Part shown: in pieces, positions 1 through 64,000 of the stretch
Layout of the letters: the number at the start of each line of letters is the position of its first letter
Position numbering within the stretch: position 1 is the first letter of the stretch
NCBI GenBank assembly: GCA_015488755.1
Contig: WFNB01000069.1
Location: 1 to 64,000 of the forward strand
Length of the DNA stretch: 64,000 nucleotides
Direction: 5' to 3'
DNA from: Gammaproteobacteria bacterium
GTDB taxonomy: Bacteria > Pseudomonadota > Gammaproteobacteria > GRL18
Program-made: the position numbers and the translations under genes
The notes under the pieces: generated by a model
What the model was told of the DNA's origin: nothing
The model's input: the letters and a program-made list of their open reading frames with translations, nothing else
The model's database searches: none

Positions 1-193
1 GCTAACCACCTGTAAATTACAGAATGTTAATCCCTATCATTATTTAGTGGACGTACTGCAACGGATCAATCTGCACCCAGCCAGAGATGTGGTTGAATTA
101 ACGCCCAGATGTTGGAAAGATAAGTTTGAGGCTGTTCCTCTTTTATCAGATTTGGCTAGGTTGGGGAAATAGAATCGTTGATTGATCGCTTAC
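1..193 (+). mobile_element. Right end of an IS66-family insertion sequence (partial)
   Basis: The stretch contains the last codons of an IS66-type transposase and about 20 bp of downstream sequence ending in CGCTTAC (187-193). IS66 elements commonly end in an inverted repeat of the GTAAGCG type, so 193 is a likely element boundary. Independent support comes from a 52-bp repeat shared with 59287-59338, whose match begins exactly at 194. The left end of the element lies outside the window. Confidence 0.6.
2..172 (+). CDS. IS66-family transposase, C-terminal fragment cut by the window edge
   Basis: Frame 2 is open from the window start to a TAG at 170-172 and gives 56 residues. The readable part contains NVNPYHYLVDVLQRI, then a HPA motif, and ELTPRCWK near the end. 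This matches the usual IS66 transposase tail, in which NPYxYLxDVLxRI is followed by HPA and a short ELxPxxWK-like end. The protein would cut and join DNA to move the element. The catalytic core is outside the window, so it cannot be said whether the gene is intact. Assignment rests on motif recognition only. Confidence 0.7.
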   Translation, partial: LTTCKLQNVNPYHYLVDVLQRINLHPARDVVELTPRCWKDKFEAVPLLSDLARLGK

Positions 194-328
194 GCTGGAG
201 ATACAAGGATTTGCAGGTTATTTTGACTTTATTCGTAGTCACCCTACGGGTGAAGTCAAAATGTTCTGCAAAGCCTTGTAGATTCAGTGCTATGGACATT
301 CGCAGTAGGTTCAACTGATTTATTTAGG
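194..328. repeat. Palindromic repeat family A, right part (MITE-like)
   Basis: Positions 194-245 are identical over 52 bp to 59287-59338. The sequence folds back on itself: ACAAGGATTTGCAGGTTATT around 200-222 pairs imperfectly with the segment ending GCAAAGCCTTGT near 279. The outer 19 bp TTCAACTGATTTATTTAGG (310-328) are the reverse complement of 59246-59264, the outer left end of the other copy. The full element is therefore probably a long inverted-repeat unit with both ends like this. Its left part appears to have been displaced by the IS66 element ending at 193. Confidence 0.65.
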
Positions 329-656
329 TTTAAGGATGGTGACTGATTACTATTGGTTAATATGGACGTACCAATAGTAATCTTTTGTTCATCTATTAAT
401 GTTCTAAATGCCAGTCTGTGACTTAAATCATTAGGAAATAATTTTCAGCAACTTGATCACATAATTGTCAAAGTTATTCATCTCTGTTACCTCATCACCT
501 AGATTTTTACTAGGGATGATTTTTTCTGATGGATAAAATCTCTTTATTAAACTTAAGAATCATAACGTCAGTTAATTTCCCAAAATATCATTTGATATAT
601 GGGTAGGAATGTATTCGTTATGATTTAAGTTTATAGATATTTATTATAGAAATATG
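329..656. other. Gene-free stretch with a perfect stem-loop
   Basis: No convincing gene is seen. A perfect 13-bp inverted repeat, GATTACTATTGGT (345-357) and ACCAATAGTAATC (370-382), has a 12-nt loop and is followed by TTTTG on the + strand. It resembles a factor-independent terminator read rightwards, though the T-run is short. It lies beyond the leftward CARF gene and could also stop transcription coming from the IS element. Nothing else stands out between 383 and 656 except AT-rich sequence. Confidence 0.45.
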
Positions 657-1898
657 TTAGACCAGCTTGTTTCTTAAATTACCTTCAACGCCCTTTATGC
701 CAATAATATTGTTTATAGAAATTTTGATCTTATATTCACTATTTTTAGGAGTTGTATGTGGAAGAAAATATTTATCAGTTAAAGCACTAGGTAAATATTT
801 TTCTAAAGTTTCTTTTAATTTAGTCTTTCTATCATCAAAAAATTGTTGATCAATCCCATCTTTTTCTAGCAATGATTTCTGCGTAGTTGGATGAATATTA
901 TTCAACCCGTTTAAACGCTTACTATTTTCAGTTTTATCATTTTTCTGATTGACTTTTCCAAATTCCAACATTTCCATTTGATCTAAAAAAATTTTAAGTA
1001 TATCTTTACTATTCTCCCCATCCACAGGACGACGAACTTCATAACCCTTACTCTTTACTGCCCAAACAATCATGGCATAAAAAGCAAACACTATTAATTT
1101 AAGAGGTATCTTGATGCCACAAGCTATAATGCAACAATTTGGATAATCAAATTCAATACGAATATTTTCTGGTGTATAAATCATATTATTGAGTTCAACA
1201 ATATCTTTATACTTCAATAAATTAGAGTCTTTTTTGCTGAATTGTTCAATAAGTAGTGAACCTAATTGCTCTCTCTGCCTCAAGTAAGGAATATTAATCA
1301 AATCAACCTTTGCTTCACGAGCATCCAGGCCTTTTATAACATTACCTTTCCAATCTTTAAGTTCTTTAGAATAAGGGGTTGGATAATAAAAATCATTTAT
1401 ATTTTCATATTCTTGACTAATAAGAACATGACTCAGTTGATCCCACGGTCTGGAAAACATACTCATGGCATAGCCCAAGAAAAAGGTCATGGTCTTTCGC
1501 CCACCGGCAATCGAAGCATGAATTTTACAGCCTTTATCAACTGTAAAATGAGCAACTTTTCGAGTAATGTAATCAGCTAGAGCTTCATGATCAGCTTCAT
1601 TACGGGCATCTTCAACATCATTTCCATTGGCATCGGGTATGATATGAATATTATCATTGTTAAATTTCAACTCTGGAAGAGTATAATCATTGAGCAAGTT
1701 ATTTATTTGATTTTCATCAATCAATGATTTTCTCGCTTTTTCAGCCCCTAGCGTTGTAGTAATAATGTGTAACTCTGTTGGCCAATCAAGATTTTTTGTA
1801 TAGATGCCATAAAGTGTTTCAGTAATGACTTGTGGTGAACTGCCTGTGACCGCCAACAAGATTACTTTTGATTTTTTTGGCTCTTTTTTTTTGCTCAT
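657..1898 (-). CDS. CARF-domain protein of the Cas_NE0113 / Csm6-type ring nuclease-like family
   Basis: This 413-residue protein has an N-terminal CARF (Rossmann-like) domain. LLAVTGSSPQVITETLY (14-30) is the first strand and ligand loop, and AGGRKTM (131-137) is the conserved second loop. A conserved stretch SRPWDQLSHVL and an FYYP motif follow near 149-173. This pattern is characteristic of the NE0113/TIGR02584 family, often named Csm6-like ring nuclease. I see no R-X4-H HEPN motif in residues 190-413, which look like a helical, winged-helix-like region. The likely job is binding, and possibly cleaving, cyclic oligoadenylate made by Cas10 (25285-27024). The Shine-Dalgarno AAGGGAA precedes ATG 1898. 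It stands 15 kb from the rest of the cas genes. Family call is firm; activity is inferred. Confidence 0.85.
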   Translation of the reverse strand: MSKKKEPKKSKVILLAVTGSSPQVITETLYGIYTKNLDWPTELHIITTTLGAEKARKSLIDENQINNLLNDYTLPELKFNNDNIHIIPDANGNDVEDARNEADHEALADYITRKVAHFTVDKGCKIHASIAGGRKTMTFFLGYAMSMFSRPWDQLSHVLISQEYENINDFYYPTPYSKELKDWKGNVIKGLDAREAKVDLINIPYLRQREQLGSLLIEQFSKKDSNLLKYKDIVELNNMIYTPENIRIEFDYPNCCIIACGIKIPLKLIVFAFYAMIVWAVKSKGYEVRRPVDGENSKDILKIFLDQMEMLEFGKVNQKNDKTENSKRLNGLNNIHPTTQKSLLEKDGIDQQFFDDRKTKLKETLEKYLPSALTDKYFLPHTTPKNSEYKIKISINNIIGIKGVEGNLRNKLV

Positions 1899-2028
1899 AG
1901 TATTCCCTTATATTAATTTATTGAATATGAAGTTGCCTAATATCAATTAATTTTATAATATTAAAATTAGGATTGAAAGCTCGTTTAAGTCAAACCTAAT
2001 ACAAGCTATCTACGCTATATCTCCAAGT

Positions 2029-3051
2029 TTAATCGATATCACCTATCTGTTGATACGCTAAACCTATCATTTTTAAAATATTCCGAATAATACAGGTTAC
2101 ATCAATACTTCGTTCAAGACCATTTGAATCACATTTTGGTGAATGGTGAAAGAAATCAATTAATTCTGTTTGATAACCCGTTTTATTAAACCCGCCTTGT
2201 AAAGACGGTGTAGAAAAATGAACAGACTCCTTTTTATCAAGATAAATCTGTTTTTCTTGCTTAACCAGTATTAATTCATTCAAATCAATAACCTTCAGAT
2301 AATTACCATTTTCACTGGTGAATTCAAATTTTGTTTCAAAACGATTTGATTTATTACTTAACAACAAAGTGGCCGATTTTCCAGATATTGATGATAAACA
2401 TACTATTAAATCAAATTGATTATTATTAAACTCTGTCAAGTTGCAAAAAACAACACTACAAGACTCACCCAAATAATCTATCACTGTATTAATTGGATGG
2501 ATTGCCACTGCAAATAAAAAAGACTCAACGATACTTTTACAATTCCAAAACAGTTTTTTTGGCTTAGATGAAAAACAATGTACCGTTAAGTTAACAATAT
2601 CGCTCTTAAGATATTGCTTTGCATTTCTCAAATAATCTATATGGCTAAAGTTAAACCCAACATAGGGTTCAGGACTTTTTGTTTCAATGAGCTTGGTTTT
2701 TATTTTGTTCAAATCAGTCAAAGTAATCGCCATTGGTTTTTCACAAAAAACAGGCACACCTGTTTCTAGGCCTTTTAATATGATTTCAACATGCAAGGCA
2801 GGATCAGCGCTCACCACCACAGCATCTAATTGACAATAAAACAAGTCTTCCCAATTAACACTATAGTGCTTAAAACCAAATTGAGAACCTGTTTTTTTCG
2901 CCTTTTCCTCTGTGCGACAACAAACTGTATTCAGCTCAATTCCTTCAATTAAACGCATAGCAGGCAATAAGTTTTCAGTCATATGATTACCGACACCAAC
3001 AACGCCAACCTGTAGTTTACGCAACGATTTTATATTGACTAGCATATTCAT
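2029..3051 (-). CDS. Gfo/Idh/MocA-family NAD(P)-dependent oxidoreductase
   Basis: The N-terminal Rossmann fold shows VGVVGVGNHMTENLLPAM, the dinucleotide-binding loop. VFCEKPMA carries the family EKP motif whose lysine takes part in catalysis, and AIHPINTVIDYLG lies at the usual position of the active-site histidine. Length (340 aa) is normal for the family. Members oxidise or reduce sugars, inositols and related polyols; the substrate here cannot be read from sequence. The GTG at 3057 lies inside the ribosome binding site AAAGGGTG, so ATG 3051 is the better start. The gene overlaps the upstream nucleoside-phosphorylase-like gene by 35 bp, so they are probably translated together. Its place among defence genes is unusual. 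Confidence 0.85.
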   Translation of the reverse strand: MNMLVNIKSLRKLQVGVVGVGNHMTENLLPAMRLIEGIELNTVCCRTEEKAKKTGSQFGFKHYSVNWEDLFYCQLDAVVVSADPALHVEIILKGLETGVPVFCEKPMAITLTDLNKIKTKLIETKSPEPYVGFNFSHIDYLRNAKQYLKSDIVNLTVHCFSSKPKKLFWNCKSIVESFLFAVAIHPINTVIDYLGESCSVVFCNLTEFNNNQFDLIVCLSSISGKSATLLLSNKSNRFETKFEFTSENGNYLKVIDLNELILVKQEKQIYLDKKESVHFSTPSLQGGFNKTGYQTELIDFFHHSPKCDSNGLERSIDVTCIIRNILKMIGLAYQQIGDID

Positions 3052-4348
3052 AAACACCCTTTGATTTTATATAATTAATAATTAATTTCATTATTTTATG
3101 TTGCATTTTTTTCTTAGCCAATACCGCTTTTTCAGTGCGATTATTGCTTAAATCATAATCAACAAATAAACTTGACTCTTCAGGACGACGAATATAATCC
3201 GTTGCAAAATGTAATGCAGTAAAAGAAATCGACTGTTTTGCATTTTTAACAATCCAAGCCATTTGGGAAATTTCATTATCAATTGAATTAATCGATAACT
3301 CAGTCGCCTTATTTCTCATGGTATAATCTTCCTCTAAAATCGTAGATACAGACAAATGAGACCCCGTATCCAGATAAGAATGATAGTTTAAAAAATTATT
3401 TCTTACTGTAAATTGATCATGAACAATTTGATCATGGTTAAACACATAATAATGGGATGGACAATAAATTTTAGAATATATATTTTTAGGATCATCTAAA
3501 CAACCTAATTTTGCAAAATAGATAATTTCACTGATATCATGATTATCAATCAAATCCTTAATTATATTGGCCGAAGCATTTCCCCAAAAGCTATATTTAA
3601 CTGCTAATAAAGTAACCACACATTGATCGACCAAATATTTGTACACAGTATAATAATCGTTCTCTTTTTTTTCTAAACAAAAACAGTTTTTATCATTTTC
3701 AAATTGTTTTGCCAATTGGTTAACATAGCCCATAATCAAAACACCTTTTATTGAAACATTCAAATCATCAAACGATGTCAATGATAACAGCCTTTTTTCG
3801 AAATAAGGATAACGAAATGACAACAAACGATTATAATCACTATTATTAGCTTGCACAAAATACTGAATCATTGATGTGTAGTGTTGTAAATAATCAGAAC
3901 TAGGAAGCACTGCCACCACCAACACACTTTCACCCTGAACATTAGTACATCGATAGAAACACGGTCTTAAAAAGTTTATTTCTTTCTCAATTTTATTAAC
4001 TTTAAAGTCAATAAGCTCAATACTAGAAAAGCCTAAAAACAAAAAGTTTTTTTCAAAGTAGTCAGGAAAAACACCATGTATTTCAATATTAAAGTTATAA
4101 TTAATGGTCTGTAGCAATGCATCCACAGGTAATTTTTGTGTCACATAATCATCCAATGCAGATGACATCGTATGATTTTCAGAAGAAACCACTGGCATAT
4201 CTAAAGCTGTAAGTAACACCCTATCATTTAATAAGTTAACCGTACAACTCGAACCTATAACACTTTCTAACTGAGAAAAATAAGAATATACTTCTGCAGA
4301 ATAATCATTAGATAATTCAGAATTTGTTCTATTTAATATATCAGCCAT
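3017..4348 (-). CDS. Nucleoside phosphorylase-like protein (tentative), 443 aa
   Basis: I do not recognise the whole protein. The C-terminal half resembles the nucleoside phosphorylase / nucleosidase fold. IKGVLIMGYVNQL is followed by a VKYSFWGNASANIIKDLI stretch, then IIYFAKLGCL where the family often has a VGxAGGL-type loop. TGSHLSVSTILEE comes next, then SINSIDNEISQMAW where PNP-like proteins have an acidic nucleoside-binding segment. The N-terminal 180 residues show no motif I can name. PNP-fold enzymes cleave nucleosides or nucleotides, and some phage-defence effectors use the fold to deplete ATP. It overlaps the Gfo/Idh/MocA gene, so the pair is likely one operon, starting at the divergent promoter region shared with the helicase cassette. 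Confidence 0.5.
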   Translation of the reverse strand: MADILNRTNSELSNDYSAEVYSYFSQLESVIGSSCTVNLLNDRVLLTALDMPVVSSENHTMSSALDDYVTQKLPVDALLQTINYNFNIEIHGVFPDYFEKNFLFLGFSSIELIDFKVNKIEKEINFLRPCFYRCTNVQGESVLVVAVLPSSDYLQHYTSMIQYFVQANNSDYNRLLSFRYPYFEKRLLSLTSFDDLNVSIKGVLIMGYVNQLAKQFENDKNCFCLEKKENDYYTVYKYLVDQCVVTLLAVKYSFWGNASANIIKDLIDNHDISEIIYFAKLGCLDDPKNIYSKIYCPSHYYVFNHDQIVHDQFTVRNNFLNYHSYLDTGSHLSVSTILEEDYTMRNKATELSINSIDNEISQMAWIVKNAKQSISFTALHFATDYIRRPEESSLFVDYDLSNNRTEKAVLAKKKMQHKIMKLIINYIKSKGVYEYASQYKIVA

Positions 4349-4456
4349 AATACTATCTTCCCAATGTTAAAAATCACATAATCTACGAACATTAATTGTT
4401 CATTTTTTTACATTTCACTTAAAAATCTTAACAAAAAAGAATAGCAATAATTTTAT

Positions 4457-4468
4457 GACAAGCTTGTC
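4457..4468. promoter_or_regulatory. Perfect 12-bp palindrome, candidate operator (copy 1)
   Basis: GACAAGCTTGTC is a perfect dyad 109 bp before the leftward PNP-like start codon. It is followed by TGATATTTTGTC. Near-identical sites occur at 4651-4662 and at 28662-28673 before the cas operon. The extended core CAAGCTTGTCT is shared by all three when the second is read on the other strand. Such a dyad is a typical binding site for a dimeric regulator. The regulator itself is not identified. Confidence 0.5.
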
Positions 4469-4521
4469 TGATATTTTGTCCAAATCATTATTCATACATA
4501 GAAACTAAAAGGAGGGTTATT

Positions 4522-4563
4522 TTGCTGGTGGCTTTTAGGATGGGTTTACAACATTTTCTATAA
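4522..4563 (+). other. Possible 13-codon leader peptide followed by a hairpin
   Basis: A strong Shine-Dalgarno AAGGAGG (4509-4515) is followed at the right distance by TTG and 12 further codons to TAA at 4561-4563, giving MLVAFRMGLQHFL. Twenty-five bases later a perfect 8-bp inverted repeat, CTTAAGTC (4588-4595) and GACTTAAG (4607-4614), could form a hairpin in the leader of the helicase operon. The arrangement resembles a translated leader with an attenuator, but there is no T-run and the peptide has no telling composition. Speculative. Confidence 0.25.
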
Positions 4564-4650
4564 TGACTTGCCTCATACATCAACATCCTTAAGTCCATTT
4601 TTTAAAGACTTAAGTCATCCATATGTTAAAGCCATTACGTGTAAAAAACA

Positions 4651-4662
4651 GACAAGCTTGTG
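4651..4662. promoter_or_regulatory. Palindrome, candidate operator (copy 2)
   Basis: GACAAGCTTGTG matches the dyad at 4457-4468 in 11 of 12 positions and lies 68 bp before the helicase start codon. Read on the minus strand it extends to ACAAGCTTGTCTGTTTTTT, which resembles the sequence beyond copies 1 and 3. The two copies in this region therefore face each other, which would let one regulator act on both divergent transcripts. Confidence 0.5.
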
Positions 4663-4729
4663 AAACGTGGAATAAAGAGCTTATGTTGTTACTCTATCAA
4701 CTTGTTAAAAAAACATTGAGATAATAAAC

Positions 4730-7700
4730 ATGAACAACAGCCAAACAAATACACTATCAAACACACCTAAAGTGCTCTATTGGGAAAAATCGACTCGAGA
4801 AGAGACTATACACCATGTAAAAAAGTCACTTAAGCGTGTCTTTAAAAAAAATAGCCAATTAGAAAAATACTATACTGATAAAACATTGGATAGGGATGAA
4901 CAAGTTGATTTGCTATTGCAGGATTTCTTCCCAAATAATTTACCCATTAATTATTACGCCGCTAATTTATCATTAACCGATAAGAGTGATAAAAAAATCA
5001 CCCTATCCTTACGTGCACCCAATCATGGTAATTTTATTCATTTACTTGAAGCCAATACAGCCATCAGTATTAGTGGCTATTGGCCCACGGCTGCCAATAA
5101 TCCTAAATTTATTCCTGAAAATATCTTTATTAGCCATAATGATGATCAGGCAACACACTATGAAATTGCATTGGATGCAACCCCTTCATCTCTGACACCT
5201 GAAAGAAATGCAAATAATAATGTATTAACCCCGACACTGGCCAAAAAACTACCATTAATCTCAGTAAAAACGGCCAAAAATCTGAATAATTGGATTGAAT
5301 TCATTGAATTCAAACGTCAATTAGTTAAACAGAAACAAGTTGGAATTCGCTATTTGAATGTGAACATCAATCAACAGGAACAATTAGTCTTTGTCGTGCT
5401 CTGCCCTGCCAGTGAAGATATAAAAAACATCGGAAAAATTTTCCAGAGAAAAGAACTAGAAGTATTCAATCAACAAATATCTACAGATAGCTGTTATTTC
5501 AAGCTAAAAGATCAGGAAAATAAAAAGTCTACGAATAATCGTGATTATCAATTAGGACAAATTCAAGGCTCTGTCAAAATCCTCTCAAATAATCAATGTG
5601 ATGACTATAATCAACTATTACCATCATTAAATATTGATAGTTCACTGCATATAACATGGGGTCAGATGACGGTAGAACTAACAGAGGACTGGAAAAATAA
5701 ACTTAATAATGCCAGTCAAGAGACTACGGATGATATAACACCTGAATACGAGAAGCTCTGCCAACAACTATTACAAAGCATCCCAGAACAAGGCTTTATA
5801 TCATTTCAATCCATTGGTGATCTGGCACTTGCTAATCGTCATGAGCGAGTGATAAAGAATTTAATGAAAAATGAAAATTGTTACTCACCCTATCTTTCCA
5901 CCTATTTATTTGATATTAAACAGGCTGGAAAAATGGCACAACGTCCAGTGATCAACAAATGGTTCAATAACAACTTACAGGATGCACAAAAAGAAGCAGT
6001 TATAAAAATGATTGGTTCACCTGATTTATGTCTGATTCAAGGGCCTCCTGGTACGGGCAAAACCACTGTTATTGCTGAAGCTATATTACAATTAGCAGCA
6101 CGCGGTGAAAAAGTGCTCTTGGCAAGTCAGGCTCATGATGCCATTGATAATGCCTTAAGTCGCATTCAAAATAAAGCGGAGTTACGAGCTATTCGTCTAG
6201 CAAGATACTCCGATAAAATCACTGAAGAAGGTCAGCAGTTTTCTGAACATCAAGCATTATCTCGTTATTATGACAGCTTAAGAACTCATACCGAAGAAAC
6301 CTGGTTAACACCTTACAAAAATAAAAATCAAGCCCTTGAAAATATAAAGAACTGGTTAAATAATGCCACTTACATGAAAAATGATATTGTAGCCATTAAT
6401 GCAAAAAAGAAAATCATCGATCAACAACTCAGCACATTAAAAGCAAAACGTCTGAGTCAACACAAAGCCTACCATCAGGCATCAGATGTATACGAAAGTC
6501 ATCAATTACAAATCAATCAAGTTAAAGACACCATTAATAGCCTGGAAAATTGTTCAGACTCCGTTTATATAGCAGAAAATACCTTAACAAGCCAAGCTAA
6601 AGCGTTAGCAGAAGCATTGTTTAAATTATCTGAAGCAAACATCTCATTAGATTTTTCACATCAACAGTTTATAGAAAATCCACAAGGTCATGGATTAATC
6701 CTAAGTGCTCTTTTAAAGCAGTGGTTTATCGTACAGTCTCATTTATCAGATATACAGAATGACATTTTGTCACTAAAACAGGCGGGTTCTAAGTCACTTA
6801 AAGACAGAGAAACAGAACAAAAAATCAGTCAATTAAATAAAGACATTAAACACTGTGAAACCACAATGGAGCAGAACGATTCCCCCGAAGTCACTCAACA
6901 ATGGCGACAATTACGTAAACAAAGAACACAGCTTGAGAAAACCAAAAAAGGCTTAAAGAAAGAGATTTATGGTATTTTTAGTGATCACCATCAATTTACT
7001 GACATCAATAATGCTCAATCTGTAGCAAAAATACTTGAGACTCGAATAATGACACTGAAAAGTATCGAGTCTGAAGTCTCTGATGTGTTACATCATTTCA
7101 TAACTGAATTAAAGCAATCTATCGATAATCTTTCTACAAAGAAACCCGATTACAACCTCATTGAACGCATTGAAAAGAAAATCACAGCATTAAGCCGTGA
7201 TCAGGAACATGTTATGCAGCAATTAATTCCATTAAAAAAGAAAGCTAATCAATTATTACAAGAACAAAATTTATCAACCGATCGCTCCTTTTCCGATCAA
7301 GTTTTATCTGTAAAAAAATACTACGAAGATAAGATTGAAACAAATCAGGCTAAGAATAAGATTCAAAAACCCTGGAATGATTTTTTTCAGAACTGGGTAG
7401 ATAATCTGTCAGAAACCTCAGCAGCCCACTCCGATTGGGAACATATAAACTCCACCTATACTGAAAGTTGCAACTTATTTGCCATTTCCTGTAATGAAAA
7501 TGATAAAACATTGCAAGATGCTGGTGTTGAAAGTTTTGATGTCGTGATTATAGATGAAGTATCAAAAGCAACCCCCATTGAAATGCTTTTACCACTGATG
7601 CGTGCAAGACGAGCGGTACTGGTGGGTGATCATCGACAATTGCCCCCTGTTTTTCAAGAAAGTCATGATGCTCAAACCTTTGCAGATAAAGCTGAAGAAC

Positions 7701-8575
7701 TTGAAGAGTCATCAGCCACGCAAACCCAAAACAACCTACTCACTCGAAAAAATATCAAACGATTTGAAAACATGGTCACAGCCTCATTATTTAAAGCACA
7801 CTTTGAAGCGGCCGATGACTCGATTCGTGAACGTCTCAGCGTACAATATCGTATGCATCCGGAAATCATGCAACTCGTTAATAAATTCTATGAAGGCCAG
7901 TTAATATGTGGCAATCCTGAGCTGTCACGTGAACACGGTCTCTACCTAAAAGGTAAAACCAATCAATTATTAACACCCCAAAATCATGTCTTGTGGATAG
8001 ATACCTCAAATGACTTGAAAAATAATCGATATAAAGAAAAAGAAGACCAAACCAATCCTTTAGAGGCACAATTAATCGCTGAAACATTAATGAAAATTAA
8101 TCAACAGATGTTGACACAGGGCTTCAATAAAAAGAACAAACAAAAAGTCGGTGTCGTCTCCTTTTATGTCGCACAGTGCCGGGTGATCCGACATGCCATT
8201 CGTAAAGTGAACCATGGACAATTACAATTTGATGCCATTCATGTAGAAATTAACACCGTGATCCGTTATCAGGGTAAAGAAAAGCCCATTATTTTAATCA
8301 GTCTAGTTCGTAATGATGGTCAGCCTAAAGAAAAAAGACGCTCAGCAAGAGCCAACGTGGCACGATTTGAATTTATCAATGTTGCTATTTCAAGAGCACA
8401 AAATTTACTAATCCTGTTTGGTGCACGTAATATGCTGGAATGCCGCGATGTCATCTTACCCAATATGGACTCACAAGGTGTGCAGAAAAAACAAGTCTAT
8501 CGTGAAATATTTGCGGAGTTGGATCGGGCTGCCCGAATATTCCCTGCCAGTGAAATGTGTATTAATCATCAATAA
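4730..8575 (+). CDS. Large UPF1-like superfamily 1 helicase (cassette gene 1)
   Basis: This 1281-residue protein carries the full set of SF1B helicase motifs: Walker A GPPGTGKTT (438-446), Walker B VVIIDE with D942-E943, motif III GDHRQLPP (966-973), motif IV QYRMHPE (1039-1045), IRYQGKEKPIILIS near 1180 and NVAISRAQNLLILFG near 1215. This is the UPF1/SMUBP2/COG1112 group, which unwinds RNA or DNA 5' to 3'. Between Walker A and B lies an approximately 350-residue charged, helical insertion (about 540-890) likely to form a coiled coil. Residues 1-430 contain an OB-like or unknown domain. It starts a tight five-gene operon, with the next gene 10 bp downstream. Such helicases often serve as the motor of multi-gene defence systems. 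The helicase call is firm; role in defence is inferred from context. Confidence 0.85.
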   Translation: MNNSQTNTLSNTPKVLYWEKSTREETIHHVKKSLKRVFKKNSQLEKYYTDKTLDRDEQVDLLLQDFFPNNLPINYYAANLSLTDKSDKKITLSLRAPNHGNFIHLLEANTAISISGYWPTAANNPKFIPENIFISHNDDQATHYEIALDATPSSLTPERNANNNVLTPTLAKKLPLISVKTAKNLNNWIEFIEFKRQLVKQKQVGIRYLNVNINQQEQLVFVVLCPASEDIKNIGKIFQRKELEVFNQQISTDSCYFKLKDQENKKSTNNRDYQLGQIQGSVKILSNNQCDDYNQLLPSLNIDSSLHITWGQMTVELTEDWKNKLNNASQETTDDITPEYEKLCQQLLQSIPEQGFISFQSIGDLALANRHERVIKNLMKNENCYSPYLSTYLFDIKQAGKMAQRPVINKWFNNNLQDAQKEAVIKMIGSPDLCLIQGPPGTGKTTVIAEAILQLAARGEKVLLASQAHDAIDNALSRIQNKAELRAIRLARYSDKITEEGQQFSEHQALSRYYDSLRTHTEETWLTPYKNKNQALENIKNWLNNATYMKNDIVAINAKKKIIDQQLSTLKAKRLSQHKAYHQASDVYESHQLQINQVKDTINSLENCSDSVYIAENTLTSQAKALAEALFKLSEANISLDFSHQQFIENPQGHGLILSALLKQWFIVQSHLSDIQNDILSLKQAGSKSLKDRETEQKISQLNKDIKHCETTMEQNDSPEVTQQWRQLRKQRTQLEKTKKGLKKEIYGIFSDHHQFTDINNAQSVAKILETRIMTLKSIESEVSDVLHHFITELKQSIDNLSTKKPDYNLIERIEKKITALSRDQEHVMQQLIPLKKKANQLLQEQNLSTDRSFSDQVLSVKKYYEDKIETNQAKNKIQKPWNDFFQNWVDNLSETSAAHSDWEHINSTYTESCNLFAISCNENDKTLQDAGVESFDVVIIDEVSKATPIEMLLPLMRARRAVLVGDHRQLPPVFQESHDAQTFADKAEELEESSATQTQNNLLTRKNIKRFENMVTASLFKAHFEAADDSIRERLSVQYRMHPEIMQLVNKFYEGQLICGNPELSREHGLYLKGKTNQLLTPQNHVLWIDTSNDLKNNRYKEKEDQTNPLEAQLIAETLMKINQQMLTQGFNKKNKQKVGVVSFYVAQCRVIRHAIRKVNHGQLQFDAIHVEINTVIRYQGKEKPIILISLVRNDGQPKEKRRSARANVARFEFINVAISRAQNLLILFGARNMLECRDVILPNMDSQGVQKKQVYREIFAELDRAARIFPASEMCINHQ

Positions 8576-8585
8576 GAGAGAAGTT

Positions 8586-10682
8586 ATGAAATATATTAAT
8601 AAATTAGCCATCAATATCAATGTACCCGTATTTCCTATTGATGCAACAATCACCTACCAAACAATACGTAAACCAACGGTGTTTGAAAAATCCATATTGC
8701 AATTAATCAGTCAATACAATCGCTCATTGGGTCAATACACTATTGAGCACATAGCTAATGAGCTAAACGTATTACCTGTATTTTTCTATGAAGCCATTGA
8801 TCATTTGATAAACTTTAAAGCAATCGAAAAACAGAGTGGTTCAAGTCTTTGTGCTTATAATATCACCCAAACGGGCAAAGATTTTTTGTTACGGAATCAA
8901 TTGCCTAGTAACAAAAAATCGGAGAAAAATGCTTTTTTATATCACCCAATTAAGCAATTATTTATTAACAATGATAGTATTTCAGTGCTCAGTACAAGCC
9001 AAATGACTTTATCGGATGAATTGTTTTGCGTCAGTGACCAGTCAATGAGCTCATTAGCCTCTGATGCTGTCCATAAAACATGGGCACAACCCAATACTCG
9101 CATCAATGAAATACAAGCCAAGGTGTCTGACAAGCGACTATTGGACACTCAAAGCATATTCATAGAGATAGATAATAATGCCAACTTAAGCATCAATTCT
9201 TATGAGCCCACAATGCAAAAATGGCTGGATTCAAAACATCATGATTTCATCTGGCAGCATCTTATCTGTCCCAATTTAAACATCAAAGACTCTGACAGTC
9301 AGGTATCCTCAATCAAATGGAGTGACATTAGTGCCATCTACTTTGAAAATGAACAGGCATTTCAAAAGCCAGACAAAGAGACCTTGATTACAATCATTAA
9401 TAATACTGATCCTAAAAATACCATTATTGAGCATCAAGGTGCCACCATTGATTTTTCATCACAGGTACAGCAAGCACAATTATCACAACAGACATTAACA
9501 ATGCCTTTAGACTATTTCAATGATGATAAGAGTTTACTCAAAGTAACGGTGGATAAAAATAAAAACGTCAATGCCCTTTATTCAGGTCAACAAGAAATTT
9601 TCTTTGCGCATCAACCGCATATCATTCAGTTAGACTTTCAAACACAGCAAAGTATTCTATGGCCAAAAATAGAGACGTATTTAAGTCAGAGCAATGACAT
9701 TGATGCCATTCTGTTTTCTTCCATTCTTGATCTTAAAAAAGCCATCAATCGTTTACCTCTCAGCCCGATTAAACAGTGCATTGAATATTATCAAAGCATT
9801 AAAAATATCAATCCCCTCGTCAGAGAACACCTATTTGTGGAAAAATTTTTACCTTTTGAAGATATCCAAGATTTTGAGCAATTACAATCATTCGTACCTG
9901 ACTATGAGATTCCGTTAAATCTGTTAAGTCAAAAAATTATTAATCATCTAATTAACACCGCATTTAAGACTCAAAAGGTGGTCAATAACATTGAATTTTC
10001 AGCTCATCTCAAACAATTATGTGATGCCTATTTTGCAATAAAAAACAACTCTGATAACGCATTGCTAAAGCCCAGTTTAAAGTTACTGGATCAAATAAAA
10101 CACTGGCATGACAGTCTTGAGAGGTTCTATCACCAACTCCCTGATTTAACTGGTGACAATAAAAACAAACTACTGGATATCAAAAATGGTGAAATCAGAC
10201 AAATAGAAGACCGTATAAAGCAATTATTCGCCCCCATTCGTTCTGACCGAAAGCAAGTGGTTGTTCTCGATACGAATTGTCTTATGCATCATAAAGAAAT
10301 TTTAACACATATCCATGCCAATGATTTTTTAGTCATCCCAAAGACCGTACTCGACGAACTGGATGGTTTAAAACAAGATAGAGATAAAAGTACACCCAGC
10401 AAAAAATCAAAGTATGCACGTGAAGCCATCACTCTTTTACAGACAATAACAAAGAGTGAACACTATGAAGACTCACATCTGGAGTTATTATCACTTCAGC
10501 AAGCGAATAATGATAAACACATTTTATCAGTCGCTCTTTATTATCAACTGAATCAAGTATTATTAATCAGCGATGACAAAAATTTAAGAAATTTAGCCTC
10601 CGCTGAAGGCATAAGAAGTGTATCTTCCACCAAATACATGAATCATTCATTCACCACTAAAAGACAAGGACAAGAACAATGA
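8586..10682 (+). CDS. Winged-helix and C-terminal PIN-domain protein (cassette gene 2)
   Basis: ATG 8586 is preceded by the ribosome binding site AGAGAGAAG, and an open frame further upstream overlaps the helicase and is not used here. The 698-residue protein ends in a PIN nuclease domain (about 557-690). VLDTNC has D562, IPKTVLDELDGLK has D590/E591, and LLISDDKNLRNLA has D663/D664. These are the acidic metal ligands of the PhoH-type PIN group, which cuts RNA. The N-terminus (about 20-110) has a helix-turn-helix-like stretch, LGQYTIEHIANELNV, and a TQTGKDFLL-like wing, suggesting nucleic-acid recognition. The middle is unassigned. The stop overlaps the next start by 4 bp (ATGA), so the two are translationally coupled. 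A PIN nuclease beside a helicase suggests targeted nucleic-acid degradation. Confidence 0.8.
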   Translation: MKYINKLAININVPVFPIDATITYQTIRKPTVFEKSILQLISQYNRSLGQYTIEHIANELNVLPVFFYEAIDHLINFKAIEKQSGSSLCAYNITQTGKDFLLRNQLPSNKKSEKNAFLYHPIKQLFINNDSISVLSTSQMTLSDELFCVSDQSMSSLASDAVHKTWAQPNTRINEIQAKVSDKRLLDTQSIFIEIDNNANLSINSYEPTMQKWLDSKHHDFIWQHLICPNLNIKDSDSQVSSIKWSDISAIYFENEQAFQKPDKETLITIINNTDPKNTIIEHQGATIDFSSQVQQAQLSQQTLTMPLDYFNDDKSLLKVTVDKNKNVNALYSGQQEIFFAHQPHIIQLDFQTQQSILWPKIETYLSQSNDIDAILFSSILDLKKAINRLPLSPIKQCIEYYQSIKNINPLVREHLFVEKFLPFEDIQDFEQLQSFVPDYEIPLNLLSQKIINHLINTAFKTQKVVNNIEFSAHLKQLCDAYFAIKNNSDNALLKPSLKLLDQIKHWHDSLERFYHQLPDLTGDNKNKLLDIKNGEIRQIEDRIKQLFAPIRSDRKQVVVLDTNCLMHHKEILTHIHANDFLVIPKTVLDELDGLKQDRDKSTPSKKSKYAREAITLLQTITKSEHYEDSHLELLSLQQANNDKHILSVALYYQLNQVLLISDDKNLRNLASAEGIRSVSSTKYMNHSFTTKRQGQEQ

Positions 10683-11803
10683 GTGCTTATCACGAAAGAA
10701 AATATAAGGCCAAGCAACGCCAAAAAATCGCTGAAGATCGGGTACGTCAAACAACTAAGGCATATTATAAGCATTATCAATTGATTATGACTGATATTCA
10801 AAGTCAGGATCTTGTTGACTATGTCGCCAGTGACTATGCCGCACTGAACAAACAATTAACACACATGAACACGTTGTTACACAGCGATCCATTTGCTGCT
10901 CGTGAGATCAGTCTAACGATTGGGCAATCCATTCATGCCTTACCTCATACTGCGCGACACTTACGCAACACCATGCAAGCCAATGAACGCCACGCAGCTA
11001 TTGAGTTAGAGCAGCAGAAAATAGTTCAGGAAAAACAAAAAAAGAGCAAAATGGAAACCCTATGGCAACAAGAACTAGCAAGCTGGGAAGATAAATTAAG
11101 CCTTAACCTGGTGTTAAAAGAATTATCACAATTACACGCAAGTCTCATAGTAAATACAATATCTACAACTGAAAATAAAATAAAACAACAGCTCGACACA
11201 TTAAAAACTATCGCACAACAAAAAGCCCTTGATTATCGAGCACAATTAAATAATCAAAGTCTTAATAAAGCCAATTTAGAGCGCATTGAACAATTAAAGT
11301 CCGACATTACAGCCGCTACCCTGTCAACAGATAAGGTTAAAAGTTTAAGTGAACAATTAGAATCCATTAATAAGTCGGCCAAAACCCAATCTGAAATTGA
11401 GCAAATTATATCACAAACTGAAAAAGCAGCGGATCAAGCCATGGAAGATGAAAGTATTCGTCGCTCAGTAGTCAAGGCCGTTTATACCTCATTAAATAAG
11501 GCAGGGTTTTCAGTAAACAAACCCGTACACATTCAGGAAAAAGATAAAGATGAGGTGATCATTAGTGCATCAAGACCTGCTGGAAATCAAGTTAAATTTG
11601 AAATTGAACTGGATGGTACATTACGCTATAAATTTGACCACTACAAAGGTCAAAGCTGTCAAAAAGACATCAAAGAACTGCTGCCTAAACTCTCTAAAAT
11701 TTATGGAGTTGATCTCAGTGATACCCGAGTATTGTGGCACAATCCGGATGATGAAGATGCGCAACTAAAACCCATCCCTAAACAAACATCACAGAACGCA
11801 TAG
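10679..11803 (+). CDS. Coiled-coil protein with a small DUF2997-like C-terminal module (cassette gene 3)
   Basis: The 374-residue protein is rich in Gln, Glu and Lys. About residues 95-265 look like one long coiled coil, with no signal peptide and no membrane segment. The last 100 residues are different: KFEIELDGTLRYKFDHYKG is followed by QSC and a helix ending in IYGVDL. The pattern of a short strand, DG turn, second strand and GxSC resembles the small DUF2997 domain often encoded beside AAA+ ATPases. That comparison is from memory and is tentative. The gene starts inside the stop of the PIN gene and ends 8 bp before the AAA+ gene. It probably bridges or regulates the ATPase and nuclease partners. 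Confidence 0.6.
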   Translation: MSAYHERKYKAKQRQKIAEDRVRQTTKAYYKHYQLIMTDIQSQDLVDYVASDYAALNKQLTHMNTLLHSDPFAAREISLTIGQSIHALPHTARHLRNTMQANERHAAIELEQQKIVQEKQKKSKMETLWQQELASWEDKLSLNLVLKELSQLHASLIVNTISTTENKIKQQLDTLKTIAQQKALDYRAQLNNQSLNKANLERIEQLKSDITAATLSTDKVKSLSEQLESINKSAKTQSEIEQIISQTEKAADQAMEDESIRRSVVKAVYTSLNKAGFSVNKPVHIQEKDKDEVIISASRPAGNQVKFEIELDGTLRYKFDHYKGQSCQKDIKELLPKLSKIYGVDLSDTRVLWHNPDDEDAQLKPIPKQTSQNA

Positions 11804-11811
11804 GAATACTA

Positions 11812-13677
11812 ATGGAACACAAATTATTAAATGACTGGCTTGAAGATTTTTTACGTCAAAGCAAATTACGTAGAGGCATTATCCTCAGTGGTAATATCAT
11901 TGATTTGAATTTTTCATTAAACCGGCAATTACAAAATCTCAATGACATATTAACAGAGAGTCTCAAGCAACAAGGTTTTCAACACGTTGTATTTTACTCC
12001 CGTGTGGGTGGTCTCTCTGGCATATCAAGCCATGATTGGCAACAACTGCAATCTAACTTTGCTTCTGTCAGTGAAACAATCCATGGTGATGAGTATGATA
12101 TGGGTGACGATGATGATAATGCTATCCAACAGGATAATGTAAGCGAACCAAAAAATGAGCTTACACCAGCTGATTTTTTTGCCGTCACACAACACATCAT
12201 GCTCAACGATCTTGCCCCGCGTGTTGCTTTTGTTATTGACTGGTCAAACTATCTATTCGGTCAGATCAATGCCTTGTCTGAAAGTGAACGAGGCTGGTTA
12301 TTACAAATTGCACAAAGCTTAAGAAATGCACCCACAGCAATGACAGCCGAACAAATACAGCAACCCCAAAGTTTAATGATTTTTATGAGTCAAGGAGCCA
12401 CCCATTTGCCACCGTCAATGTATCTGGGCAATCCACAATTTGCAGAGGTCAATATTCCACTGCCCAATAGAAATTGTCGTCAACATTTAATTCATACTCA
12501 TGAAACAGTTTTTAAAGTAAGAGAAAATTTATCCATACATTCTCGTGGCCTTGAAGATTTAACTGATTTAACCGATGCCTTAACCTTACGTGACATTAAT
12601 AATCTGGCCAAATTATCACGCCAGCAAACGGATCGTCTATCCATTGAAGCTCTGGTATCTTTGTATCGTTTTGGAAAAAAAGCATCCCCTTGGGAACAAT
12701 TAAATCGAGAAAAGCTCAAAACGACTGTCGCAACAATCGGTCAACGTGTTAAAGGGCAAGATCAGGCCTTACAAGCAGTCAACAAAGTCTTAATCCGAGC
12801 TTACACCGGCCTATCAGGTTTACAACACTCATCTCGTTCACAAGCACCCAAAGGGGCATTGTTTTTTGTCGGCCCCACAGGGGTTGGTAAAACAGAATTA
12901 GCTAAATCTCTCGCCAGTTTTTTGTTTGGTGATGAGGATGCCTGTTTGCGCTTTGATATGTCTGAGTTTAATCACGAACACGCCGATCAACGTTTAGTTG
13001 GTGCGCCCCCAGGCTATGTTGGTTTTGAAGAAGGCGGACAACTCACCAATGCGGTAAAACGCCGCCCGTTCTCACTCTTATTATTTGATGAAATCGAAAA
13101 AGCACACCCTCGTATTTTAGATAAATTTTTACAAATTTTAGAAGACGGTCGCCTCACAGATGGCAAGGGTGAAACCATTATGTTTTCAGATACGTTTATT
13201 GTTTTCACCTCCAATATCGGTGCCAGCACCATCCAACCCAATGAGAATCATAAGAAGATAGCTGAGGAATTTCAAAATGCAGTACACCAACATTTTGTTC
13301 ATGAACTCAAGCGGCCAGAAATTTTAGGCCGTATTGGTGAAGCGAATATTATCCCATTTAACTTTATAAATGATAAAAGAGTACTGATCACTATTGCTAA
13401 AGCCAAACTGGAACCCTTAAAAAATCGCTTAAAAGAAAAATGGCAGATTAACGATCTTCAGTTTGAAGATGAAGAAAAAGCCTTAACGACTATTGTTAAG
13501 CAGGTTAATCAACAAAATGGTGGGCGTGGTGTATTAAATGCGTTGGTAACTTGTTTATTTGATCCCCTAGCACAATATTTATTTGATGACATCAGTAATT
13601 CAAGTGAGCTAAAAGATCAAACACTGCTAATCATCCAGGCTGAAGATTCAGCCAATTTTGACTTTGAGCTCAAATAA
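11812..13677 (+). CDS. ClpA/ClpB-like AAA+ ATPase with a degenerate first ATPase domain (cassette gene 4)
   Basis: The 621-residue protein ends in a Hsp100-type AAA+ module: Walker A GPTGVGKTE (354-362), the pore-loop region GAPPGYVGFEEGGQL, Walker B LLLFDEIEKAH with D426-E427, sensor 1 TSNIG and RPEILGRI as the arginine-finger region. Residues 1-300 look like a worn AAA+ fold: RGIILSGNI stands where a P-loop should be, with no GKT/S, while AFVIDWSNYL could be a remnant Walker B strand. There is no Clp N-domain, no M-domain and no ClpP-binding loop that I can see. It would act as a ring-shaped unfoldase or remodelling motor rather than a housekeeping chaperone. SD AGGAA precedes ATG 11812. 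The stop shares its last A with the next ATG (TAATG). Confidence 0.85.
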   Translation: MEHKLLNDWLEDFLRQSKLRRGIILSGNIIDLNFSLNRQLQNLNDILTESLKQQGFQHVVFYSRVGGLSGISSHDWQQLQSNFASVSETIHGDEYDMGDDDDNAIQQDNVSEPKNELTPADFFAVTQHIMLNDLAPRVAFVIDWSNYLFGQINALSESERGWLLQIAQSLRNAPTAMTAEQIQQPQSLMIFMSQGATHLPPSMYLGNPQFAEVNIPLPNRNCRQHLIHTHETVFKVRENLSIHSRGLEDLTDLTDALTLRDINNLAKLSRQQTDRLSIEALVSLYRFGKKASPWEQLNREKLKTTVATIGQRVKGQDQALQAVNKVLIRAYTGLSGLQHSSRSQAPKGALFFVGPTGVGKTELAKSLASFLFGDEDACLRFDMSEFNHEHADQRLVGAPPGYVGFEEGGQLTNAVKRRPFSLLLFDEIEKAHPRILDKFLQILEDGRLTDGKGETIMFSDTFIVFTSNIGASTIQPNENHKKIAEEFQNAVHQHFVHELKRPEILGRIGEANIIPFNFINDKRVLITIAKAKLEPLKNRLKEKWQINDLQFEDEEKALTTIVKQVNQQNGGRGVLNALVTCLFDPLAQYLFDDISNSSELKDQTLLIIQAEDSANFDFELK

Positions 13678-14255
13678 TGACGTATCTTAATATTGCCTCT
13701 ATTATCAACAATACCTATGCAGAAGGACCCGGCTTACGTACCGCTATCTGGGTTCAAGGTTGTCTGAAACGATGTGTTGGTTGTTGCAACCCTGAGTTTT
13801 TATCCATTTCAAAAAAAATAATTTTTGACCTTGAATCACTCTGTGAATTAATACAGAAAAATCAAAAAAAATACCTCATCAGTGGCATTACATTATTAGG
13901 GGGTGAACCTTTTTTACAAGCTCAGGGACTGGCTGAAGTCGCAGCCTATAGTCAATCACTGGGTTTATCTGTTATGACTTTTAGCGGCTACTCAATAGAA
14001 GAACTGTGCGAATCAAATTTTCATGGTGCAGAAAAACTATTACGTCATAGTGATTTAGTCATTGATGGTGAATATGTGGCTGATCAACCAGAAGTTACAC
14101 GAAATTGGGTTGGTTCAAAGAATCAAAGATTTAATTATTTGAGTAATTTTTATGATACAGAAATTGAAACCACACCATTAGAAGTTACCAATGAATGGCG
14201 GATCAACTCAGATGGGATCCTATTAGCCAATGGTTTGCCCGTAAAAATAAAATAA
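13677..14255 (+). CDS. NrdG-like radical SAM activating protein (cassette gene 5)
   Basis: The 192-residue protein has the CX3CX2C cluster motif GCLKRCVGC (C29, C33, C36), which binds a 4Fe-4S cluster and S-adenosylmethionine. ITLLGGEPFLQA is the SAM-binding GGEP motif, and the GPGLR stretch near the start is typical of NrdG/PflA-type activases. Length and order match NrdG, the activator of anaerobic ribonucleotide reductase, but no nrdD lies nearby. It is the last gene of the cassette and coupled to the AAA+ gene. It may install a glycyl radical or modify a partner or nucleotide. The last 45 residues carry GSKNQRF, also seen in NrdG relatives. The family call is firm; the substrate is unknown. 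Confidence 0.85.
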   Translation: MTYLNIASIINNTYAEGPGLRTAIWVQGCLKRCVGCCNPEFLSISKKIIFDLESLCELIQKNQKKYLISGITLLGGEPFLQAQGLAEVAAYSQSLGLSVMTFSGYSIEELCESNFHGAEKLLRHSDLVIDGEYVADQPEVTRNWVGSKNQRFNYLSNFYDTEIETTPLEVTNEWRINSDGILLANGLPVKIK

Positions 14256-14504
14256 ATAATCTAAAGTAGCACTTATGAGTTGAATCCGCGAATGAATAAT
14301 AATTCATGTCAGCTGAATTCATATATAAAGCATCTAATCTCAAAAAAGATTATTTTTTCCTAGTTTTTTTAAATTATCACGCTATAATATAACCCAGTTT
14401 CAGGCAATATTAGAGAAAAAATGGTGTCAACTTTCTTTACACCCGATTTTTGGACTACCCCCCTTTTTAATTCATTGAATTTAAAAGGAAAAAAGTACCC
14501 TGCT
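14256..14504 (+). promoter_or_regulatory. CRISPR leader with a candidate promoter
   Basis: This AT-rich stretch lies at the end of the array with the cleanest repeats, so it is taken as the leader. TATAAT at 14383-14388, with T-rich sequence 17 bp upstream, is a good -10 box for transcription into the array. Two short dyads occur: AATTCA (14301-14306) with TGAATT (14314-14319). The last bases before repeat 1 contain TACCCTGCT (14496-14504), an exact echo of nine bases inside the repeat. An open frame on the other strand here has no support as a gene. Confidence 0.6.
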
Positions 14505-16036
14505 GTCAGAAACATTACCCTGCTTATAAAGGGATTAAGACCCTTTTTATCTAACCGTATTGCCAATAGCATTAAGTCAGAAACATTACCCTGCTTATAA
14601 AGGGATTAAGACTTAGTGCGCTTGAAAGTTTACGCATGTTATTTTTGTCAGAAACATTACCCTGCTTATAAAGGGATTAAGACAGTAGTTGTTAAAGCTA
14701 ACAGCTGCGTACGTAAAGTCAGAAACATTACCCTGCTTATAAAGGGATTAAGACGAAGTTACAGATGATAAGGTGGTGAATGTTTCACGTCAGAAACATT
14801 ACCCTGCTTATAAAGGGATTAAGACGGCCTAATATGGTTAACCACCCAGCATTTATGGAGTCAGAAACATTACCCTGCTTATAAAGGGATTAAGACTAGT
14901 TATACCAGCGGTAAGCCCAGTTATATATCCGTCAGAAACATTACCCTGCTTATAAAGGGATTAAGACCTCTGCAGATTTGTAAAGCAGATCATATGATCA
15001 TTGTCAGAAACATTACCCTGCTTATAAAGGGATTAAGACGCTTAAACCACGTTTTGTGGAACTTATAAACTTCGTCAGAAACATTACCCTGCTTATAAAG
15101 GGATTAAGACCTATGATTACTGATGTAGTGAGTGATGTAATAGGCGTCAGAAACATTACCCTGCTTATAAAGGGATTAAGACCCAAGTCAGTATGCCCTT
15201 CAATCAGTGCAATAAAGTCAGAAACATTACCCTGCTTATAAAGGGATTAAGACGGCATCCTTTCTGCTGTGTGGTACTTCCTGCTTAGTCAGAAACATTA
15301 CCCTGCTTATAAAGGGATTAAGACTACGTTTAGATACCTCAGCAATTAAATCTGTTTTGTCAGAAACATTACCCTGCTTATAAAGGGATTAAGACTAAAT
15401 ACTCATCATGTAACAGGAGCAGTCCTTCGGTCAGAAACATTACCCTGCTTATAAAGGGATTAAGACAGATTGTATTTGACGAAGGAATCCCTTTTTATAG
15501 GTCAGAAACATTACCCTGCTTATAAAGGGATTAAGACCTGGTATACGGAAACAAATGCAGTGGGTTTCTCTGTCAGAAACATTACCCTGCTTATAAAGGG
15601 ATTAAGACGACATATATATGTAGCTGTTTCCTTAGAATTAAAGTCAGAAACATTACCCTGCTTATAAAGGGATTAAGACGTACATACGCAATGCCCTGCT
15701 CTTCTAACATTTGGTCAGAAACATTACCCTGCTTATAAAGGGATTAAGACACCGCAAGGGCGTTCCGTGGAACTATACGGTTAAGTCAGAAACATTACCC
15801 TGCTTATAAAGGGATTAAGACTAAAAACGTCTCTACCAAATCACTATGCCTGTAAAGTCAGAAACATTACCCTGCTTATAAAGGGATTAAGACTAGATAC
15901 GTTCATGGTGATCGGTAAACTGGCTCGGTCAGAAACATTACCCTGCTTATAAAGGGATTAAGACTCGGTGTCGAATCTAGCAGCTGAATTTAAAGCTATG
16001 TCAGAAACATTGCCCTGCTTATAAAGGGATTAAGAC
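14505..16036 (+). CRISPR. CRISPR array: 22 repeats of 37 nt, 21 spacers of 34-35 nt
   Basis: The repeat begins GTCAGAAACATTACCCTG and ends AAAGGGATTAAGAC. Repeats start at 14505, 14576, 14647, 14718, 14789, 14860, 14931, 15003, 15074, 15146, 15217, 15288, 15359, 15430, 15501, 15572, 15643, 15714, 15785, 15857, 15928 and 16000. The first 21 are identical. The last carries one A-to-G change at 16012, the usual mark of the leader-distal end, so the array reads left to right. CCCT and AGGG can form a short stem. The final ATTAAGAC would be the 8-nt 5' handle of Cas6-cut crRNA, as in many type III systems. All spacers are distinct, and 17 of the 21 are 34 nt. The array converges on the cas operon, which encodes Cas6. 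Confidence 0.97.
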
Positions 16037-16085
16037 GAGAAAATAGATCCGATCTATCTATTCCAGTATTAACTCTTAAAACTCA

Positions 16086-16140
16086 CACTGGTACAATATA
16101 TAGAACACGTTATACTGTTCTCATAATTTGTACAAATAAG
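16086..16140. promoter_or_regulatory. yefM promoter/operator region
   Basis: The palindrome TTGTACAA (16128-16135) lies just before yefM, and a related GGTACAAT is at 16090-16097. The YefM autorepressor of E. coli binds palindromes with a TGTACA core, so this is a likely operator. GAAC and GTTC (16103-16120) form a further imperfect dyad in between. Confidence 0.45.
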
Positions 16141-16150
16141 AGTCTTTCCT

Positions 16151-16405
16151 ATGAGAGTCATAAATTTTTCAGATGCTAGAAATAAGCTAAAAACTGTTTT
16201 AGATCAAGTGGTTAATGATACTGGTTACACTATTATTTCTCGTAGAGATGCAGAGGATGCTGGTGTTATGTCATTAGATCAGTTTAACGGGTTAATGGAA
16301 ACAGTGCATCTACTAAAAAGCCCAGCTAATGCAACACATTTAGCCAAATCAATTGAGCAATATCGTTCTGGTGAGGTAGTCCATCATAAGTTAAGCAATA
16401 GTTGA
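16151..16405 (+). CDS. yefM: YefM/Phd-family antitoxin
   Basis: The 84-residue protein matches YefM throughout. It opens MRVINFSDARNKLKTVLDQV, has TIISRRDAEDAGVMSLDQFN in the middle (the dimer core and DNA-binding part) and an acidic, flexible toxin-binding tail (LAKSIEQYRSGE). YefM binds and inhibits the YoeB mRNA interferase and represses the operon. Length is normal and the frame is intact. The toxin gene directly downstream is broken, so the antitoxin stands without a working partner here. It follows the CRISPR array by 114 bp. Confidence 0.9.
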   Translation: MRVINFSDARNKLKTVLDQVVNDTGYTIISRRDAEDAGVMSLDQFNGLMETVHLLKSPANATHLAKSIEQYRSGEVVHHKLSNS

Positions 16406-16657
16406 AATACTTGCCTAGACTAATGAGGCTTGCTCAGACTACGTCTATTGGCAAGGTCAAGATAAAAAGCCCCTTAAACGTATTAATAAGCTGATACAAA
16501 AAGAAATCCATTGAATGGTATTGGTAAACCAGAACCTCTAAAAGAAAATTTGTCTGGCTTCTGGTCACGCCGAATAGATGATAGCAATCGTTTAGTTTAT
16601 GCTGTTAACGATAAGGCACTTACAATTATTTCTTGTCGTTATCATTATGAAAAATAA
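16401..16657 (+). pseudogene. yoeB: yoeB toxin pseudogene (start lost, nonsense codon, frameshift)
   Basis: The remains of YoeB are clear in two frames. The first reads EILA, a TAG at 16416-16418 where YoeB has Trp, then TNEACSDYVYWQGQDKKPLK. The second, after a shift near 16490-16505, reads GIGKPEPLKENLSGFWSRR, then LVYAVNDKALTI and SCRYHYEK to TAA. This is the normal YoeB order, including the C-terminal catalytic region with its final His-Tyr. The expected start, overlapping the yefM stop, is GTT. YoeB cuts mRNA at the ribosome; with three separate lesions this copy cannot make it. Loss of the toxin while the antitoxin stays is the safe direction of decay. Confidence 0.85.
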
Positions 16658-16718
16658 TTTACCAAGGGCTTGCATTACATTTTATCCTTCAGATATGTCA
16701 TTGAACTCACTAAAATAA

Positions 16719-17945
16719 CTATTTTTCTACAGGCAAGTTATGAGCTTTAATTTCATTAATTAAATAACTCAGCTTTTCCTGTAATATATTCTCATTAAGT
16801 AATGCTTTTTGGACATCACCTTTATTACCCCGACTACCATGTGCAATATTATTGCGTAAATTTTTTAATAATTTATAATCTTTTGATTCCTGTGATTGTT
16901 GCTGATATATTTTTTGTTCATACCCTTTTCGTGCTTCTTCCCGACTGTCAAACTTGCTAACATCCGCCCCCGTTTGTTGACAAAGGCGGGTTAGGACTGC
17001 TTCATAAGCATATAATGTCGCACGAAGGTAATCCCTCTGCTCCAGCGAACGTTGTGCTAATTTAATTTGTTTTTCAAATTGTTTGTTTTCAGCCACCCAA
17101 TTCAAGCGTTCTTTTATAATAGGGAGAAGCAATTGAGTTTCTGGTGAGAGTGTGGCTTTTCCTTCTAAAGAAGGGAGCACTTTACGTAATTTTCCCGTTG
17201 CTTCACCGACATTAAGAACATTCTCATAATAGGCCGCTTCTCTCAGGTTGGTACAAATTGTTTGATCCAATCCTGATGATCCCAGCATTGGAATAAATGA
17301 GCCATAATTACCGTCTTGGTTAAATTTAGAAAGTGCCTGTATTCCCTCTGAAATACGAAGTAAGCCAGTCAGATTAATAACCGATGCACTACCCGTCTCC
17401 GTATCAAAACTGCCATACCAAATACCTTCTATTGAGGCATGACGGATCTGTTGAAGGTAAAGGGCAGCCAGAAGAGACAACATCGGTAGGTGGCGAAATC
17501 CATGAGTAATGTCCAGATGAACGGTTTCATCATCCTTTACTTCATTGGCCATAATTTGTAGTAATTCGATTTGTTCTATTTCATTTTTACAGTAAGGGAT
17601 GATTTTAAGTTCAATTTGGTAATCAAGCTTGGCGCTAAGTAAATGTTGAATTTTATTCAGATAGGCCTGCGTAACCGACTGTTGTTCGACTAAGTCTGCC
17701 AGCTCAAGACGTTCCTGTTCATAAGCACCACCAAAATCAATATCCAGTTCAAATAAATGATCCCACATACTACCTGAGGTACCAAGAATAACCACACGTT
17801 TGCTTTTGAGTCTTTGTTGTAATGACCAACCAAAAAAAGCAACCGATTCTGTTTTAAAACCATCATCAAATTCGTAAACGGTCGTACGATATCCTGAATC
17901 TGTATTGGGTACTCTGCCAAGAAGAGTAATTAATAAGTCTGACAT
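16719..17945 (-). CDS. csx1: CARF-HEPN ancillary RNase of the Csx1/TM1812 (DxTHG) family
   Basis: The 408-residue protein has a CARF domain with ILGTSGSMWDHL (53-64) and the diagnostic DITHGFRH (145-152), the loop that binds cyclic oligoadenylate in DxTHG-type Csx1 proteins. A C-terminal HEPN domain carries RNNIAH (R364 to H369), the R-X4-H ribonuclease site. Both key elements are intact. After Cas10 senses target RNA, cyclic oligoadenylate would turn on RNA cleavage. It is the last gene of the leftward cas operon, 41 bp after cas6. Three CARF proteins are present in the window, so this is one of several outputs of the same signal. Confidence 0.92.
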   Translation of the reverse strand: MSDLLITLLGRVPNTDSGYRTTVYEFDDGFKTESVAFFGWSLQQRLKSKRVVILGTSGSMWDHLFELDIDFGGAYEQERLELADLVEQQSVTQAYLNKIQHLLSAKLDYQIELKIIPYCKNEIEQIELLQIMANEVKDDETVHLDITHGFRHLPMLSLLAALYLQQIRHASIEGIWYGSFDTETGSASVINLTGLLRISEGIQALSKFNQDGNYGSFIPMLGSSGLDQTICTNLREAAYYENVLNVGEATGKLRKVLPSLEGKATLSPETQLLLPIIKERLNWVAENKQFEKQIKLAQRSLEQRDYLRATLYAYEAVLTRLCQQTGADVSKFDSREEARKGYEQKIYQQQSQESKDYKLLKNLRNNIAHGSRGNKGDVQKALLNENILQEKLSYLINEIKAHNLPVEK

Positions 17946-17986
17946 TTATTTTTTTCCTATTTAACAAATAAAAGGATGGACACTAA

Positions 17987-18871
17987 TTAATGTATCAATT
18001 GGTATTTTCCAAGTCCAAAAGTGGTTTTACCACCCAGATGCAATTGCTCACCCAAAATAAGCAGTGGTAGTGCCTGAGATATTTCTCCATAGTAACTCAC
18101 TTGCCCTTTGAGCCCACCAAAAGGTAAATTGCTTTGCTCTTTTTTTGAAAAACGTTGCCAGTCTTCAAAGTAGCAATGACTGGTGGTTTCACAATGACTG
18201 ATACGAGGTCTTTGCGCATAAAGATCATTAAGTAAATCTTGATTATCAGTGACCCAAAAACGACTCAATTGTGTTAATCGCCTCAGTATGGCATTTATCC
18301 AGAACTCAAGAGGGGGTGCCTGTTTTTTAACAACCTGACCATTGTATTTAAGTCGCATAGGGGTGCTGATAGCCAGTGCTAATTCTATGCGGTTTAACTC
18401 AGGCATTTCATCCAGTTTATTAACCAGATAGTGTTCCAAAGTTAAAACGTGTGCGCCCGTTTTTAATCCATTAGCGGTTATAGTGCTAATACTGATGACT
18501 TTAAAGGGGGTGCGCATGGAACCCAGCCCCATTTTTTCCCCCAATTTAAGTGCAATAACAATAGGGTCGATGAGTTTAGTGGCATCACCAAACAAGCTGA
18601 TTTCAAAGCTGAATAATTCGCCTTGATGCCAGTGGGTTTTGTGATCATCTGATGGACAAATCAAATAGGGTTTAGGTTGCTGAGCTGAATGTTCGCCATA
18701 GCAGATAAAAAAGGCCTGCTCATCGGCTTGTTTGAGTGCATGACCAAACCAACCATGTAACATCGAGCCTTTGAAGGCGGGAAATACTGTATCCTGCTCA
18801 AGTTGAATGAAGACTTTCAACTTGAGCAGTTTAAAGTTAGAGGCTAAATGATAGAGGGCTAAATTATTCAT
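17987..18871 (-). CDS. cas6: Cas6 pre-crRNA processing endoribonuclease
   Basis: The 294-residue RAMP protein has the Cas6 layout. FPAFKGSMLHGWFGHAL at the N-terminus marks the first ferredoxin-like fold. The C-terminal part has LPFGGLKGQVSYYG and ends with the glycine-rich GKTTFGLGKYQL loop that contacts RNA. Cas6 cuts the repeat in the array transcript to leave an 8-nt 5' handle. The catalytic His cannot be placed confidently by eye, though several His residues are near the N-terminus. Its start overlaps the end of the upstream Cas7-insertion gene by 8 bp, so they are coupled. It is the only processing enzyme in the window. Confidence 0.85.
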   Translation of the reverse strand: MNNLALYHLASNFKLLKLKVFIQLEQDTVFPAFKGSMLHGWFGHALKQADEQAFFICYGEHSAQQPKPYLICPSDDHKTHWHQGELFSFEISLFGDATKLIDPIVIALKLGEKMGLGSMRTPFKVISISTITANGLKTGAHVLTLEHYLVNKLDEMPELNRIELALAISTPMRLKYNGQVVKKQAPPLEFWINAILRRLTQLSRFWVTDNQDLLNDLYAQRPRISHCETTSHCYFEDWQRFSKKEQSNLPFGGLKGQVSYYGEISQALPLLILGEQLHLGGKTTFGLGKYQLIH

Positions 18872-21101
18872 CTAATTTCTTTCTCAGGTATTTAATGGCT
18901 TTATCTGTCTCTTTTTTAGACACGGTTATTTGACTGTATATATCCAATAAAGTGTTGGCTTCCTGTTGGGTTAGTGTTAGTTCTTTTAACTCTTTGAAAA
19001 TAAATCGCAAGTCTTTTGCCTTATTTTTCAGATCCGTTTTAGTTAATGAGTCTTGAGCCTTAACAATGAGGGACAAAAGTGATTTATTTTTTTCATAGGG
19101 TGATAAATTAGACTCTTGAGCTTTTATCAAGGATTTAGACTGTCTTTCTATTTGTTTTTTATCCCATCTGGAACCCTCGTTCAACAAATGACTTAAACGA
19201 CCTTTTCCAAAAGCAGGACTGACACAAAACTCTTCATAATTTGAATCCGTGCGTTCAAGATTATTAAATGGTTCCAAAATAGCACCTGAGTTTTTGGCAT
19301 TTTGATAGTCTTTGTTATCAATCGACATGTAACGGGTATCCACATCATAATTTGCCTGCATATTTGCCAAAGCATGTAAATATTTTATCTGAGGGCTGTT
19401 ACTCCATTGACCATCAAAGGGATAAGCGTTTTCCATTTTTTCTGTAAATTTGTTCATAAACTCATTTTCATCGAATGACGCAGAGGATTCCTTATTACAT
19501 TTCAGTATCATCAAATTAGAGGTGAGCTGTACGGCACCGGCACCATAAGGTTTACCATGACCTAAGCTATGATAAGAGTCTCTATTACCTCCCAACTGTA
19601 TCACCCATAGTAAAGCGCCAAGCTCTTCTGCTTTTAAATTATGAAAAACAATTTTTCCTGAAAATTCACTATCCACCGGTGCAAGTTCCATCTTGCTGGA
19701 TACGTTGCTTTTATCAGACAAATCAGATTGAGTTAATTTGTCAAATTTAGGTTCTTTGTTGATGTATCGTTTACGACCCGCCGGAGCCGTTTTATCATCA
19801 TAATCATTAAATTTTTTATCTTTTGAAAGTTTAGGATTTTGTTCCAGATACGCCGGATAAAAAGTGGGTTTGGCACCATTTAAAACCAGTGAATTGGATT
19901 CATATAAACTATTTTTTGTACTGTCGCTAGTAGTAGCGTCAGTAAATGCCACTCGACTTTTTAAACTAAGTCCTTCATCTCTTAGAGTTCCAAAAATTAA
20001 TTCAGCCATATCAAAACAAGAGTCTGCCTGATTGGCTTTGTTTTGACCTTTGACTAAATCACCAATAGAATATTTATAACTCACTCTGGGCATTTTTGCC
20101 AAACCAAGAGAATCAAATTGATTACCTACCTTGCTCAGTAAAGCAAAAACTGGAATACCTAATTCATTATTTTGCTTTTCAATATAATAATCGATTACTT
20201 TTACCTTTTTTTCCCTTACTTTTATTTCGTTTTGATGTGCTGAGAAGAAGCTGTTAACTATTTTTGTGTGAACATTTTGTACTTCCTTTTCTTCATCATA
20301 GAAAATATAACTAAAGTTTGTTCTATCTTTAACCGTTCTTTTATCAGAGTCTGTTTTATCCTCTGCTTTAACAAAATTATTATTTTTATCTTTTATAGGT
20401 ACCAAAGGACGATAGCTTGAAAAAATAACATACCCTTCGTGTTTTTTCTTATGGCCAAAATTTATTGCTCTAAGCGTATCTAAATCATTTCCACTATCTA
20501 TTTTAAATTTTCTTTTTTCTTCATCAAAAGAAATCAACTGGTTTAAATCAAATTTTTTATAACTACTTATTGCATTATATCCATGTTGACTATTATTAAT
20601 ATTCAATTTTTTAAAATCATTAAATTCATCATGAAATAGTTTAGTATGTCTGCACTTTCTTAATGTCCACATAGACTTTTGAGCATCAAACTTTAGCCAA
20701 CATGCTTGTACCTCATTATCATTTAATATTGATTTATAATTTGAATTCGTAAAATCTCTATAAAAAAGTTGACTTTCATCAACGGCTGATAGTTTAGAAA
20801 AACTAACAATTTCCAACACACTACGCAACATGCCTTTCATACTTGAGCCTGGGATCACGGGATTGCCCTGTGGATCTTTTGCCCATTTGACCAGTGCTGG
20901 TTGCCCTATCCTTTGAACTTGCTCACCACCAACACACAAGGGGGTTACATTGGTCAATATATAATCAATCACACCACTATAGCCATCTTCAAAAGGGTGA
21001 TCATGACTGACTAAATGTGCCCACTCAGGCATATAAACCCACTTCGACAAAGGAACAAAGTGATAAGGAGCATGGACTTCCTGTTGACTGCTATAGTTCA
21101 T
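18864..21101 (-). CDS. TIGR03986-type RAMP protein, Cas7-insertion subunit of a type III-D complex
   Basis: The 745-residue protein opens with a RAMP/Cas7 fold. DYILTNVTPLCVGG is the first strand, and GNPVIPGSSMKGMLRSVLE is the classic RAMP IPGSSLKG motif. SLGHGKPYGAGAVQL near 515 is the glycine-rich loop that closes the fold. Between them is a long charged insertion (about 130-420). This layout matches the TIGR03986 family, which is the Cas7-with-insertion subunit of type III-D complexes. It would coat crRNA and may cut target RNA. The Lys-rich C-terminal 150 residues look helical. It overlaps cas6 and follows csx19 by 2 bp. The family call is good; the catalytic Asp was not located. Confidence 0.82.
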   Translation of the reverse strand: MNYSSQQEVHAPYHFVPLSKWVYMPEWAHLVSHDHPFEDGYSGVIDYILTNVTPLCVGGEQVQRIGQPALVKWAKDPQGNPVIPGSSMKGMLRSVLEIVSFSKLSAVDESQLFYRDFTNSNYKSILNDNEVQACWLKFDAQKSMWTLRKCRHTKLFHDEFNDFKKLNINNSQHGYNAISSYKKFDLNQLISFDEEKRKFKIDSGNDLDTLRAINFGHKKKHEGYVIFSSYRPLVPIKDKNNNFVKAEDKTDSDKRTVKDRTNFSYIFYDEEKEVQNVHTKIVNSFFSAHQNEIKVREKKVKVIDYYIEKQNNELGIPVFALLSKVGNQFDSLGLAKMPRVSYKYSIGDLVKGQNKANQADSCFDMAELIFGTLRDEGLSLKSRVAFTDATTSDSTKNSLYESNSLVLNGAKPTFYPAYLEQNPKLSKDKKFNDYDDKTAPAGRKRYINKEPKFDKLTQSDLSDKSNVSSKMELAPVDSEFSGKIVFHNLKAEELGALLWVIQLGGNRDSYHSLGHGKPYGAGAVQLTSNLMILKCNKESSASFDENEFMNKFTEKMENAYPFDGQWSNSPQIKYLHALANMQANYDVDTRYMSIDNKDYQNAKNSGAILEPFNNLERTDSNYEEFCVSPAFGKGRLSHLLNEGSRWDKKQIERQSKSLIKAQESNLSPYEKNKSLLSLIVKAQDSLTKTDLKNKAKDLRFIFKELKELTLTQQEANTLLDIYSQITVSKKETDKAIKYLRKKLDE

Positions 21102-21103
21102 GA

Positions 21104-21637
21104 TTATTCACCTCCTTTACTGGATTGTTCGATATCTTCAGCTTGTGTAAAGCCTATAAATTGCTGGGCTAAAGGTAACCATCGTCCTTTTTGTGTACCT
21201 TCTTCTGCCTGTTGCCACCAAAGGCGATAACGGCAGGCATTAGCATCAGTCTGGCTTTTTAACTCTGGGCGAAGATAGAGTATTTGTTCTGTATTGACTA
21301 TGGTGGATTGTTGGCTTTCTGTGGTAATAAAGCGGGTCAGGACATAGCAATCATCCTGAAGCAGTTTAACACTTAAACTGTGCTCGCCATTACTCCACTC
21401 ACCTTCCAGAATAAAATCCTGCTCAGGGGCAACGTTATTAATCTCCAGTCGATTACGAAACATGACCCAACCCGCATTAGCATTGAATTCACGGATTTGT
21501 GTGCAGACCTCTGACAAATTAATTTCCTGAGCAGTGATTTCCAGTGACACGGCATTTAATTGGGGTAAACGATTACCCACCAAACGAGGGTCTTGCGCAC
21601 TTTTTTGTTGTAGTTGTTGATAATTGGTGAAACTCAT
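21104..21637 (-). CDS. csx19: Csx19 (TIGR03984-type) subunit of the type III-D complex
   Basis: The 177-residue protein has no catalytic motif. It is recognised by place and features: a small acidic protein between two large RAMP genes of a III-D operon, with AGWVMFRNRLEI in its first half and CRYRLWWQQAEEGTQKGRWLP in the second, as in TIGR03984/Csx19 proteins. In described III-Dv complexes Csx19 is a structural accessory subunit near the crRNA 5' region. It overlaps the upstream double-Cas7 gene by 4 bp and is 2 bp from the next, so all three are coupled. The family call is mainly contextual. Confidence 0.72.
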   Translation of the reverse strand: MSFTNYQQLQQKSAQDPRLVGNRLPQLNAVSLEITAQEINLSEVCTQIREFNANAGWVMFRNRLEINNVAPEQDFILEGEWSNGEHSLSVKLLQDDCYVLTRFITTESQQSTIVNTEQILYLRPELKSQTDANACRYRLWWQQAEEGTQKGRWLPLAQQFIGFTQAEDIEQSSKGGE

Positions 21638-23046
21638 ACTGAGATCTCCTGCATTACGTCTTTTGTTTTAATCAATTCTGGCTTCAGTTGCCATTTTTTA
21701 TTGGCATCCGCCATCACCAGCGAGTTACCTCGCCCACTGCCCGCACCAATAGGTAACAGGCCAATTTTTAGGTCTTCGAGGGTATCCAATAGGGCTTGCT
21801 TTAACTCAGGACTGAGTACATGCTGTTTTTCTAGTGATAATTTAAGCATAAATTCAGGTTGATAGAGCAATTCTTCGGTATAAAGTGCTCCTTTACGCAC
21901 TCCGCCTGTGAAACGATCAATCGAATTATGAGTGCGTAACACGGTATTCGTATACTGAATTTGACAATCACTGACTCGCAGTTTTCCAGCAACACTGTTT
22001 TGGTGCTCATCACTGTCGGCATAGCCAAAAAGTTCTTTTAATTCAACAGGTCGTTCTTGCCATTGTTCATGACTGGCCTGTTCCATAGTTTCTGCCCAGT
22101 TGCCTTTATGTCGGCGCAAATGATAGGCAACACGATGTGCTAATATACCTTTTATACTGCTACCACAAAGAACCGCTTTTGGTTTGCCTAAGCTCGCACG
22201 GTTATTTTTCCAGTCAACTTTTGGCTCAGAATAGCTAATAATTCCAACACTGCCTTGTGTTTCTTGCCGACCCAGCCGTTCTGTGCCAAGACCACAGCGC
22301 CAATTATCCAGAGCTTTTATGGGTAATTGAGCAAAGAGATTATGGGTACATTGATTCAATACGTCTAACTGTCCTTTGGGTAATTGTTTGTTTTGCCTTA
22401 GAGTCTGCCAGCGCTTACCTGCTTGCGGGTTATTGTTTAGCTCAATCATTTCTGACTCACTGGCAATCACTTTAATTTGTCCTAAGCCATTACGGGTACT
22501 AGAACCAAAGGCAAATTCAGGCTGTAACCAAAGTTCGAGTAATTGTTGCCATTCTGTCTGGTTTAAGGTGCTCTTTTCTCGTGCGGTATTCCAATGCAGA
22601 TCCAGTGAAAATCGTAAACCGGCAGGTAATAACAATTGATCAAACTTACCTGTTTCTCGTGCCACTCCTCGATCATTGATGGCAACGCGCTCACGATGCA
22701 TAAGACGTGCCTGTAACAGCAAATTCAGCAAACTGTCTTTTTCCAACTCTGTTCTTGGCGTTAGGCTCATCACGGGTTGATTGCGACTATTATGCACAAC
22801 GGCATTGCTGATGGTTATGGAAGAGCTTTGTTCTGTAGTTCCAAACCATTTTTGATAGAAGTCGTCATCAAAGTGATTTTGAGTGATATGCCCCCAAACG
22901 CCGGCAATAGCTGACGCAGGTATATAGGGTAGATCATTGGCATCACGGGCGAGTTGTGTATCAAAACCGGCTTCACGATGGCCACTATTTATCGCCATAG
23001 GGCTTGTGGTTTCAATGACTAGTCGGGTGTAATTGATCTGGCTCAT
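21634..23046 (-). CDS. Double RAMP protein (Cas7-2x) of the type III-D complex
   Basis: The 470-residue protein contains two Cas7-type RAMP folds in tandem. The first shows SPMAINSGHREAGFDT, then LPYIPASAIAGVWGH and FGSSTRNGLGQIKV, the glycine-rich loop near 200. The second shows KAVLCGSSIKGILAHRVAYH near 290 and ends in IGLLPIGAGSGRGNSLV near 440. Each fold binds a stretch of crRNA, and Cas7 subunits of type III carry an Asp that cuts target RNA every six bases; D29 in the first fold is a candidate. It overlaps Csx10 by 4 bp upstream and Csx19 by 4 bp downstream. The duplication matches the Cas7-2x subunit of III-Dv systems. Confidence 0.82.
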   Translation of the reverse strand: MSQINYTRLVIETTSPMAINSGHREAGFDTQLARDANDLPYIPASAIAGVWGHITQNHFDDDFYQKWFGTTEQSSSITISNAVVHNSRNQPVMSLTPRTELEKDSLLNLLLQARLMHRERVAINDRGVARETGKFDQLLLPAGLRFSLDLHWNTAREKSTLNQTEWQQLLELWLQPEFAFGSSTRNGLGQIKVIASESEMIELNNNPQAGKRWQTLRQNKQLPKGQLDVLNQCTHNLFAQLPIKALDNWRCGLGTERLGRQETQGSVGIISYSEPKVDWKNNRASLGKPKAVLCGSSIKGILAHRVAYHLRRHKGNWAETMEQASHEQWQERPVELKELFGYADSDEHQNSVAGKLRVSDCQIQYTNTVLRTHNSIDRFTGGVRKGALYTEELLYQPEFMLKLSLEKQHVLSPELKQALLDTLEDLKIGLLPIGAGSGRGNSLVMADANKKWQLKPELIKTKDVMQEISV

Positions 23047-24668
23047 TGAGTTACCTCCTGCTTGTTATTCTCTTTGTCCTTAGCGGCATCAATTTTTAAT
23101 TCTTGTTTTATGGTTTTTAAGTCTTTAGCCGTTGATAGATCGTAACGACATAATTTATCCAGTAAGGAACGCATGGTGAGTAACTCTGTCGTGTTTAACG
23201 TTGAGCGGATAAAGTCAGCAAAGCTGGTGAGATTATTGCCTTCACTCCATTGGATACCCCACCCCAATTCATCATTTTTTGCTTTGCAGATGGCATTATC
23301 ACCATCAAAAACACCTTGTATCCAATTGGGTGAATTATTATTACGAACCCTATCGCTGATACGTTGCCATTGATGAGAAGATGGCCCTGCTTCATTGGAT
23401 GGGTAGATGTTGTTATAGCTACGAGCATTGGAGTAAGCATAAATAATTTTTTTCAGTAAAACGTTAACCTCTTGTGTTCGAGTCTCTAAATCTTCTTCAG
23501 CTTTAATTTTATCGTTTAACCAACGAGTCAGAGAGGAATCTGTATTTTTGCCTTTATAATTTTTTGGTCGCCCTTGGGGCTTGCCTTTGTCATTCTCTTT
23601 GATCTCTAAAGTGACAGCAGAAAATAAGGCTTTATCGGATAGTTCTGGTATAAATGCCCAATGAGGATTTACATCAATCCAGCCCAGACCTTGTTGACGA
23701 TTGCGACCCATTCCATTATTTCGTAAGTCTTTCAATACTTCAGCATCCGCTGCTGTGTGTAAGTCATAAACCAACACAGAGCCTTTAGTGATCAAGAGCT
23801 GTTCACTATCCAACCCCATGCGCTTTTGGTTAAAACGACTGATGCGTGAGCTACGGATAAAGCTGAGTTGTCGATTTAATGTACCTTGCAGTTTATTGTT
23901 GATGCTGGATAATTCGGGAGTAAAGGTGGCTAAGCCCATTTCATTAAGCATTTCACAATCACTTAAACACCAGAGGACTAAGGTTTTAGGATCGGTTTTA
24001 ATGGGGTCAGGGGGGGATGATGCTTTGATTATTTGTACTTTGACTCGTCCAAATTCACTATTACGTGAACGTCCAATGCGCATTGTACCTTGCAAGCTTT
24101 GTTTAAATTTATCAAACAAATTCTGATCAGAACTTTCTATCCAGCCAGAAAATTTTTGACCCGCATCAATGTGTGCATAAGAGAAGAGTTGCCCTTCTTT
24201 GGCTTTACCAATTTTGCTGTCAATGGCTGTTTTTGTTGCAACAGACTGGGTGACTTTAGCACTGTCTCTAGTCGAGTTAAAGTAGCCGTCTCGACACTGC
24301 TTAAACTGTTTGTTAGTGTTAGCCTCACTATCACGATTAAATGTATTACAAGCATGGTTGCTTATAATTTTAGAATTAAAATGATCGTTACTGATGGCAT
24401 TTTTACCTTTTTCATAATGCCAGCTTGCCGGAACAGGTAAGCAAAGTTGATTATTAATAACAGGATAGACTGGACTAAAACGAACATGACCACTATGAAA
24501 AGCATTCCAGCTTTCTTCTGGAGTCAGATGAGGATAATGTTCTGCTGCCAAAGCACCTAGAATAGCACTACCAGGAATATAATCTAATGAACCATGATTA
24601 TTAGCACTGGCATTATTGACACTCACAATAACGGGGTCAACTGTGGTTAATTGATAATAGACACGCAT
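23043..24668 (-). CDS. csx10: Csx10, Cas5-like RAMP with a helical, possibly Cas11-like tail
   Basis: The 541-residue protein has the Csx10 layout of type III-D. YYQLTTVDPVIVS is the first strand and LDYIPGSAILGALAAEHY the RAMP motif. RIGRSRNSEFGRVKV near 200 and MGRNRQQGLGWIDVN near 335 are glycine-rich loops. It takes the Cas5 place, capping the crRNA 5' handle. Residues 380-540 are charged and largely helical, with no RAMP motif; in III-Dv the Cas11 small subunit is fused to Cas5, so this tail may do that work. That is inference. It overlaps Cas7 by one base upstream. No separate csm2/cas11 gene is seen. Confidence 0.82.
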   Translation of the reverse strand: MRVYYQLTTVDPVIVSVNNASANNHGSLDYIPGSAILGALAAEHYPHLTPEESWNAFHSGHVRFSPVYPVINNQLCLPVPASWHYEKGKNAISNDHFNSKIISNHACNTFNRDSEANTNKQFKQCRDGYFNSTRDSAKVTQSVATKTAIDSKIGKAKEGQLFSYAHIDAGQKFSGWIESSDQNLFDKFKQSLQGTMRIGRSRNSEFGRVKVQIIKASSPPDPIKTDPKTLVLWCLSDCEMLNEMGLATFTPELSSINNKLQGTLNRQLSFIRSSRISRFNQKRMGLDSEQLLITKGSVLVYDLHTAADAEVLKDLRNNGMGRNRQQGLGWIDVNPHWAFIPELSDKALFSAVTLEIKENDKGKPQGRPKNYKGKNTDSSLTRWLNDKIKAEEDLETRTQEVNVLLKKIIYAYSNARSYNNIYPSNEAGPSSHQWQRISDRVRNNNSPNWIQGVFDGDNAICKAKNDELGWGIQWSEGNNLTSFADFIRSTLNTTELLTMRSLLDKLCRYDLSTAKDLKTIKQELKIDAAKDKENNKQEVTQ

Positions 24669-25288
24669 TAGTGTTTTCCTCCTTTTTTTGCATCTTTTTT
24701 AATAGATACATAAACCTTGCCCAGTCCCCTATGGCGTTTGGCACCTAATTCAGTGATTAAGGGTACAATTTGTTCCAAATAAGAAAAGAAGTTTTGTTCC
24801 AGTTTTGGGTTTTCTTTTAATACCGGATAATTTGAATTCAAATTCAGTTCAGCGGTTAATAACATGGGCACTGTCACTTCCATAGAACGTAAACTTGACT
24901 CACTGGCAACACCACTCTTATGATCAATGGCTGTAAATTGTAAAACTCGGTATAAGTATTTGCTGGTCGTTTTATTTTCTTTAAAAAAAGTTTGCTCATT
25001 TAAAGAAAGGCTGGCACTTGACAGTTGCAGTGCACCTTGTGATGTTAGCCCTTCTCTATTTTCATTACCAAAAATAATATTCAGCAAGTCTGTTTCATCA
25101 TCAAACCACTTGTTATCTATTGCTGTAGTAAAAGCATGACGTAATAAGCCTTTGATACTTTTACCTGGAATATAAGGTAAATTGTTGTTGTCTTTTAAAA
25201 CTAAAGCGTCCGCATAAGCACCTGATTCTTTGCCATTACCAATATGCCAGTCACTTTGGATGTCAAAATTTAATTGATAATGATTCAT
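24668..25288 (-). CDS. Single Cas7 (Csm3-like) RAMP protein
   Basis: The 206-residue protein is one Cas7/Csm3-type RAMP fold: FDIQSDWHIGNGKESGAYAD near the start, LPYIPGKSIKGLLRHAF as the RAMP motif (38-54), and GAKRHRGLGKVYVSI as the closing glycine-rich loop. Csm3 proteins form the backbone that holds crRNA and cleave target RNA through an Asp in the first loop; D26 is a candidate. The start overlaps the cas10 stop by 4 bp, and the stop shares a base with the csx10 start. In III-Dv this unit is fused to Cas5-Cas11. Here it is a free protein with intact start and stop. Confidence 0.85.
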   Translation of the reverse strand: MNHYQLNFDIQSDWHIGNGKESGAYADALVLKDNNNLPYIPGKSIKGLLRHAFTTAIDNKWFDDETDLLNIIFGNENREGLTSQGALQLSSASLSLNEQTFFKENKTTSKYLYRVLQFTAIDHKSGVASESSLRSMEVTVPMLLTAELNLNSNYPVLKENPKLEQNFFSYLEQIVPLITELGAKRHRGLGKVYVSIKKDAKKGGKH

Positions 25289-27024
25289 TGCATTGCTTCC
25301 TTATCTTTTTTTTCTGTAACCGGTTGAAAGTGATCAATAATTAATAAGTCGTTTATAATACTTTGCCAACCATCATTGACCTCTTTACCTGTATCTTGCC
25401 AATACCACTTATTATTATTGGTTTTATCACTGCTTATTTTGTCCAGTAAACCTTCAAGTTCATTTATCTTGTCATTATCCAAACACAAATCTAATGCCCG
25501 ATTATAGAGACGTTCTGCTTCTGGTAAATCACCCGTGGCAAGATGCGTGGCAATTTGCCGCCATTTAGGCATGGCAACTGGGGTGTTTTTTTCATTACAG
25601 AGTGTGACTATCTGTTTAATCACTGACAGTTGTTGATAGTCAATTTCATCTTCAACAAAATAAGCTGAATAACCTAGCGTAATGTGGTCATTATTACTCA
25701 AAAGGTAGTGTTGTGATTGTTTATAGATATCATCAAAATCTGCTGCAATGGTGTTTGATAAACGATAAAATGCCAAAGCTGCTGGCCCTACTTGCTGGTC
25801 ATTAGCATTGACACTTTTGGTTAATTTTTTGGCATGTGAGCACAAGTCTTCAACCAGATGATGACTATTCGTAAAGGGGTGACTGGCCTTAGCATAAAGA
25901 ATGCCTCCACTTGCAGTCAGGTATTTTTTTAAATTATCGTTTTGTATATGCTGTTCAAACAGTGGCTTTAAAGCTATTTCTGATGCTATTTTAAATTCTT
26001 TACAGAATATATTGCTGTATTCTAAGGCTAAGTCTGCACGGCAAAAAAGTGTGACATCATCCCCTCCTAAAACAATGGGGCGCATGGGAACATAGAGCGT
26101 CTGACTATCTTTGCTTTTATAACTAGCAACATCATATAACCATTGTGTTGCTTTTTTTGCTGCCTTGATGGTCGCTTTATTTAAAGCATCGGAAAATAAC
26201 CGAAAGCCTTTGCGGTAATCTTCTGGCTCTTTATCACCCAGTTCATTTTTTAAGGCTCTTAGTAAAATGCCTAGTCCATTACCATCAATATGAACCAAAG
26301 CAATATCTTTAGTGGCATCACTGTTTTCTTTTAATCCTTTGGCTGAAAAGGCAAAATCATTTTCCAGATTGATTGGGTAATAAATCTTTCCTTTTAACCC
26401 ATCAGGTGTAAACCGATCTTGTAAAGCAGCACTGGTCCGCATTTCTAATGCCTGGTAGGCCTGACGGTGGTGTTCAATGTCTAAGTCAAAAGCATCATTG
26501 TCAAACTCCTCCTTCATGGCGGCTTTTTTGGCCAATGACGAAGGGGGTACAGCTGCCATTCCTGAGCGTTGATAGCGAGCACTGATAGCACTGGCAACAG
26601 GAAATTTTACCATTGGGCTATTGCGATCAGCGGCCAAATTCTGATGTGATTTTTCCATACTTTTATTCAGGCTTTCTGCACAATTCAAAGCATCTGTAAA
26701 TTCCAGTGAAGGAAATAGTTGCTGTACCGTCAGAGTCCAAAGGCTTCGCAATTTTATTAATGGCGATTCATTTTGACTATAGGCATAAAAAGCCCCTCCC
26801 TTACAGCGTAAAAAATAGATAACGTCTTCACTTGTGGGTGTTGTTAAGTCCATCAAATCAGATTTCAATCCAGCTTGATCGATGACTTGAGACAGCAGGC
26901 TTTGTTCTTCTGAATCAATGAAACGATCTAATCGCTCACTGGCTGAAATGACATCTTTTAGCTTTCCACTGGAAAAAAGATAGTTTTGGATGGATTTTGC
27001 CTCAAAAAGGTAGGTGAAAATCAT
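25285..27024 (-). CDS. cas10: Cas10 subunit with intact GGDD cyclase site and no evident HD domain
   Basis: The 579-residue protein has two palm-like segments. LVHIDGNGLG (244-252) is the first metal-binding segment, and IVLGGDDVTLF (317-327) holds the GGDD motif (320-323) that makes cyclic oligoadenylate from ATP. No HD motif is seen in the first 240 residues, and the protein is short next to HD-containing Cas10 (about 750-850 aa). It should therefore signal but probably not cut DNA by itself. The helical C-terminal end resembles domain D4. It is followed by Cas7 with a 4-bp overlap. Three CARF proteins and a ring nuclease in the window fit an active cyclase. Confidence 0.9.
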   Translation of the reverse strand: MIFTYLFEAKSIQNYLFSSGKLKDVISASERLDRFIDSEEQSLLSQVIDQAGLKSDLMDLTTPTSEDVIYFLRCKGGAFYAYSQNESPLIKLRSLWTLTVQQLFPSLEFTDALNCAESLNKSMEKSHQNLAADRNSPMVKFPVASAISARYQRSGMAAVPPSSLAKKAAMKEEFDNDAFDLDIEHHRQAYQALEMRTSAALQDRFTPDGLKGKIYYPINLENDFAFSAKGLKENSDATKDIALVHIDGNGLGILLRALKNELGDKEPEDYRKGFRLFSDALNKATIKAAKKATQWLYDVASYKSKDSQTLYVPMRPIVLGGDDVTLFCRADLALEYSNIFCKEFKIASEIALKPLFEQHIQNDNLKKYLTASGGILYAKASHPFTNSHHLVEDLCSHAKKLTKSVNANDQQVGPAALAFYRLSNTIAADFDDIYKQSQHYLLSNNDHITLGYSAYFVEDEIDYQQLSVIKQIVTLCNEKNTPVAMPKWRQIATHLATGDLPEAERLYNRALDLCLDNDKINELEGLLDKISSDKTNNNKWYWQDTGKEVNDGWQSIINDLLIIDHFQPVTEKKDKEAMQ

Positions 27025-27073
27025 AAATACTCCAGTATTCTCGTTATTATTTTTTATATAAACAAATTTGGAT

Positions 27074-28207
27074 TTATATCCATTTTTTCAAAAATTCATC
27101 TAAACGCTTTAAATCAGTAAACTGACAAACTTTTATTTTTTCATTTTTAGCTCTGGCCAACGCCGCTTTAGGTAGTTTTCTATAGGTGACTAACATGCCT
27201 TTTCCTTGTAGACCACCGAGTGTTTCTTTTAAGGTATCCAGTTTATAAATGGCATCACTGCCGGAGTCTTCTTCCTTCCATGATTTGGTTTTACATTCAA
27301 TAACATGAAAGTGATTATTGGATAAGAAGGCAACATCAAGCTCATTTCGGGTGCCACCATTAACCGCTTTCACTGCTACACTTTTTTGTAAATCTCTGAT
27401 TTCATCTTCAGTATTGTTGGCTCTGATGTTTCTTAATACATCAAATACATATTCCTCTAACCAGCCACCATTGGCAAAAAATCGTTTTTCTTCACTATTA
27501 AAAGTGAGCTTACGAGTGTTTTCTGAAAAATAACAAAACCCTTTATCTTCAAATAACTGCCTTAATGCTAAAAAGGATGAATTTTGAGTGTGTTTATCCA
27601 CTTCAGGTGATTCCAGCTTGGGATGACCTTCGGCTTTATTGGCGAGAAAATTCATCTTTGCCAATGGTTTTTCAAATTTCTCAATATTTTTTATCAGCTC
27701 CTTGGCCAGCTCAATGTTTTCAGTCGCAACCTTATTGGTGTCACCACTGATAAACTGATAGCCATACACCTGTAGAAAATCAGTCAGTTTAAGCCGGTCT
27801 TCAAGTAAGTGTGCTTCACGTTCTGATGGATTCATCCATAAAACTTTATCGTCATCCGGGTGAACATAGAAAACAGGCAAATCACCAATGACTGAATAAG
27901 CACCGATACTCATAGGCTTGGTACCACCTGTTGCATTTAATGCCAGTCCATCTGCATACTCTGTATCTAATAGTTCCAGTACTCTTTCCTGAATGTGTTC
28001 AATATCCCAGGCATCATTAATAGGCCATTGAATAACCTTTATGCCTCTTGGTTTGATAAACTGCTCTAACCATTGTGCTTTTTGCTGCATATCAGGACTG
28101 ATTAACAAAATGACTGTCTCAGGTGCAAAAGTCTTATCAATTAAAGGCGTTATATTCGGAATGGGTTGCCCAGATACCAGACACAGGTGACTCTTTATTT
28201 TATTCAT
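27074..28207 (-). CDS. Card1/Can2-like CARF nuclease (DUF1887 type)
   Basis: The 377-residue protein joins a CARF domain to a PD-(D/E)XK nuclease. The CARF loop is NATGGTKPM (91-99), close to the loop in Card1/Can2. The nuclease site is ELDVAFLSNNHFHVIECKTK (289-308), giving D291, E304 and K306 in the expected D-X(n)-E-X-K spacing. Such enzymes are switched on by cA4 and cut single-stranded or supercoiled DNA and RNA. Length matches single-chain Card1. It is the second gene of the cas operon, just after the ring nuclease and 49 bp before cas10. Confidence 0.9.
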   Translation of the reverse strand: MNKIKSHLCLVSGQPIPNITPLIDKTFAPETVILLISPDMQQKAQWLEQFIKPRGIKVIQWPINDAWDIEHIQERVLELLDTEYADGLALNATGGTKPMSIGAYSVIGDLPVFYVHPDDDKVLWMNPSEREAHLLEDRLKLTDFLQVYGYQFISGDTNKVATENIELAKELIKNIEKFEKPLAKMNFLANKAEGHPKLESPEVDKHTQNSSFLALRQLFEDKGFCYFSENTRKLTFNSEEKRFFANGGWLEEYVFDVLRNIRANNTEDEIRDLQKSVAVKAVNGGTRNELDVAFLSNNHFHVIECKTKSWKEEDSGSDAIYKLDTLKETLGGLQGKGMLVTYRKLPKAALARAKNEKIKVCQFTDLKRLDEFLKKWI

Positions 28208-28222
28208 TGAATTGTTCCAATA

Positions 28223-28546
28223 TTATTTTAAGTATTTCAACAAGCCTAATTCATAAGGCAGTGCTGCAATTTGTGCTTTATCCGTCAGAACTAAATTTTC
28301 TGGAAGTCTGCTTTTTAAGCTCAAAACAAGGGCTTTATCACCTCTTTCCATTGTAATCTGTATACGGTTCATTTCAATCTTTGTGTCTAATAAGTAAGAA
28401 AGAAATTCAGCACTGACCTGATGGCCTACCGCTGATATAAACCCTTGTGTTAATATTTTTTGTGCCTGTAAAACACTCAAAGGCCCTTCGTAATGCCATT
28501 GACCATAGCGGGTTAATATGGGAGTATTTAAAATATAAGTTTTCAA
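28223..28546 (-). CDS. crn2: DUF1874 ring nuclease (Crn2 / AcrIII-1 type)
   Basis: The 107-residue protein matches the DUF1874 family from end to end. YILNTPILTRYGQWHYEGPL opens it, GFISAVGHQVSAEFLSYLL follows, and NRIQITMERGDKALVL and YELGLL complete the pattern. H42 in AVGHQ stands where AcrIII-1 has its catalytic histidine. These enzymes open cA4 rings; viruses use them as anti-CRISPRs, and hosts use Crn2 to reset signalling. As first gene of a cas operon it is more likely the host form. The start is TTG 28546 with ribosome binding site GAGGTG, since no in-frame ATG occurs before the conserved core. The TTG overlaps the stop of a 25-codon frame upstream (TTGA). Confidence 0.9.
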   Translation of the reverse strand: MKTYILNTPILTRYGQWHYEGPLSVLQAQKILTQGFISAVGHQVSAEFLSYLLDTKIEMNRIQITMERGDKALVLSLKSRLPENLVLTDKAQIAALPYELGLLKYLK

Positions 28547-28620
28547 AGTGTCACCTCTTTTGTTTCAGGTTCATAGACATCATTTTCATTTTTTGTCTCT
28601 GTTTCTGTTTCTATTTGCAT
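28542..28620 (-). CDS. Possible 25-codon leader ORF before the ring nuclease
   Basis: ATG 28620 opens an acidic peptide that begins MQIETETETKNENDVYE and ends in EVTL. Its TGA overlaps the TTG start of the ring nuclease, the arrangement seen in translational coupling. The ribosome binding site of the leader itself is weak. The Thr-Glu repeat arises from a simple-sequence stretch. It could be a leader that feeds ribosomes to a weak TTG start, or a chance frame. Confidence 0.3.
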
Positions 28621-28661
28621 TGGTAAGAATTCTATCAATAAAATATAAATCAAGAGTAATA

Positions 28662-28673
28662 GGCAAGCTTGTC
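28662..28673. promoter_or_regulatory. Palindrome before the cas operon, candidate operator (copy 3)
   Basis: GGCAAGCTTGTC matches the perfect dyad at 4457-4468 in 11 of 12 positions, and the bases beyond it (TAATTTGTC) also resemble those beyond copy 1. It lies 116 bp before the ring-nuclease start. On the coding strand it overlaps a possible -35 TTGCCT, with TATTTT or TTTTAT about 16-17 bp downstream, so a bound repressor would block the cas promoter. Confidence 0.5.
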
Positions 28674-28789
28674 TAATTTGTCTCTGCCAACCAACATGGT
28701 TAATGGTCTTGATACCATATCACGCCAAAGTGTTCGTATCATTCCTATCTATAGGATAATTGCACTGACAAACACTTTTAATAAGGTAT

Positions 28790-29758
28790 TTATTCTAATC
28801 TTGCTTTTCGGTTATTAAGCACATCAATAAATTGTTGTTGGCGGATTGGGTCTAAATGACTGTGCTGGATCAGAGATAGGATTTTATCGGTTTTATCAGT
28901 CAGAGCATGAATGCTTTTATGGATAAACTTTTCACTGAGTCCCACACTCAGACCCAGCTCAATAAAATCAGCCTGATAATAATAGCCATTGCCCATTTGA
29001 TTAAAACAGGCTGTTTCTTTATGCTCAGGCAACATGGATAAGGCCATAACAGAAGCATTGACACCATAGAGAGCTGTGTTTAAATAATCGTATAAAGGTG
29101 TCAGCATAATCCCTTTTGGAGTGTAAAGCAGACTAATATTTTTCAGATGCAAATCATCATTACCAATCAAATAGGCAAAGACTAATCGTTTAAAAAACTC
29201 TGCGGACAGATGCAAACCGTTGGCAATGGTGATTAAGTCCAATAAGACTTGTTGGTATGAGTATTCATATTTACTATTACTCGTAAGTTTGGCTAGCCCC
29301 ATGGCTTGCATTAAATCTTCCTGATGTATTTTTTGCTGCGTCTGTTCATTTTCATGTTCATTAGTACGTTGTCGATCAAAGCGTTTAATGGCAAAAACAA
29401 GACTATCATCAGTAAAATTAAGCAAGGCAACTGGAGGCGTTTCAAATTTGAGCATTTTGGCTATTTGTAGACACAGATGTTCATTTTCTGCTGCTTGTGG
29501 AAATGTCTGAGGCGATGGTTTTAGAATATAATCACCACCTGAGGCTGTAATGACCAGTTGTTTATCCTTCACATTCATTTGCATCTTCACCTGAGCCCCT
29601 GAGATGCTAAAGCCTGCAACATGAGCTGGTGCATTTTGATAAAATTCACTGGCAGTCATCGGAATAAGTGGATCAACACCGGTTTGATCAAAGAACTGCT
29701 TTAAACAACGGCTATGATAACGGCTTTCAGCTTTTTTCAGGCAAATTTGACAATTCAA
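28790..29758 (-). CDS. hipT: HipT toxin kinase of a HipBST system
   Basis: The 322-residue protein is a HipA-type Ser/Thr kinase lacking the N-terminal subdomain, which is supplied by the separate hipS gene. SISGAQVK (51-58) is the glycine-rich loop with the double-serine SIS that HipT autophosphorylates. IKRFDRQ holds the ATP-region charged residues, GNDDLHLKN is the catalytic loop, and PLYDYLNT the metal-binding segment. A Cys2-His-Cys cluster at the N-terminus (C3, C6, H15, C18) may bind zinc. The best-known HipT phosphorylates tryptophanyl-tRNA synthetase; the target here is not known. It overlaps hipS by 32 bp. All catalytic motifs are intact. Confidence 0.88.
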   Translation of the reverse strand: MNCQICLKKAESRYHSRCLKQFFDQTGVDPLIPMTASEFYQNAPAHVAGFSISGAQVKMQMNVKDKQLVITASGGDYILKPSPQTFPQAAENEHLCLQIAKMLKFETPPVALLNFTDDSLVFAIKRFDRQRTNEHENEQTQQKIHQEDLMQAMGLAKLTSNSKYEYSYQQVLLDLITIANGLHLSAEFFKRLVFAYLIGNDDLHLKNISLLYTPKGIMLTPLYDYLNTALYGVNASVMALSMLPEHKETACFNQMGNGYYYQADFIELGLSVGLSEKFIHKSIHALTDKTDKILSLIQHSHLDPIRQQQFIDVLNNRKARLE

Positions 29759-30068
29759 TGGTCACTGCTCCTGCTAGGTCATGACCATTTTTAAGCAATA
29801 GTGCAAAGTGGTCTGTTTTATCAATCTGTTGTGTTTTTGACTGCAAATCTAACAACCAGCCTTCACTTAGCAAGCCAGTAAAATAAGGGAATAAAATCGC
29901 ACTGCTAAACACAGCGTGTTGCAAAGGCAAGCTATAACTCAGAGGGATTCCAGTGCTGACAAGGTAGGTTTTATCATATTGAAAACTAAACCCTGTTTGA
30001 TGGCGGATTAATTGCCCAGCTAATTGTTTGAACATATAGACATTGGCGATTGCTATGGCTTGAGACAT
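29727..30068 (-). CDS. hipS: HipS, small HipA-N-like antitoxin of HipBST
   Basis: The 113-residue protein equals the N-terminal subdomain of HipA. FQYDKTYLVS and PLSYSLPLQH lead into a FPYFTGLLSEGWLLDL motif, ending in LLKNGHDLAGAV. In HipBST systems this piece is a separate protein that neutralises the HipT kinase, unlike in classical HipBA. It overlaps hipB by 16 bp and hipT by 32 bp. I considered a frameshifted hipA, but the order B-S-T, the long overlaps and a clean start in each gene favour a true three-gene system. Confidence 0.85.
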   Translation of the reverse strand: MSQAIAIANVYMFKQLAGQLIRHQTGFSFQYDKTYLVSTGIPLSYSLPLQHAVFSSAILFPYFTGLLSEGWLLDLQSKTQQIDKTDHFALLLKNGHDLAGAVTIELSNLPEKS

Positions 30069-30352
30069 AATTGCACACCCAGTACATTGAGCACGGCCAA
30101 CAAAGTCTCTTTGGTATAGTTGCCCTCTGGTGTCTCTATGTTTTTATAGGTTGTCAATGAAATATCAGCCAAATCTGCCACGGCCTGCTGAGTCATTTTC
30201 AGCATTTGCCGTTTTGTTTTAATCACACGGTGCAGTTCACTGATTGGCTCAACTTGATGAGTCTGTAGTGTCAGTAAAATATCATCTGATTTATGCTGAA
30301 GTTGTTTTAATAGTGCTTGGAAATCACTTATATTAGACATTATAATTACCAT
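30053..30352 (-). CDS. hipB: HipB, Xre-type helix-turn-helix repressor
   Basis: The 99-residue protein has an Xre-type DNA-binding domain near its C-terminus: IKTKRQMLKMTQQAVADLAD, then ISLTTYKNIE, then TLLAVLNVLGVQL. HipB represses the operon and helps hold the toxin in an inactive complex. The first ATG (30352) is used here; a second at 30340 (MSNISD) is equally possible. Upstream lie three TATTGACT half sites that probably form its operator. It is the first gene of the leftward hipBST operon. Confidence 0.85.
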   Translation of the reverse strand: MVIIMSNISDFQALLKQLQHKSDDILLTLQTHQVEPISELHRVIKTKRQMLKMTQQAVADLADISLTTYKNIETPEGNYTKETLLAVLNVLGVQLCLKP

Positions 30353-30405
30353 TTTTCTTGTTTATACGAACATATAGCTTTTATAATAGACATGGAAACA
30401 AAACA

Positions 30406-30461
30406 AGTCAATATATTGGCTATTTATTGACTATTTTTAAATAATATTTGTTTTATTGACT
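30406..30461. promoter_or_regulatory. Candidate HipB operator with three half sites
   Basis: AGTCAATA (30406-30413) and TATTGACT (30425-30432) form a perfect 8-bp inverted repeat with an 11-bp gap, and TATTGACT recurs at 30454-30461. They lie 54-109 bp before hipB. HipB-type repressors bind spaced palindromes in their own promoter, so autoregulation is likely. Confidence 0.5.
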
Positions 30462-30588
30462 TATTTATAACTATTGGCAGGATACTTGATATAAAAATGT
30501 CGCCAGTAAAGCAAAATGATCGGAAGGCATTTGATTATTTTTATCCGGCTCATTGCCTTTCGGCTTAAGCTGTAGCTAAAAAAGTGAT

Positions 30589-30912
30589 GTGTTAACAGCT
30601 GATGAAATTTTAGTCAAATTTGCTAAGATATTTCAGGACAGCACTCGTGCTAGCGATATTTGTGTTCATTGGGGGGGGGGAGAAGAGTTTGTTGCTGTGT
30701 TGCCAAAAACAACACAAAATCAGGCATATGAAATTGCTGAGCGTATCCGAATCGGTTTACAAACATCTCAATTTTTCTCCGATGAAGAAATTACCTGTTC
30801 TATTGGTGTCACTCAGAAAAAAATCTCTGAGAAAGAAATTGAACTCTTTGATCGAGTTGATTATCTTATGTACAAAGCAAAAAACCTAGGCCGCAACATA
30901 ACCTGCCAATAA
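30589..30912 (+). pseudogene. Diguanylate cyclase fragment (C-terminal part of a GGDEF domain)
   Basis: The frame encodes 107 residues that begin inside a GGDEF domain: LTADEILVKFAKIF, then HWGGGEEFVAVLP, ending in the standard GVT...VDYLMYKAKNLGRN tail. Everything before this, including the substrate-binding first half and any sensor domain, is absent. The signature reads GGGEEF rather than GGEEF, caused by a run of ten G (30671-30680). GGDEF proteins make cyclic di-GMP; this one cannot. It stands alone between hipB and nuoN and is most likely debris at the edge of the accessory block. Confidence 0.75.
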
Positions 30913-30968
30913 GCTTTTGAGCACATTCAGGAGAAGCACCTGATGCTCTATTCAAACATTATTAAATA

Positions 30969-30990
30969 GGCATCTTATCATCAAGATGCC
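30969..30990. terminator. Stem-loop after nuoN
   Basis: GGCATCTT (30969-30976) and AAGATGCC (30983-30990) form a perfect 8-bp stem with a 6-nt loop, 12 bp beyond the nuoN stop. On the minus strand it is followed by TATTTAAT rather than a run of T, so as a terminator it is only moderate. Its position at the end of a 15-kb operon supports the call. Confidence 0.45.
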
Positions 30991-31001
30991 AAGCCACTTA
31001 G

Positions 31002-32444
31002 CTAAATAAATGCACTCACACATAAGGTGATCAGAGCCGTTGGATAAAGTCCTAAGGCAAGAATAGCCATACCATTGACACTAAGAGTTAGACGAATATC
31101 CATACTCGCTTGGATGGGGGTGTTATCAATCGGCTTATCAAAATAAACAGCTTTAATTACCCTAAGATAATAAAAAGCACCAACAACAGAGGCGAGTACA
31201 CCAACAATTGCTAGTCCTAAAAAGCCACTATTGACTGCTTCTTGTAAAACTGCAATCTTTGCCCAAAAGCCAAGAAAGGGAGGTACGCCAGCCATAGAAA
31301 GCATAATGGCCATCATAATGAAGGCAAACCAAGGACTTTTTTGATTCAAGCCTTTAAAATCTTCGATATTTTCCGCTTCAAAACCAGCACGGCTTAAAAG
31401 CACAATCATGCCAAAACCTGCAACACTCATAATTGCATAGACAATAGCATAGAACATAGAAGCACCATAACCTGCCTGAGTACCTGCAATAACGCCCATA
31501 AGGATAAAACCAACATGTGAGATAGTTGAGTAAGCAAGCATCCTCTTGATATTCGTCTGTGCAATAGCCACGACATTACCAAATACCATTGATAATATGG
31601 ATAATATGATTAATATCATTTGCCAATCCGCTTGCATACCGACTAAACCATCGACTAATAGACGATACATCATAGCAAAGGCAGCAATTTTAGGCGCACT
31701 GGCAATATAAAGCGTCACGGATGTAGGTGAGCCATGATAAACGTCTGGCATCCACATATGAAAAGGCACGGCACCCAGTTTAAAAGCAATGCCTAAGATA
31801 ATAAAGACTAAACCAAAACTCATAACCACTCGATCGGCACCTGAAACAGCCGATTTAATGCTTGCCAAATCAAGAGAGCCGGTAACACCATAGACCATCG
31901 ACATACCATATAGCAACATGCCCGATGCGATAGCACCTAGAATGAAATATTTCATGGCCGCTTCAGAAGCAACAATAGAATCACGTTGCATGGCAATCAT
32001 GGCATACATGGATAATGATAATAGTTCCAAACCAAGATATACGGTTAAAAAATTACCTGCTGATACCATAACCATCATACCTAAGACACCAAAGAGACCT
32101 AAGGTAAAATACTCACCTTTGTAAATATTTCGATCTTTTAAATAGTCTTTAGCATAAATAAATACTGCAATCACGATAATACAAATAGCCATTTTTAGTA
32201 TGCTGGCCATTGGATCAAGAATAAAGGAACCATTAAATGTTGAGATACTCTGTTCAGGAAAAGTAGCAAAACAAAGCAGAGCACTGCTCATTAATGTGAT
32301 TAATGACAGGATATAAGTCGCTCCCCTGCTTTCATCCTTTAAAAATAAGTCAATGATCATAATGACACACACCATCGAGAGCAGGAAAATTTCCGGCATG
32401 GCGGGCATAAAATCAGGTATTACAAAATTTGTATTTTGAAGCAT
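31002..32444 (-). CDS. nuoN: NADH-quinone oxidoreductase subunit N
   Basis: The 480-residue protein is a membrane antiporter-like subunit of respiratory complex I with about 14 predicted helices. LFGVLGMMVMVSAGNFLTVYL, with the conserved glutamate in LGLELLSLSMYA, then KYFILGAIASG and FKLGAVPFHMWMPDVYHGSP, are family signatures; the Lys and Glu residues within helices carry protons. Length fits NuoN. It is the last gene of the nuo operon, 152 bp after nuoM, and is followed by a stem-loop. No abnormal features were seen. Confidence 0.97.
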   Translation of the reverse strand: MLQNTNFVIPDFMPAMPEIFLLSMVCVIMIIDLFLKDESRGATYILSLITLMSSALLCFATFPEQSISTFNGSFILDPMASILKMAICIIVIAVFIYAKDYLKDRNIYKGEYFTLGLFGVLGMMVMVSAGNFLTVYLGLELLSLSMYAMIAMQRDSIVASEAAMKYFILGAIASGMLLYGMSMVYGVTGSLDLASIKSAVSGADRVVMSFGLVFIILGIAFKLGAVPFHMWMPDVYHGSPTSVTLYIASAPKIAAFAMMYRLLVDGLVGMQADWQMILIILSILSMVFGNVVAIAQTNIKRMLAYSTISHVGFILMGVIAGTQAGYGASMFYAIVYAIMSVAGFGMIVLLSRAGFEAENIEDFKGLNQKSPWFAFIMMAIMLSMAGVPPFLGFWAKIAVLQEAVNSGFLGLAIVGVLASVVGAFYYLRVIKAVYFDKPIDNTPIQASMDIRLTLSVNGMAILALGLYPTALITLCVSAFI

Positions 32445-32596
32445 TGTTTTTTTACTCTAGTCCTATTTTCGGCTCAACTATTGTTACTTAGCCTTTTACT
32501 TAGCCATTTTTAATTTACTACTTCAGTTTCACTATTATTAGCTTAACTGCTTTTGTACAGCACATGTAGTAATAAAATTAATTGAATAATACAAAA

Positions 32597-34132
32597 TTAA
32601 GGTATTTTTGATACCGATATATGTGCCACTAAATTATCAATAGTTGCATGCATAACATCTAATAATGGTGCTGGATATAAACCAATAGCCAAAACGGCTA
32701 AGGCTAATAAAAGCATCATAAAGAATTCTCGACCCGACATGTCTTCTAAATGCTCCACCTGCTCATTAGCAATAGCACCGAAGACCACTCGTTTAATCAT
32801 CCATAAGGTATAAGCTGCACCTAAAATTAGGGTAATAGCGGCTAAAAATGCATACCAGAAATTCGCTTTAAAAGCAGCCATAATAACCATGAACTCACCA
32901 ACAAAGCCTGAAGTACCCGGTAAGCCGGCATTGGCCATGGCAAAAAAGACAGCGAAGCTTGCAAAAGCAGGCATGGTATTGACCACACCACCATAATCTT
33001 TGATCATACGTGAGTGCATCCGATCATATAAAACGCCAACACTCAAAAACATGGCCGCTGAAATAAAGCCATGGGAAATCATTTGCACCATGGCACCTTC
33101 AAGCCCCAGAACGGCACCCGATGCAGAGCCGGTATTATCAGTAATTTTCCATAGTAAAAAGAAGCCCAACGTGACAAAGCCCATATGAGAGATGGATGAA
33201 TAAGCAATCAGCTTCTTCATATCAGCTTGAACCAGAGCCACAAAGCCAATATAAACAATGGCAATTAATGATAAAAGAATGACCAACCAGTCCAGTGTCA
33301 TACTGGCATCAGGAGTAATAGGCAAACTAAAACGGACGAAACCATAACCACCAAGCTTTAGCATAATAGCCGCAAGAACGACTGAACCACCGGTGGGTGC
33401 TTCAACGTGAGCATCTGGCAACCATGTATGAACAGGCCACATCGGTACTTTTACGGCAAAAGCCAGTAAAAATGATAAAAAGATCAGTATTTGAGCATTC
33501 AAAGCAAGGGGTAGTTTATGTAAGTCTTGAATATTAAATGTACCTACACCATTGACATCTGCTGCGTGCATATACAGATATAATAAGGAGATAAGCATTA
33601 ATACAGAACCTAAAAAGGTATAGAGGAAAAATTTAATGGTCGCATAAACACGGTTGGGACCACCCCATATACCAATAATAACAAACATAGGGATCAATAA
33701 GGCTTCCCAAAACACATAAAACAGCATGGCATCCATTGCTGCAAACGTACCAATCATCAAACCTTCAAGAATTAAAAAAGCCGCCATATACTGTGCTGTT
33801 TTATAGCTAATAACTTCCCAGCCAGCAATGATCACAATCACACTAATAAAGGTAGTTAAAACAATCAATGGCATAGAAATACCATCAATACCAATATGAT
33901 AATTAATATGGAAAGTCGTGATCCAAGGTATTAATTCTTCAAATTGCATACTAGCAAGACTGCTATCAAATTGCGTATACAATGGAATAGATAGAGCAAG
34001 TGTCACTAATGAAACCAATAAGGATAAGACTTTTGCTTCGATACTGTTTTTACTACCTGTTGCCAGCACCAGCATCCCACCAATGATGGGAGTCCAAATC
34101 ACCAGACTCAATAACGGCAAATTTGAAAACAT
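32597..34132 (-). CDS. nuoM: NADH-quinone oxidoreductase subunit M
   Basis: The 511-residue antiporter-like subunit of complex I pumps protons in the membrane arm. Signatures are EALLIPMFVIIGIWGG, KFFLYTFLGSVLML, then KVPMWPVHTWLPDAHVEAPT and KLIAYSSISHMGF. The conserved Glu of EALLIPMF and Lys residues in broken helices are present. Length is normal. It lies between nuoL and nuoN, with 138 bp separating it from nuoL, which leaves room for an internal site but shows no clear promoter. Confidence 0.97.
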   Translation of the reverse strand: MFSNLPLLSLVIWTPIIGGMLVLATGSKNSIEAKVLSLLVSLVTLALSIPLYTQFDSSLASMQFEELIPWITTFHINYHIGIDGISMPLIVLTTFISVIVIIAGWEVISYKTAQYMAAFLILEGLMIGTFAAMDAMLFYVFWEALLIPMFVIIGIWGGPNRVYATIKFFLYTFLGSVLMLISLLYLYMHAADVNGVGTFNIQDLHKLPLALNAQILIFLSFLLAFAVKVPMWPVHTWLPDAHVEAPTGGSVVLAAIMLKLGGYGFVRFSLPITPDASMTLDWLVILLSLIAIVYIGFVALVQADMKKLIAYSSISHMGFVTLGFFLLWKITDNTGSASGAVLGLEGAMVQMISHGFISAAMFLSVGVLYDRMHSRMIKDYGGVVNTMPAFASFAVFFAMANAGLPGTSGFVGEFMVIMAAFKANFWYAFLAAITLILGAAYTLWMIKRVVFGAIANEQVEHLEDMSGREFFMMLLLALAVLAIGLYPAPLLDVMHATIDNLVAHISVSKIP

Positions 34133-34270
34133 GAATAAACTACCCTTTTCTAAAATCTTTGTTATAAGCCTTTACCTAACAAGGCTAAAAGCTCTTTAAT
34201 TTATTGAAGTCTCTATTTCTTAATGTGTAACACTTCAATAGACGTATAATTCGTACTCTCTTAAAAAAAT

Positions 34271-36238
34271 CTAAAAAACAGCCAAGGCCAACAAGCCGAT
34301 TAAACCTAAAATCATGGCAAAAGCATAGTGATATAAATAACCTGTTTGTACCTGCCTAATAATTGATGAAAACCAAGCAACACTTTTGGCTGACCCATTC
34401 ACGACAAAACCATCAATGATCATAATATCACCAAATTTGGACAGCACATGACCAATACCACGGGTGCCTCCAGCAATCACTTTTTCATTAAAGGCATCAA
34501 AACCATACTTATTATCAAGAATGTCATAAATTAAACCAAAGGAATTTTTAATTTTTGCTGGCCATTCTGGTCGTTTCATGTATAAAACCCAAGCCGTAGC
34601 AATACCAGCCACCATTAAGAAGAAAGGAGCTGAGGTCACACCATGTAGTACCATCGCCATTGGACCGTGATACTCTTCTTTTAAATGCCCTAAAACATCA
34701 TGCCCATGTTGCACAAAGACCACATTACTAAAATAATCACCATATAAAACGCTGGATATGGTCATACCACCAATAATAACCGAAGGAATTGCCAATAAAA
34801 CTAAAGGCACGGTGACCACCCAAGGGGATTCTTTTAAGTGAGCCTTTGTATGCTGATCCATTCTTTCTCGACCATGAAAAACAATAAAGAAAAGCCTTAA
34901 ACTATACAGAGCGGTAATAAATACGCCCGCTAAAACAGCATAATAGGCAAAGTCTGAGCCGACAAGATGTGATGCATGAACGGCTTCAATAATGCTGTCT
35001 TTAGAAAAGAAGCCTGAAAAACCAGGAAAGCCAATCAAAGCCAAAGTGCCCAGTAGTGACGTCCAGTAAGTGATTGGCATATATTTCTTGAGACCGCCCA
35101 TCTGACGAATATCCTGAACATGATGCATACCAATAATGACCGAACCTGCGGCTAAGAATAATAAGGCTTTAAAGAAGGCATGGGTCATTAGGTGAAACAC
35201 TGCTGCTGAATAAGCTGAAGCCCCAAGAGCAACCGTCATATAACCAAGTTGTGATAGGGTTGAGTAGGCCACAACACGCTTAATGTCATTCTGGATAACA
35301 CCCAAGAAACCCATAAATAATGCGGTAATTGCACCAATAACCATAATGAATGATAAGGCTGTTTCTGATAATTCAAACAGGGGCGACATTCTCGTGACCA
35401 TAAAGATACCTGCCGTTACCATGGTCGCTGCATGAATCAGTGCCGAAATAGGTGTAGGACCTTCCATGGAATCGGGTAACCATACATGCAAGGGCACCTG
35501 AGCAGATTTACCCATTGCACCAATGAACAATAAGATACACATAAGAGTCATCATTGACCATTGTGAACCGGGGATAATTTCTATCATTAAGTCTGCTTTA
35601 GAATTTGCCATAGAAAATACATCAGCATAATCCAAGGTATTAAACACCATAAGTACCGCAGCGATACCTAGAATAAAACCAAAGTCACCCACTCTATTAA
35701 CTAAAAATGCTTTCATATTAGCAAAGATGGCACTTTCTTTTTGGTAGTAAAAACCAATTAATAAATAAGAAACAAGGCCGACTGCTTCCCAACCGAAGAA
35801 TAACTGTAGAAAGTTATTCGACATAACTAACATATACATAGAAAAGGTAAATAGGGAAATATAGCTAAAGAAGCGTTTATAGCCTGGATCTTCTTGCATA
35901 TAACCAATGGTGTATAAATGCACCATCAAAGAAACAAAGCTAACGACGAGTAGCATCATAGAGGTAAGATTATCCACTAAGAAACCTATTTCAAAGCGAA
36001 TACCATCACTCACTAGCCATGTATAAACGGTTTCGTTATAGACTTGAGCATCATCAAAGGCAAAGTACTTAAAAACAAAGACGGCCAAAATAAATGACAG
36101 ACCAACACCGGCAATTGTCACCGTATGCGCCACCGCTCGACTAATGTAGGTATTAAAAATACCAGCGATAATAGAGCCAATTAGCGGCGCTAAAACAATG
36201 GCAAGGTAAACAGATGAGTCGCTATAATTTTCAAACAC
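34271..36238 (-). CDS. nuoL: NADH-quinone oxidoreductase subunit L
   Basis: The 655-residue subunit is the most distal proton pump of complex I. GWEAVGLVSYLLIGFYYQ, KAFLVNRVGDFGFILG, KSAQVPLHVWLPDSMEGPTP and KRVVAYSTLSQLGYM are signature segments, each with charged residues in membrane helices. The C-terminal 150 residues include the long amphipathic helix along the membrane arm and a final anchor. Length is close to other gammaproteobacterial NuoL. The gap from nuoK is 4 bp. Confidence 0.97.
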   Translation of the reverse strand: MFENYSDSSVYLAIVLAPLIGSIIAGIFNTYISRAVAHTVTIAGVGLSFILAVFVFKYFAFDDAQVYNETVYTWLVSDGIRFEIGFLVDNLTSMMLLVVSFVSLMVHLYTIGYMQEDPGYKRFFSYISLFTFSMYMLVMSNNFLQLFFGWEAVGLVSYLLIGFYYQKESAIFANMKAFLVNRVGDFGFILGIAAVLMVFNTLDYADVFSMANSKADLMIEIIPGSQWSMMTLMCILLFIGAMGKSAQVPLHVWLPDSMEGPTPISALIHAATMVTAGIFMVTRMSPLFELSETALSFIMVIGAITALFMGFLGVIQNDIKRVVAYSTLSQLGYMTVALGASAYSAAVFHLMTHAFFKALLFLAAGSVIIGMHHVQDIRQMGGLKKYMPITYWTSLLGTLALIGFPGFSGFFSKDSIIEAVHASHLVGSDFAYYAVLAGVFITALYSLRLFFIVFHGRERMDQHTKAHLKESPWVVTVPLVLLAIPSVIIGGMTISSVLYGDYFSNVVFVQHGHDVLGHLKEEYHGPMAMVLHGVTSAPFFLMVAGIATAWVLYMKRPEWPAKIKNSFGLIYDILDNKYGFDAFNEKVIAGGTRGIGHVLSKFGDIMIIDGFVVNGSAKSVAWFSSIIRQVQTGYLYHYAFAMILGLIGLLALAVF

Positions 36239-36242
36239 TGGA

Positions 36243-36548
36243 TCAACCCTTCAATGTATCAAGTTCTTCAACATTAATTGTTCGTTTATTTCTAAACAAC
36301 ACAACTAAAATTGCTAAACCAATTGCAGCTTCTGCCGCAGCAACGGTAAGAATAAAGAAAACAAATACCTGCCCTGCGGTATCATTTAGGAAATATGAAA
36401 AGGCTATAAAATTGGTATTAACCGCTAATAGCATCAGTTCAACACACATTAATAAGATAATAACGTTTTTACGATTAATAAAAACGCCAGCCAAACTAAT
36501 AGAGAAGATAATAGCGCTAAGCACTAAAAAATGAGTCAATGTCAGCAT
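36243..36548 (-). CDS. nuoK: NADH-quinone oxidoreductase subunit K
   Basis: The 101-residue protein has three membrane helices. Glu residues within helices 2 and 3 ([15 protein letters not shown] and [13 protein letters not shown]) are the conserved acids of the proton path next to the quinone channel. Length and motifs match NuoK exactly. Its start overlaps the nuoJ stop by one base and nuoL follows 4 bp later, so J, K and L are tightly coupled. Confidence 0.97.
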
Positions 36549-37189
36549 TATTTTTCTCCCTCTGAGCCCGTAGTTTTCTTGGCAAGTGAATATTTTCTTG
36601 CTTGTGCGTCCACTTTAACAACACGTAAGCGATCAGCACTTTTAAGCGCCACTTGTTCTTCGATTTTCTGGTGGCGAGTATTCGGACGACGTCTTAAGGT
36701 AAGGCTAATAGCTGCCACAATGCCAACAAGGAGAATGACCGCAGCAATTTCAAATGAATAGACATAATCCGTATAAAGAACCTGACCTAGTGCTGACACA
36801 TTACTATAGTCACTGGCATGACGTTCAGGAATGGCAAATTTATCAATGCCAAACTGTTCACTACCAACAACCATAAAGATCATAGTGAACATGGCCAAAG
36901 CAACAATAATAGCGAACGGTAGGTTGCGTACAAAACCTTTTTTAAGTTCTGCTAGATTAATGTCCAACATCATGACAACAAATAAGAAAAGCACCATAAC
37001 AGCGCCGACATAAACAATGATCAAAATGACAGCTAAAAATTCCGCCTCAAGTAACAACCAGACGGCTGCTGATGAGAAGAAGGTTAACACTAAAAAAAAT
37101 GCGGCTCTCACAGGGTTATGTACTGTCACCACCATTAAGGCAGACAGAATCATAAAAGCTGAAAAAACATAAAAAACAATGGTTTCCAT
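36548..37189 (-). CDS. nuoJ: NADH-quinone oxidoreductase subunit J
   Basis: The 213-residue membrane subunit shows the NuoJ signature: [38 protein letters not shown] and FVVMMLDI, which holds the pi-bulge helix thought to couple quinone chemistry to pumping. Five helices are followed by a charged cytoplasmic tail from about 165 with many Arg and Lys. That tail is somewhat longer than in some relatives and ends TTGSEGEK. It overlaps nuoK by one base. Confidence 0.96.
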
Positions 37190-37312
37190 AAACTATAATC
37201 CACGCTGGGCAGTGTTAGTCTGCCTATTCAATATTCTTTAAAGTTCAATTACTTATTTTACCGCACTGCTTACTATTACCTTGCAACTTCTCATGCAAAT
37301 GAAATATCGGGC

Positions 37313-37807
37313 TTAACGATAAGAAGCATCTTGTGCCCTATCAGCAGCAATTTGCTCTTCATATTTATCACCAATAGCCAGTAAACGCTCTTTGGTCATA
37401 TACAAATCACTACGCTCTTCACCATGGTATTCAAAAATCCGTGTTTCAACTATTGAGTCCACTGGGCAAGATTCTTCACAAAAGCCACAAAAAATACATT
37501 TAGTTAGATCAATATCATAGCTTTTTGTTCGACGGGTACCATCTTCACGCTCTTCAGATTCAATACTAATTGCCAATGCAGGACAAATTGCCTCACAGAG
37601 TTTACAGGCGATACAACGCTCTTCACCATTAGCATAACGACGCTGGGCATGAAGACCACGAAAACGAAATGATTGGGGGGTCTTTTCTTCTGGATATTGA
37701 ACCGTTATTTTCTTTTTAAAAAGGTAACGTCCTGTGACACTAAGCCCTTTAAATAACTCCGCCAGAAAAAGGCTATTAAAAAATTGAGTCAATGGCTTCA
37801 CAGGCAT
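37313..37807 (-). CDS. nuoI: NADH-quinone oxidoreductase subunit I
   Basis: The 164-residue ferredoxin-like subunit carries two 4Fe-4S sites: [16 protein letters not shown] and [16 protein letters not shown]. These hold clusters N6a and N6b, which pass electrons toward N2 in NuoB. The N-terminal helix ([14 protein letters not shown]) lies on the membrane surface. Both CX2CX2CX3CP motifs are complete. It lies between nuoH and nuoJ with gaps of 109 and 123 bp. Confidence 0.97.
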
Positions 37808-37916
37808 CTCCTTACATAAAGAGTCTTAATCAAGGCGGTCTTTGTCACTACTATTTCCAAAATACTTGCTCCAAGATACTCATTCTAGCTATTATTACAC
37901 CCAAATACACCTTGCT

Positions 37917-38972
37917 TTATCCTTTCACAAACCAAGGTGATAATTCGCCATAATACATAATACCCACGACATAAATCCAAACAATGGTAACAGGGATAAA
38001 GACTTTCCAACCTAAGCGCATGATTTGATCATAGCGATAGCGAGGAAAAGTTGCTCTAAACCATAAGAATAAAAACATAAAGATAGCGGTTTTACTTAAC
38101 AACCAAACAATACTCGAAGTGGCTAAAAAGCTTGACCCTAAGCCCAAAAACTCAATACCATCAAAGGGTGACAACCAACCGCCCATAAATAATAGCGCTG
38201 CCATAATAGAAATCAGGATCATATTGGCATATTCAGCTAAAAAGAATATGGCAAATAAAATCCCTGAATATTCCACATGGAAACCGGCAACAATTTCAGA
38301 CTCACCTTCTGCCACATCAAATGGAGCTCGGTTTGTCTCAGCCACGCCAGAAATAAAGTAAATCACAAACAAAGGCAATAAAGGCCACATATACCAACCC
38401 CAAATACCACTACCACTTTGGCCGCCAACAATATCTCCAATATTAAGACTTCGAGCAGCCATAACAACACCAACTAAGGCAAAACCCATGGCAATCTCGT
38501 AAGAGACAACTTGCGCAGCAGTTCTCAGGGTACTCATAATTGCATATTTTGAATTAGATGACCAACCTGCCAGAATAACGCCATAAACACCGATAGAGGT
38601 CATGGCCAAAATGTAAAGCAAGGCCACATTAATATCTGCAAGCACCATTTCAGCACCAAACGGAACCACGGCCCATGCGGCTAATGCGGTTGAAATTGCG
38701 AGCGTAGGCGCAATAGTAAATAAGACTTTATTAGCGCCAGAAGGAAAGATGATTTCCTTAAACATAAGTTTCATGGCATCTGCAATGGGTTGTAACCAAC
38801 CTCTTGGGCCAACACGATTGGGTCCAATACGCACTTGCATATAACCAATGACTTTTCGTTCCGCATAGGTGAAATAAGCAACCGTTAATAATAAAGGGAC
38901 TAGGATCACAATGATCTTAAGTAATATATTAATCACGGGTATTTCATAAATGGATAAAATCAGATCGACCAA
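37917..38972 (-). CDS. nuoH: NADH-quinone oxidoreductase subunit H
   Basis: The 351-residue membrane subunit helps form the quinone site of complex I. Signatures are [20 protein letters not shown] near residue 38, the [11 protein letters not shown] segment, and [20 protein letters not shown] with its cluster of acids at the start of the proton route. Eight helices are expected and length is normal. It follows nuoG by 100 bp. Confidence 0.97.
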
Positions 38973-39072
38973 AATTTGCTCCGCTTAATTCGCTATTTCT
39001 TAATTTAAGAAAACTTAATCTAAGAAAAAAAATAGTTACGTTGTTACTATGCGTTTTTATGTTTTTGTACTT

Positions 39073-41463
39073 TTACGTTTTTGCTATTAGCTCAATGGTA
39101 TCAAAGCCACCACCAAGGCTTACTGCTGCGCTACTTGCCGCTGGCAGGTAAACGCAATTATCTGCAATATTATCATCAATTTTTATCACCACATCGGTAC
39201 TCGTATCATCTTGTTTTGCTATAACGCTCTGACCCTCTTCAAGCTTAAGTTTTTTTGCTAAAGAAGAATTCAAGCAAGCATAATCAATCTGAGCATCTTG
39301 GGTTTTTTGTAACGCTGTTGCTCTGCGCGTAAAGGCATCAACATTATAAATTGATAATTCTGCAAGGCGTTGAATACCCGTTGTTTGGGCACTGATATTT
39401 TCAGGACATGTCCAAGCAACTGTATTTGTTTTTGTATCTGTTACACAGTGATTATCAGCCACACCCAAGGTGGACTTAAGCTCACTAATAATATCTTCTG
39501 ATGTCTGATAGTCAAAGCCATCGAGGTTAAATAAATTACCCATCACTCTGAGTACTTTCCAACCCGGCTTTGATAAGCCGTTTATTTTGCTGGCAGCACG
39601 GAAGCTTTGCCATGTACCATCAACATTAATTAGGGTACCCGATGCCTCTGCCACCGCTGAAATAGGCAGTATCACATGACTGTATGTCTTCATGGTATCA
39701 GTGACAAAGGAATTCAGTGAGACCACAAACTCAGCATTAGTCAGAGCAGTCATTGCCTGTGTAGGTGCATCAACATCATACTCTGGCTCAATACCATAGA
39801 GCACATAAGCTTTTAGCTTTTGCTCGAACATTTGCTGAGTATTAAGACCATTGCTTAGATTATCGTCTGTAGCAAATCGGCGATTTGGCAGTACGGCAGA
39901 CAGATAAGCGCCCGACGTATTCGCACCTGGAGTTAAATAACTTAAAGTAGAGAGTGTTATTTGGGCAATAAAAGAGGCCAACATTCTGATAGCACCATAA
40001 TGAGGCATCGCTTGAGCCAAAGTACCTAGTATAATAGCTGAACGTTCGCCCGCAATTAATTGACTAATGCAGTCATGGTGAGCATCGGTTACTTTAACTG
40101 AAGCAATCAGTGCGCTTAGACCTTCTGGTGCTTCTGCTGAAGAGGCTTCAAGAGCGGCCTTAGCCAGTATTTTTAATTCTTTAAATATCTGTGAAGGAGC
40201 TACAATAAATTGCTCGGCAACAGCAAAATTAAAATCATAACGAACGGGATTTAAAAAGGATATTTGAGCACCTTTCAAACTCGCCTGACGTAATTGATGC
40301 CCCATAATAGGTTGTTCTTTACGAACATTAGAACCAATAAGTAATACCGCCTGCTGTTGTGACACATCTGCAACACGCATCCCCAAGCCTAAAAACTGAG
40401 GGTCTTGGTCTTGAGCACTAAAATCACATTGACGTAGGCGATGATCAATATTATCGCTACCGACACCTCGCATAAGCTTCTGTAGTAAATACATTTCTTC
40501 TGTTGTCACAGAAGGAGAGCACACAGCACCAAGTTGTGAGGTATCTTTTTCAGTAATTGACTTAAGACCATTAACCGCAAATTGTAAGGCTTCGTCCCAA
40601 CTTACTTCTGTCCAATTGCCCGCTTTTTTAATTAGCGGTTTAGTCACGCGATCATCACTATGTAGTGCTTCAAAACTATAGCGATCACGGTCAGATATCC
40701 AAGCATCATTAATGGCATCATTTTGACGGGCAATGACCCGTTTTACCTGACCATTTTTTGTTTGTATATTACAGTTTGAGCCGACACAATCATGACTACC
40801 AATGGCATCATTGCTAGCAAGTTCCCAAACACGATAGGTAAAACGGGATACTTTTGATGTTAATGAACCCACTGGACAGAGATCAATAATATTACCAGAT
40901 AATTCTGAATTGACACTTTTTTCGACATAAGTGCCAATTTCCATCCATTCACCTCGCCCAGTCGCACCAAGCTCCCGCATACCGGCAATTTCTTGGCCAA
41001 AACGTACACAGCGAGTACAGTGGATACAGCGTGATAATTCCGTTGCAATCAGTGGACCAATGTCTTTATCTCTAACAACTCGCTTAATTTCAGTGTATTT
41101 GGAAGAATCACCTCCATAGCCAATAGAAAAATCTTGCAGATCACACTCACCACCCTGATCACAAATAGGACAATCCAGTGGATGATTGATCAGCAAAAAT
41201 TCCATAACAGATTTTTGCGCAGCCAAAGCGTAGGTTGACTTAGTATTCACCACCATGCCATCTGCAACAGGAGTGGCACAAGCAGGCATTGGCTTAGGTG
41301 CCTTTTCCACTTCAACAAGGCACATCCGACAACTGGCTGCAATGGATAGATTTTTATGATAACAGAAACGGGGGATGCTAATGCCAGCCTTATCAGCCGC
41401 TTCAATAAGCATCTGACCTTGCTCAGCTTCAAGCGCTTGACCGTTAATTGTAATAGATACCAT
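39073..41463 (-). CDS. nuoG: NADH-quinone oxidoreductase subunit G
   Basis: The 796-residue iron-sulfur subunit has an N-terminal 2Fe-2S domain (CYHKNLSIAASCRMCLVEVE, then PACATPV), a His-Cys 4Fe-4S domain (HPLDCPICDQGGECDLQD) and a third cluster site (CIHCTRCVRFGQE). A molybdopterin-oxidoreductase-like domain follows, including HDCVGSNC near 225, which has lost its cofactor role in complex I. It carries electrons from NuoF toward NuoI. The C-terminal 350 residues diverge from E. coli more than the rest, which is usual for this subunit. It lies 78 bp after nuoF. Confidence 0.95.
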   Translation of the reverse strand: MVSITINGQALEAEQGQMLIEAADKAGISIPRFCYHKNLSIAASCRMCLVEVEKAPKPMPACATPVADGMVVNTKSTYALAAQKSVMEFLLINHPLDCPICDQGGECDLQDFSIGYGGDSSKYTEIKRVVRDKDIGPLIATELSRCIHCTRCVRFGQEIAGMRELGATGRGEWMEIGTYVEKSVNSELSGNIIDLCPVGSLTSKVSRFTYRVWELASNDAIGSHDCVGSNCNIQTKNGQVKRVIARQNDAINDAWISDRDRYSFEALHSDDRVTKPLIKKAGNWTEVSWDEALQFAVNGLKSITEKDTSQLGAVCSPSVTTEEMYLLQKLMRGVGSDNIDHRLRQCDFSAQDQDPQFLGLGMRVADVSQQQAVLLIGSNVRKEQPIMGHQLRQASLKGAQISFLNPVRYDFNFAVAEQFIVAPSQIFKELKILAKAALEASSAEAPEGLSALIASVKVTDAHHDCISQLIAGERSAIILGTLAQAMPHYGAIRMLASFIAQITLSTLSYLTPGANTSGAYLSAVLPNRRFATDDNLSNGLNTQQMFEQKLKAYVLYGIEPEYDVDAPTQAMTALTNAEFVVSLNSFVTDTMKTYSHVILPISAVAEASGTLINVDGTWQSFRAASKINGLSKPGWKVLRVMGNLFNLDGFDYQTSEDIISELKSTLGVADNHCVTDTKTNTVAWTCPENISAQTTGIQRLAELSIYNVDAFTRRATALQKTQDAQIDYACLNSSLAKKLKLEEGQSVIAKQDDTSTDVVIKIDDNIADNCVYLPAASSAAVSLGGGFDTIELIAKT

Positions 41464-41541
41464 ATTAAATACTCATAAATCCGTCTTTTAAAGAAAGGCT
41501 TGACGCAATGACAGGCCCTACTTTATATGTGTTATTTTATC

Positions 41542-42822
41542 TTACTTACTGCCGGGACCAACCATACATTTCTTATGATCAATATGATATTGAAACTCAT
41601 CCCTATAATGCTTAAGGAAGCCTTTTACTGGCATAGAAGCCGCTTCACCTAGAGCACAAATTGTTCGCCCCATAATATCGCCTGCGACTTTGTCTAGCAA
41701 ATCAATATCTTGCTGCTCTCCATGACCATGCTCAATTCTATGCATCACTCGTGACAACCAACCTGTACCTTCGCGGCAAGGCGTACACTGACCACAGGAC
41801 TCTTCCTGATAAAAATGAGATAAGCGAGCAAGTGCATTTACCATGCACACCTGATCATCTAAAATAATAACCGCACCTGAGCCAAGCATCGAACCTGCGG
41901 CTTGAATGCCGTCATAATCCATAGTGACATCCATCATTTGTTCACCTGGAATCACTGGAGAGGAACTGCCACCAGGGATCACTGCTTTTAGCTTATAGCC
42001 ATCTTTCATGCCACCGCACATTTCTAACAGCTCAGAAAAGGGGGTGCCCATATCAATTTCGTAATTACCAGGACGTTTCACATTACCCGATACGGCAAAT
42101 ATTTTTGTACCGCCATTATTAGGTTTGCCATGTTCCAAAAACCATTGACCACCTTTTTCAATAATAACCGGAATAGAAGCTAAAGTTTCAGTATTATTAA
42201 TCGTTGTAGGCTTACCATATAGACCAAAACCGGCTGGAAAAGGTGGCTTAAAGCGAGGCTGACCTTTCTTACCCTCAATAGATTCTAATAAGGCAGTCTC
42301 TTCACCACAGACATAAGCACCACCACCTAGGTGGGCATGAGCATCAAAATTAAAATCACTACCAAAGAGCTGCTCACCTAAATAGCCTGCTTCTCTGGCT
42401 TCCTTTAGGGCATTATCAAAGCGGCTATAAGGCTCCCAGAACTCGCCACGAATATAGTTGTAGCCGGTGTCTGCACCAATACAATAACCGGCAATAGCCA
42501 TCCCTTCGATAAGTTGGTGTGGATTATAGCGTAAAATATCACGATCTTTACAGGTACCTGGCTCACCCTCATCAGAATTACAAACAATGTACTTTTGCCC
42601 TTCTGATTGGCGTGGCATAAAGCTCCACTTCAATCCTGTAGGAAAGCCTGCACCACCCCGACCTCTTAGTGCCGAGATTTTTACTTGTTCTATAACATCT
42701 TCAGCAGGGATCTTTTCTGTCAGAATCTTTTTCAGTGACTGATAGCCACCTACGCTAAGATAAGATTCTAGCGTCCATGGTTCATCAAGATGCAATGTTC
42801 TAAAACAAACTTCGTTTGCCAT
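41542..42822 (-). CDS. nuoF: NADH-quinone oxidoreductase subunit F
   Basis: The 426-residue subunit binds NADH and FMN and holds cluster N3. [17 protein letters not shown] is the FMN/NADH loop, [13 protein letters not shown] and [17 protein letters not shown] bind nucleotide, and [14 protein letters not shown] plus the later CALGE cysteine bind the 4Fe-4S cluster. All ligands are present. The gene follows nuoE by 57 bp. NADH oxidation at this site feeds the chain in the cytoplasmic arm. Confidence 0.97.
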
Positions 42823-42879
42823 TCAATACTCCGCTTGGTACTTTTTACTATAAGGCATATTTGCTCTCACCTTATCTAT

Positions 42880-43374
42880 TTATTCCAGAGTGTCTAAAAT
42901 CTGGTCAATTTTCTCTGCATCAAGGTTTTCATAATAATGTTCACCAATTTGCATCATAGGTGCACCGGAACACGCACCTAAGCATTCAACTTCTTTTAAA
43001 GTAAAGCGCTGATCGTCAGTGGTTTCACCCATTTTAATGGCCAACTTGTCTTGTAGATGGTTAACAATCTCACCTGAGCCACAGACCATGCAAGAAATAT
43101 TGGTACACACACAAATTTTGTGCTTACCAACAGGCTGGTGCTCATACATTGAATAGAAGGTTGCCACTTCATAGACATGAATTTTATCCATAGCTAAGTA
43201 ATCAGCTACCGCATCCATCAATTCAGTTGTTAACCAACCTCCGTTTTGATCTTGGACAATGCGCAAGGCTGCCATCACAGCAGACTGTTTTTGTTCTACT
43301 GGATATTTAGCTACCCATTGATCAATGTCTTTTTTTGACGCGGTATTAATTAATTCATCGTTTACTTGAGGCAT
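42880..43374 (-). CDS. nuoE: NADH-quinone oxidoreductase subunit E
   Basis: The 164-residue thioredoxin-like subunit binds a 2Fe-2S cluster (N1a) through CTNISCMVC and VECLGACSGAPMM, with the usual CX4-5C and CX3C ligands. EVATFYSMYEHQPVGKH is a conserved stretch in the fold core. N1a sits beside the FMN in NuoF and may act as an electron reserve. The start overlaps the nuoD stop by one base. Confidence 0.96.
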   Translation of the reverse strand: MPQVNDELINTASKKDIDQWVAKYPVEQKQSAVMAALRIVQDQNGGWLTTELMDAVADYLAMDKIHVYEVATFYSMYEHQPVGKHKICVCTNISCMVCGSGEIVNHLQDKLAIKMGETTDDQRFTLKEVECLGACSGAPMMQIGEHYYENLDAEKIDQILDTLE

Positions 43375-44627
43375 TATCTGTCGATCTCCCCGAATACAAT
43401 ATCAAGTGTACCAATTACGGTAACAACGTCTGCCAACATATGACCTTCCGTTAAAAAGTTTATCCCTGCAAGGTGTGCAAAACCCGGTGCTCTAATCTTC
43501 AAGCGATACGGCTTATTCGCACCATCAGAAACAATATAAGTACCAAATTCACCTTTGGGATGCTCTACAGCAGAATAGGCCTCACCTTCTGGCACCATAT
43601 AGCCCTCGGTAAAATGCTTGAAATGATGAATAAGATCTTCCATATCCTGTTTCATATCTTCACGTTTAGGCATGGTGAGCTTGTGATCCTCGTGCATAAC
43701 TGCACCAGAATTACTCTTTAGCCAATCAATACACTGGCTGATGATGCGGTTAGATTGGCGCATTTCTTCAATGCGAACAACGTAACGATCATAGGAGTCA
43801 CCATTGGTACCTACTGGAATATCAAAATCAAGCTTATCATAAACCTCATAGGGTTCCATTTTTCTTAAGTCCCAAGCAACACCTGAAGCACGTAACATAG
43901 GGCCGGTAAAACCTAAATCTTTTGCTTCATCAGCAGTCACACAACCAATATTGACGGTTCTCTGTTTCCAGATTCGATTATCGGTCAGTAAGGTTTCATA
44001 CTCATCAACATAGGTTTCAAAACGTTCGGTAAAGTCTTTCAAGAAATCTAATAAGGAACCTTGACGGTTTTTATTTTGTTCATCAACCTCAGATTGCGAG
44101 TGCCATTGTGATGCTTCATATTGGGGCATACTATCAGGCAAGTCACGATAGACGCCTCCTGGACGATAGTAGCTTGCATGCATACGAGCGCCAGAAACCG
44201 CTTCATAAGCATCCATAAGGTCTTCACGTTCTCTAAAACAGTACAGAAACATGGTCATAGCACCAACATCGAGTGCGTGAGTACCCAGCCACATTAAGTG
44301 GTTTAAAATACGAGTAATTTCATCAAACATAACACGAATGTATTGCGCACGCTCTGGCACTTTTATCTCTAGTAACTTTTCGATGCTCATGCAGTAGGCG
44401 TGTTCATTACACATCATAGAAACGTAATCAAGACGATCCATATAACCAATGCTTTGATTATAGATACGGCTTTCTGCTAGTTTTTCTGTGCCTCGATGCA
44501 ATAGCCCAACATGAGGGTCAGCTCTTTGGATTACCTCACCATCAAGTTCTAAAACCAAACGTAAAACACCATGAGCTGCAGGGTGTTGAGGGCCAAAGTT
44601 AAGTGTATAGTTTTGAATTTCAGACAT
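43374..44627 (-). CDS. nuoD: NADH-quinone oxidoreductase subunit D
   Basis: The 417-residue subunit shapes the quinone pocket. [22 protein letters not shown] near the start contains the conserved His that contacts quinone. [24 protein letters not shown] and the C-terminal [12 protein letters not shown] also match. It is encoded apart from nuoC, unlike the fused nuoCD of E. coli, as in many other Proteobacteria. It shares one base with nuoC upstream and with nuoE downstream. Confidence 0.97.
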
Positions 44628-45280
44628 TAAACACTTTCCCCTTGATCATCTCTTTGTCCATTATTAGAAAGGCGTTCAGCATAGCGGTTATCATCTCGAA
44701 TAATTCTTGGGATATTAATACGTTCTTCTATGGTAACAGGCTCATAAATAACTCGTTGCTTATTGGCATCATAACGCATCTCAACCTGACCCACGAGAGG
44801 AAAATCTTTGCGCAAAGGATGACCGATAAAACCATAGTCTGTCAATATGCGACGTAAATCAGGGTGACCTGAATATAAAATACCGAATAAATCAAACGCT
44901 TCTCGTTCAAACCAATTAGCACCACTCCAAATAGGGACAACAGAATCCACCATAGGAAAGTCATCATCTAGCCAGGTACGAACTCGAATTCTATGGTTAT
45001 TTTTTACTGACAGTAGATGGTAGACCGAAGCATAGCGAGAGGCATATTTTTTAGCCCCTTCATAATGGCTATAGTCTACGCCGCACACATCAATGATGGT
45101 ATCAAAAGCCAAGTCTTGATCATCACGTAATATCTGACAAACTTGTAAAAGATTTTCTTTTTTAACTTCAATCGTCAATTCACCAAGGGCAACAAGTGCT
45201 TTTATTTCTGCCTCAACAAGACCTTCTGCAACTAAGACCCTAGTAACTGTGTTTGATAACTCAGAGTAATATTGTGACAT
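44627..45280 (-). CDS. nuoC: NADH-quinone oxidoreductase subunit C
   Basis: The 217-residue subunit packs against NuoD in the cytoplasmic arm. [20 protein letters not shown] and [20 protein letters not shown] are family signatures, followed by [19 protein letters not shown]. It has no cofactor. It is a free protein rather than a NuoCD fusion. The gap from nuoB is 126 bp, the widest among A to F, with no obvious signal in it. Confidence 0.96.
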
Positions 45281-45406
45281 TCAATGGTTCTCTTCTCTTG
45301 AATAACAAAAAATTTTCCTAAAATTATTTCCAACAAATTATTATATTATTTAAATAATTTCAGCCAAATTTTTTGGGCTGTAGGCATTCTTAAGCCTAAT
45401 GTGTTC

Positions 45407-45883
45407 TTAACGTGCAATCGTATTGGTGCGTTTAATTTTATTTTGTAATTGGATAATGCCGTACAATAGCGCTTCTGCAGTGGGTGGACAACCCGGCACA
45501 TAAATATCCACGGGTACCACTCGGTCACAGCCCCTGACAACGGAATATGAGTAATGGTAATAACCACCGCCATTAGCACATGATCCCATGGAAATAACCC
45601 AACGAGGCTCTGCCATCTGGTCATAGACTTTACGCAGTGCGGGTGCCATTTTGTTGACCAGAGTACCGGCAACAATCATCACATCTGATTGTCTTGGGCT
45701 GGGTCTAAAAACAATACCAAAGCGGTCAAGATCATAGCGAGAAGCACCTGCTTGCATCATTTCAACCGCACAACATGCCAAGCCAAAGGTCATCGGCCAC
45801 ATGGAGCCTGTTCTTGCCCAGTTAATTAATTTGTCAGCCGTTGTGGTAATAAGACCTTCTTCTAAAATACCCTCTATTCCCAT
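45407..45883 (-). CDS. nuoB: NADH-quinone oxidoreductase subunit B
   Basis: The 158-residue subunit holds cluster N2, the last iron-sulfur centre before quinone. LACCAVEMM gives the tandem cysteines, [21 protein letters not shown] the next two and [11 protein letters not shown] completes the site. ATG 45883 ([10 protein letters not shown]) matches the usual start; an upstream ATG adds seven residues and is less likely. It overlaps nuoA by 10 bp. Confidence 0.96.
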
Positions 45884-46230
45884 TCTAGTGCACCTTTTTT
45901 CCACTCATAAATAAAGCCGACAACTAAAAGCCCTAAAAAGATTGCCATAGCAACCAAACCAAAGGTGCCAATTGTATCAAGTACAACGGCCCACGGGAAA
46001 AGAAAGGCTATTTCTAAATCAAAAATAATAAATAAGATGGCAACAAGATAATATCGAATATCAAACTTTAAGCGCGCATCTTCAAATGCCTCAAAGCCAC
46101 ATTCATAGGGTGAGTTTTTTTCGCGGTCAGGTCGGTGAGGAGATAAAATAAGTCCCATTGCGGTCATACCAATACCAACCAAGAGACCTACTCCCATAAA
46201 AATAAGTACGGGGAGATAGTTTTCAAGCAT
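45874..46230 (-). CDS. nuoA: NADH-quinone oxidoreductase subunit A
   Basis: The 118-residue membrane protein has three helices. [20 protein letters not shown] in the loop after helix 1 is the signature and lies near the quinone channel. [13 protein letters not shown] starts helix 2. It opens the nuo operon, whose order A-B-C-D-E-F-G-H-I-J-K-L-M-N is complete in this window. The promoter should lie in 46231-46735, where a hairpin repeat is also found. Confidence 0.97.
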
Positions 46231-46328
46231 ATTAAGTCCTTACTTAATCCGAGGTTTACCAGACACTAAATTCTGTTTAAGTTATTTCTCTATTCAACTA
46301 CATTCAGCTACTTAATATAAGTCATACT

Positions 46329-46476
46329 CATAGGTAAGTACTTAAGCATGTCTGAGGCAGGATAACTCTGTATTTACTACACAAGACGCCGTAAATCCAT
46401 CCCTGGAGGCTTTATTGCCACATCCATGTGGCAAAAACTTCCTCCGTAAACACAGAGTTATCCTTAAGTACCTACG
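46329..46476. repeat. Hairpin repeat family B, copy 1 (MITE-like), before the nuo operon
   Basis: Nested inverted repeats lie in the 505-bp gap between nuoA and tRNA-Leu. AGGTAAGTACTTAAG (46332-46346) pairs imperfectly with CTTAAGTACCT (46463-46473), GGATAACTCTGT (46360-46371) pairs perfectly with ACAGAGTTATCC (46452-46463), and GCCACATCCATGTGGC forms the inner hairpin. Read on the minus strand, the middle matches 53727-53811: both have a GGAnGAAGT box, an ATGGATG hairpin, AAGCCT, GGATG, ATTnACGGCG and AAATACAG. It has no coding potential and behaves like a non-autonomous mobile repeat. Confidence 0.65.
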
Positions 46477-46735
46477 TATGAAGTCATACTAAGCATTAAA
46501 TAAGAAATCAAGAATACTTTAAACTATATTTAACGTCATGAGAAGCATTTTATGCTGACAAATTAATTATACTCTACATTTAAACAAACCAAAGTGTTCT
46601 AATTATTCTCAGTAAATTTTAACTCATTTTGTACACATAAGGCTTCTCTTTTGGAAGCTATTTTTACTTAAACTTAAAAACATAAGTTTACTTCCGCTAC
46701 AAAAACGCTATAACAGGAAACAAAACAAATATGTA

Positions 46736-46821
46736 TGGTGCCGATGGCCGGAGTCGAACCGGCACAGCTATTAGCCACTACCCCCTCAAGATAGCGTGTC
46801 TACCAATTCCACCACATCGGC
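46736..46821 (-). tRNA. tRNA-Leu (anticodon GAG)
   Basis: The minus strand begins GCCGATGTGGTGGAATTGGT and ends with the T-arm GGTTCGACTCC, the closing stem of the acceptor and an encoded CCA. The anticodon loop CTTGAGG gives GAG, read as Leu (CUC/CUU). A long variable arm (GTAGTGGCTAATAGCTGTGCC region) is typical of tRNA-Leu. It lies just after secG, the same order as in many Gammaproteobacteria, and may be processed from the secG transcript. Confidence 0.95.
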
Positions 46822-46829
46822 AATATTTT

Positions 46830-47213
46830 TTATTCGACAGGCAAGGCTGGCTTATCTGTCGTTTCAGCAGGTGTACTAGCAGAAACAGGCACAGCAGGTT
46901 TATCTTCTGACTGAATTTGCTCGACTTTATTGAGTACTTCAACAGACTCTGTTTTAGCTGAAGATAATTTCCCAGACAAGTAGGATAAAGATAAGCTGGT
47001 GACAAAAAAAACAGTGGCTAATATTGCCGTTGTTTTACTTAAGAAGTTGCCAGAACCCTGACTACCAAAGACGGTTGATGAAGCACCACCCCCGCCACCG
47101 CCACCGCCACCAAAAGCGGCACCTGCATCAGCACCTTTGCCTTGCTGGATTAAAATTAAGCCAATAAGGGTGATTGCAATGACAATGTGAACGGCAAGTA
47201 TTACTGAATCCAT
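46830..47213 (-). CDS. secG: SecG subunit of the protein-export channel
   Basis: The 127-residue protein has two membrane helices (3-23 and about 58-80). Between them is QQGKGADAGAAFGGG followed by more glycine and SSTVFGSQGSGNFL, the SecG signature. A Thr/Ala/Pro/Glu-rich tail follows, of the variable kind. SecG associates with SecYE and helps SecA-driven export. The nine consecutive Gly codons make a GC-rich simple repeat. It follows tpiA by 32 bp and precedes tRNA-Leu by 8 bp. Confidence 0.93.
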   Translation of the reverse strand: MDSVILAVHIVIAITLIGLILIQQGKGADAGAAFGGGGGGGGGASSTVFGSQGSGNFLSKTTAILATVFFVTSLSLSYLSGKLSSAKTESVEVLNKVEQIQSEDKPAVPVSASTPAETTDKPALPVE

Positions 47214-47245
47214 ATTTTTATTACCAGTTGTTTTCTATTTATAAC

Positions 47246-47998
47246 CTACAGACCCGCTTGACACACAGCCAAGAAATCATCTGCTTTTAAAGAAGCACCA
47301 CCGATCAAACCACCGTCGATATCTGCTTGTCCCATTAAGTCTTTGGCATTAGCAGGGTTCATACTACCGCCGTATAAAATCTGTGTGTTCTCAGCAATAT
47401 CAGCATTATGCTTAGCAATGTGTTGGCGAATAAAGGCGTGCACCGCTTGAGCTTGTTCAGGCGAGGCTGTTTTGCCCGTACCAATGGCCCAAACGGGTTC
47501 ATAAGCGATGACCGAGCCAGCAAAGGCATCATCGCCTTGGGCAGCAAAAACAGCATCAATTTGGCGCGCACAAACGTCTTCGGTGATATTTGCTTCACGT
47601 TCTTCAAGTGTTTCACCGATACAAAAGATAGGAGTAACACCTGCAGCTTTTACGACAGCAAATTTTTTCGCTACTATATCATCACTCTCACCATAGAGAG
47701 TACGACGTTCTGAGTGACCAATAATAGCATATTGACAGCCCATATCTTTGATCATTTCAATAGAGGTTTCACCCGTAAACGCCCCTTTTAGTTCGGTACA
47801 AGCGTCTTGAGAGCCTACAGCAACATTGCTACCCGCCGCAATGGCAGTGACATCAGCAAGATGGATAGTGGATGGACAGACTGCGATATCAACACCGCTT
47901 AGAGACTTTGCGCCCGCAACTACGCCATTGATCAATTCTTTTACGCTCGCTCTGGAGCCATTCATTTTCCAATTTCCAGCAACTAATGGTGTTCGCAT
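47246..47998 (-). CDS. tpiA: Triosephosphate isomerase
   Basis: The 250-residue enzyme interconverts dihydroxyacetone phosphate and glyceraldehyde 3-phosphate. NWKMNG holds the catalytic Lys (K11), YAIIGHSERR the catalytic His, and AYEPVWAIGTGKTASPEQAQ the catalytic Glu and the mobile lid loop. GGSMNPANA is the phosphate-binding segment. All are intact and length is normal. It lies between glmM and secG in one leftward run. Confidence 0.97.
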   Translation of the reverse strand: MRTPLVAGNWKMNGSRASVKELINGVVAGAKSLSGVDIAVCPSTIHLADVTAIAAGSNVAVGSQDACTELKGAFTGETSIEMIKDMGCQYAIIGHSERRTLYGESDDIVAKKFAVVKAAGVTPIFCIGETLEEREANITEDVCARQIDAVFAAQGDDAFAGSVIAYEPVWAIGTGKTASPEQAQAVHAFIRQHIAKHNADIAENTQILYGGSMNPANAKDLMGQADIDGGLIGGASLKADDFLAVCQAGL

Positions 47999-48083
47999 TG
48001 TTCTTCCTACTTGTGAATTCAGCGCAAAATGATACCTTTACTACCACAATAAATCAATTGCTATAACTATAAATATGATAATT

Positions 48084-49430
48084 CTAGGCAAAAACCTGCG
48101 CGACAATTTCTGCCAGCCCTTTAACTTCAGATAAAACCTGCTGTTCATCAGCACCTTCAACCATCACTCGAATCAAAGGCTCTGTGCCCGAAGCTCTTAA
48201 CAATACTCGTCCTTTATCAGCCAAACGCTCTTGAGCTTCAGCAATGGCTTTAATAATCAAATCAGAACTCAGCGGATCAACCTTTGCTTTGATTTTAACA
48301 TTAATCATGTGCTGTGGAAATTTTTCCATGCCTTGTTTTAGTTCATGTAGATTTTTACCACTACTAACTATCGAGGCTAAAACTTGTAAAGCGGCCACAA
48401 TACCGTCACCTGTGGTGGTTCTATCCAGACAAATAATGTGTCCTGAGGATTCACCGCCAATAGTCCAAGCATTTTTATGTAATTCTTCCATCACATAACG
48501 ATCACCGACATCAGCCCGTACAAAACCAATCCCCATATTCTTAAGGGCGATTTCCATTCCCAAATTACTCATAAGCGTGCCCACCACACCAAAGTTTTTA
48601 TTATCATTGGCCTGATATTGCTTTCTTGCCATAGCAATCATGAAGAGTAGTTCATCACCATCAACCACTTCACCTTTGTGATCCACCATAATTAAACGAT
48701 CGGCATCACCATCTAAAGCAATACCCAGATCAGCTCGATGTTGTATCACGGCTTGCTGTAGTGTTTCAGGATAGGTTGAACCTACTTTTTCATTAATATT
48801 AACGCCATCAGGCTCATTACCAATGGCAATCACTTCTGCTCCTAGCTCACTAAAGACACTTGGGGCAATGTGATAGGCTGCACCATGAGCCGTATCAATA
48901 ATAATTCTAATACCCGATAGCTCCATAAAGAAAGGCGATGTGCCTTTGCAAAACTCAATATAACGCCCAGAAGCATCCTTGATGCGTTCTGCTTTACCAA
49001 GCAAAGCTGAGTCTACCGTTAACATTTCATTTTCAATTTCAGCTTCAATAGCCAACTCAATTTCATCGGATAATTTTGTCCCATCACCAGAGAAAAACTT
49101 AATGCCATTATCATAAAATGGATTATGTGAGGCACTGATAACGATACCTAATTGAGCATTCATAGTGCGGGTCAAATAAGCAATACCGGGGGTCGGCATA
49201 GGCCCCGTCAGCAAACAATCAATACCAGCCGCTGATAAACCCGCCTCTAAAGCAGATTCATACATATAACCCGATATTCGGGTATCTTTACCAATAACAG
49301 CCTTACCTTTGCCCTGCTTTGCTAAAACTCTACCGGCAGCCCAACCCAGTTTTAAAACAAAGTCTGCGGTCATTGGATGCACACCCACTTTGCCACGAAT
49401 ACCATCTGTACCAAAATATTTTTTTTTCAT
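48084..49430 (-). CDS. glmM: Phosphoglucosamine mutase
   Basis: The 448-residue enzyme converts glucosamine 6-phosphate to glucosamine 1-phosphate for peptidoglycan and lipopolysaccharide. FGTDGIRG opens the protein, [16 protein letters not shown] holds the phosphorylated serine (S101), DGDADR is the metal loop, GGESSGHI the sugar-binding loop and [15 protein letters not shown] the phosphate-binding end. Length matches GlmM. It follows folP by 57 bp, the order found in E. coli. Confidence 0.97.
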
Positions 49431-49487
49431 ATGCTTCTTTATTAAAGTTCTCTATTAATATTTTTTATGGACTTAATATCTCAAAAA

Positions 49488-50318
49488 TTAACCCAATGAC
49501 TGTGCTATTTTTAGTGCATCAACCGTTTGTGCCACATCATGAACTCGAATAATGGCGGCATCATTAATAGCAGCCAAGGTTGCCAAAGCGATACTTCCAG
49601 CCAAGCGTTCATTGACTTCTTTGTGTGTGATCTGCCCTATCATACTTTTGCGTGAAGCCCCAACCAAGACAGGGTAACCAAGTTGAGCAAAAGACGTTAA
49701 ATGTTTAAATAAAGCAATATTATGCGCTAATGTTTTACCAAAGCCAAAGCCCGGATCAATAATTAATTGCTCTTTTTTAAAACCCTGTAATCGGCATTGT
49801 TCAATACGTTGAGTTAAAAACTCAGTAACTTCACTCTCTACATTATGGTAGCTTGGCTTAGCCTGCATAGTTCGCGGTTCTCCCTGCATGTGCATCAAAC
49901 AAACAGGCAAACCTGTTTGCGCAGCGGCAGCTAAGGCACCATTAGCACGCAGAGCCAAAACATCATTAATCATACCTGCACCGGCATTTGCGGCTTCTTT
50001 CATAACCAATGCTTTACTGGTATCAATAGAAATAATCACATCTAATCGTTGATCAATCGCTTCGATAATAGGGATTACTCTATCAAGTTCTTGTTCAATA
50101 GGAACTTCTGGTGCTCCAGGGCGAGTGGATTCACCACCAATATCAATGATCTGAGCACCCTCAGCAAGCATTTTTTCAGCTTGAAGAAGTGCGGCATTTG
50201 TATTACTAAACAAACCACCATCTGAAAATGAGTCTGGAGTGACATTTAAAATACCCATAACAACAGGAGAGTCTAAGCTTAATAGCCGATTAGCACATTG
50301 AATTGAGTAATTTATCAT
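49488..50318 (-). CDS. folP: Dihydropteroate synthase
   Basis: The enzyme joins p-aminobenzoate to dihydropterin pyrophosphate in folate synthesis. MGILNVTPDSFSDGG, IDIGGESTRPGA, DPGFGFGKTLAHN and VGASRKSMIG are the pterin and phosphate loops. A GTG at 50336 would add six residues but lies inside a strong stem-loop, so ATG 50318 (MINYSIQ) is preferred; neither has a strong ribosome binding site. It lies between ftsH and glmM, as in E. coli. Confidence 0.95.
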   Translation of the reverse strand: MINYSIQCANRLLSLDSPVVMGILNVTPDSFSDGGLFSNTNAALLQAEKMLAEGAQIIDIGGESTRPGAPEVPIEQELDRVIPIIEAIDQRLDVIISIDTSKALVMKEAANAGAGMINDVLALRANGALAAAAQTGLPVCLMHMQGEPRTMQAKPSYHNVESEVTEFLTQRIEQCRLQGFKKEQLIIDPGFGFGKTLAHNIALFKHLTSFAQLGYPVLVGASRKSMIGQITHKEVNERLAGSIALATLAAINDAAIIRVHDVAQTVDALKIAQSLG

Positions 50319-50329
50319 AAGAGGGAATA

Positions 50330-50361
50330 GAGACACTGCTCAGAGGCGGTGTCTCTTTTTT
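50330..50361 (+). terminator. Strong stem-loop with T-run, read on the + strand
   Basis: GAGACACTG (50330-50338) and CGGTGTCTC (50347-50355) form a 9-bp stem with one mismatch or G-U pair, followed by TTTTTTT. By sequence it is a good factor-independent terminator for rightward transcription, yet no rightward gene ends here. It may stop antisense transcripts in the gap between ftsH and folP. On the minus strand it lacks a T-run but would fold in the folP leader. Confidence 0.5.
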
Positions 50362-50396
50362 TATATAGAAAGAGTTACCAAGAAAGGCTGTTCGTA

Positions 50397-52361
50397 TCAA
50401 TGTTGATCAGCAGTACCATCAAGAGTATTGTCCTTGGTGTCTTTTTTCTGTTCAGCACCTAAATCAAGAGTATCACTACTATCACCCTCGGCACTGACAC
50501 TGGAACCACCATCTGAACCCGATGAATCCTCATCTGACCAGCCTTTAGGTTCTCTTGGTTCTTTACCTGCCATAATGTCATCAATTTGCTGACGATCAAT
50601 GGTTTCATATTTGACTAAGGCATCGGTCATGGCATGTAATTTATCAATATTCTCCTTGAGAATTTGTTCTGAGCGTTCATAGTTTACATCAATAAAACTG
50701 CGGATTTCTTCATCAATAATATGAGCGGTTTCATCAGAAACATTTTTGTGCTGTGTCACTGAACGCCCCAAAAAAACTTCACCCTCTTCTTCTGAATAAG
50801 AAAGAGGACCTAATTTAGCAGACAAACCCCACTTGGTCACCATATTGCGGGCTAACTCGGTGGCTCTTTCTATATCATTACTAGCACCCGTTGTTACCAT
50901 ATCTGAGCCATAAATCAGCTCTTCTGCAATACGACCACCAAATAAACTGGAAATCTGACTATTGAGTTGCTCTTTAGTCAAGCTATAACGATCTTCTTCC
51001 GGCAGAAACATGGTCACACCTAAAGCACGACCACGAGGAATAATACTAACTTTGTAAACCGGATCATGTGAAGGCACTAACAAACCAACAATAGCATGCC
51101 CTGCTTCATGATAGGCCGTCATTTTCTTTTCTTTATCTTTCATCACCATAGACTTGCGCTCTGAGCCCATCATGATTTTATCTTTTGCTTGTTCTAAGTG
51201 TTCCATAGTAACCACACGAGAATCATACTTAGCCGCAAATAAAGCCGCCTCATTAACCAGATTAGCTAAATCAGCACCTGAGAACCCCGGTGTACCACGG
51301 GCAATATATTTGGGTTGCACATTATCATCAATAGGCACCTTGCGTAAATGTACCTTAAGAATGTGCTCACGCCCCTTAATATCAGGTAGGGGTACAACAA
51401 CTTGACGATCAAAACGTCCCGGACGCAATAAAGCAGGATCTAAAACATCGGGTCGGTTGGTGGCGGCAATAACAATAACCCCTTCATTACCTTCAAAACC
51501 ATCCATTTCAACCAGTAATTGGTTTAGGGTCTGTTCTCTTTCATCATGCCCACCACCAAGACCGGCACCACGATGACGACCCACGGCATCAATTTCATCA
51601 ATAAAGATAATACAAGGGGCGTGCTTTTTTGCCTGCTCAAACATATCTCGCACACGAGAGGCCCCCACACCAACAAACATTTCCACAAAATCAGAACCTG
51701 AAATCGTAAAAAAGGGGACTTTTGCTTCACCAGCAATGGCCTTGGCCAAGAGGGTTTTACCTGTACCTGGACTGCCCACCATTAAAACACCGCGAGGTAA
51801 CTTACCACCCAGTTTGGTAAACTTCCCTGGATCTTTTAGAAAATAAACCAATTCAGTGACATCTTCTTTGGCTTCATCACAGCCAGCTACATCCGTAAAA
51901 TTTACTTTAACCTGATCTTCACCCAGTAACTTTGCTTTACTCTTACCAAAGGACATGGCACCACGGCCACCGCCACCGCCTTGCATTTGGCGCATAAAAT
52001 AAACCCAGATACCGACAATAAGTAAAATAGGAAAAGAAGAGATAAATAATTGTACCAATAAACTTTGTTGCTTAGGTGGCTCGCCAATAATTTTTACATT
52101 ATTATCCAGTAAGACACCAACCAAGGCTCTATTATCGGTTTCAGGACTATAGGTTGAAAAATATTTACCATCTTGAGTATTGCCTGATAGTACTCGTCCT
52201 TCCATTTTTACTTCACTAATCGAGCCGTGTTCAACACTTTGAATAAAGTCTGAGTAGCTCATGTCTTTAGGCCCGTTAGTTGGACTAAAGTTACTAAAGA
52301 CCGATAAAAGGATGATGCCAATAACCACCCATAATAAAATATTTTTTGTCATTTCGTTCAA
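50397..52361 (-). CDS. ftsH: FtsH membrane-bound ATP-dependent zinc protease
   Basis: The 654-residue protease degrades membrane and short-lived cytoplasmic proteins. Two membrane helices (about 7-25 and 100-122) flank a periplasmic domain. The AAA module has Walker [14 protein letters not shown], Walker [12 protein letters not shown] and the SRH with [13 protein letters not shown] is the zinc site, and a distal acid in the helix after [14 protein letters not shown] completes it. The Ser/Asp-rich tail is typical. It follows rlmE by 39 bp, the classical rlmE-ftsH pair. Confidence 0.97.
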
Positions 52362-52400
52362 AACGAATACTCCAGCTTTATTTCAAATTTGCTATTAAGT

Positions 52401-53027
52401 TTAGCCTTTAAAGCCCTTTGCCAATAAATAAACCTCAGAAGATCGAGATCGTGAGGCATCGGGTTTGCGGGTAATTACTTTTTGATAACGTTGTCTTAAT
52501 TGTGCCAACAAGGGTTGAAACCCCTCTCCCTGAAATACTTTCATCAGTAAAGAACCTTGTGGCTTAAGTACCTGATCGGCCAAATCAATCGCTAATTCAA
52601 GCAGATAGATACTTTTTGGCTGATCAACAGCCTTCACTCCTGTTACATTGGGTGCCATATCAGAAATTACAAGATCGATAGGTTTATTATTTACTGCCTT
52701 AAGCAATTCATCCAAAACACGGTCTTCTTGAAAATCACCTTGAATAAATTCAACTTGAGCTAATTGATCCATAGGAAGGATATCCAAAGCAATAATTTTT
52801 CCTTTACTGCCAACAAACTGGCGAGCCACTTGAGACCACCCTCCGGGTGCAGCACCAAGATCAACCACATTCATTCCCGCCTTAATCAGTCGGTCTTTCT
52901 CTTGAATTTGTAACAATTTATAGGCAGCTCGTGAACGATAGCCTTCTTTTTGTGATTGTAAAACATATTTATCTTTAAAATGTTCCTGTAACCATTCAGA
53001 ACTACTTTTACTACGTGCCATCATCAC
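52401..53027 (-). CDS. rlmE: 23S rRNA 2'-O-methyltransferase
   Basis: The 208-residue enzyme methylates a uridine in the A-loop of 23S rRNA using S-adenosylmethionine. [12 protein letters not shown] is the N-terminal signature, [15 protein letters not shown] the SAM loop, and [10 protein letters not shown] and [11 protein letters not shown] supply the K-D-K-E catalytic residues. Length equals that of E. coli RlmE (FtsJ/RrmJ). It is divergent from yhbY, with 123 bp between the start codons. Confidence 0.97.
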
Positions 53028-53150
53028 CTACCAAAGGACTAATTAAACGAGCTATTTCACAAGCACAATGAATTAAATTTCATTTTACCGTGAAACCCGC
53101 TTTGGTACACTGTATAATTGGCTTTTTTCATCCTCGGCTCACAAAATACT

Positions 53151-53447
53151 ATGTCATTAAATAATAAACAACTTCGCTTTCTTCGTGCTCAGGCTCATGC
53201 TATGAAACCTGTGGTACTCATTGGTGGTGCCGGCTTAACCGATAATGTGGTCAATGAAATTAATCACGCTTTAGATGATCACGAATTGATAAAAGTCCGT
53301 GTTAATGCGGATGATAGAGAAGATAAGAAGAATATGATTCAGTCTATTACTCACCAAACTGAAGCCACTCATGTACAATCAATTGGTCATATCGGTATTT
53401 TTTATCGCCAAAACAAGAAAGACCCAAAAATTGAATTGCCTAAGTAA
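53151..53447 (+). CDS. yhbY: YhbY, CRM-domain RNA-binding protein
   Basis: The 98-residue protein is one CRM fold that binds pre-50S ribosomal RNA. KQLRFLRAQAH and KPVVLIGGAGLTDNVVNEIN carry the GxxG-type RNA loop, and LIKVRVNADDREDKK the middle strand. ATG 53151 (MSLNNKQLRF) is the standard start; an ATG 33 bp upstream is unlikely. It is divergent from rlmE, as in E. coli. Short direct repeats of AACTTGATAAA follow the stop (53446-53479). Confidence 0.93.
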   Translation: MSLNNKQLRFLRAQAHAMKPVVLIGGAGLTDNVVNEINHALDDHELIKVRVNADDREDKKNMIQSITHQTEATHVQSIGHIGIFYRQNKKDPKIELPK

Positions 53448-53480
53448 CTTGATAAACTTGATAAATGTAACTTGATAAAT

Positions 53481-53666
53481 TCATCCACTGTTTTTAAATT
53501 TAAAGCTAATGAGTATTAAGCCAAGAACGGTGTTGAAAACATATAGTACAGAGGAAACACCATGTAGTTGGGCAAATTTTTGTGCTGTTTGTGAGCCTTC
53601 AATTAAGCCTAATTGTTTTAGTTCGGCCATCTGTGGCTGAATAAAAAATTCACCTATTTTTAGCAT
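53481..53666 (-). pseudogene. Truncated DUF4149-family membrane protein
   Basis: The frame encodes 61 residues that match only the C-terminal part of DUF4149 proteins: a PQMAELKQLG segment, then FAQLHGVSSVLYVFNTVLGL, which is the last helix of the family. The usual first two or three helices (about 80 residues) are missing. In relatives a full gene stands between greA and yhbY. Here a hairpin repeat of family B (53668-53860) occupies the place of the missing part and begins 2 bp from the fragment. The likely history is insertion with loss of the 5' end. Confidence 0.65.
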
Positions 53667-53667
53667 A

Positions 53668-53860
53668 GTTAACCCGAACTCTGGATAAGATGATCTTGAA
53701 AATAACTTCAGAGTATTGATTAGCCTGTGTTTGTGGAAGAAGTCTCTTTGGCATGGATGCCAAAGTGAAGCCTACAAGGATGTATTCACGGCGACTTCTG
53801 TAACAAATACAGGCTAATCAATATGTTACTCGTTCAGTTATCCAGAACTCAGGCTAGTTA
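53668..53860. repeat. Hairpin repeat family B, copy 2 (MITE-like), between greA and the DUF4149 fragment
   Basis: Three nested inverted repeats are visible: outer AACTCTGGATAA (around 53677-53688) with TTATCCAGAACTC (53838-53850), inner ATTGATTAGCCTGT (53715-53728) with ACAGGCTAATCAAT (53809-53822), and the tight hairpin CTTTGGCATGGATGCCAAAG (53746-53765). The middle shares its order of boxes with the reverse complement of 46391-46460. It ends 10 bp from the greA stop, so it may also act as the greA terminator. Confidence 0.7.
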
Positions 53861-53869
53861 CTCATAAGC

Positions 53870-54346
53870 CTAGATGTATTTTACGGCCACAATTTCATAT
53901 TCTTTATCACCATTAGGTGCCTTTACTAAAGCCACATCGTCCACCTCTTTACCAATCAATGCCATGGCAACAGGGGAAGACACAGATATTTTACCGGCTT
54001 TGATATTGGCTTCATCTTCACCCACAATTTGATAGGTGATTTCTTTGTCCTCATCTTCATCATAAATAACAACGGTAGTGCCAAAAATAACACGTCCGGT
54101 ATTTTTCATGCTGGTCACATCAATAATCTGGGCATTTGAAAGCTTGCCTTCAATGTCTTTTATACGTCCTTCAATAAAGCCTTGTTCTTCACGAGCAGCA
54201 TGATATTCAGCATTTTCTTTTAAGTCTCCGTGTTCACGAGCCTCGGCAATTGCCTGAATGACTTTAGGACGACGCACAGACTTAAGTTCTCTTAATTCTA
54301 TATCGAGCTTGTCGGCGCCCGCCTTGGTAAGAGGTACTTTATTCAT
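53870..54346 (-). CDS. greA: Transcription elongation factor GreA
   Basis: The 158-residue protein rescues backtracked RNA polymerase by stimulating transcript cleavage. The N-terminal coiled coil has [20 protein letters not shown], with the acidic tip residues D and E that reach the active site. The C-terminal globular domain has [18 protein letters not shown]. Length is the same as E. coli GreA. It follows carB by 46 bp and is likely in one transcript with carAB. Confidence 0.97.
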
Positions 54347-54392
54347 TGAAATTTTCCTTTATTGGTACTTTATATTACCGAGTGTATGTAAT

Positions 54393-57300
54393 TTAGCTGT
54401 TCTTTAATGACTGATGCACATCTTGAATTCGGTACACATCAACATCCCCCTGATGAATACCATCTATCATCAATGCCTCACAAAGGGCATCAGCGGCGGT
54501 AATTGTCGTAGTATAAGTGACCTTATGTTGTAATGCCTGACGACGGATCATAGAAGAGGCTTCAATGGCCTTTTTACCCTCTGTGGTATTAACGATTAAA
54601 TTAATTTCTTCATTTTTAATCATATCCACAATATGAGGACGACCTTCCTGTACTTTATTGACCATGATGGTATCAATGCCTTGATCAGCTAACAGCTGAT
54701 GAGTACCCCGAGTCGTTAATACCTTAAAACCTAAAGACTGTATTTTCTTCACTAAATTAGCAACTTTAGGTTTATCTGCTTCACGCACACTGACAAAAGC
54801 ATTGCCTCCCATGGGCAAGTCAACCCCAGCAGAAAGTTGTGCCTTACCAAAGGCTTCACCAAACGTTTTACCCAAGCCCATTGCTTCACCTGTGGATTTC
54901 ATCTCAGGGCCAAGAATAGGGTCAACACCAGGAAATTTAATAAATGGGAATACGGACTCTTTCACTGAGAAAAACTCTGGTTTTGCTTCAATTAACTGAT
55001 TTTGTTCTTTAAGTGACTTGCCTGTCATACACAAAGCAGCCACCTTGGCTAAAGAAATTCCAGTTGCTTTGGACACAAACGGCACTGTCCGTGAAGCACG
55101 GGGGTTCACTTCTAAAACATAAATCTTATCATCTTTAATGGCAAATTGAGTGTTCATTAAACCAATAACACCTAGTTTTTTTGCCATTTTTGCCGCTTGA
55201 TCACGTAGGCGATCTTGCATTTCTTCAGATAAATTATAGGGTGGAATTGAGCAAGCAGAATCACCCGAGTGGACTCCCGCCTGTTCAATATGTTGCATAA
55301 TTCCGCCGATTAATACATTTTCACCATCACAAATAGCATCAACATCCACTTCAACAGCATCATCAAGAAAACGGTCTAATAGCACGGGGGCATTATTGGA
55401 AACTTTTACTGCATTACTCATGTAAGTACGCAATTCATCTTCATTGTAAACAATCTCCATACCTCGACCACCCAGCACATAAGAGGGACGAACTACGATG
55501 GGATAGCCTACTTCTTCAGCTAAAATAACCGCTGATTCAATATCACTGGCGGTACGATTAGGTGGCTGTAATAAGCCCAGCTCATTAATCATTTCTTGAA
55601 AGCGTTCTCGATCTTCGGCCAAATCAATGGAATCTGGGGTGGTACCAATAATATTAGCACCCGCTGCTTCTAAAGCACGAGCCAACTTCAGTGGTGTTTG
55701 ACCACCATATTGGACAATAACGCCTTTAGGTTGTTCTAAATCTATCAGCTCTAAGACATCTTCTAAGGTCAGTGGCTCAAAATACAGACGATCGGAGGTA
55801 TCATAATCGGTGGAAACCGTTTCTGGATTACAATTGACCATAATGGTTTCAAAACCATCATCACGACAAGCGTGAGCCGCATGCACACAACAATAATCAA
55901 ATTCAATCCCCTGACCAATTCGGTTAGGGCCTCCGCCTAAGACCATTATTTTATCTTTCTTGGATGGTAAGGCCTCACATTCTTCTTCATAAGTGGAGTA
56001 CATATACGCCGTATCAGAGGCAAACTCTGCCGCACAGGAGTCCACTCGTTTATAGACGGGACGAATATTATGTGACTGACGGTATTTTCTGACCGTTGCT
56101 TCATCTGAACCTAACAATTTGGCAAGACGACTGTCTGAGAAGCCTTTGCGTTTAAGTTCAAATAAAAAGTCCGTATCAATATCCAGTACATGTTTACCAC
56201 GAATACTTTCTTCTAACTGAATTAACTCTTCAATTTGTATTAAAAACCAAGGATCAATTCCGGTTAAAATTTGAATATCATCTAAGCTGAGACCTTTGCG
56301 AAAGGCATCACCAATATACCAGATACGGTGGGCACCCGGTACCCGCAAGGCATGGCGCAAAGCATCCATCACTTCAGCATCGGTATCCCCTTCTAGATCC
56401 TGAACCATTTCGGTAAAACCATCCGTATCAACTTCCAACGAACGTAAGGCTTTTTGTAAGGATTCTTGAAAGGTACGGCCAATGGACATGGCTTCGCCAA
56501 CCGATTTCATTTGTGTTGTCAAAGTATCATCGGCTTGAGGGAATTTTTCAAAGGTGAAACGGGGTACTTTAGTAACCACATAATCCAAGGTTGGTTCAAA
56601 TGAGGCTGGCGTTGTACCACCAGTAATTTCATTGTCTAATTCATCAAGGGTGTAACCCACAGCTAATTTTGCCGCCACCTTAGCAATAGGAAAACCCGTC
56701 GCTTTGGATGCTAGCGCTGATGAACGGGATACACGAGGATTCATCTCAATAATAATCAGCCGACCATCTTTAGGGTTAACTGCAAACTGCACATTAGAAC
56801 CACCGGTATCCACTCCAATTTCACGCAATACAGCCAAGGAGGCATTACGCATAATCTGGTATTCTTTATCTGTTAGTGTTTGTGCGGGTGCAATGGTAAT
56901 TGAGTCACCCGTATGAACACCCATCGCATCAAAATTTTCAATGGAGCAGATAATAATACAATTATCTTTTTGGTCTCTGACCACTTCCATTTCATATTCT
57001 TTCCAACCAATAATGGATTCCTCGATAAGTAATTCATTGGTTGGAGACATATCCAGACCACGCTCACAAATCTCAACAAATTCTTCTTTATTGTAAGCAA
57101 TACCACCACCACTGCCACCCATAGTAAACGATGGTCGAATGATAATAGGAAAAGCACCCAGTTCTTTTTGAACCGTATTCGCTTCTTCCATGGTATGGGC
57201 AATAAAGGCCTTGGGCATATCCAAGCCGATTTTTATCATTGCCTGACGAAACAGGTCACGATCTTCGGCTTTATTAATGGCTTTTTTGTCCGCACCAATC

Positions 57301-57644
57301 ATTTCAACATGATATTGAGCCAGTACACCTTCACGATCCAAATCCAAAGCACAGTTTAATGCAGTTTGACCACCCATGGTGGGTAATAAGGCATCAGGAC
57401 GTTCTTTTTCAATAATATTAGCCACCACTTTCCAATGGATAGGCTCAATATAAGTCGCATCGGCCAATTCAGGATCGGTCATAATAGTGGCCGGATTCGA
57501 GTTGACTAGAATCACCCGATAGCCTTCATCCTTAAGCGCTTTACACGCCTGCGCTCCAGAATAATCAAACTCACAGGCCTGACCAATGACGATTGGACCG
57601 GCACCAATAATCAAAATACTCTTTATATCATCACGTTTTGGCAT
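54393..57644 (-). CDS. carB: Carbamoyl-phosphate synthase large subunit
   Basis: The 1083-residue enzyme makes carbamoyl phosphate for pyrimidines and arginine. Two homologous halves are seen. The first starts [20 protein letters not shown] with ATP-grasp signatures ([31 protein letters not shown]). The second starts [20 protein letters not shown] ([34 protein letters not shown]). The last 140 residues are the MGS-like allosteric domain. Length is normal. It follows carA by 73 bp and precedes greA. Confidence 0.98.
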
Positions 57645-57717
57645 TCTTTACTCACAAAGTTTGTGTGTGCGCTTATTTTAAGCGATATTATTCAACAATT
57701 TATAGACTTATTTTTAT

Positions 57718-58917
57718 TTACTTATTCTGCTCAATCAGCTCAATGAAGTGATCAAACAAAGGGGCAACATCATGTGGACCTGGACTGGCTTCAGGATGCC
57801 CCTGAAAACTAAAAGCAGGCTTATCTGTGCGATGAACACCTTGCAATGAACCGTCAAAAAGGGACTTGTGAGTAGCTTTAAGGGTCTTGGGCAAACTGGC
57901 TTCATCGACCGCAAAACCATGATTTTGACTGGTGATCATCACCGTTTTTGTGGCCAAATCACTCACTGGATGATTAGCACCATGATGGCCAAATTTCATT
58001 TTCACTGTTTTAGCGCCACTGGCAAGAGAAAGTAATTGATGTCCTAAACAAATACCAAAGACGGGTTTACCACTGTCAAGAATATCCGTAATGGCTTCAA
58101 TTGCATAATCACAAGGTTCTGGGTCACCTGGGCCATTGGACAAAAAGATGCCATCAGGATCCATAGCCAAGACCTCACTGGCCTTAGTTTTTGCTGGTAC
58201 AACTGTTACTTTACAGCCTCTGTCTACTAGCATTCTTAAAATATTTTTCTTAACACCATAATCATAAGCAACCACATGATAAGCTAAGTCGGTCACGCTG
58301 TCAGTCGCATTGCTTGCTAATGACCAACTGCCCTGTGTCCATTCATAGGATGCACTGGTGGTAACAACCTGAGCTAAGTCCATTCCTTTTAAACCAGGGA
58401 AAGCCTGAGCTGAGGCAATAGCAGCATCTGAGTCAATACGATTAACATCTGAACTAACACCTAAACTAGCATCTGAAGAGATGGCCACAATAGTGCCATT
58501 TTGCGCCCCTTTATCACGTAGAATACGGGTGAGTTTTCGCGTATCAATGTCCGCTATCGCCACAATATTATGTTTCACGAGATAGTCCGATAATGACATT
58601 TCAGCACGCCAACTAGACATTAAACGAGGTAAATCACGGATCACCAAACCTCGGGCATGAATAATATCGGATTCTTCGTCCCCTAAATTCACCCCTGTAT
58701 TACCAATATGAGGATAGGTCAAGGTCACAATCTGTTCTTTGTATGAAGGATCGGTCAGGATTTCCTGATAGCCTGTCATGGAGGTATTAAATACCACCTC
58801 ACCAACAGTTTGTCCTATAGCACCAATTGCTTTACCACGAAAAATAGTGCCATCTTCAAGAGCCAGAATAGCCGGTGCCATTGCTAAGTTAGCAATATTT
58901 TTGTCAGAGCAGGTCAA
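57718..58917 (-). CDS. carA: Carbamoyl-phosphate synthase small subunit (glutaminase)
   Basis: The roughly 390-residue subunit releases ammonia from glutamine. [10 protein letters not shown] holds the catalytic Cys and [11 protein letters not shown] the His-Glu pair; [11 protein letters not shown] is the oxyanion-side loop. The start is uncertain. TTG 58917 has a good ribosome binding site (GGGAGAG), but the family usually begins near ATG 58881 ([11 protein letters not shown]), which has none. The longer form is given. The 728 bp upstream hold no clear regulatory motif apart from general AT-rich sequence. Confidence 0.95.
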
Positions 58918-59245
58918 TGATCTCTCCCATAAAGTCTATATACACAAACGGGACGCCCATAGTTATCATTATGGGTGTCCCGATTTAACCCTCGAATTTT
59001 ACAAAAATCTACAAATTCTGTCCATCTTAAACTGAGTTTATTGCTAAATAAATGGATATTTATTAGCAATGACTAAAATATCAATTTGCACCTATCTGCA
59101 TTCTAAGTAAATAGTGTTCGCTCATCTGAGTGATTTCAGTAAGACCCATTTGTTTTTGCCAAATAACTCGTGTAATAGCCTTAGCTATTGTGCCAGTAAT
59201 CCCTCGCCACTTTGATAAATATAACTTAATAAAGTTAGCAATAAT

Positions 59246-59338
59246 CCTAAATAAATCAGTTGAATCGTAGCGAGAATGATCAGAGTGCTGGAGATACAAG
59301 GATTTGCAGGTTATTTTGACTTTATTCGTAGTCACCCT
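59246..59338. repeat. Palindromic repeat family A, left part (MITE-like)
   Basis: CCTAAATAAATCAGTTGAA (59246-59264) is the outer arm, the reverse complement of 310-328. Positions 59287-59338 are identical to 194-245 over 52 bp. The right half of the palindrome seen at 246-328 is absent; the sequence changes at 59339. So each of the two copies keeps a different half, and together they outline a palindromic unit. A frame of 84 codons crossing this repeat on the minus strand is not taken as a gene. Confidence 0.65.
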
Positions 59339-59350
59339 TGTATGATGAAA

Positions 59351-59509
59351 CTAAAGGATACTTGTATGATGCGCACATTGTAAAAATAAATCCACTTCTT
59401 TTATTGACGGATCAGCCATTGTGCTGGCCATCGCTTCCATAGCCACCAAACCAATATGATTGATATATGCAATAGAAGTGCTTGGTAGACACTGGCCATT
59501 ATGCGCCAT
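59351..59509 (-). pseudogene. Possible gene remnant, 52 codons, unrecognised
   Basis: The minus-strand frame from ATG 59509 reads MAHNGQCLPSTSIAYINHIG, continues LVAMEAMASTMADPSIKEV and ends DLFLQCAHHTSIL. The composition looks coding, with a sensible mix of residues and a long helical stretch, but it is short, has no ribosome binding site and matches nothing I recognise. It lies in the 728-bp gap between carA and relA, where a half-repeat also lies. It may be the end of a lost gene. The rest of the gap (58918-59245 and 59510-59645) shows nothing I can name. Confidence 0.25.
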
Positions 59510-59645
59510 AGACGCAAAGTTTCAAGCTTTTATATAGATTTCCTGTTTCCAAAGCATGTAGTCGCCTAAATTTTCAAATATGGAATGATTAGCTGGCAGG
59601 TGCTAAAATAGCCCGAATTTAATATAGAAATTAAACCAATCTTAT

Positions 59646-61601
59646 ATGAAACACAGCCAATTTGACGGTATTATTGACACGCATCACAATACAGATTTAC
59701 TCAAAGAACTCAGTCACAATATAGATGACAGCACTCATTTAGCACAGCTCAAACGAGCCTATTCTTATATTTCTTCTGTTTTTGATGACAATGATCCTCG
59801 CCCTAGTGCATTAAATATTGCCTTAATTTTAAAACATCTGGGTGTTGACAGCGAAACCCTTATTGCCACTTTATTGAGTGACCCACGATTGCGTGATCTA
59901 CTCGACAATTATACCATTGATCAAGAATTTGGCTCCACGATTGCTAATTTGGTCAAGCATGTTAATTGGCTTAACACCTTTAAAGAGTGTTCAGAACATT
60001 TATCTTATATTCCTGCTGAGTCCGAATCCTTGCACCGTATGTTACTGGCCACCATTGACGATGTTCGAGCCGTACTCATTAAACTGGCTTTTCGTATCCA
60101 GCGTCTTCGAGAATTGAAGAATGAAAGCACAAAAATGCAGCAGTGCATTAGCCTTGAAACAATGGATATTTATGCCCCTCTAGCAAATCGTTTGGGCATC
60201 TCTAGCCTTAAATGGGAATTAGAAGATTTAGCTTTTCGCTACATTGATAATACCTCTTATAAATCTTTAGCAAAATCTATGGCAGATAAACGCTCTGATA
60301 GAGAAGCCTATATTGATTTATTTGTCCTGCACTTAAAAAATCATCTGGTGCAGTCTACTATTAAAGCCAGTAGCATAGAAGGTCGGCCAAAGCATTTATA
60401 TAGCATTTGGAAAAAAATGCAAAAGAAAAAAATGCAATTACATGAATTGTCCGACTTACTTGCCGTGCGTATTATTGCTGAAAATTTACCTCAATGTTAT
60501 TCCATTCTTGGTATTATACACAATCAATGGCAACACCTGCCCCATGAATTTGATGACTATATTGCCAATCCAAAAGATAATGGCTACCAGTCAATTCATA
60601 CCGCCATTATTGATCACCAACATCAAGTGATTGAGATCCAGATCCGTACTCAAGAAATGCATGATTTTGCTGAGCAAGGTGTGGCTGCACACTGGCGCTA
60701 CAAAGAAGGCAGTAATCAAGATGTCGCCTTAGAAAAAACCATTTCAGCACTACGTCAATTATTAGATAATCAGATTGATAATGACACCTTATTAGAAGAG
60801 TTTAAAACAGAATTTTTTCATGATCAATTATTGGTCATGACCCCTAAAAAAGAAATAAAATCTCTACCTAAAGGAGCAACTGCTCTGGATTTTGCTTATA
60901 GCATCCATACCGAAGTAGGACACCAATGCATTGGTGCTCTAGTCAATGGTCATCGAGTGCCTCTAAGCTATTCACTCAATTCTGGTGAATGCATAGAAAT
61001 ATTAACGGACAAAAAATCCTCTCCTCATTTATACTGGCTGGATCATAGAAAAAAATATGTGAGCACCGTTCGAGCGAGGTCATGCATTAGACAATGGTTT
61101 AAAGTCTTATTTAAAGATAATGATAATAATCCTGTGGTGTCAAGTAAACACTTACAAGGCATTGGCGATCACAATATTAATTTGGCAAATTGTTGTGCAC
61201 CACAAATAGGTGATAAAATTATTGGTGAACTACTCTCATCTAAAAGCATACAAATTCATCATAAAAACTGCCCAGAAATATTGCTTAAAACCGCACAGAA
61301 AAATCAACATCAAAAATTAATCGAGCTCAACTGGGGCGAACATTCCAGTAAAGAGAAAATCAACATACAAATTGATGCCTTTGATCGCCAAGGATTATTA
61401 CAAGATGTCACAACCTTGCTTAATCAGGCACAAGTGAATGTACTTAAAGCACATACAGAGACAGATAGTATTGATCAATCTGTTTCTATGGAACTGACTA
61501 TAGAGGTGAATTCAGATACTCAATATGATCCCTTATTAAAGCAGATACAACAAATACCAAATATTTTTCAGGCCACTTATTCTGATCCATCCAGTCGATA
61601 G
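59646..61601 (+). CDS. relA: RelA-type (p)ppGpp synthetase with a degenerate hydrolase domain
   Basis: The 651-residue protein makes the alarmone (p)ppGpp, typically when amino acids run short. The first 190 residues follow the hydrolase fold but lack the HD metal motif (LLSDPRLRD stands in its place), so hydrolysis is unlikely. The synthetase domain has GRPKHLYSIWKKMQ, then EFDDYIANPKDNGYQSIHT with the acidic ExDD form (E301, D303, D304) that marks RelA rather than SpoT. QIRTQEMHDFAEQGVAAHWR follows. TGS (about 400-460) and C-terminal ACT domains are present. It is about 90 residues shorter than E. coli RelA. It is transcribed alone, divergent from carA. Confidence 0.93.
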   Translation: MKHSQFDGIIDTHHNTDLLKELSHNIDDSTHLAQLKRAYSYISSVFDDNDPRPSALNIALILKHLGVDSETLIATLLSDPRLRDLLDNYTIDQEFGSTIANLVKHVNWLNTFKECSEHLSYIPAESESLHRMLLATIDDVRAVLIKLAFRIQRLRELKNESTKMQQCISLETMDIYAPLANRLGISSLKWELEDLAFRYIDNTSYKSLAKSMADKRSDREAYIDLFVLHLKNHLVQSTIKASSIEGRPKHLYSIWKKMQKKKMQLHELSDLLAVRIIAENLPQCYSILGIIHNQWQHLPHEFDDYIANPKDNGYQSIHTAIIDHQHQVIEIQIRTQEMHDFAEQGVAAHWRYKEGSNQDVALEKTISALRQLLDNQIDNDTLLEEFKTEFFHDQLLVMTPKKEIKSLPKGATALDFAYSIHTEVGHQCIGALVNGHRVPLSYSLNSGECIEILTDKKSSPHLYWLDHRKKYVSTVRARSCIRQWFKVLFKDNDNNPVVSSKHLQGIGDHNINLANCCAPQIGDKIIGELLSSKSIQIHHKNCPEILLKTAQKNQHQKLIELNWGEHSSKEKINIQIDAFDRQGLLQDVTTLLNQAQVNVLKAHTETDSIDQSVSMELTIEVNSDTQYDPLLKQIQQIPNIFQATYSDPSSR

Positions 61602-61842
61602 AGGCGTTTTATTTTACACATTCTATCAAAACCACAGCAAGTTCTCTTCATTTATCATGCTGCATCCGTTCTTTTGCGCTTTGATTATCCGCAACTGCGG
61701 TATAAAAAGCATACTCAAATCCTGTTAAACCAAGTTCATTGCATCATTTAACCTAAATAAATCATGACTGGCACAATATCATTGAAAAATATCAGGATTT
61801 AGCAGGTTTTGGGATCTCTAAAGATAAGCTATCCAGTAAAGA

Positions 61843-62331
61843 TCATGGGGTTATTTCTACACGTTTTTCGATCATTGGCGTACTATTTAATGCCCCTAGC
61901 AGCCACCATGTTCCAGTGGGATCAACCATTGGGTTCAATCCATACCAACACCATTGATGATAACTACTCCCTTTAGGGGTAAAAGGTTTGGTGTCCAACT
62001 TAAATACTACAAGCCCCGAAGAATCAACAAATTGACAAGTAAACTGGTAGCTTTTACCCGCTTCTAGATTATAAAAGGTAGCAAAAAAATATATCTTTTT
62101 TTCTTGTAATGAAATCTCTGAGCGAGAATCAAGTGGCTTATTTTGTTTACTCATCCCCGTTGATATGACACTTTTAAACTGAATATTCTCTTCTTTTGAC
62201 CAATTGAGAAGATCACAACATAGCACCACAAATACTAAAAGAGTCAAACTAACAACAAGCAGCCCAGCAATCAGCAACCTAACCCGATTGTCAGCTAAAA
62301 AATTAGCTACCTCAATACGCTTCTTATCCAT
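61843..62331 (-). CDS. Hypothetical protein with one membrane anchor
   Basis: I do not recognise this 162-residue protein. Residues 18-40 (VRLLIAGLLVVSLTLLVFVV) form a membrane helix after a short positive N-terminus, so the rest should lie outside the cytoplasm. The C-terminal part looks beta-rich: FFATFYNLEAGKSYQFTCQF, then SSGLVVFKL, a Trp-rich HQWCWYGLNP, DPTGTWWLLGAL and KRVEITP. That pattern suggests an Ig-like or DUF2914-like fold, without firm support. It lies between relA and the sulfur-globule-like gene, on the opposite strand to both. Confidence 0.6.
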   Translation of the reverse strand: MDKKRIEVANFLADNRVRLLIAGLLVVSLTLLVFVVLCCDLLNWSKEENIQFKSVISTGMSKQNKPLDSRSEISLQEKKIYFFATFYNLEAGKSYQFTCQFVDSSGLVVFKLDTKPFTPKGSSYHQWCWYGLNPMVDPTGTWWLLGALNSTPMIEKRVEITP

Positions 62332-62600
62332 ATTAATTATGTCTTACCATTAACCTAAACAAACAATTCATATCGGAACTTTACCATAAGATTGCCTCTT
62401 AAAATAATAGTTTTTAATATTAATACTTGCTTATATTAAAATTCAAAGATATACTATCCCTACCATATAAAAAGATTGAAAAAATAACTTTGTAGACTTA
62501 GCTTCAATACTAAGCTTAAGGGAGTTTTTATCAATTAAAAACGTTTCAAACACATTTTTAAAAACACTACTTATTAAACATAATTTTCGGAGAGTATACA

Positions 62601-63206
62601 ATGAAAAAATTATTAATTGCTGCTGCAATCGCTGCTACTACTGCATCTATGAGCGTTTCTGCTTCTTCTTGGGGTCCTTGGGGTGATGGCAATAGCAACT
62701 CAAACTGGAATGGCAATGGCTATAACAACATGAACAACAATGCTAATGGCAATGGCTATGGCAATGGTTGGGGTGATGGTTCTGGTAATGCGGATATGGA
62801 TGGTGATGTTGAAATCACTATTAAAGGTCGTGGTCGTGGTCGTGGTAAAGGTAACACTCGTGGTTCAGCTTATGGTAATGGCAATAGCAACTACAATGGT
62901 TATAACAACATGAACTATCGTGGTAATGGCTATAATAACTACGCTAATGCACCATACGGCTATGGTTATGCACCTCGTCCAATGATGGCGCCTCAGCAAC
63001 AACCAATGATGGCTCCTCAACCAATGATGGCACCAAATCCACAAGCTAAAGCTCAGTATGAAGCTCATCAAAAGCACATGCAAGAAATGCAAGCTAAGCA
63101 ACAAGCACAAATGGAAGCGTCTCGTAAAGCATACGAAGAGAGAATGAAGCAGTGGTCAGCACAAGCTCCTGCGGCTCCAGTCGCACCAGCTCCTGCGGCT
63201 AAGTAA
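62601..63206 (+). CDS. Secreted Gly/Asn-rich protein resembling sulfur globule proteins
   Basis: The 201-residue protein begins with a signal peptide (MKKLLIAAAIAATTASMSVS, cut near ASA-S). A low-complexity region rich in Gly, Asn, Tyr and Trp follows: WGPWGDGN, repeated NGNGYNN blocks, GDVEITIKGRGRGRGKG. Next come three MMAPQ/MMAPN repeats, a Gln/Met/Lys-rich helical stretch (QKHMQEMQAKQQAQ) and an Ala/Pro tail. This composition and order resemble sulfur globule proteins, which coat periplasmic sulfur stores in sulfur-oxidising Gammaproteobacteria. It has a good ribosome binding site (CGGAGAG) and a strong terminator, which fits high expression. Repeats make remote matches easy, so the call is moderate. 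Confidence 0.65.
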   Translation: MKKLLIAAAIAATTASMSVSASSWGPWGDGNSNSNWNGNGYNNMNNNANGNGYGNGWGDGSGNADMDGDVEITIKGRGRGRGKGNTRGSAYGNGNSNYNGYNNMNYRGNGYNNYANAPYGYGYAPRPMMAPQQQPMMAPQPMMAPNPQAKAQYEAHQKHMQEMQAKQQAQMEASRKAYEERMKQWSAQAPAAPVAPAPAAK

Positions 63207-63254
63207 ATTTTATTAGCCTCTCACTTAACGGTTATTTACAATCGTTAAGTGACT

Positions 63255-63302
63255 AAAAAAGCCTGTTATTTTTATCTATCTGATAAAGTAACAGGCTTTT
63301 TT
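63255..63302. terminator. Strong bidirectional terminator
   Basis: AAAAAAGCCTGTTA (63255-63268) and TAACAGGCTTTTTT (63289-63302) form a perfect 14-bp inverted repeat around a 20-nt loop. T-runs appear on both strands, so it can end both the sulfur-globule-like transcript and the leftward GGDEF transcript, which stops 50 bp away. Confidence 0.9.
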
Positions 63303-63351
63303 ATGTTCAATGATACATTTTTCATTTCTCTAGCATTTAAAAATTACTGAG

Positions 63352-64000
63352 TTAAACCTCTTGCAATAGGCAATTATCGGCACACACTACCTGATTTCTG
63401 CCTCCTTCTTTGGCTTGATATAAAGCCATATCTGCTTGTTTGATTAGGTTTTCTAAGCTATCACAATCAGCACTCATCTGAACGACACCAAAGCTACAAG
63501 TAAGGTACAAATCGTCTAGTGCTGTCGTTTCAATGATCTGTCGGCAGTTTTCAGCTTTTTCATAAGCATAGTTCATATCACAATGGTTAAATAAGGCAAT
63601 AAATTCTTCACCACCAAAGCGAGCTAGGATGTCCTCATCTCGGCACTGTGCTTTGATCATCTGACTAATACTTTGTAACACCTTATCACCTATTGCATGG
63701 CCATGCTGATCATTAATGTGCTTAAAATGATCAATATCCATCATCACCAAACTCAACGGGTAGTGATGCCTTTTGGCCTCAGCAATTTTTTTATCGGCAC
63801 TGTCAAAAAAATAATGCCGATTATATAAGCCTGTTAATTGGTCATGCATGGCCATAGCCATTAATTTGTCATGTTGCAATTTAAGGGTAATGTGAGTGTT
63901 CACTCGCGCAGAAACAATTGAGGGGCGTATTGGCTTGGTAATATAATCAACGGCACCTAGTTGCAAGCCTTTTTCTTCTTCTTCTTCTTGATCACTGGCC
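63352..64000 (-). CDS. Receiver-GGDEF diguanylate cyclase, cut by the window end
   Basis: The frame is open to the right edge, so the gene starts outside the window. The first visible residues, ASDQEEEEEKGLQLGAVDYI followed by TKPI, are the end of a response-regulator receiver domain with its conserved Lys. After a short helix comes a GGDEF domain: MHDQLTGLYNRHYF, VMMDIDHFKHINDQHGH, then RFGGEEF, the active signature, and MALYQAKEGGRNQV. It should make cyclic di-GMP when its receiver is phosphorylated. No RXXD inhibitory site stands just before GGEEF (ILARFGGEEF). A TTG at 63966 is not the true start. Confidence 0.93.
   Translation of the reverse strand, partial: ASDQEEEEEKGLQLGAVDYITKPIRPSIVSARVNTHITLKLQHDKLMAMAMHDQLTGLYNRHYFFDSADKKIAEAKRHHYPLSLVMMDIDHFKHINDQHGHAIGDKVLQSISQMIKAQCRDEDILARFGGEEFIALFNHCDMNYAYEKAENCRQIIETTALDDLYLTCSFGVVQMSADCDSLENLIKQADMALYQAKEGGRNQVVCADNCLLQEV

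Follow-up and report, generated by a model that had tools for sequence, protein, structure and literature searches.

Does a type III-D CRISPR operon in which Cas7 is encoded apart from Cas5, and in which Cas5 appears to carry a Cas11-like part, represent a state before the full Cas7-Cas5-Cas11 fusion of type III-Dv? The question is raised by an operon at positions 16719-28546 of the window, by which we mean the whole 64,000-nucleotide stretch that was analysed (WFNB01000069.1 positions 1-64,000; GCA_015488755.1, Gammaproteobacteria bacterium). The operon lies entirely on the minus strand and is read in the order csx16, card1, cas10, cas7, csx10, cas7-2x, csx19, cas7-insertion, cas6 and csx1.

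The gene identities given here, the division of Csx10 into domains and the changes at individual residues described below were all established computationally. Csx16 (28223-28546, with a TTG start; PADLOC Csx16 2.5e-34; Pfam PF08960 1.6e-24) is a predicted cA4 ring nuclease of STIV_B116-like type, and it is followed by a Card1/Can2-type CARF-PDDEXK effector nuclease (27074-28207; Pfam Card1_endonuc 6e-32, CARF_Card1 5e-16). Cas10 (25285-27024, 579 aa; PADLOC Cas10 5e-178) contains at residues 320-323 (26056-26067) the GGDD cyclase motif, which is invariant in the alignment; a Pfam scan of the protein returned palm2 only and no HD nuclease domain. The effector core continues with a single, unfused Cas7 of 206 aa (24668-25288; PADLOC Cas7_IIId 1e-44), Csx10 (23043-24668, 541 aa; PADLOC Cas5_IIId 9e-61), the double Cas7 protein Cas7-2x (21634-23046, 470 aa; PADLOC Cas7_IIId 9e-81), Csx19 (21104-21637, 177 aa; PADLOC Csx19 1e-40) and the Cas7-insertion protein (18864-21101, 745 aa; TIGR03986 1.7e-97, 328 bits with the cut-off at 161). 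Cas6 (17987-18871; PADLOC Cas6 1.4e-62) and Csx1, a CARF-HEPN ribonuclease with the HEPN motif RNNIAH (16719-17945; TIGR02221 1.4e-50), complete the operon, which, with csx16 and card1 upstream of cas10 and these two genes at its other end, extends beyond the six genes first listed for it. From cas10 to cas7-insertion neighbouring genes overlap by 1-4 bases, so that the predicted gene order with overlapping ends is borne out, with the exception of a 2-base gap before cas7-insertion. Likewise, cas7 and csx10 occupy separate reading frames that share one base, as had been proposed, and the one-chain organization of III-Dv is therefore absent.

Together these genes very probably make up a complete type III-D1 effector operon of the ordinary kind. 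Csx10 is recognized both by its profile and by its fold (Z 32.8, see below), Cas10 carries GGDD, Csx19 and a TIGR03986 Cas7-insertion protein are present, Cas7 and Cas5 are separate genes in the same gene order, and the operon branches with unfused III-D loci. The family model TIGR02674 matched Csx10 at 6e-16 with a score of 58.5, which is below the NCBI curated cut-off of 177.3. Only one copy of Cas10 was found in the genome.

The Cas11-like part of Csx10 was analysed with a structural model built from an alignment of the protein with 64 relatives from genome contigs. In the full-length model (mean pLDDT 90.7) the Cas5 domain (residues 1-362) is followed by a linker (363-378), disordered over residues 363-375, and by a helical domain that begins at residue 379; residues 379-523 form helices and a small hairpin, and the tail as a whole (379-541) is encoded by 23043-23534. 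Structural alignment with VIA-align matched residues 1-522 of the model to the III-Dv Cas7-Cas5-Cas11 chain (8S9U_A, residues 246-781), with 455 aligned residues, Z 32.8 and 20% identity. Since at most 378 of these can precede the tail, at least 77 aligned residues lie within it. The next-best family reached Z 21.8 and covered the Cas5 part only. The rmsd against the III-Dv chain was about 9 Å, as would be expected if the two domains are displaced relative to each other, and the profile match to the same chain (1.6e-37) also extends into the tail region. When the tail was modelled alone (pLDDT 94.1), the only structural matches above Z 4 were type III-E Cas7-11 chains, in residues 257-375, the top five scoring Z 7.1-5.4; the Cas11 of III-E Cas7-11 sits between Cas7.1 and Cas7.2 (PMC11089037). 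A Z of about 7 is modest for a helical domain.

These observations bear on a different reading of Csx10, in which the helical tail has no relation to Cas11, whose role falls instead to a small subunit encoded elsewhere or to the C-terminus of Cas10 alone. Consistent with such a reading, Foldseek returned no significant match for the isolated tail, no match was found when the tail profile was compared by sequence with solved chains, and tail-against-tail comparison with hhalign was not significant (best probability 18.6%; shuffled controls 0.1%). The Cas11 identity of the tail consequently rests on position and structure. Moreover, the catalytic arginines on the Cas11 side of III-Dv (R678, R706, R769 and R773) had no equivalent in the window protein, in an alignment that is weak. 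Nevertheless, the full-length structural alignment continues through the tail, the top five structural hits of the tail all fall on the Cas11 of Cas7-11, and the tail is present in every one of the 65 aligned Csx10 proteins (length 116-187 aa), among which Q433, W434 and W470 are invariant. The list of open reading frames for the operon contains neither a separate cas11 gene nor any other unassigned gene. We therefore consider an unrelated extension improbable. Position, the full-length alignment and the specificity of the tail matches indicate that the Csx10 tail is likely Cas11-like, and on both points, the Cas11-like part of Cas5 and the comparison of the modelled tail with Cas11, the original prediction stands.

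To place the operon among its relatives, 88 other loci were collected from a Cas10-based scan of GTDB genomes, plasmid records and one genome of the window's class. Cas10 was used as the query because an 8-member Csx10 alignment contained no stretch conserved enough for scans of the collection. Both cas7 and csx10 were visible in 86 comparable loci and were unfused in 83 of them, across Gammaproteobacteria, Bacteroidota, Spirochaetota and Cyanobacteria. The Cas7-Csx10 fusions seen were those of Synechocystis (791 aa), of locus L112 in the window's class (759 aa) and of a Prevotella locus (699 aa; L089:10563-12662). Sampling 398 genomes of the phylum added seven genomes, all of them lacking a fused frame, and another seven genomes of the Prevotella genus likewise showed none. 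Csx10 was found in none of 15 other sampled genomes of the window's genus, and Csx10 relatives were not found on viral contigs. An apparent natural split of csx10 in L045 and G255 was set aside: judging by their contig numbers (WFOJ01000171.1 and C171), both appear to be the same genome, and a sequencing error is possible. Because 83 of 86 loci share the unfused state and the literature already names III-D1, this state is both known and usual; III-Dv has been described as retaining the organization of a multi-gene III-D1 operon (PMC11026444).

Could the operon be a true intermediate towards III-Dv and III-E all the same, with Cas5 and Cas11 already fused and Cas7 about to join them? It shares the III-Dv gene order, its Cas5 carries the Cas11-like tail, and the III-D system of Sulfolobus has a separate cas11 (PMC9945777), which together allow an order that runs from separate Cas11 through Cas5-Cas11 to Cas7-Cas5-Cas11. 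The layout, however, is widespread and ancestral-looking rather than specific to the window's lineage. In a maximum-likelihood tree of Cas7-2x and Cas7-insertion, III-Dv, III-D2 and III-E formed one group (bootstrap 100) and all unfused loci another (100). When five Cas proteins were concatenated for a second tree, Synechocystis and L112 fell together beside unfused cyanobacterial plasmid loci, which, and not the window, are thus nearest to III-Dv; the window instead grouped with Photobacterium, Psychromonas, Vibrio and relatives. Because the trees were midpoint-rooted and the III-E branch is long, the direction of change is one that we infer. The window lies within gammaproteobacterial III-D1 and is therefore not a close pre-fusion relative, and we regard the intermediate as very unlikely. 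The proposal of a specific pre-III-Dv state is thus not supported: its author had named a branching far from III-Dv as a result that would count against it, and the genes do branch away from the III-Dv/III-D2/III-E group.

In the concatenated tree the Prevotella fusion is nested in unfused Bacteroidales and therefore arose independently of III-Dv, so that Cas7 would have joined Cas5 at least twice, in the III-Dv line and in one Prevotella lineage. In most of bacterial III-D1, Cas5 appears to carry the Cas11-like domain. Both points make the order of fusions towards the single-chain effectors clearer. The class of a Desulfobacterales genome (L029) yielded loci of III-E as well as III-D2: one genome of that class encodes a type III-E Cas7-11 of 1447 aa (L138:8161-12504), and the III-D2 loci L139, L140 and L143 combine Cas10 with a Cas7-Cas5 fusion of 610-676 aa and a triple Cas7 that is about 1260 aa long.

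The residues expected to cut target RNA differ from those of III-Dv at one site. In III-Dv, D26, D33 and D246 serve one each of three cutting sites (PMC11026444). The window retains the first two catalytic aspartates, as Asp27 of Cas7 (the equivalent of Synechocystis D26) and Asp29 in the first domain of Cas7-2x. In the second domain of Cas7-2x, the alignments place Gly268 (codon 22243-22245) where Synechocystis has D246 (site 1), so that the three-aspartate pattern of III-Dv is broken; the motif reads xDxxxYSE in relatives and VGIISYSE in the window. The site-1 aspartate is kept in 62 of the 79 loci scored overall and is missing from 10 of the 12 scorable loci in the window's supported 13-locus clade (9 of 11 besides the window). 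Its loss was noted in the window and at loci L003 and L010-L017.

The Gly268 substitution could also be taken as a sign that the operon is decaying or inactive. That reading is highly improbable: all frames are open and closely spaced, GGDD, Asp27 and Asp29 are retained, the site-1 loss is common to most operons of a supported clade, and the adjacent CRISPR array (14505-16036, plus strand; 22 repeats of 37 nt and 21 spacers of 34-35 nt) has near-identical repeats. For an intact III-D1 operon, absence of the site-1 aspartate predicts loss of that cut, and hence two target-RNA cuts instead of three. Somewhat short of an even chance, in our estimate, is the broader proposal that a gammaproteobacterial III-D1 branch with Cas5-Cas11 has lost one of three sites, would cut twice at a spacing of 6 nt, and may retain target RNA, and so sustain cyclic oligoadenylate signalling, longer than III-Dv. 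How signalling responds to the number of cuts could be tested directly and cheaply on the lost aspartate. Both the site-1 loss in this clade and the separate Prevotella Cas7-Csx10 fusion look new.

How the operon might work can be drawn from the solved III-Dv complex and the biochemistry of the protein families. Cas6 would cut the array transcript, and Csx10 (through its Cas5 domain) together with Csx19 would hold the 5' tag next to Cas10. The guide would be lined by the single Cas7, both domains of Cas7-2x and the Cas7-insertion protein, with the Csx10 tail supplying the only Cas11 of the filament. Target RNA would be cut at Asp27 of Cas7 and Asp29 of Cas7-2x and probably not at Gly268. Bound target would prompt Cas10, using GGDD, to make cyclic oligoadenylate, which would activate Card1 and Csx1; Csx16 is a cA4-specific ring nuclease (PMC12409355), and its presence suggests that the signal is cA4. 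The signal would be cleared by Csx16 and perhaps also by a Csm6-family ring nuclease.

Another contig of the same genome (C47, locus L110, 1670-6409) carries cas1 and cas2 together with genes for a primase-polymerase-like protein and a further Csm6-family ring nuclease. It also has a second array; 30 of the 37 positions in the repeat of that array are the same as in the window's repeat, among them the 3' end, from which the crRNA tag derives. The operon thus probably obtains its adaptation functions in trans. The last repeat of the window's array carries one mismatch, so the leader is probably to its left. Comparison of the spacers with phage records gave no match. A CARF ring nuclease of the Csm6/NE0113 family (657-1898, minus strand; TIGR02584 2.7e-67) is a likely accessory. 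Beside the array, at 4730-14255 on the plus strand, five genes may form a defence or accessory module not described before. They encode an SF1 helicase of 1281 aa whose C-terminal part is MkoA-like, a protein with a PIN domain, a protein of 374 aa that falls into no known family, a ClpB-like AAA protein and a radical SAM protein resembling NrdG. A YefM-type antitoxin is encoded at 16151-16405, in the interval that separates the array from csx1; no adjacent frame of at least 80 aa that might encode its partner toxin was seen. A perfect 52-nt direct repeat occurs at 194-245 and 59287-59338, 59 kb apart.

Among known systems, the operon resembles other type III-D1 loci such as that of Photobacterium toruni plasmid pCECT9189-1 (NZ_AP024856), which has the same gene order, an unfused Cas7, a two-domain Csx10, Csx19, Cas7-insertion and Cas6 (identity 44% for Csx10, 54% for Cas10 and 42% for Cas7-insertion), and whose Cas7-2x also has Gly at the site-1 position; in that plasmid cas1, cas2 and csm6 are found some 8 kb upstream, whereas the window's cas1 and cas2 are on another contig. 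The III-Dv system of Synechocystis sp. PCC 6803 (PDB 8S9T-8S9X) has the same parts in the same order, and Csx10 corresponds to its Cas5-Cas11 part, with the Cas11 domain likewise at the end of the Cas5 part. In contrast to the window, it fuses Cas7, Cas5 and Cas11, has three target-cleaving aspartates and falls on another branch; by layout and match ranges, its Cas7-insertion protein also has an extra N-terminal segment of about 110 aa that the window protein lacks. The III-D complex of Saccharolobus solfataricus (SsoCsm, PDB 8BMW) similarly comprises Cas10, Cas5 and several different Cas7 proteins, but its Cas11 comes from a gene of its own and occurs five times in the complex, and there are five cas7 genes (PMC9945777), whereas the window's Cas11 would be the Csx10 tail. 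Finally, III-E Cas7-11 and III-D2 share with the window related Cas7-insertion and Cas11-like domains; III-E is a single chain without Cas10 and III-D2 has Cas7-Cas5 and triple-Cas7 fusions, whereas the window has Cas10 and keeps its Cas7 proteins, including Cas7-2x and Cas7-insertion, as separate genes.
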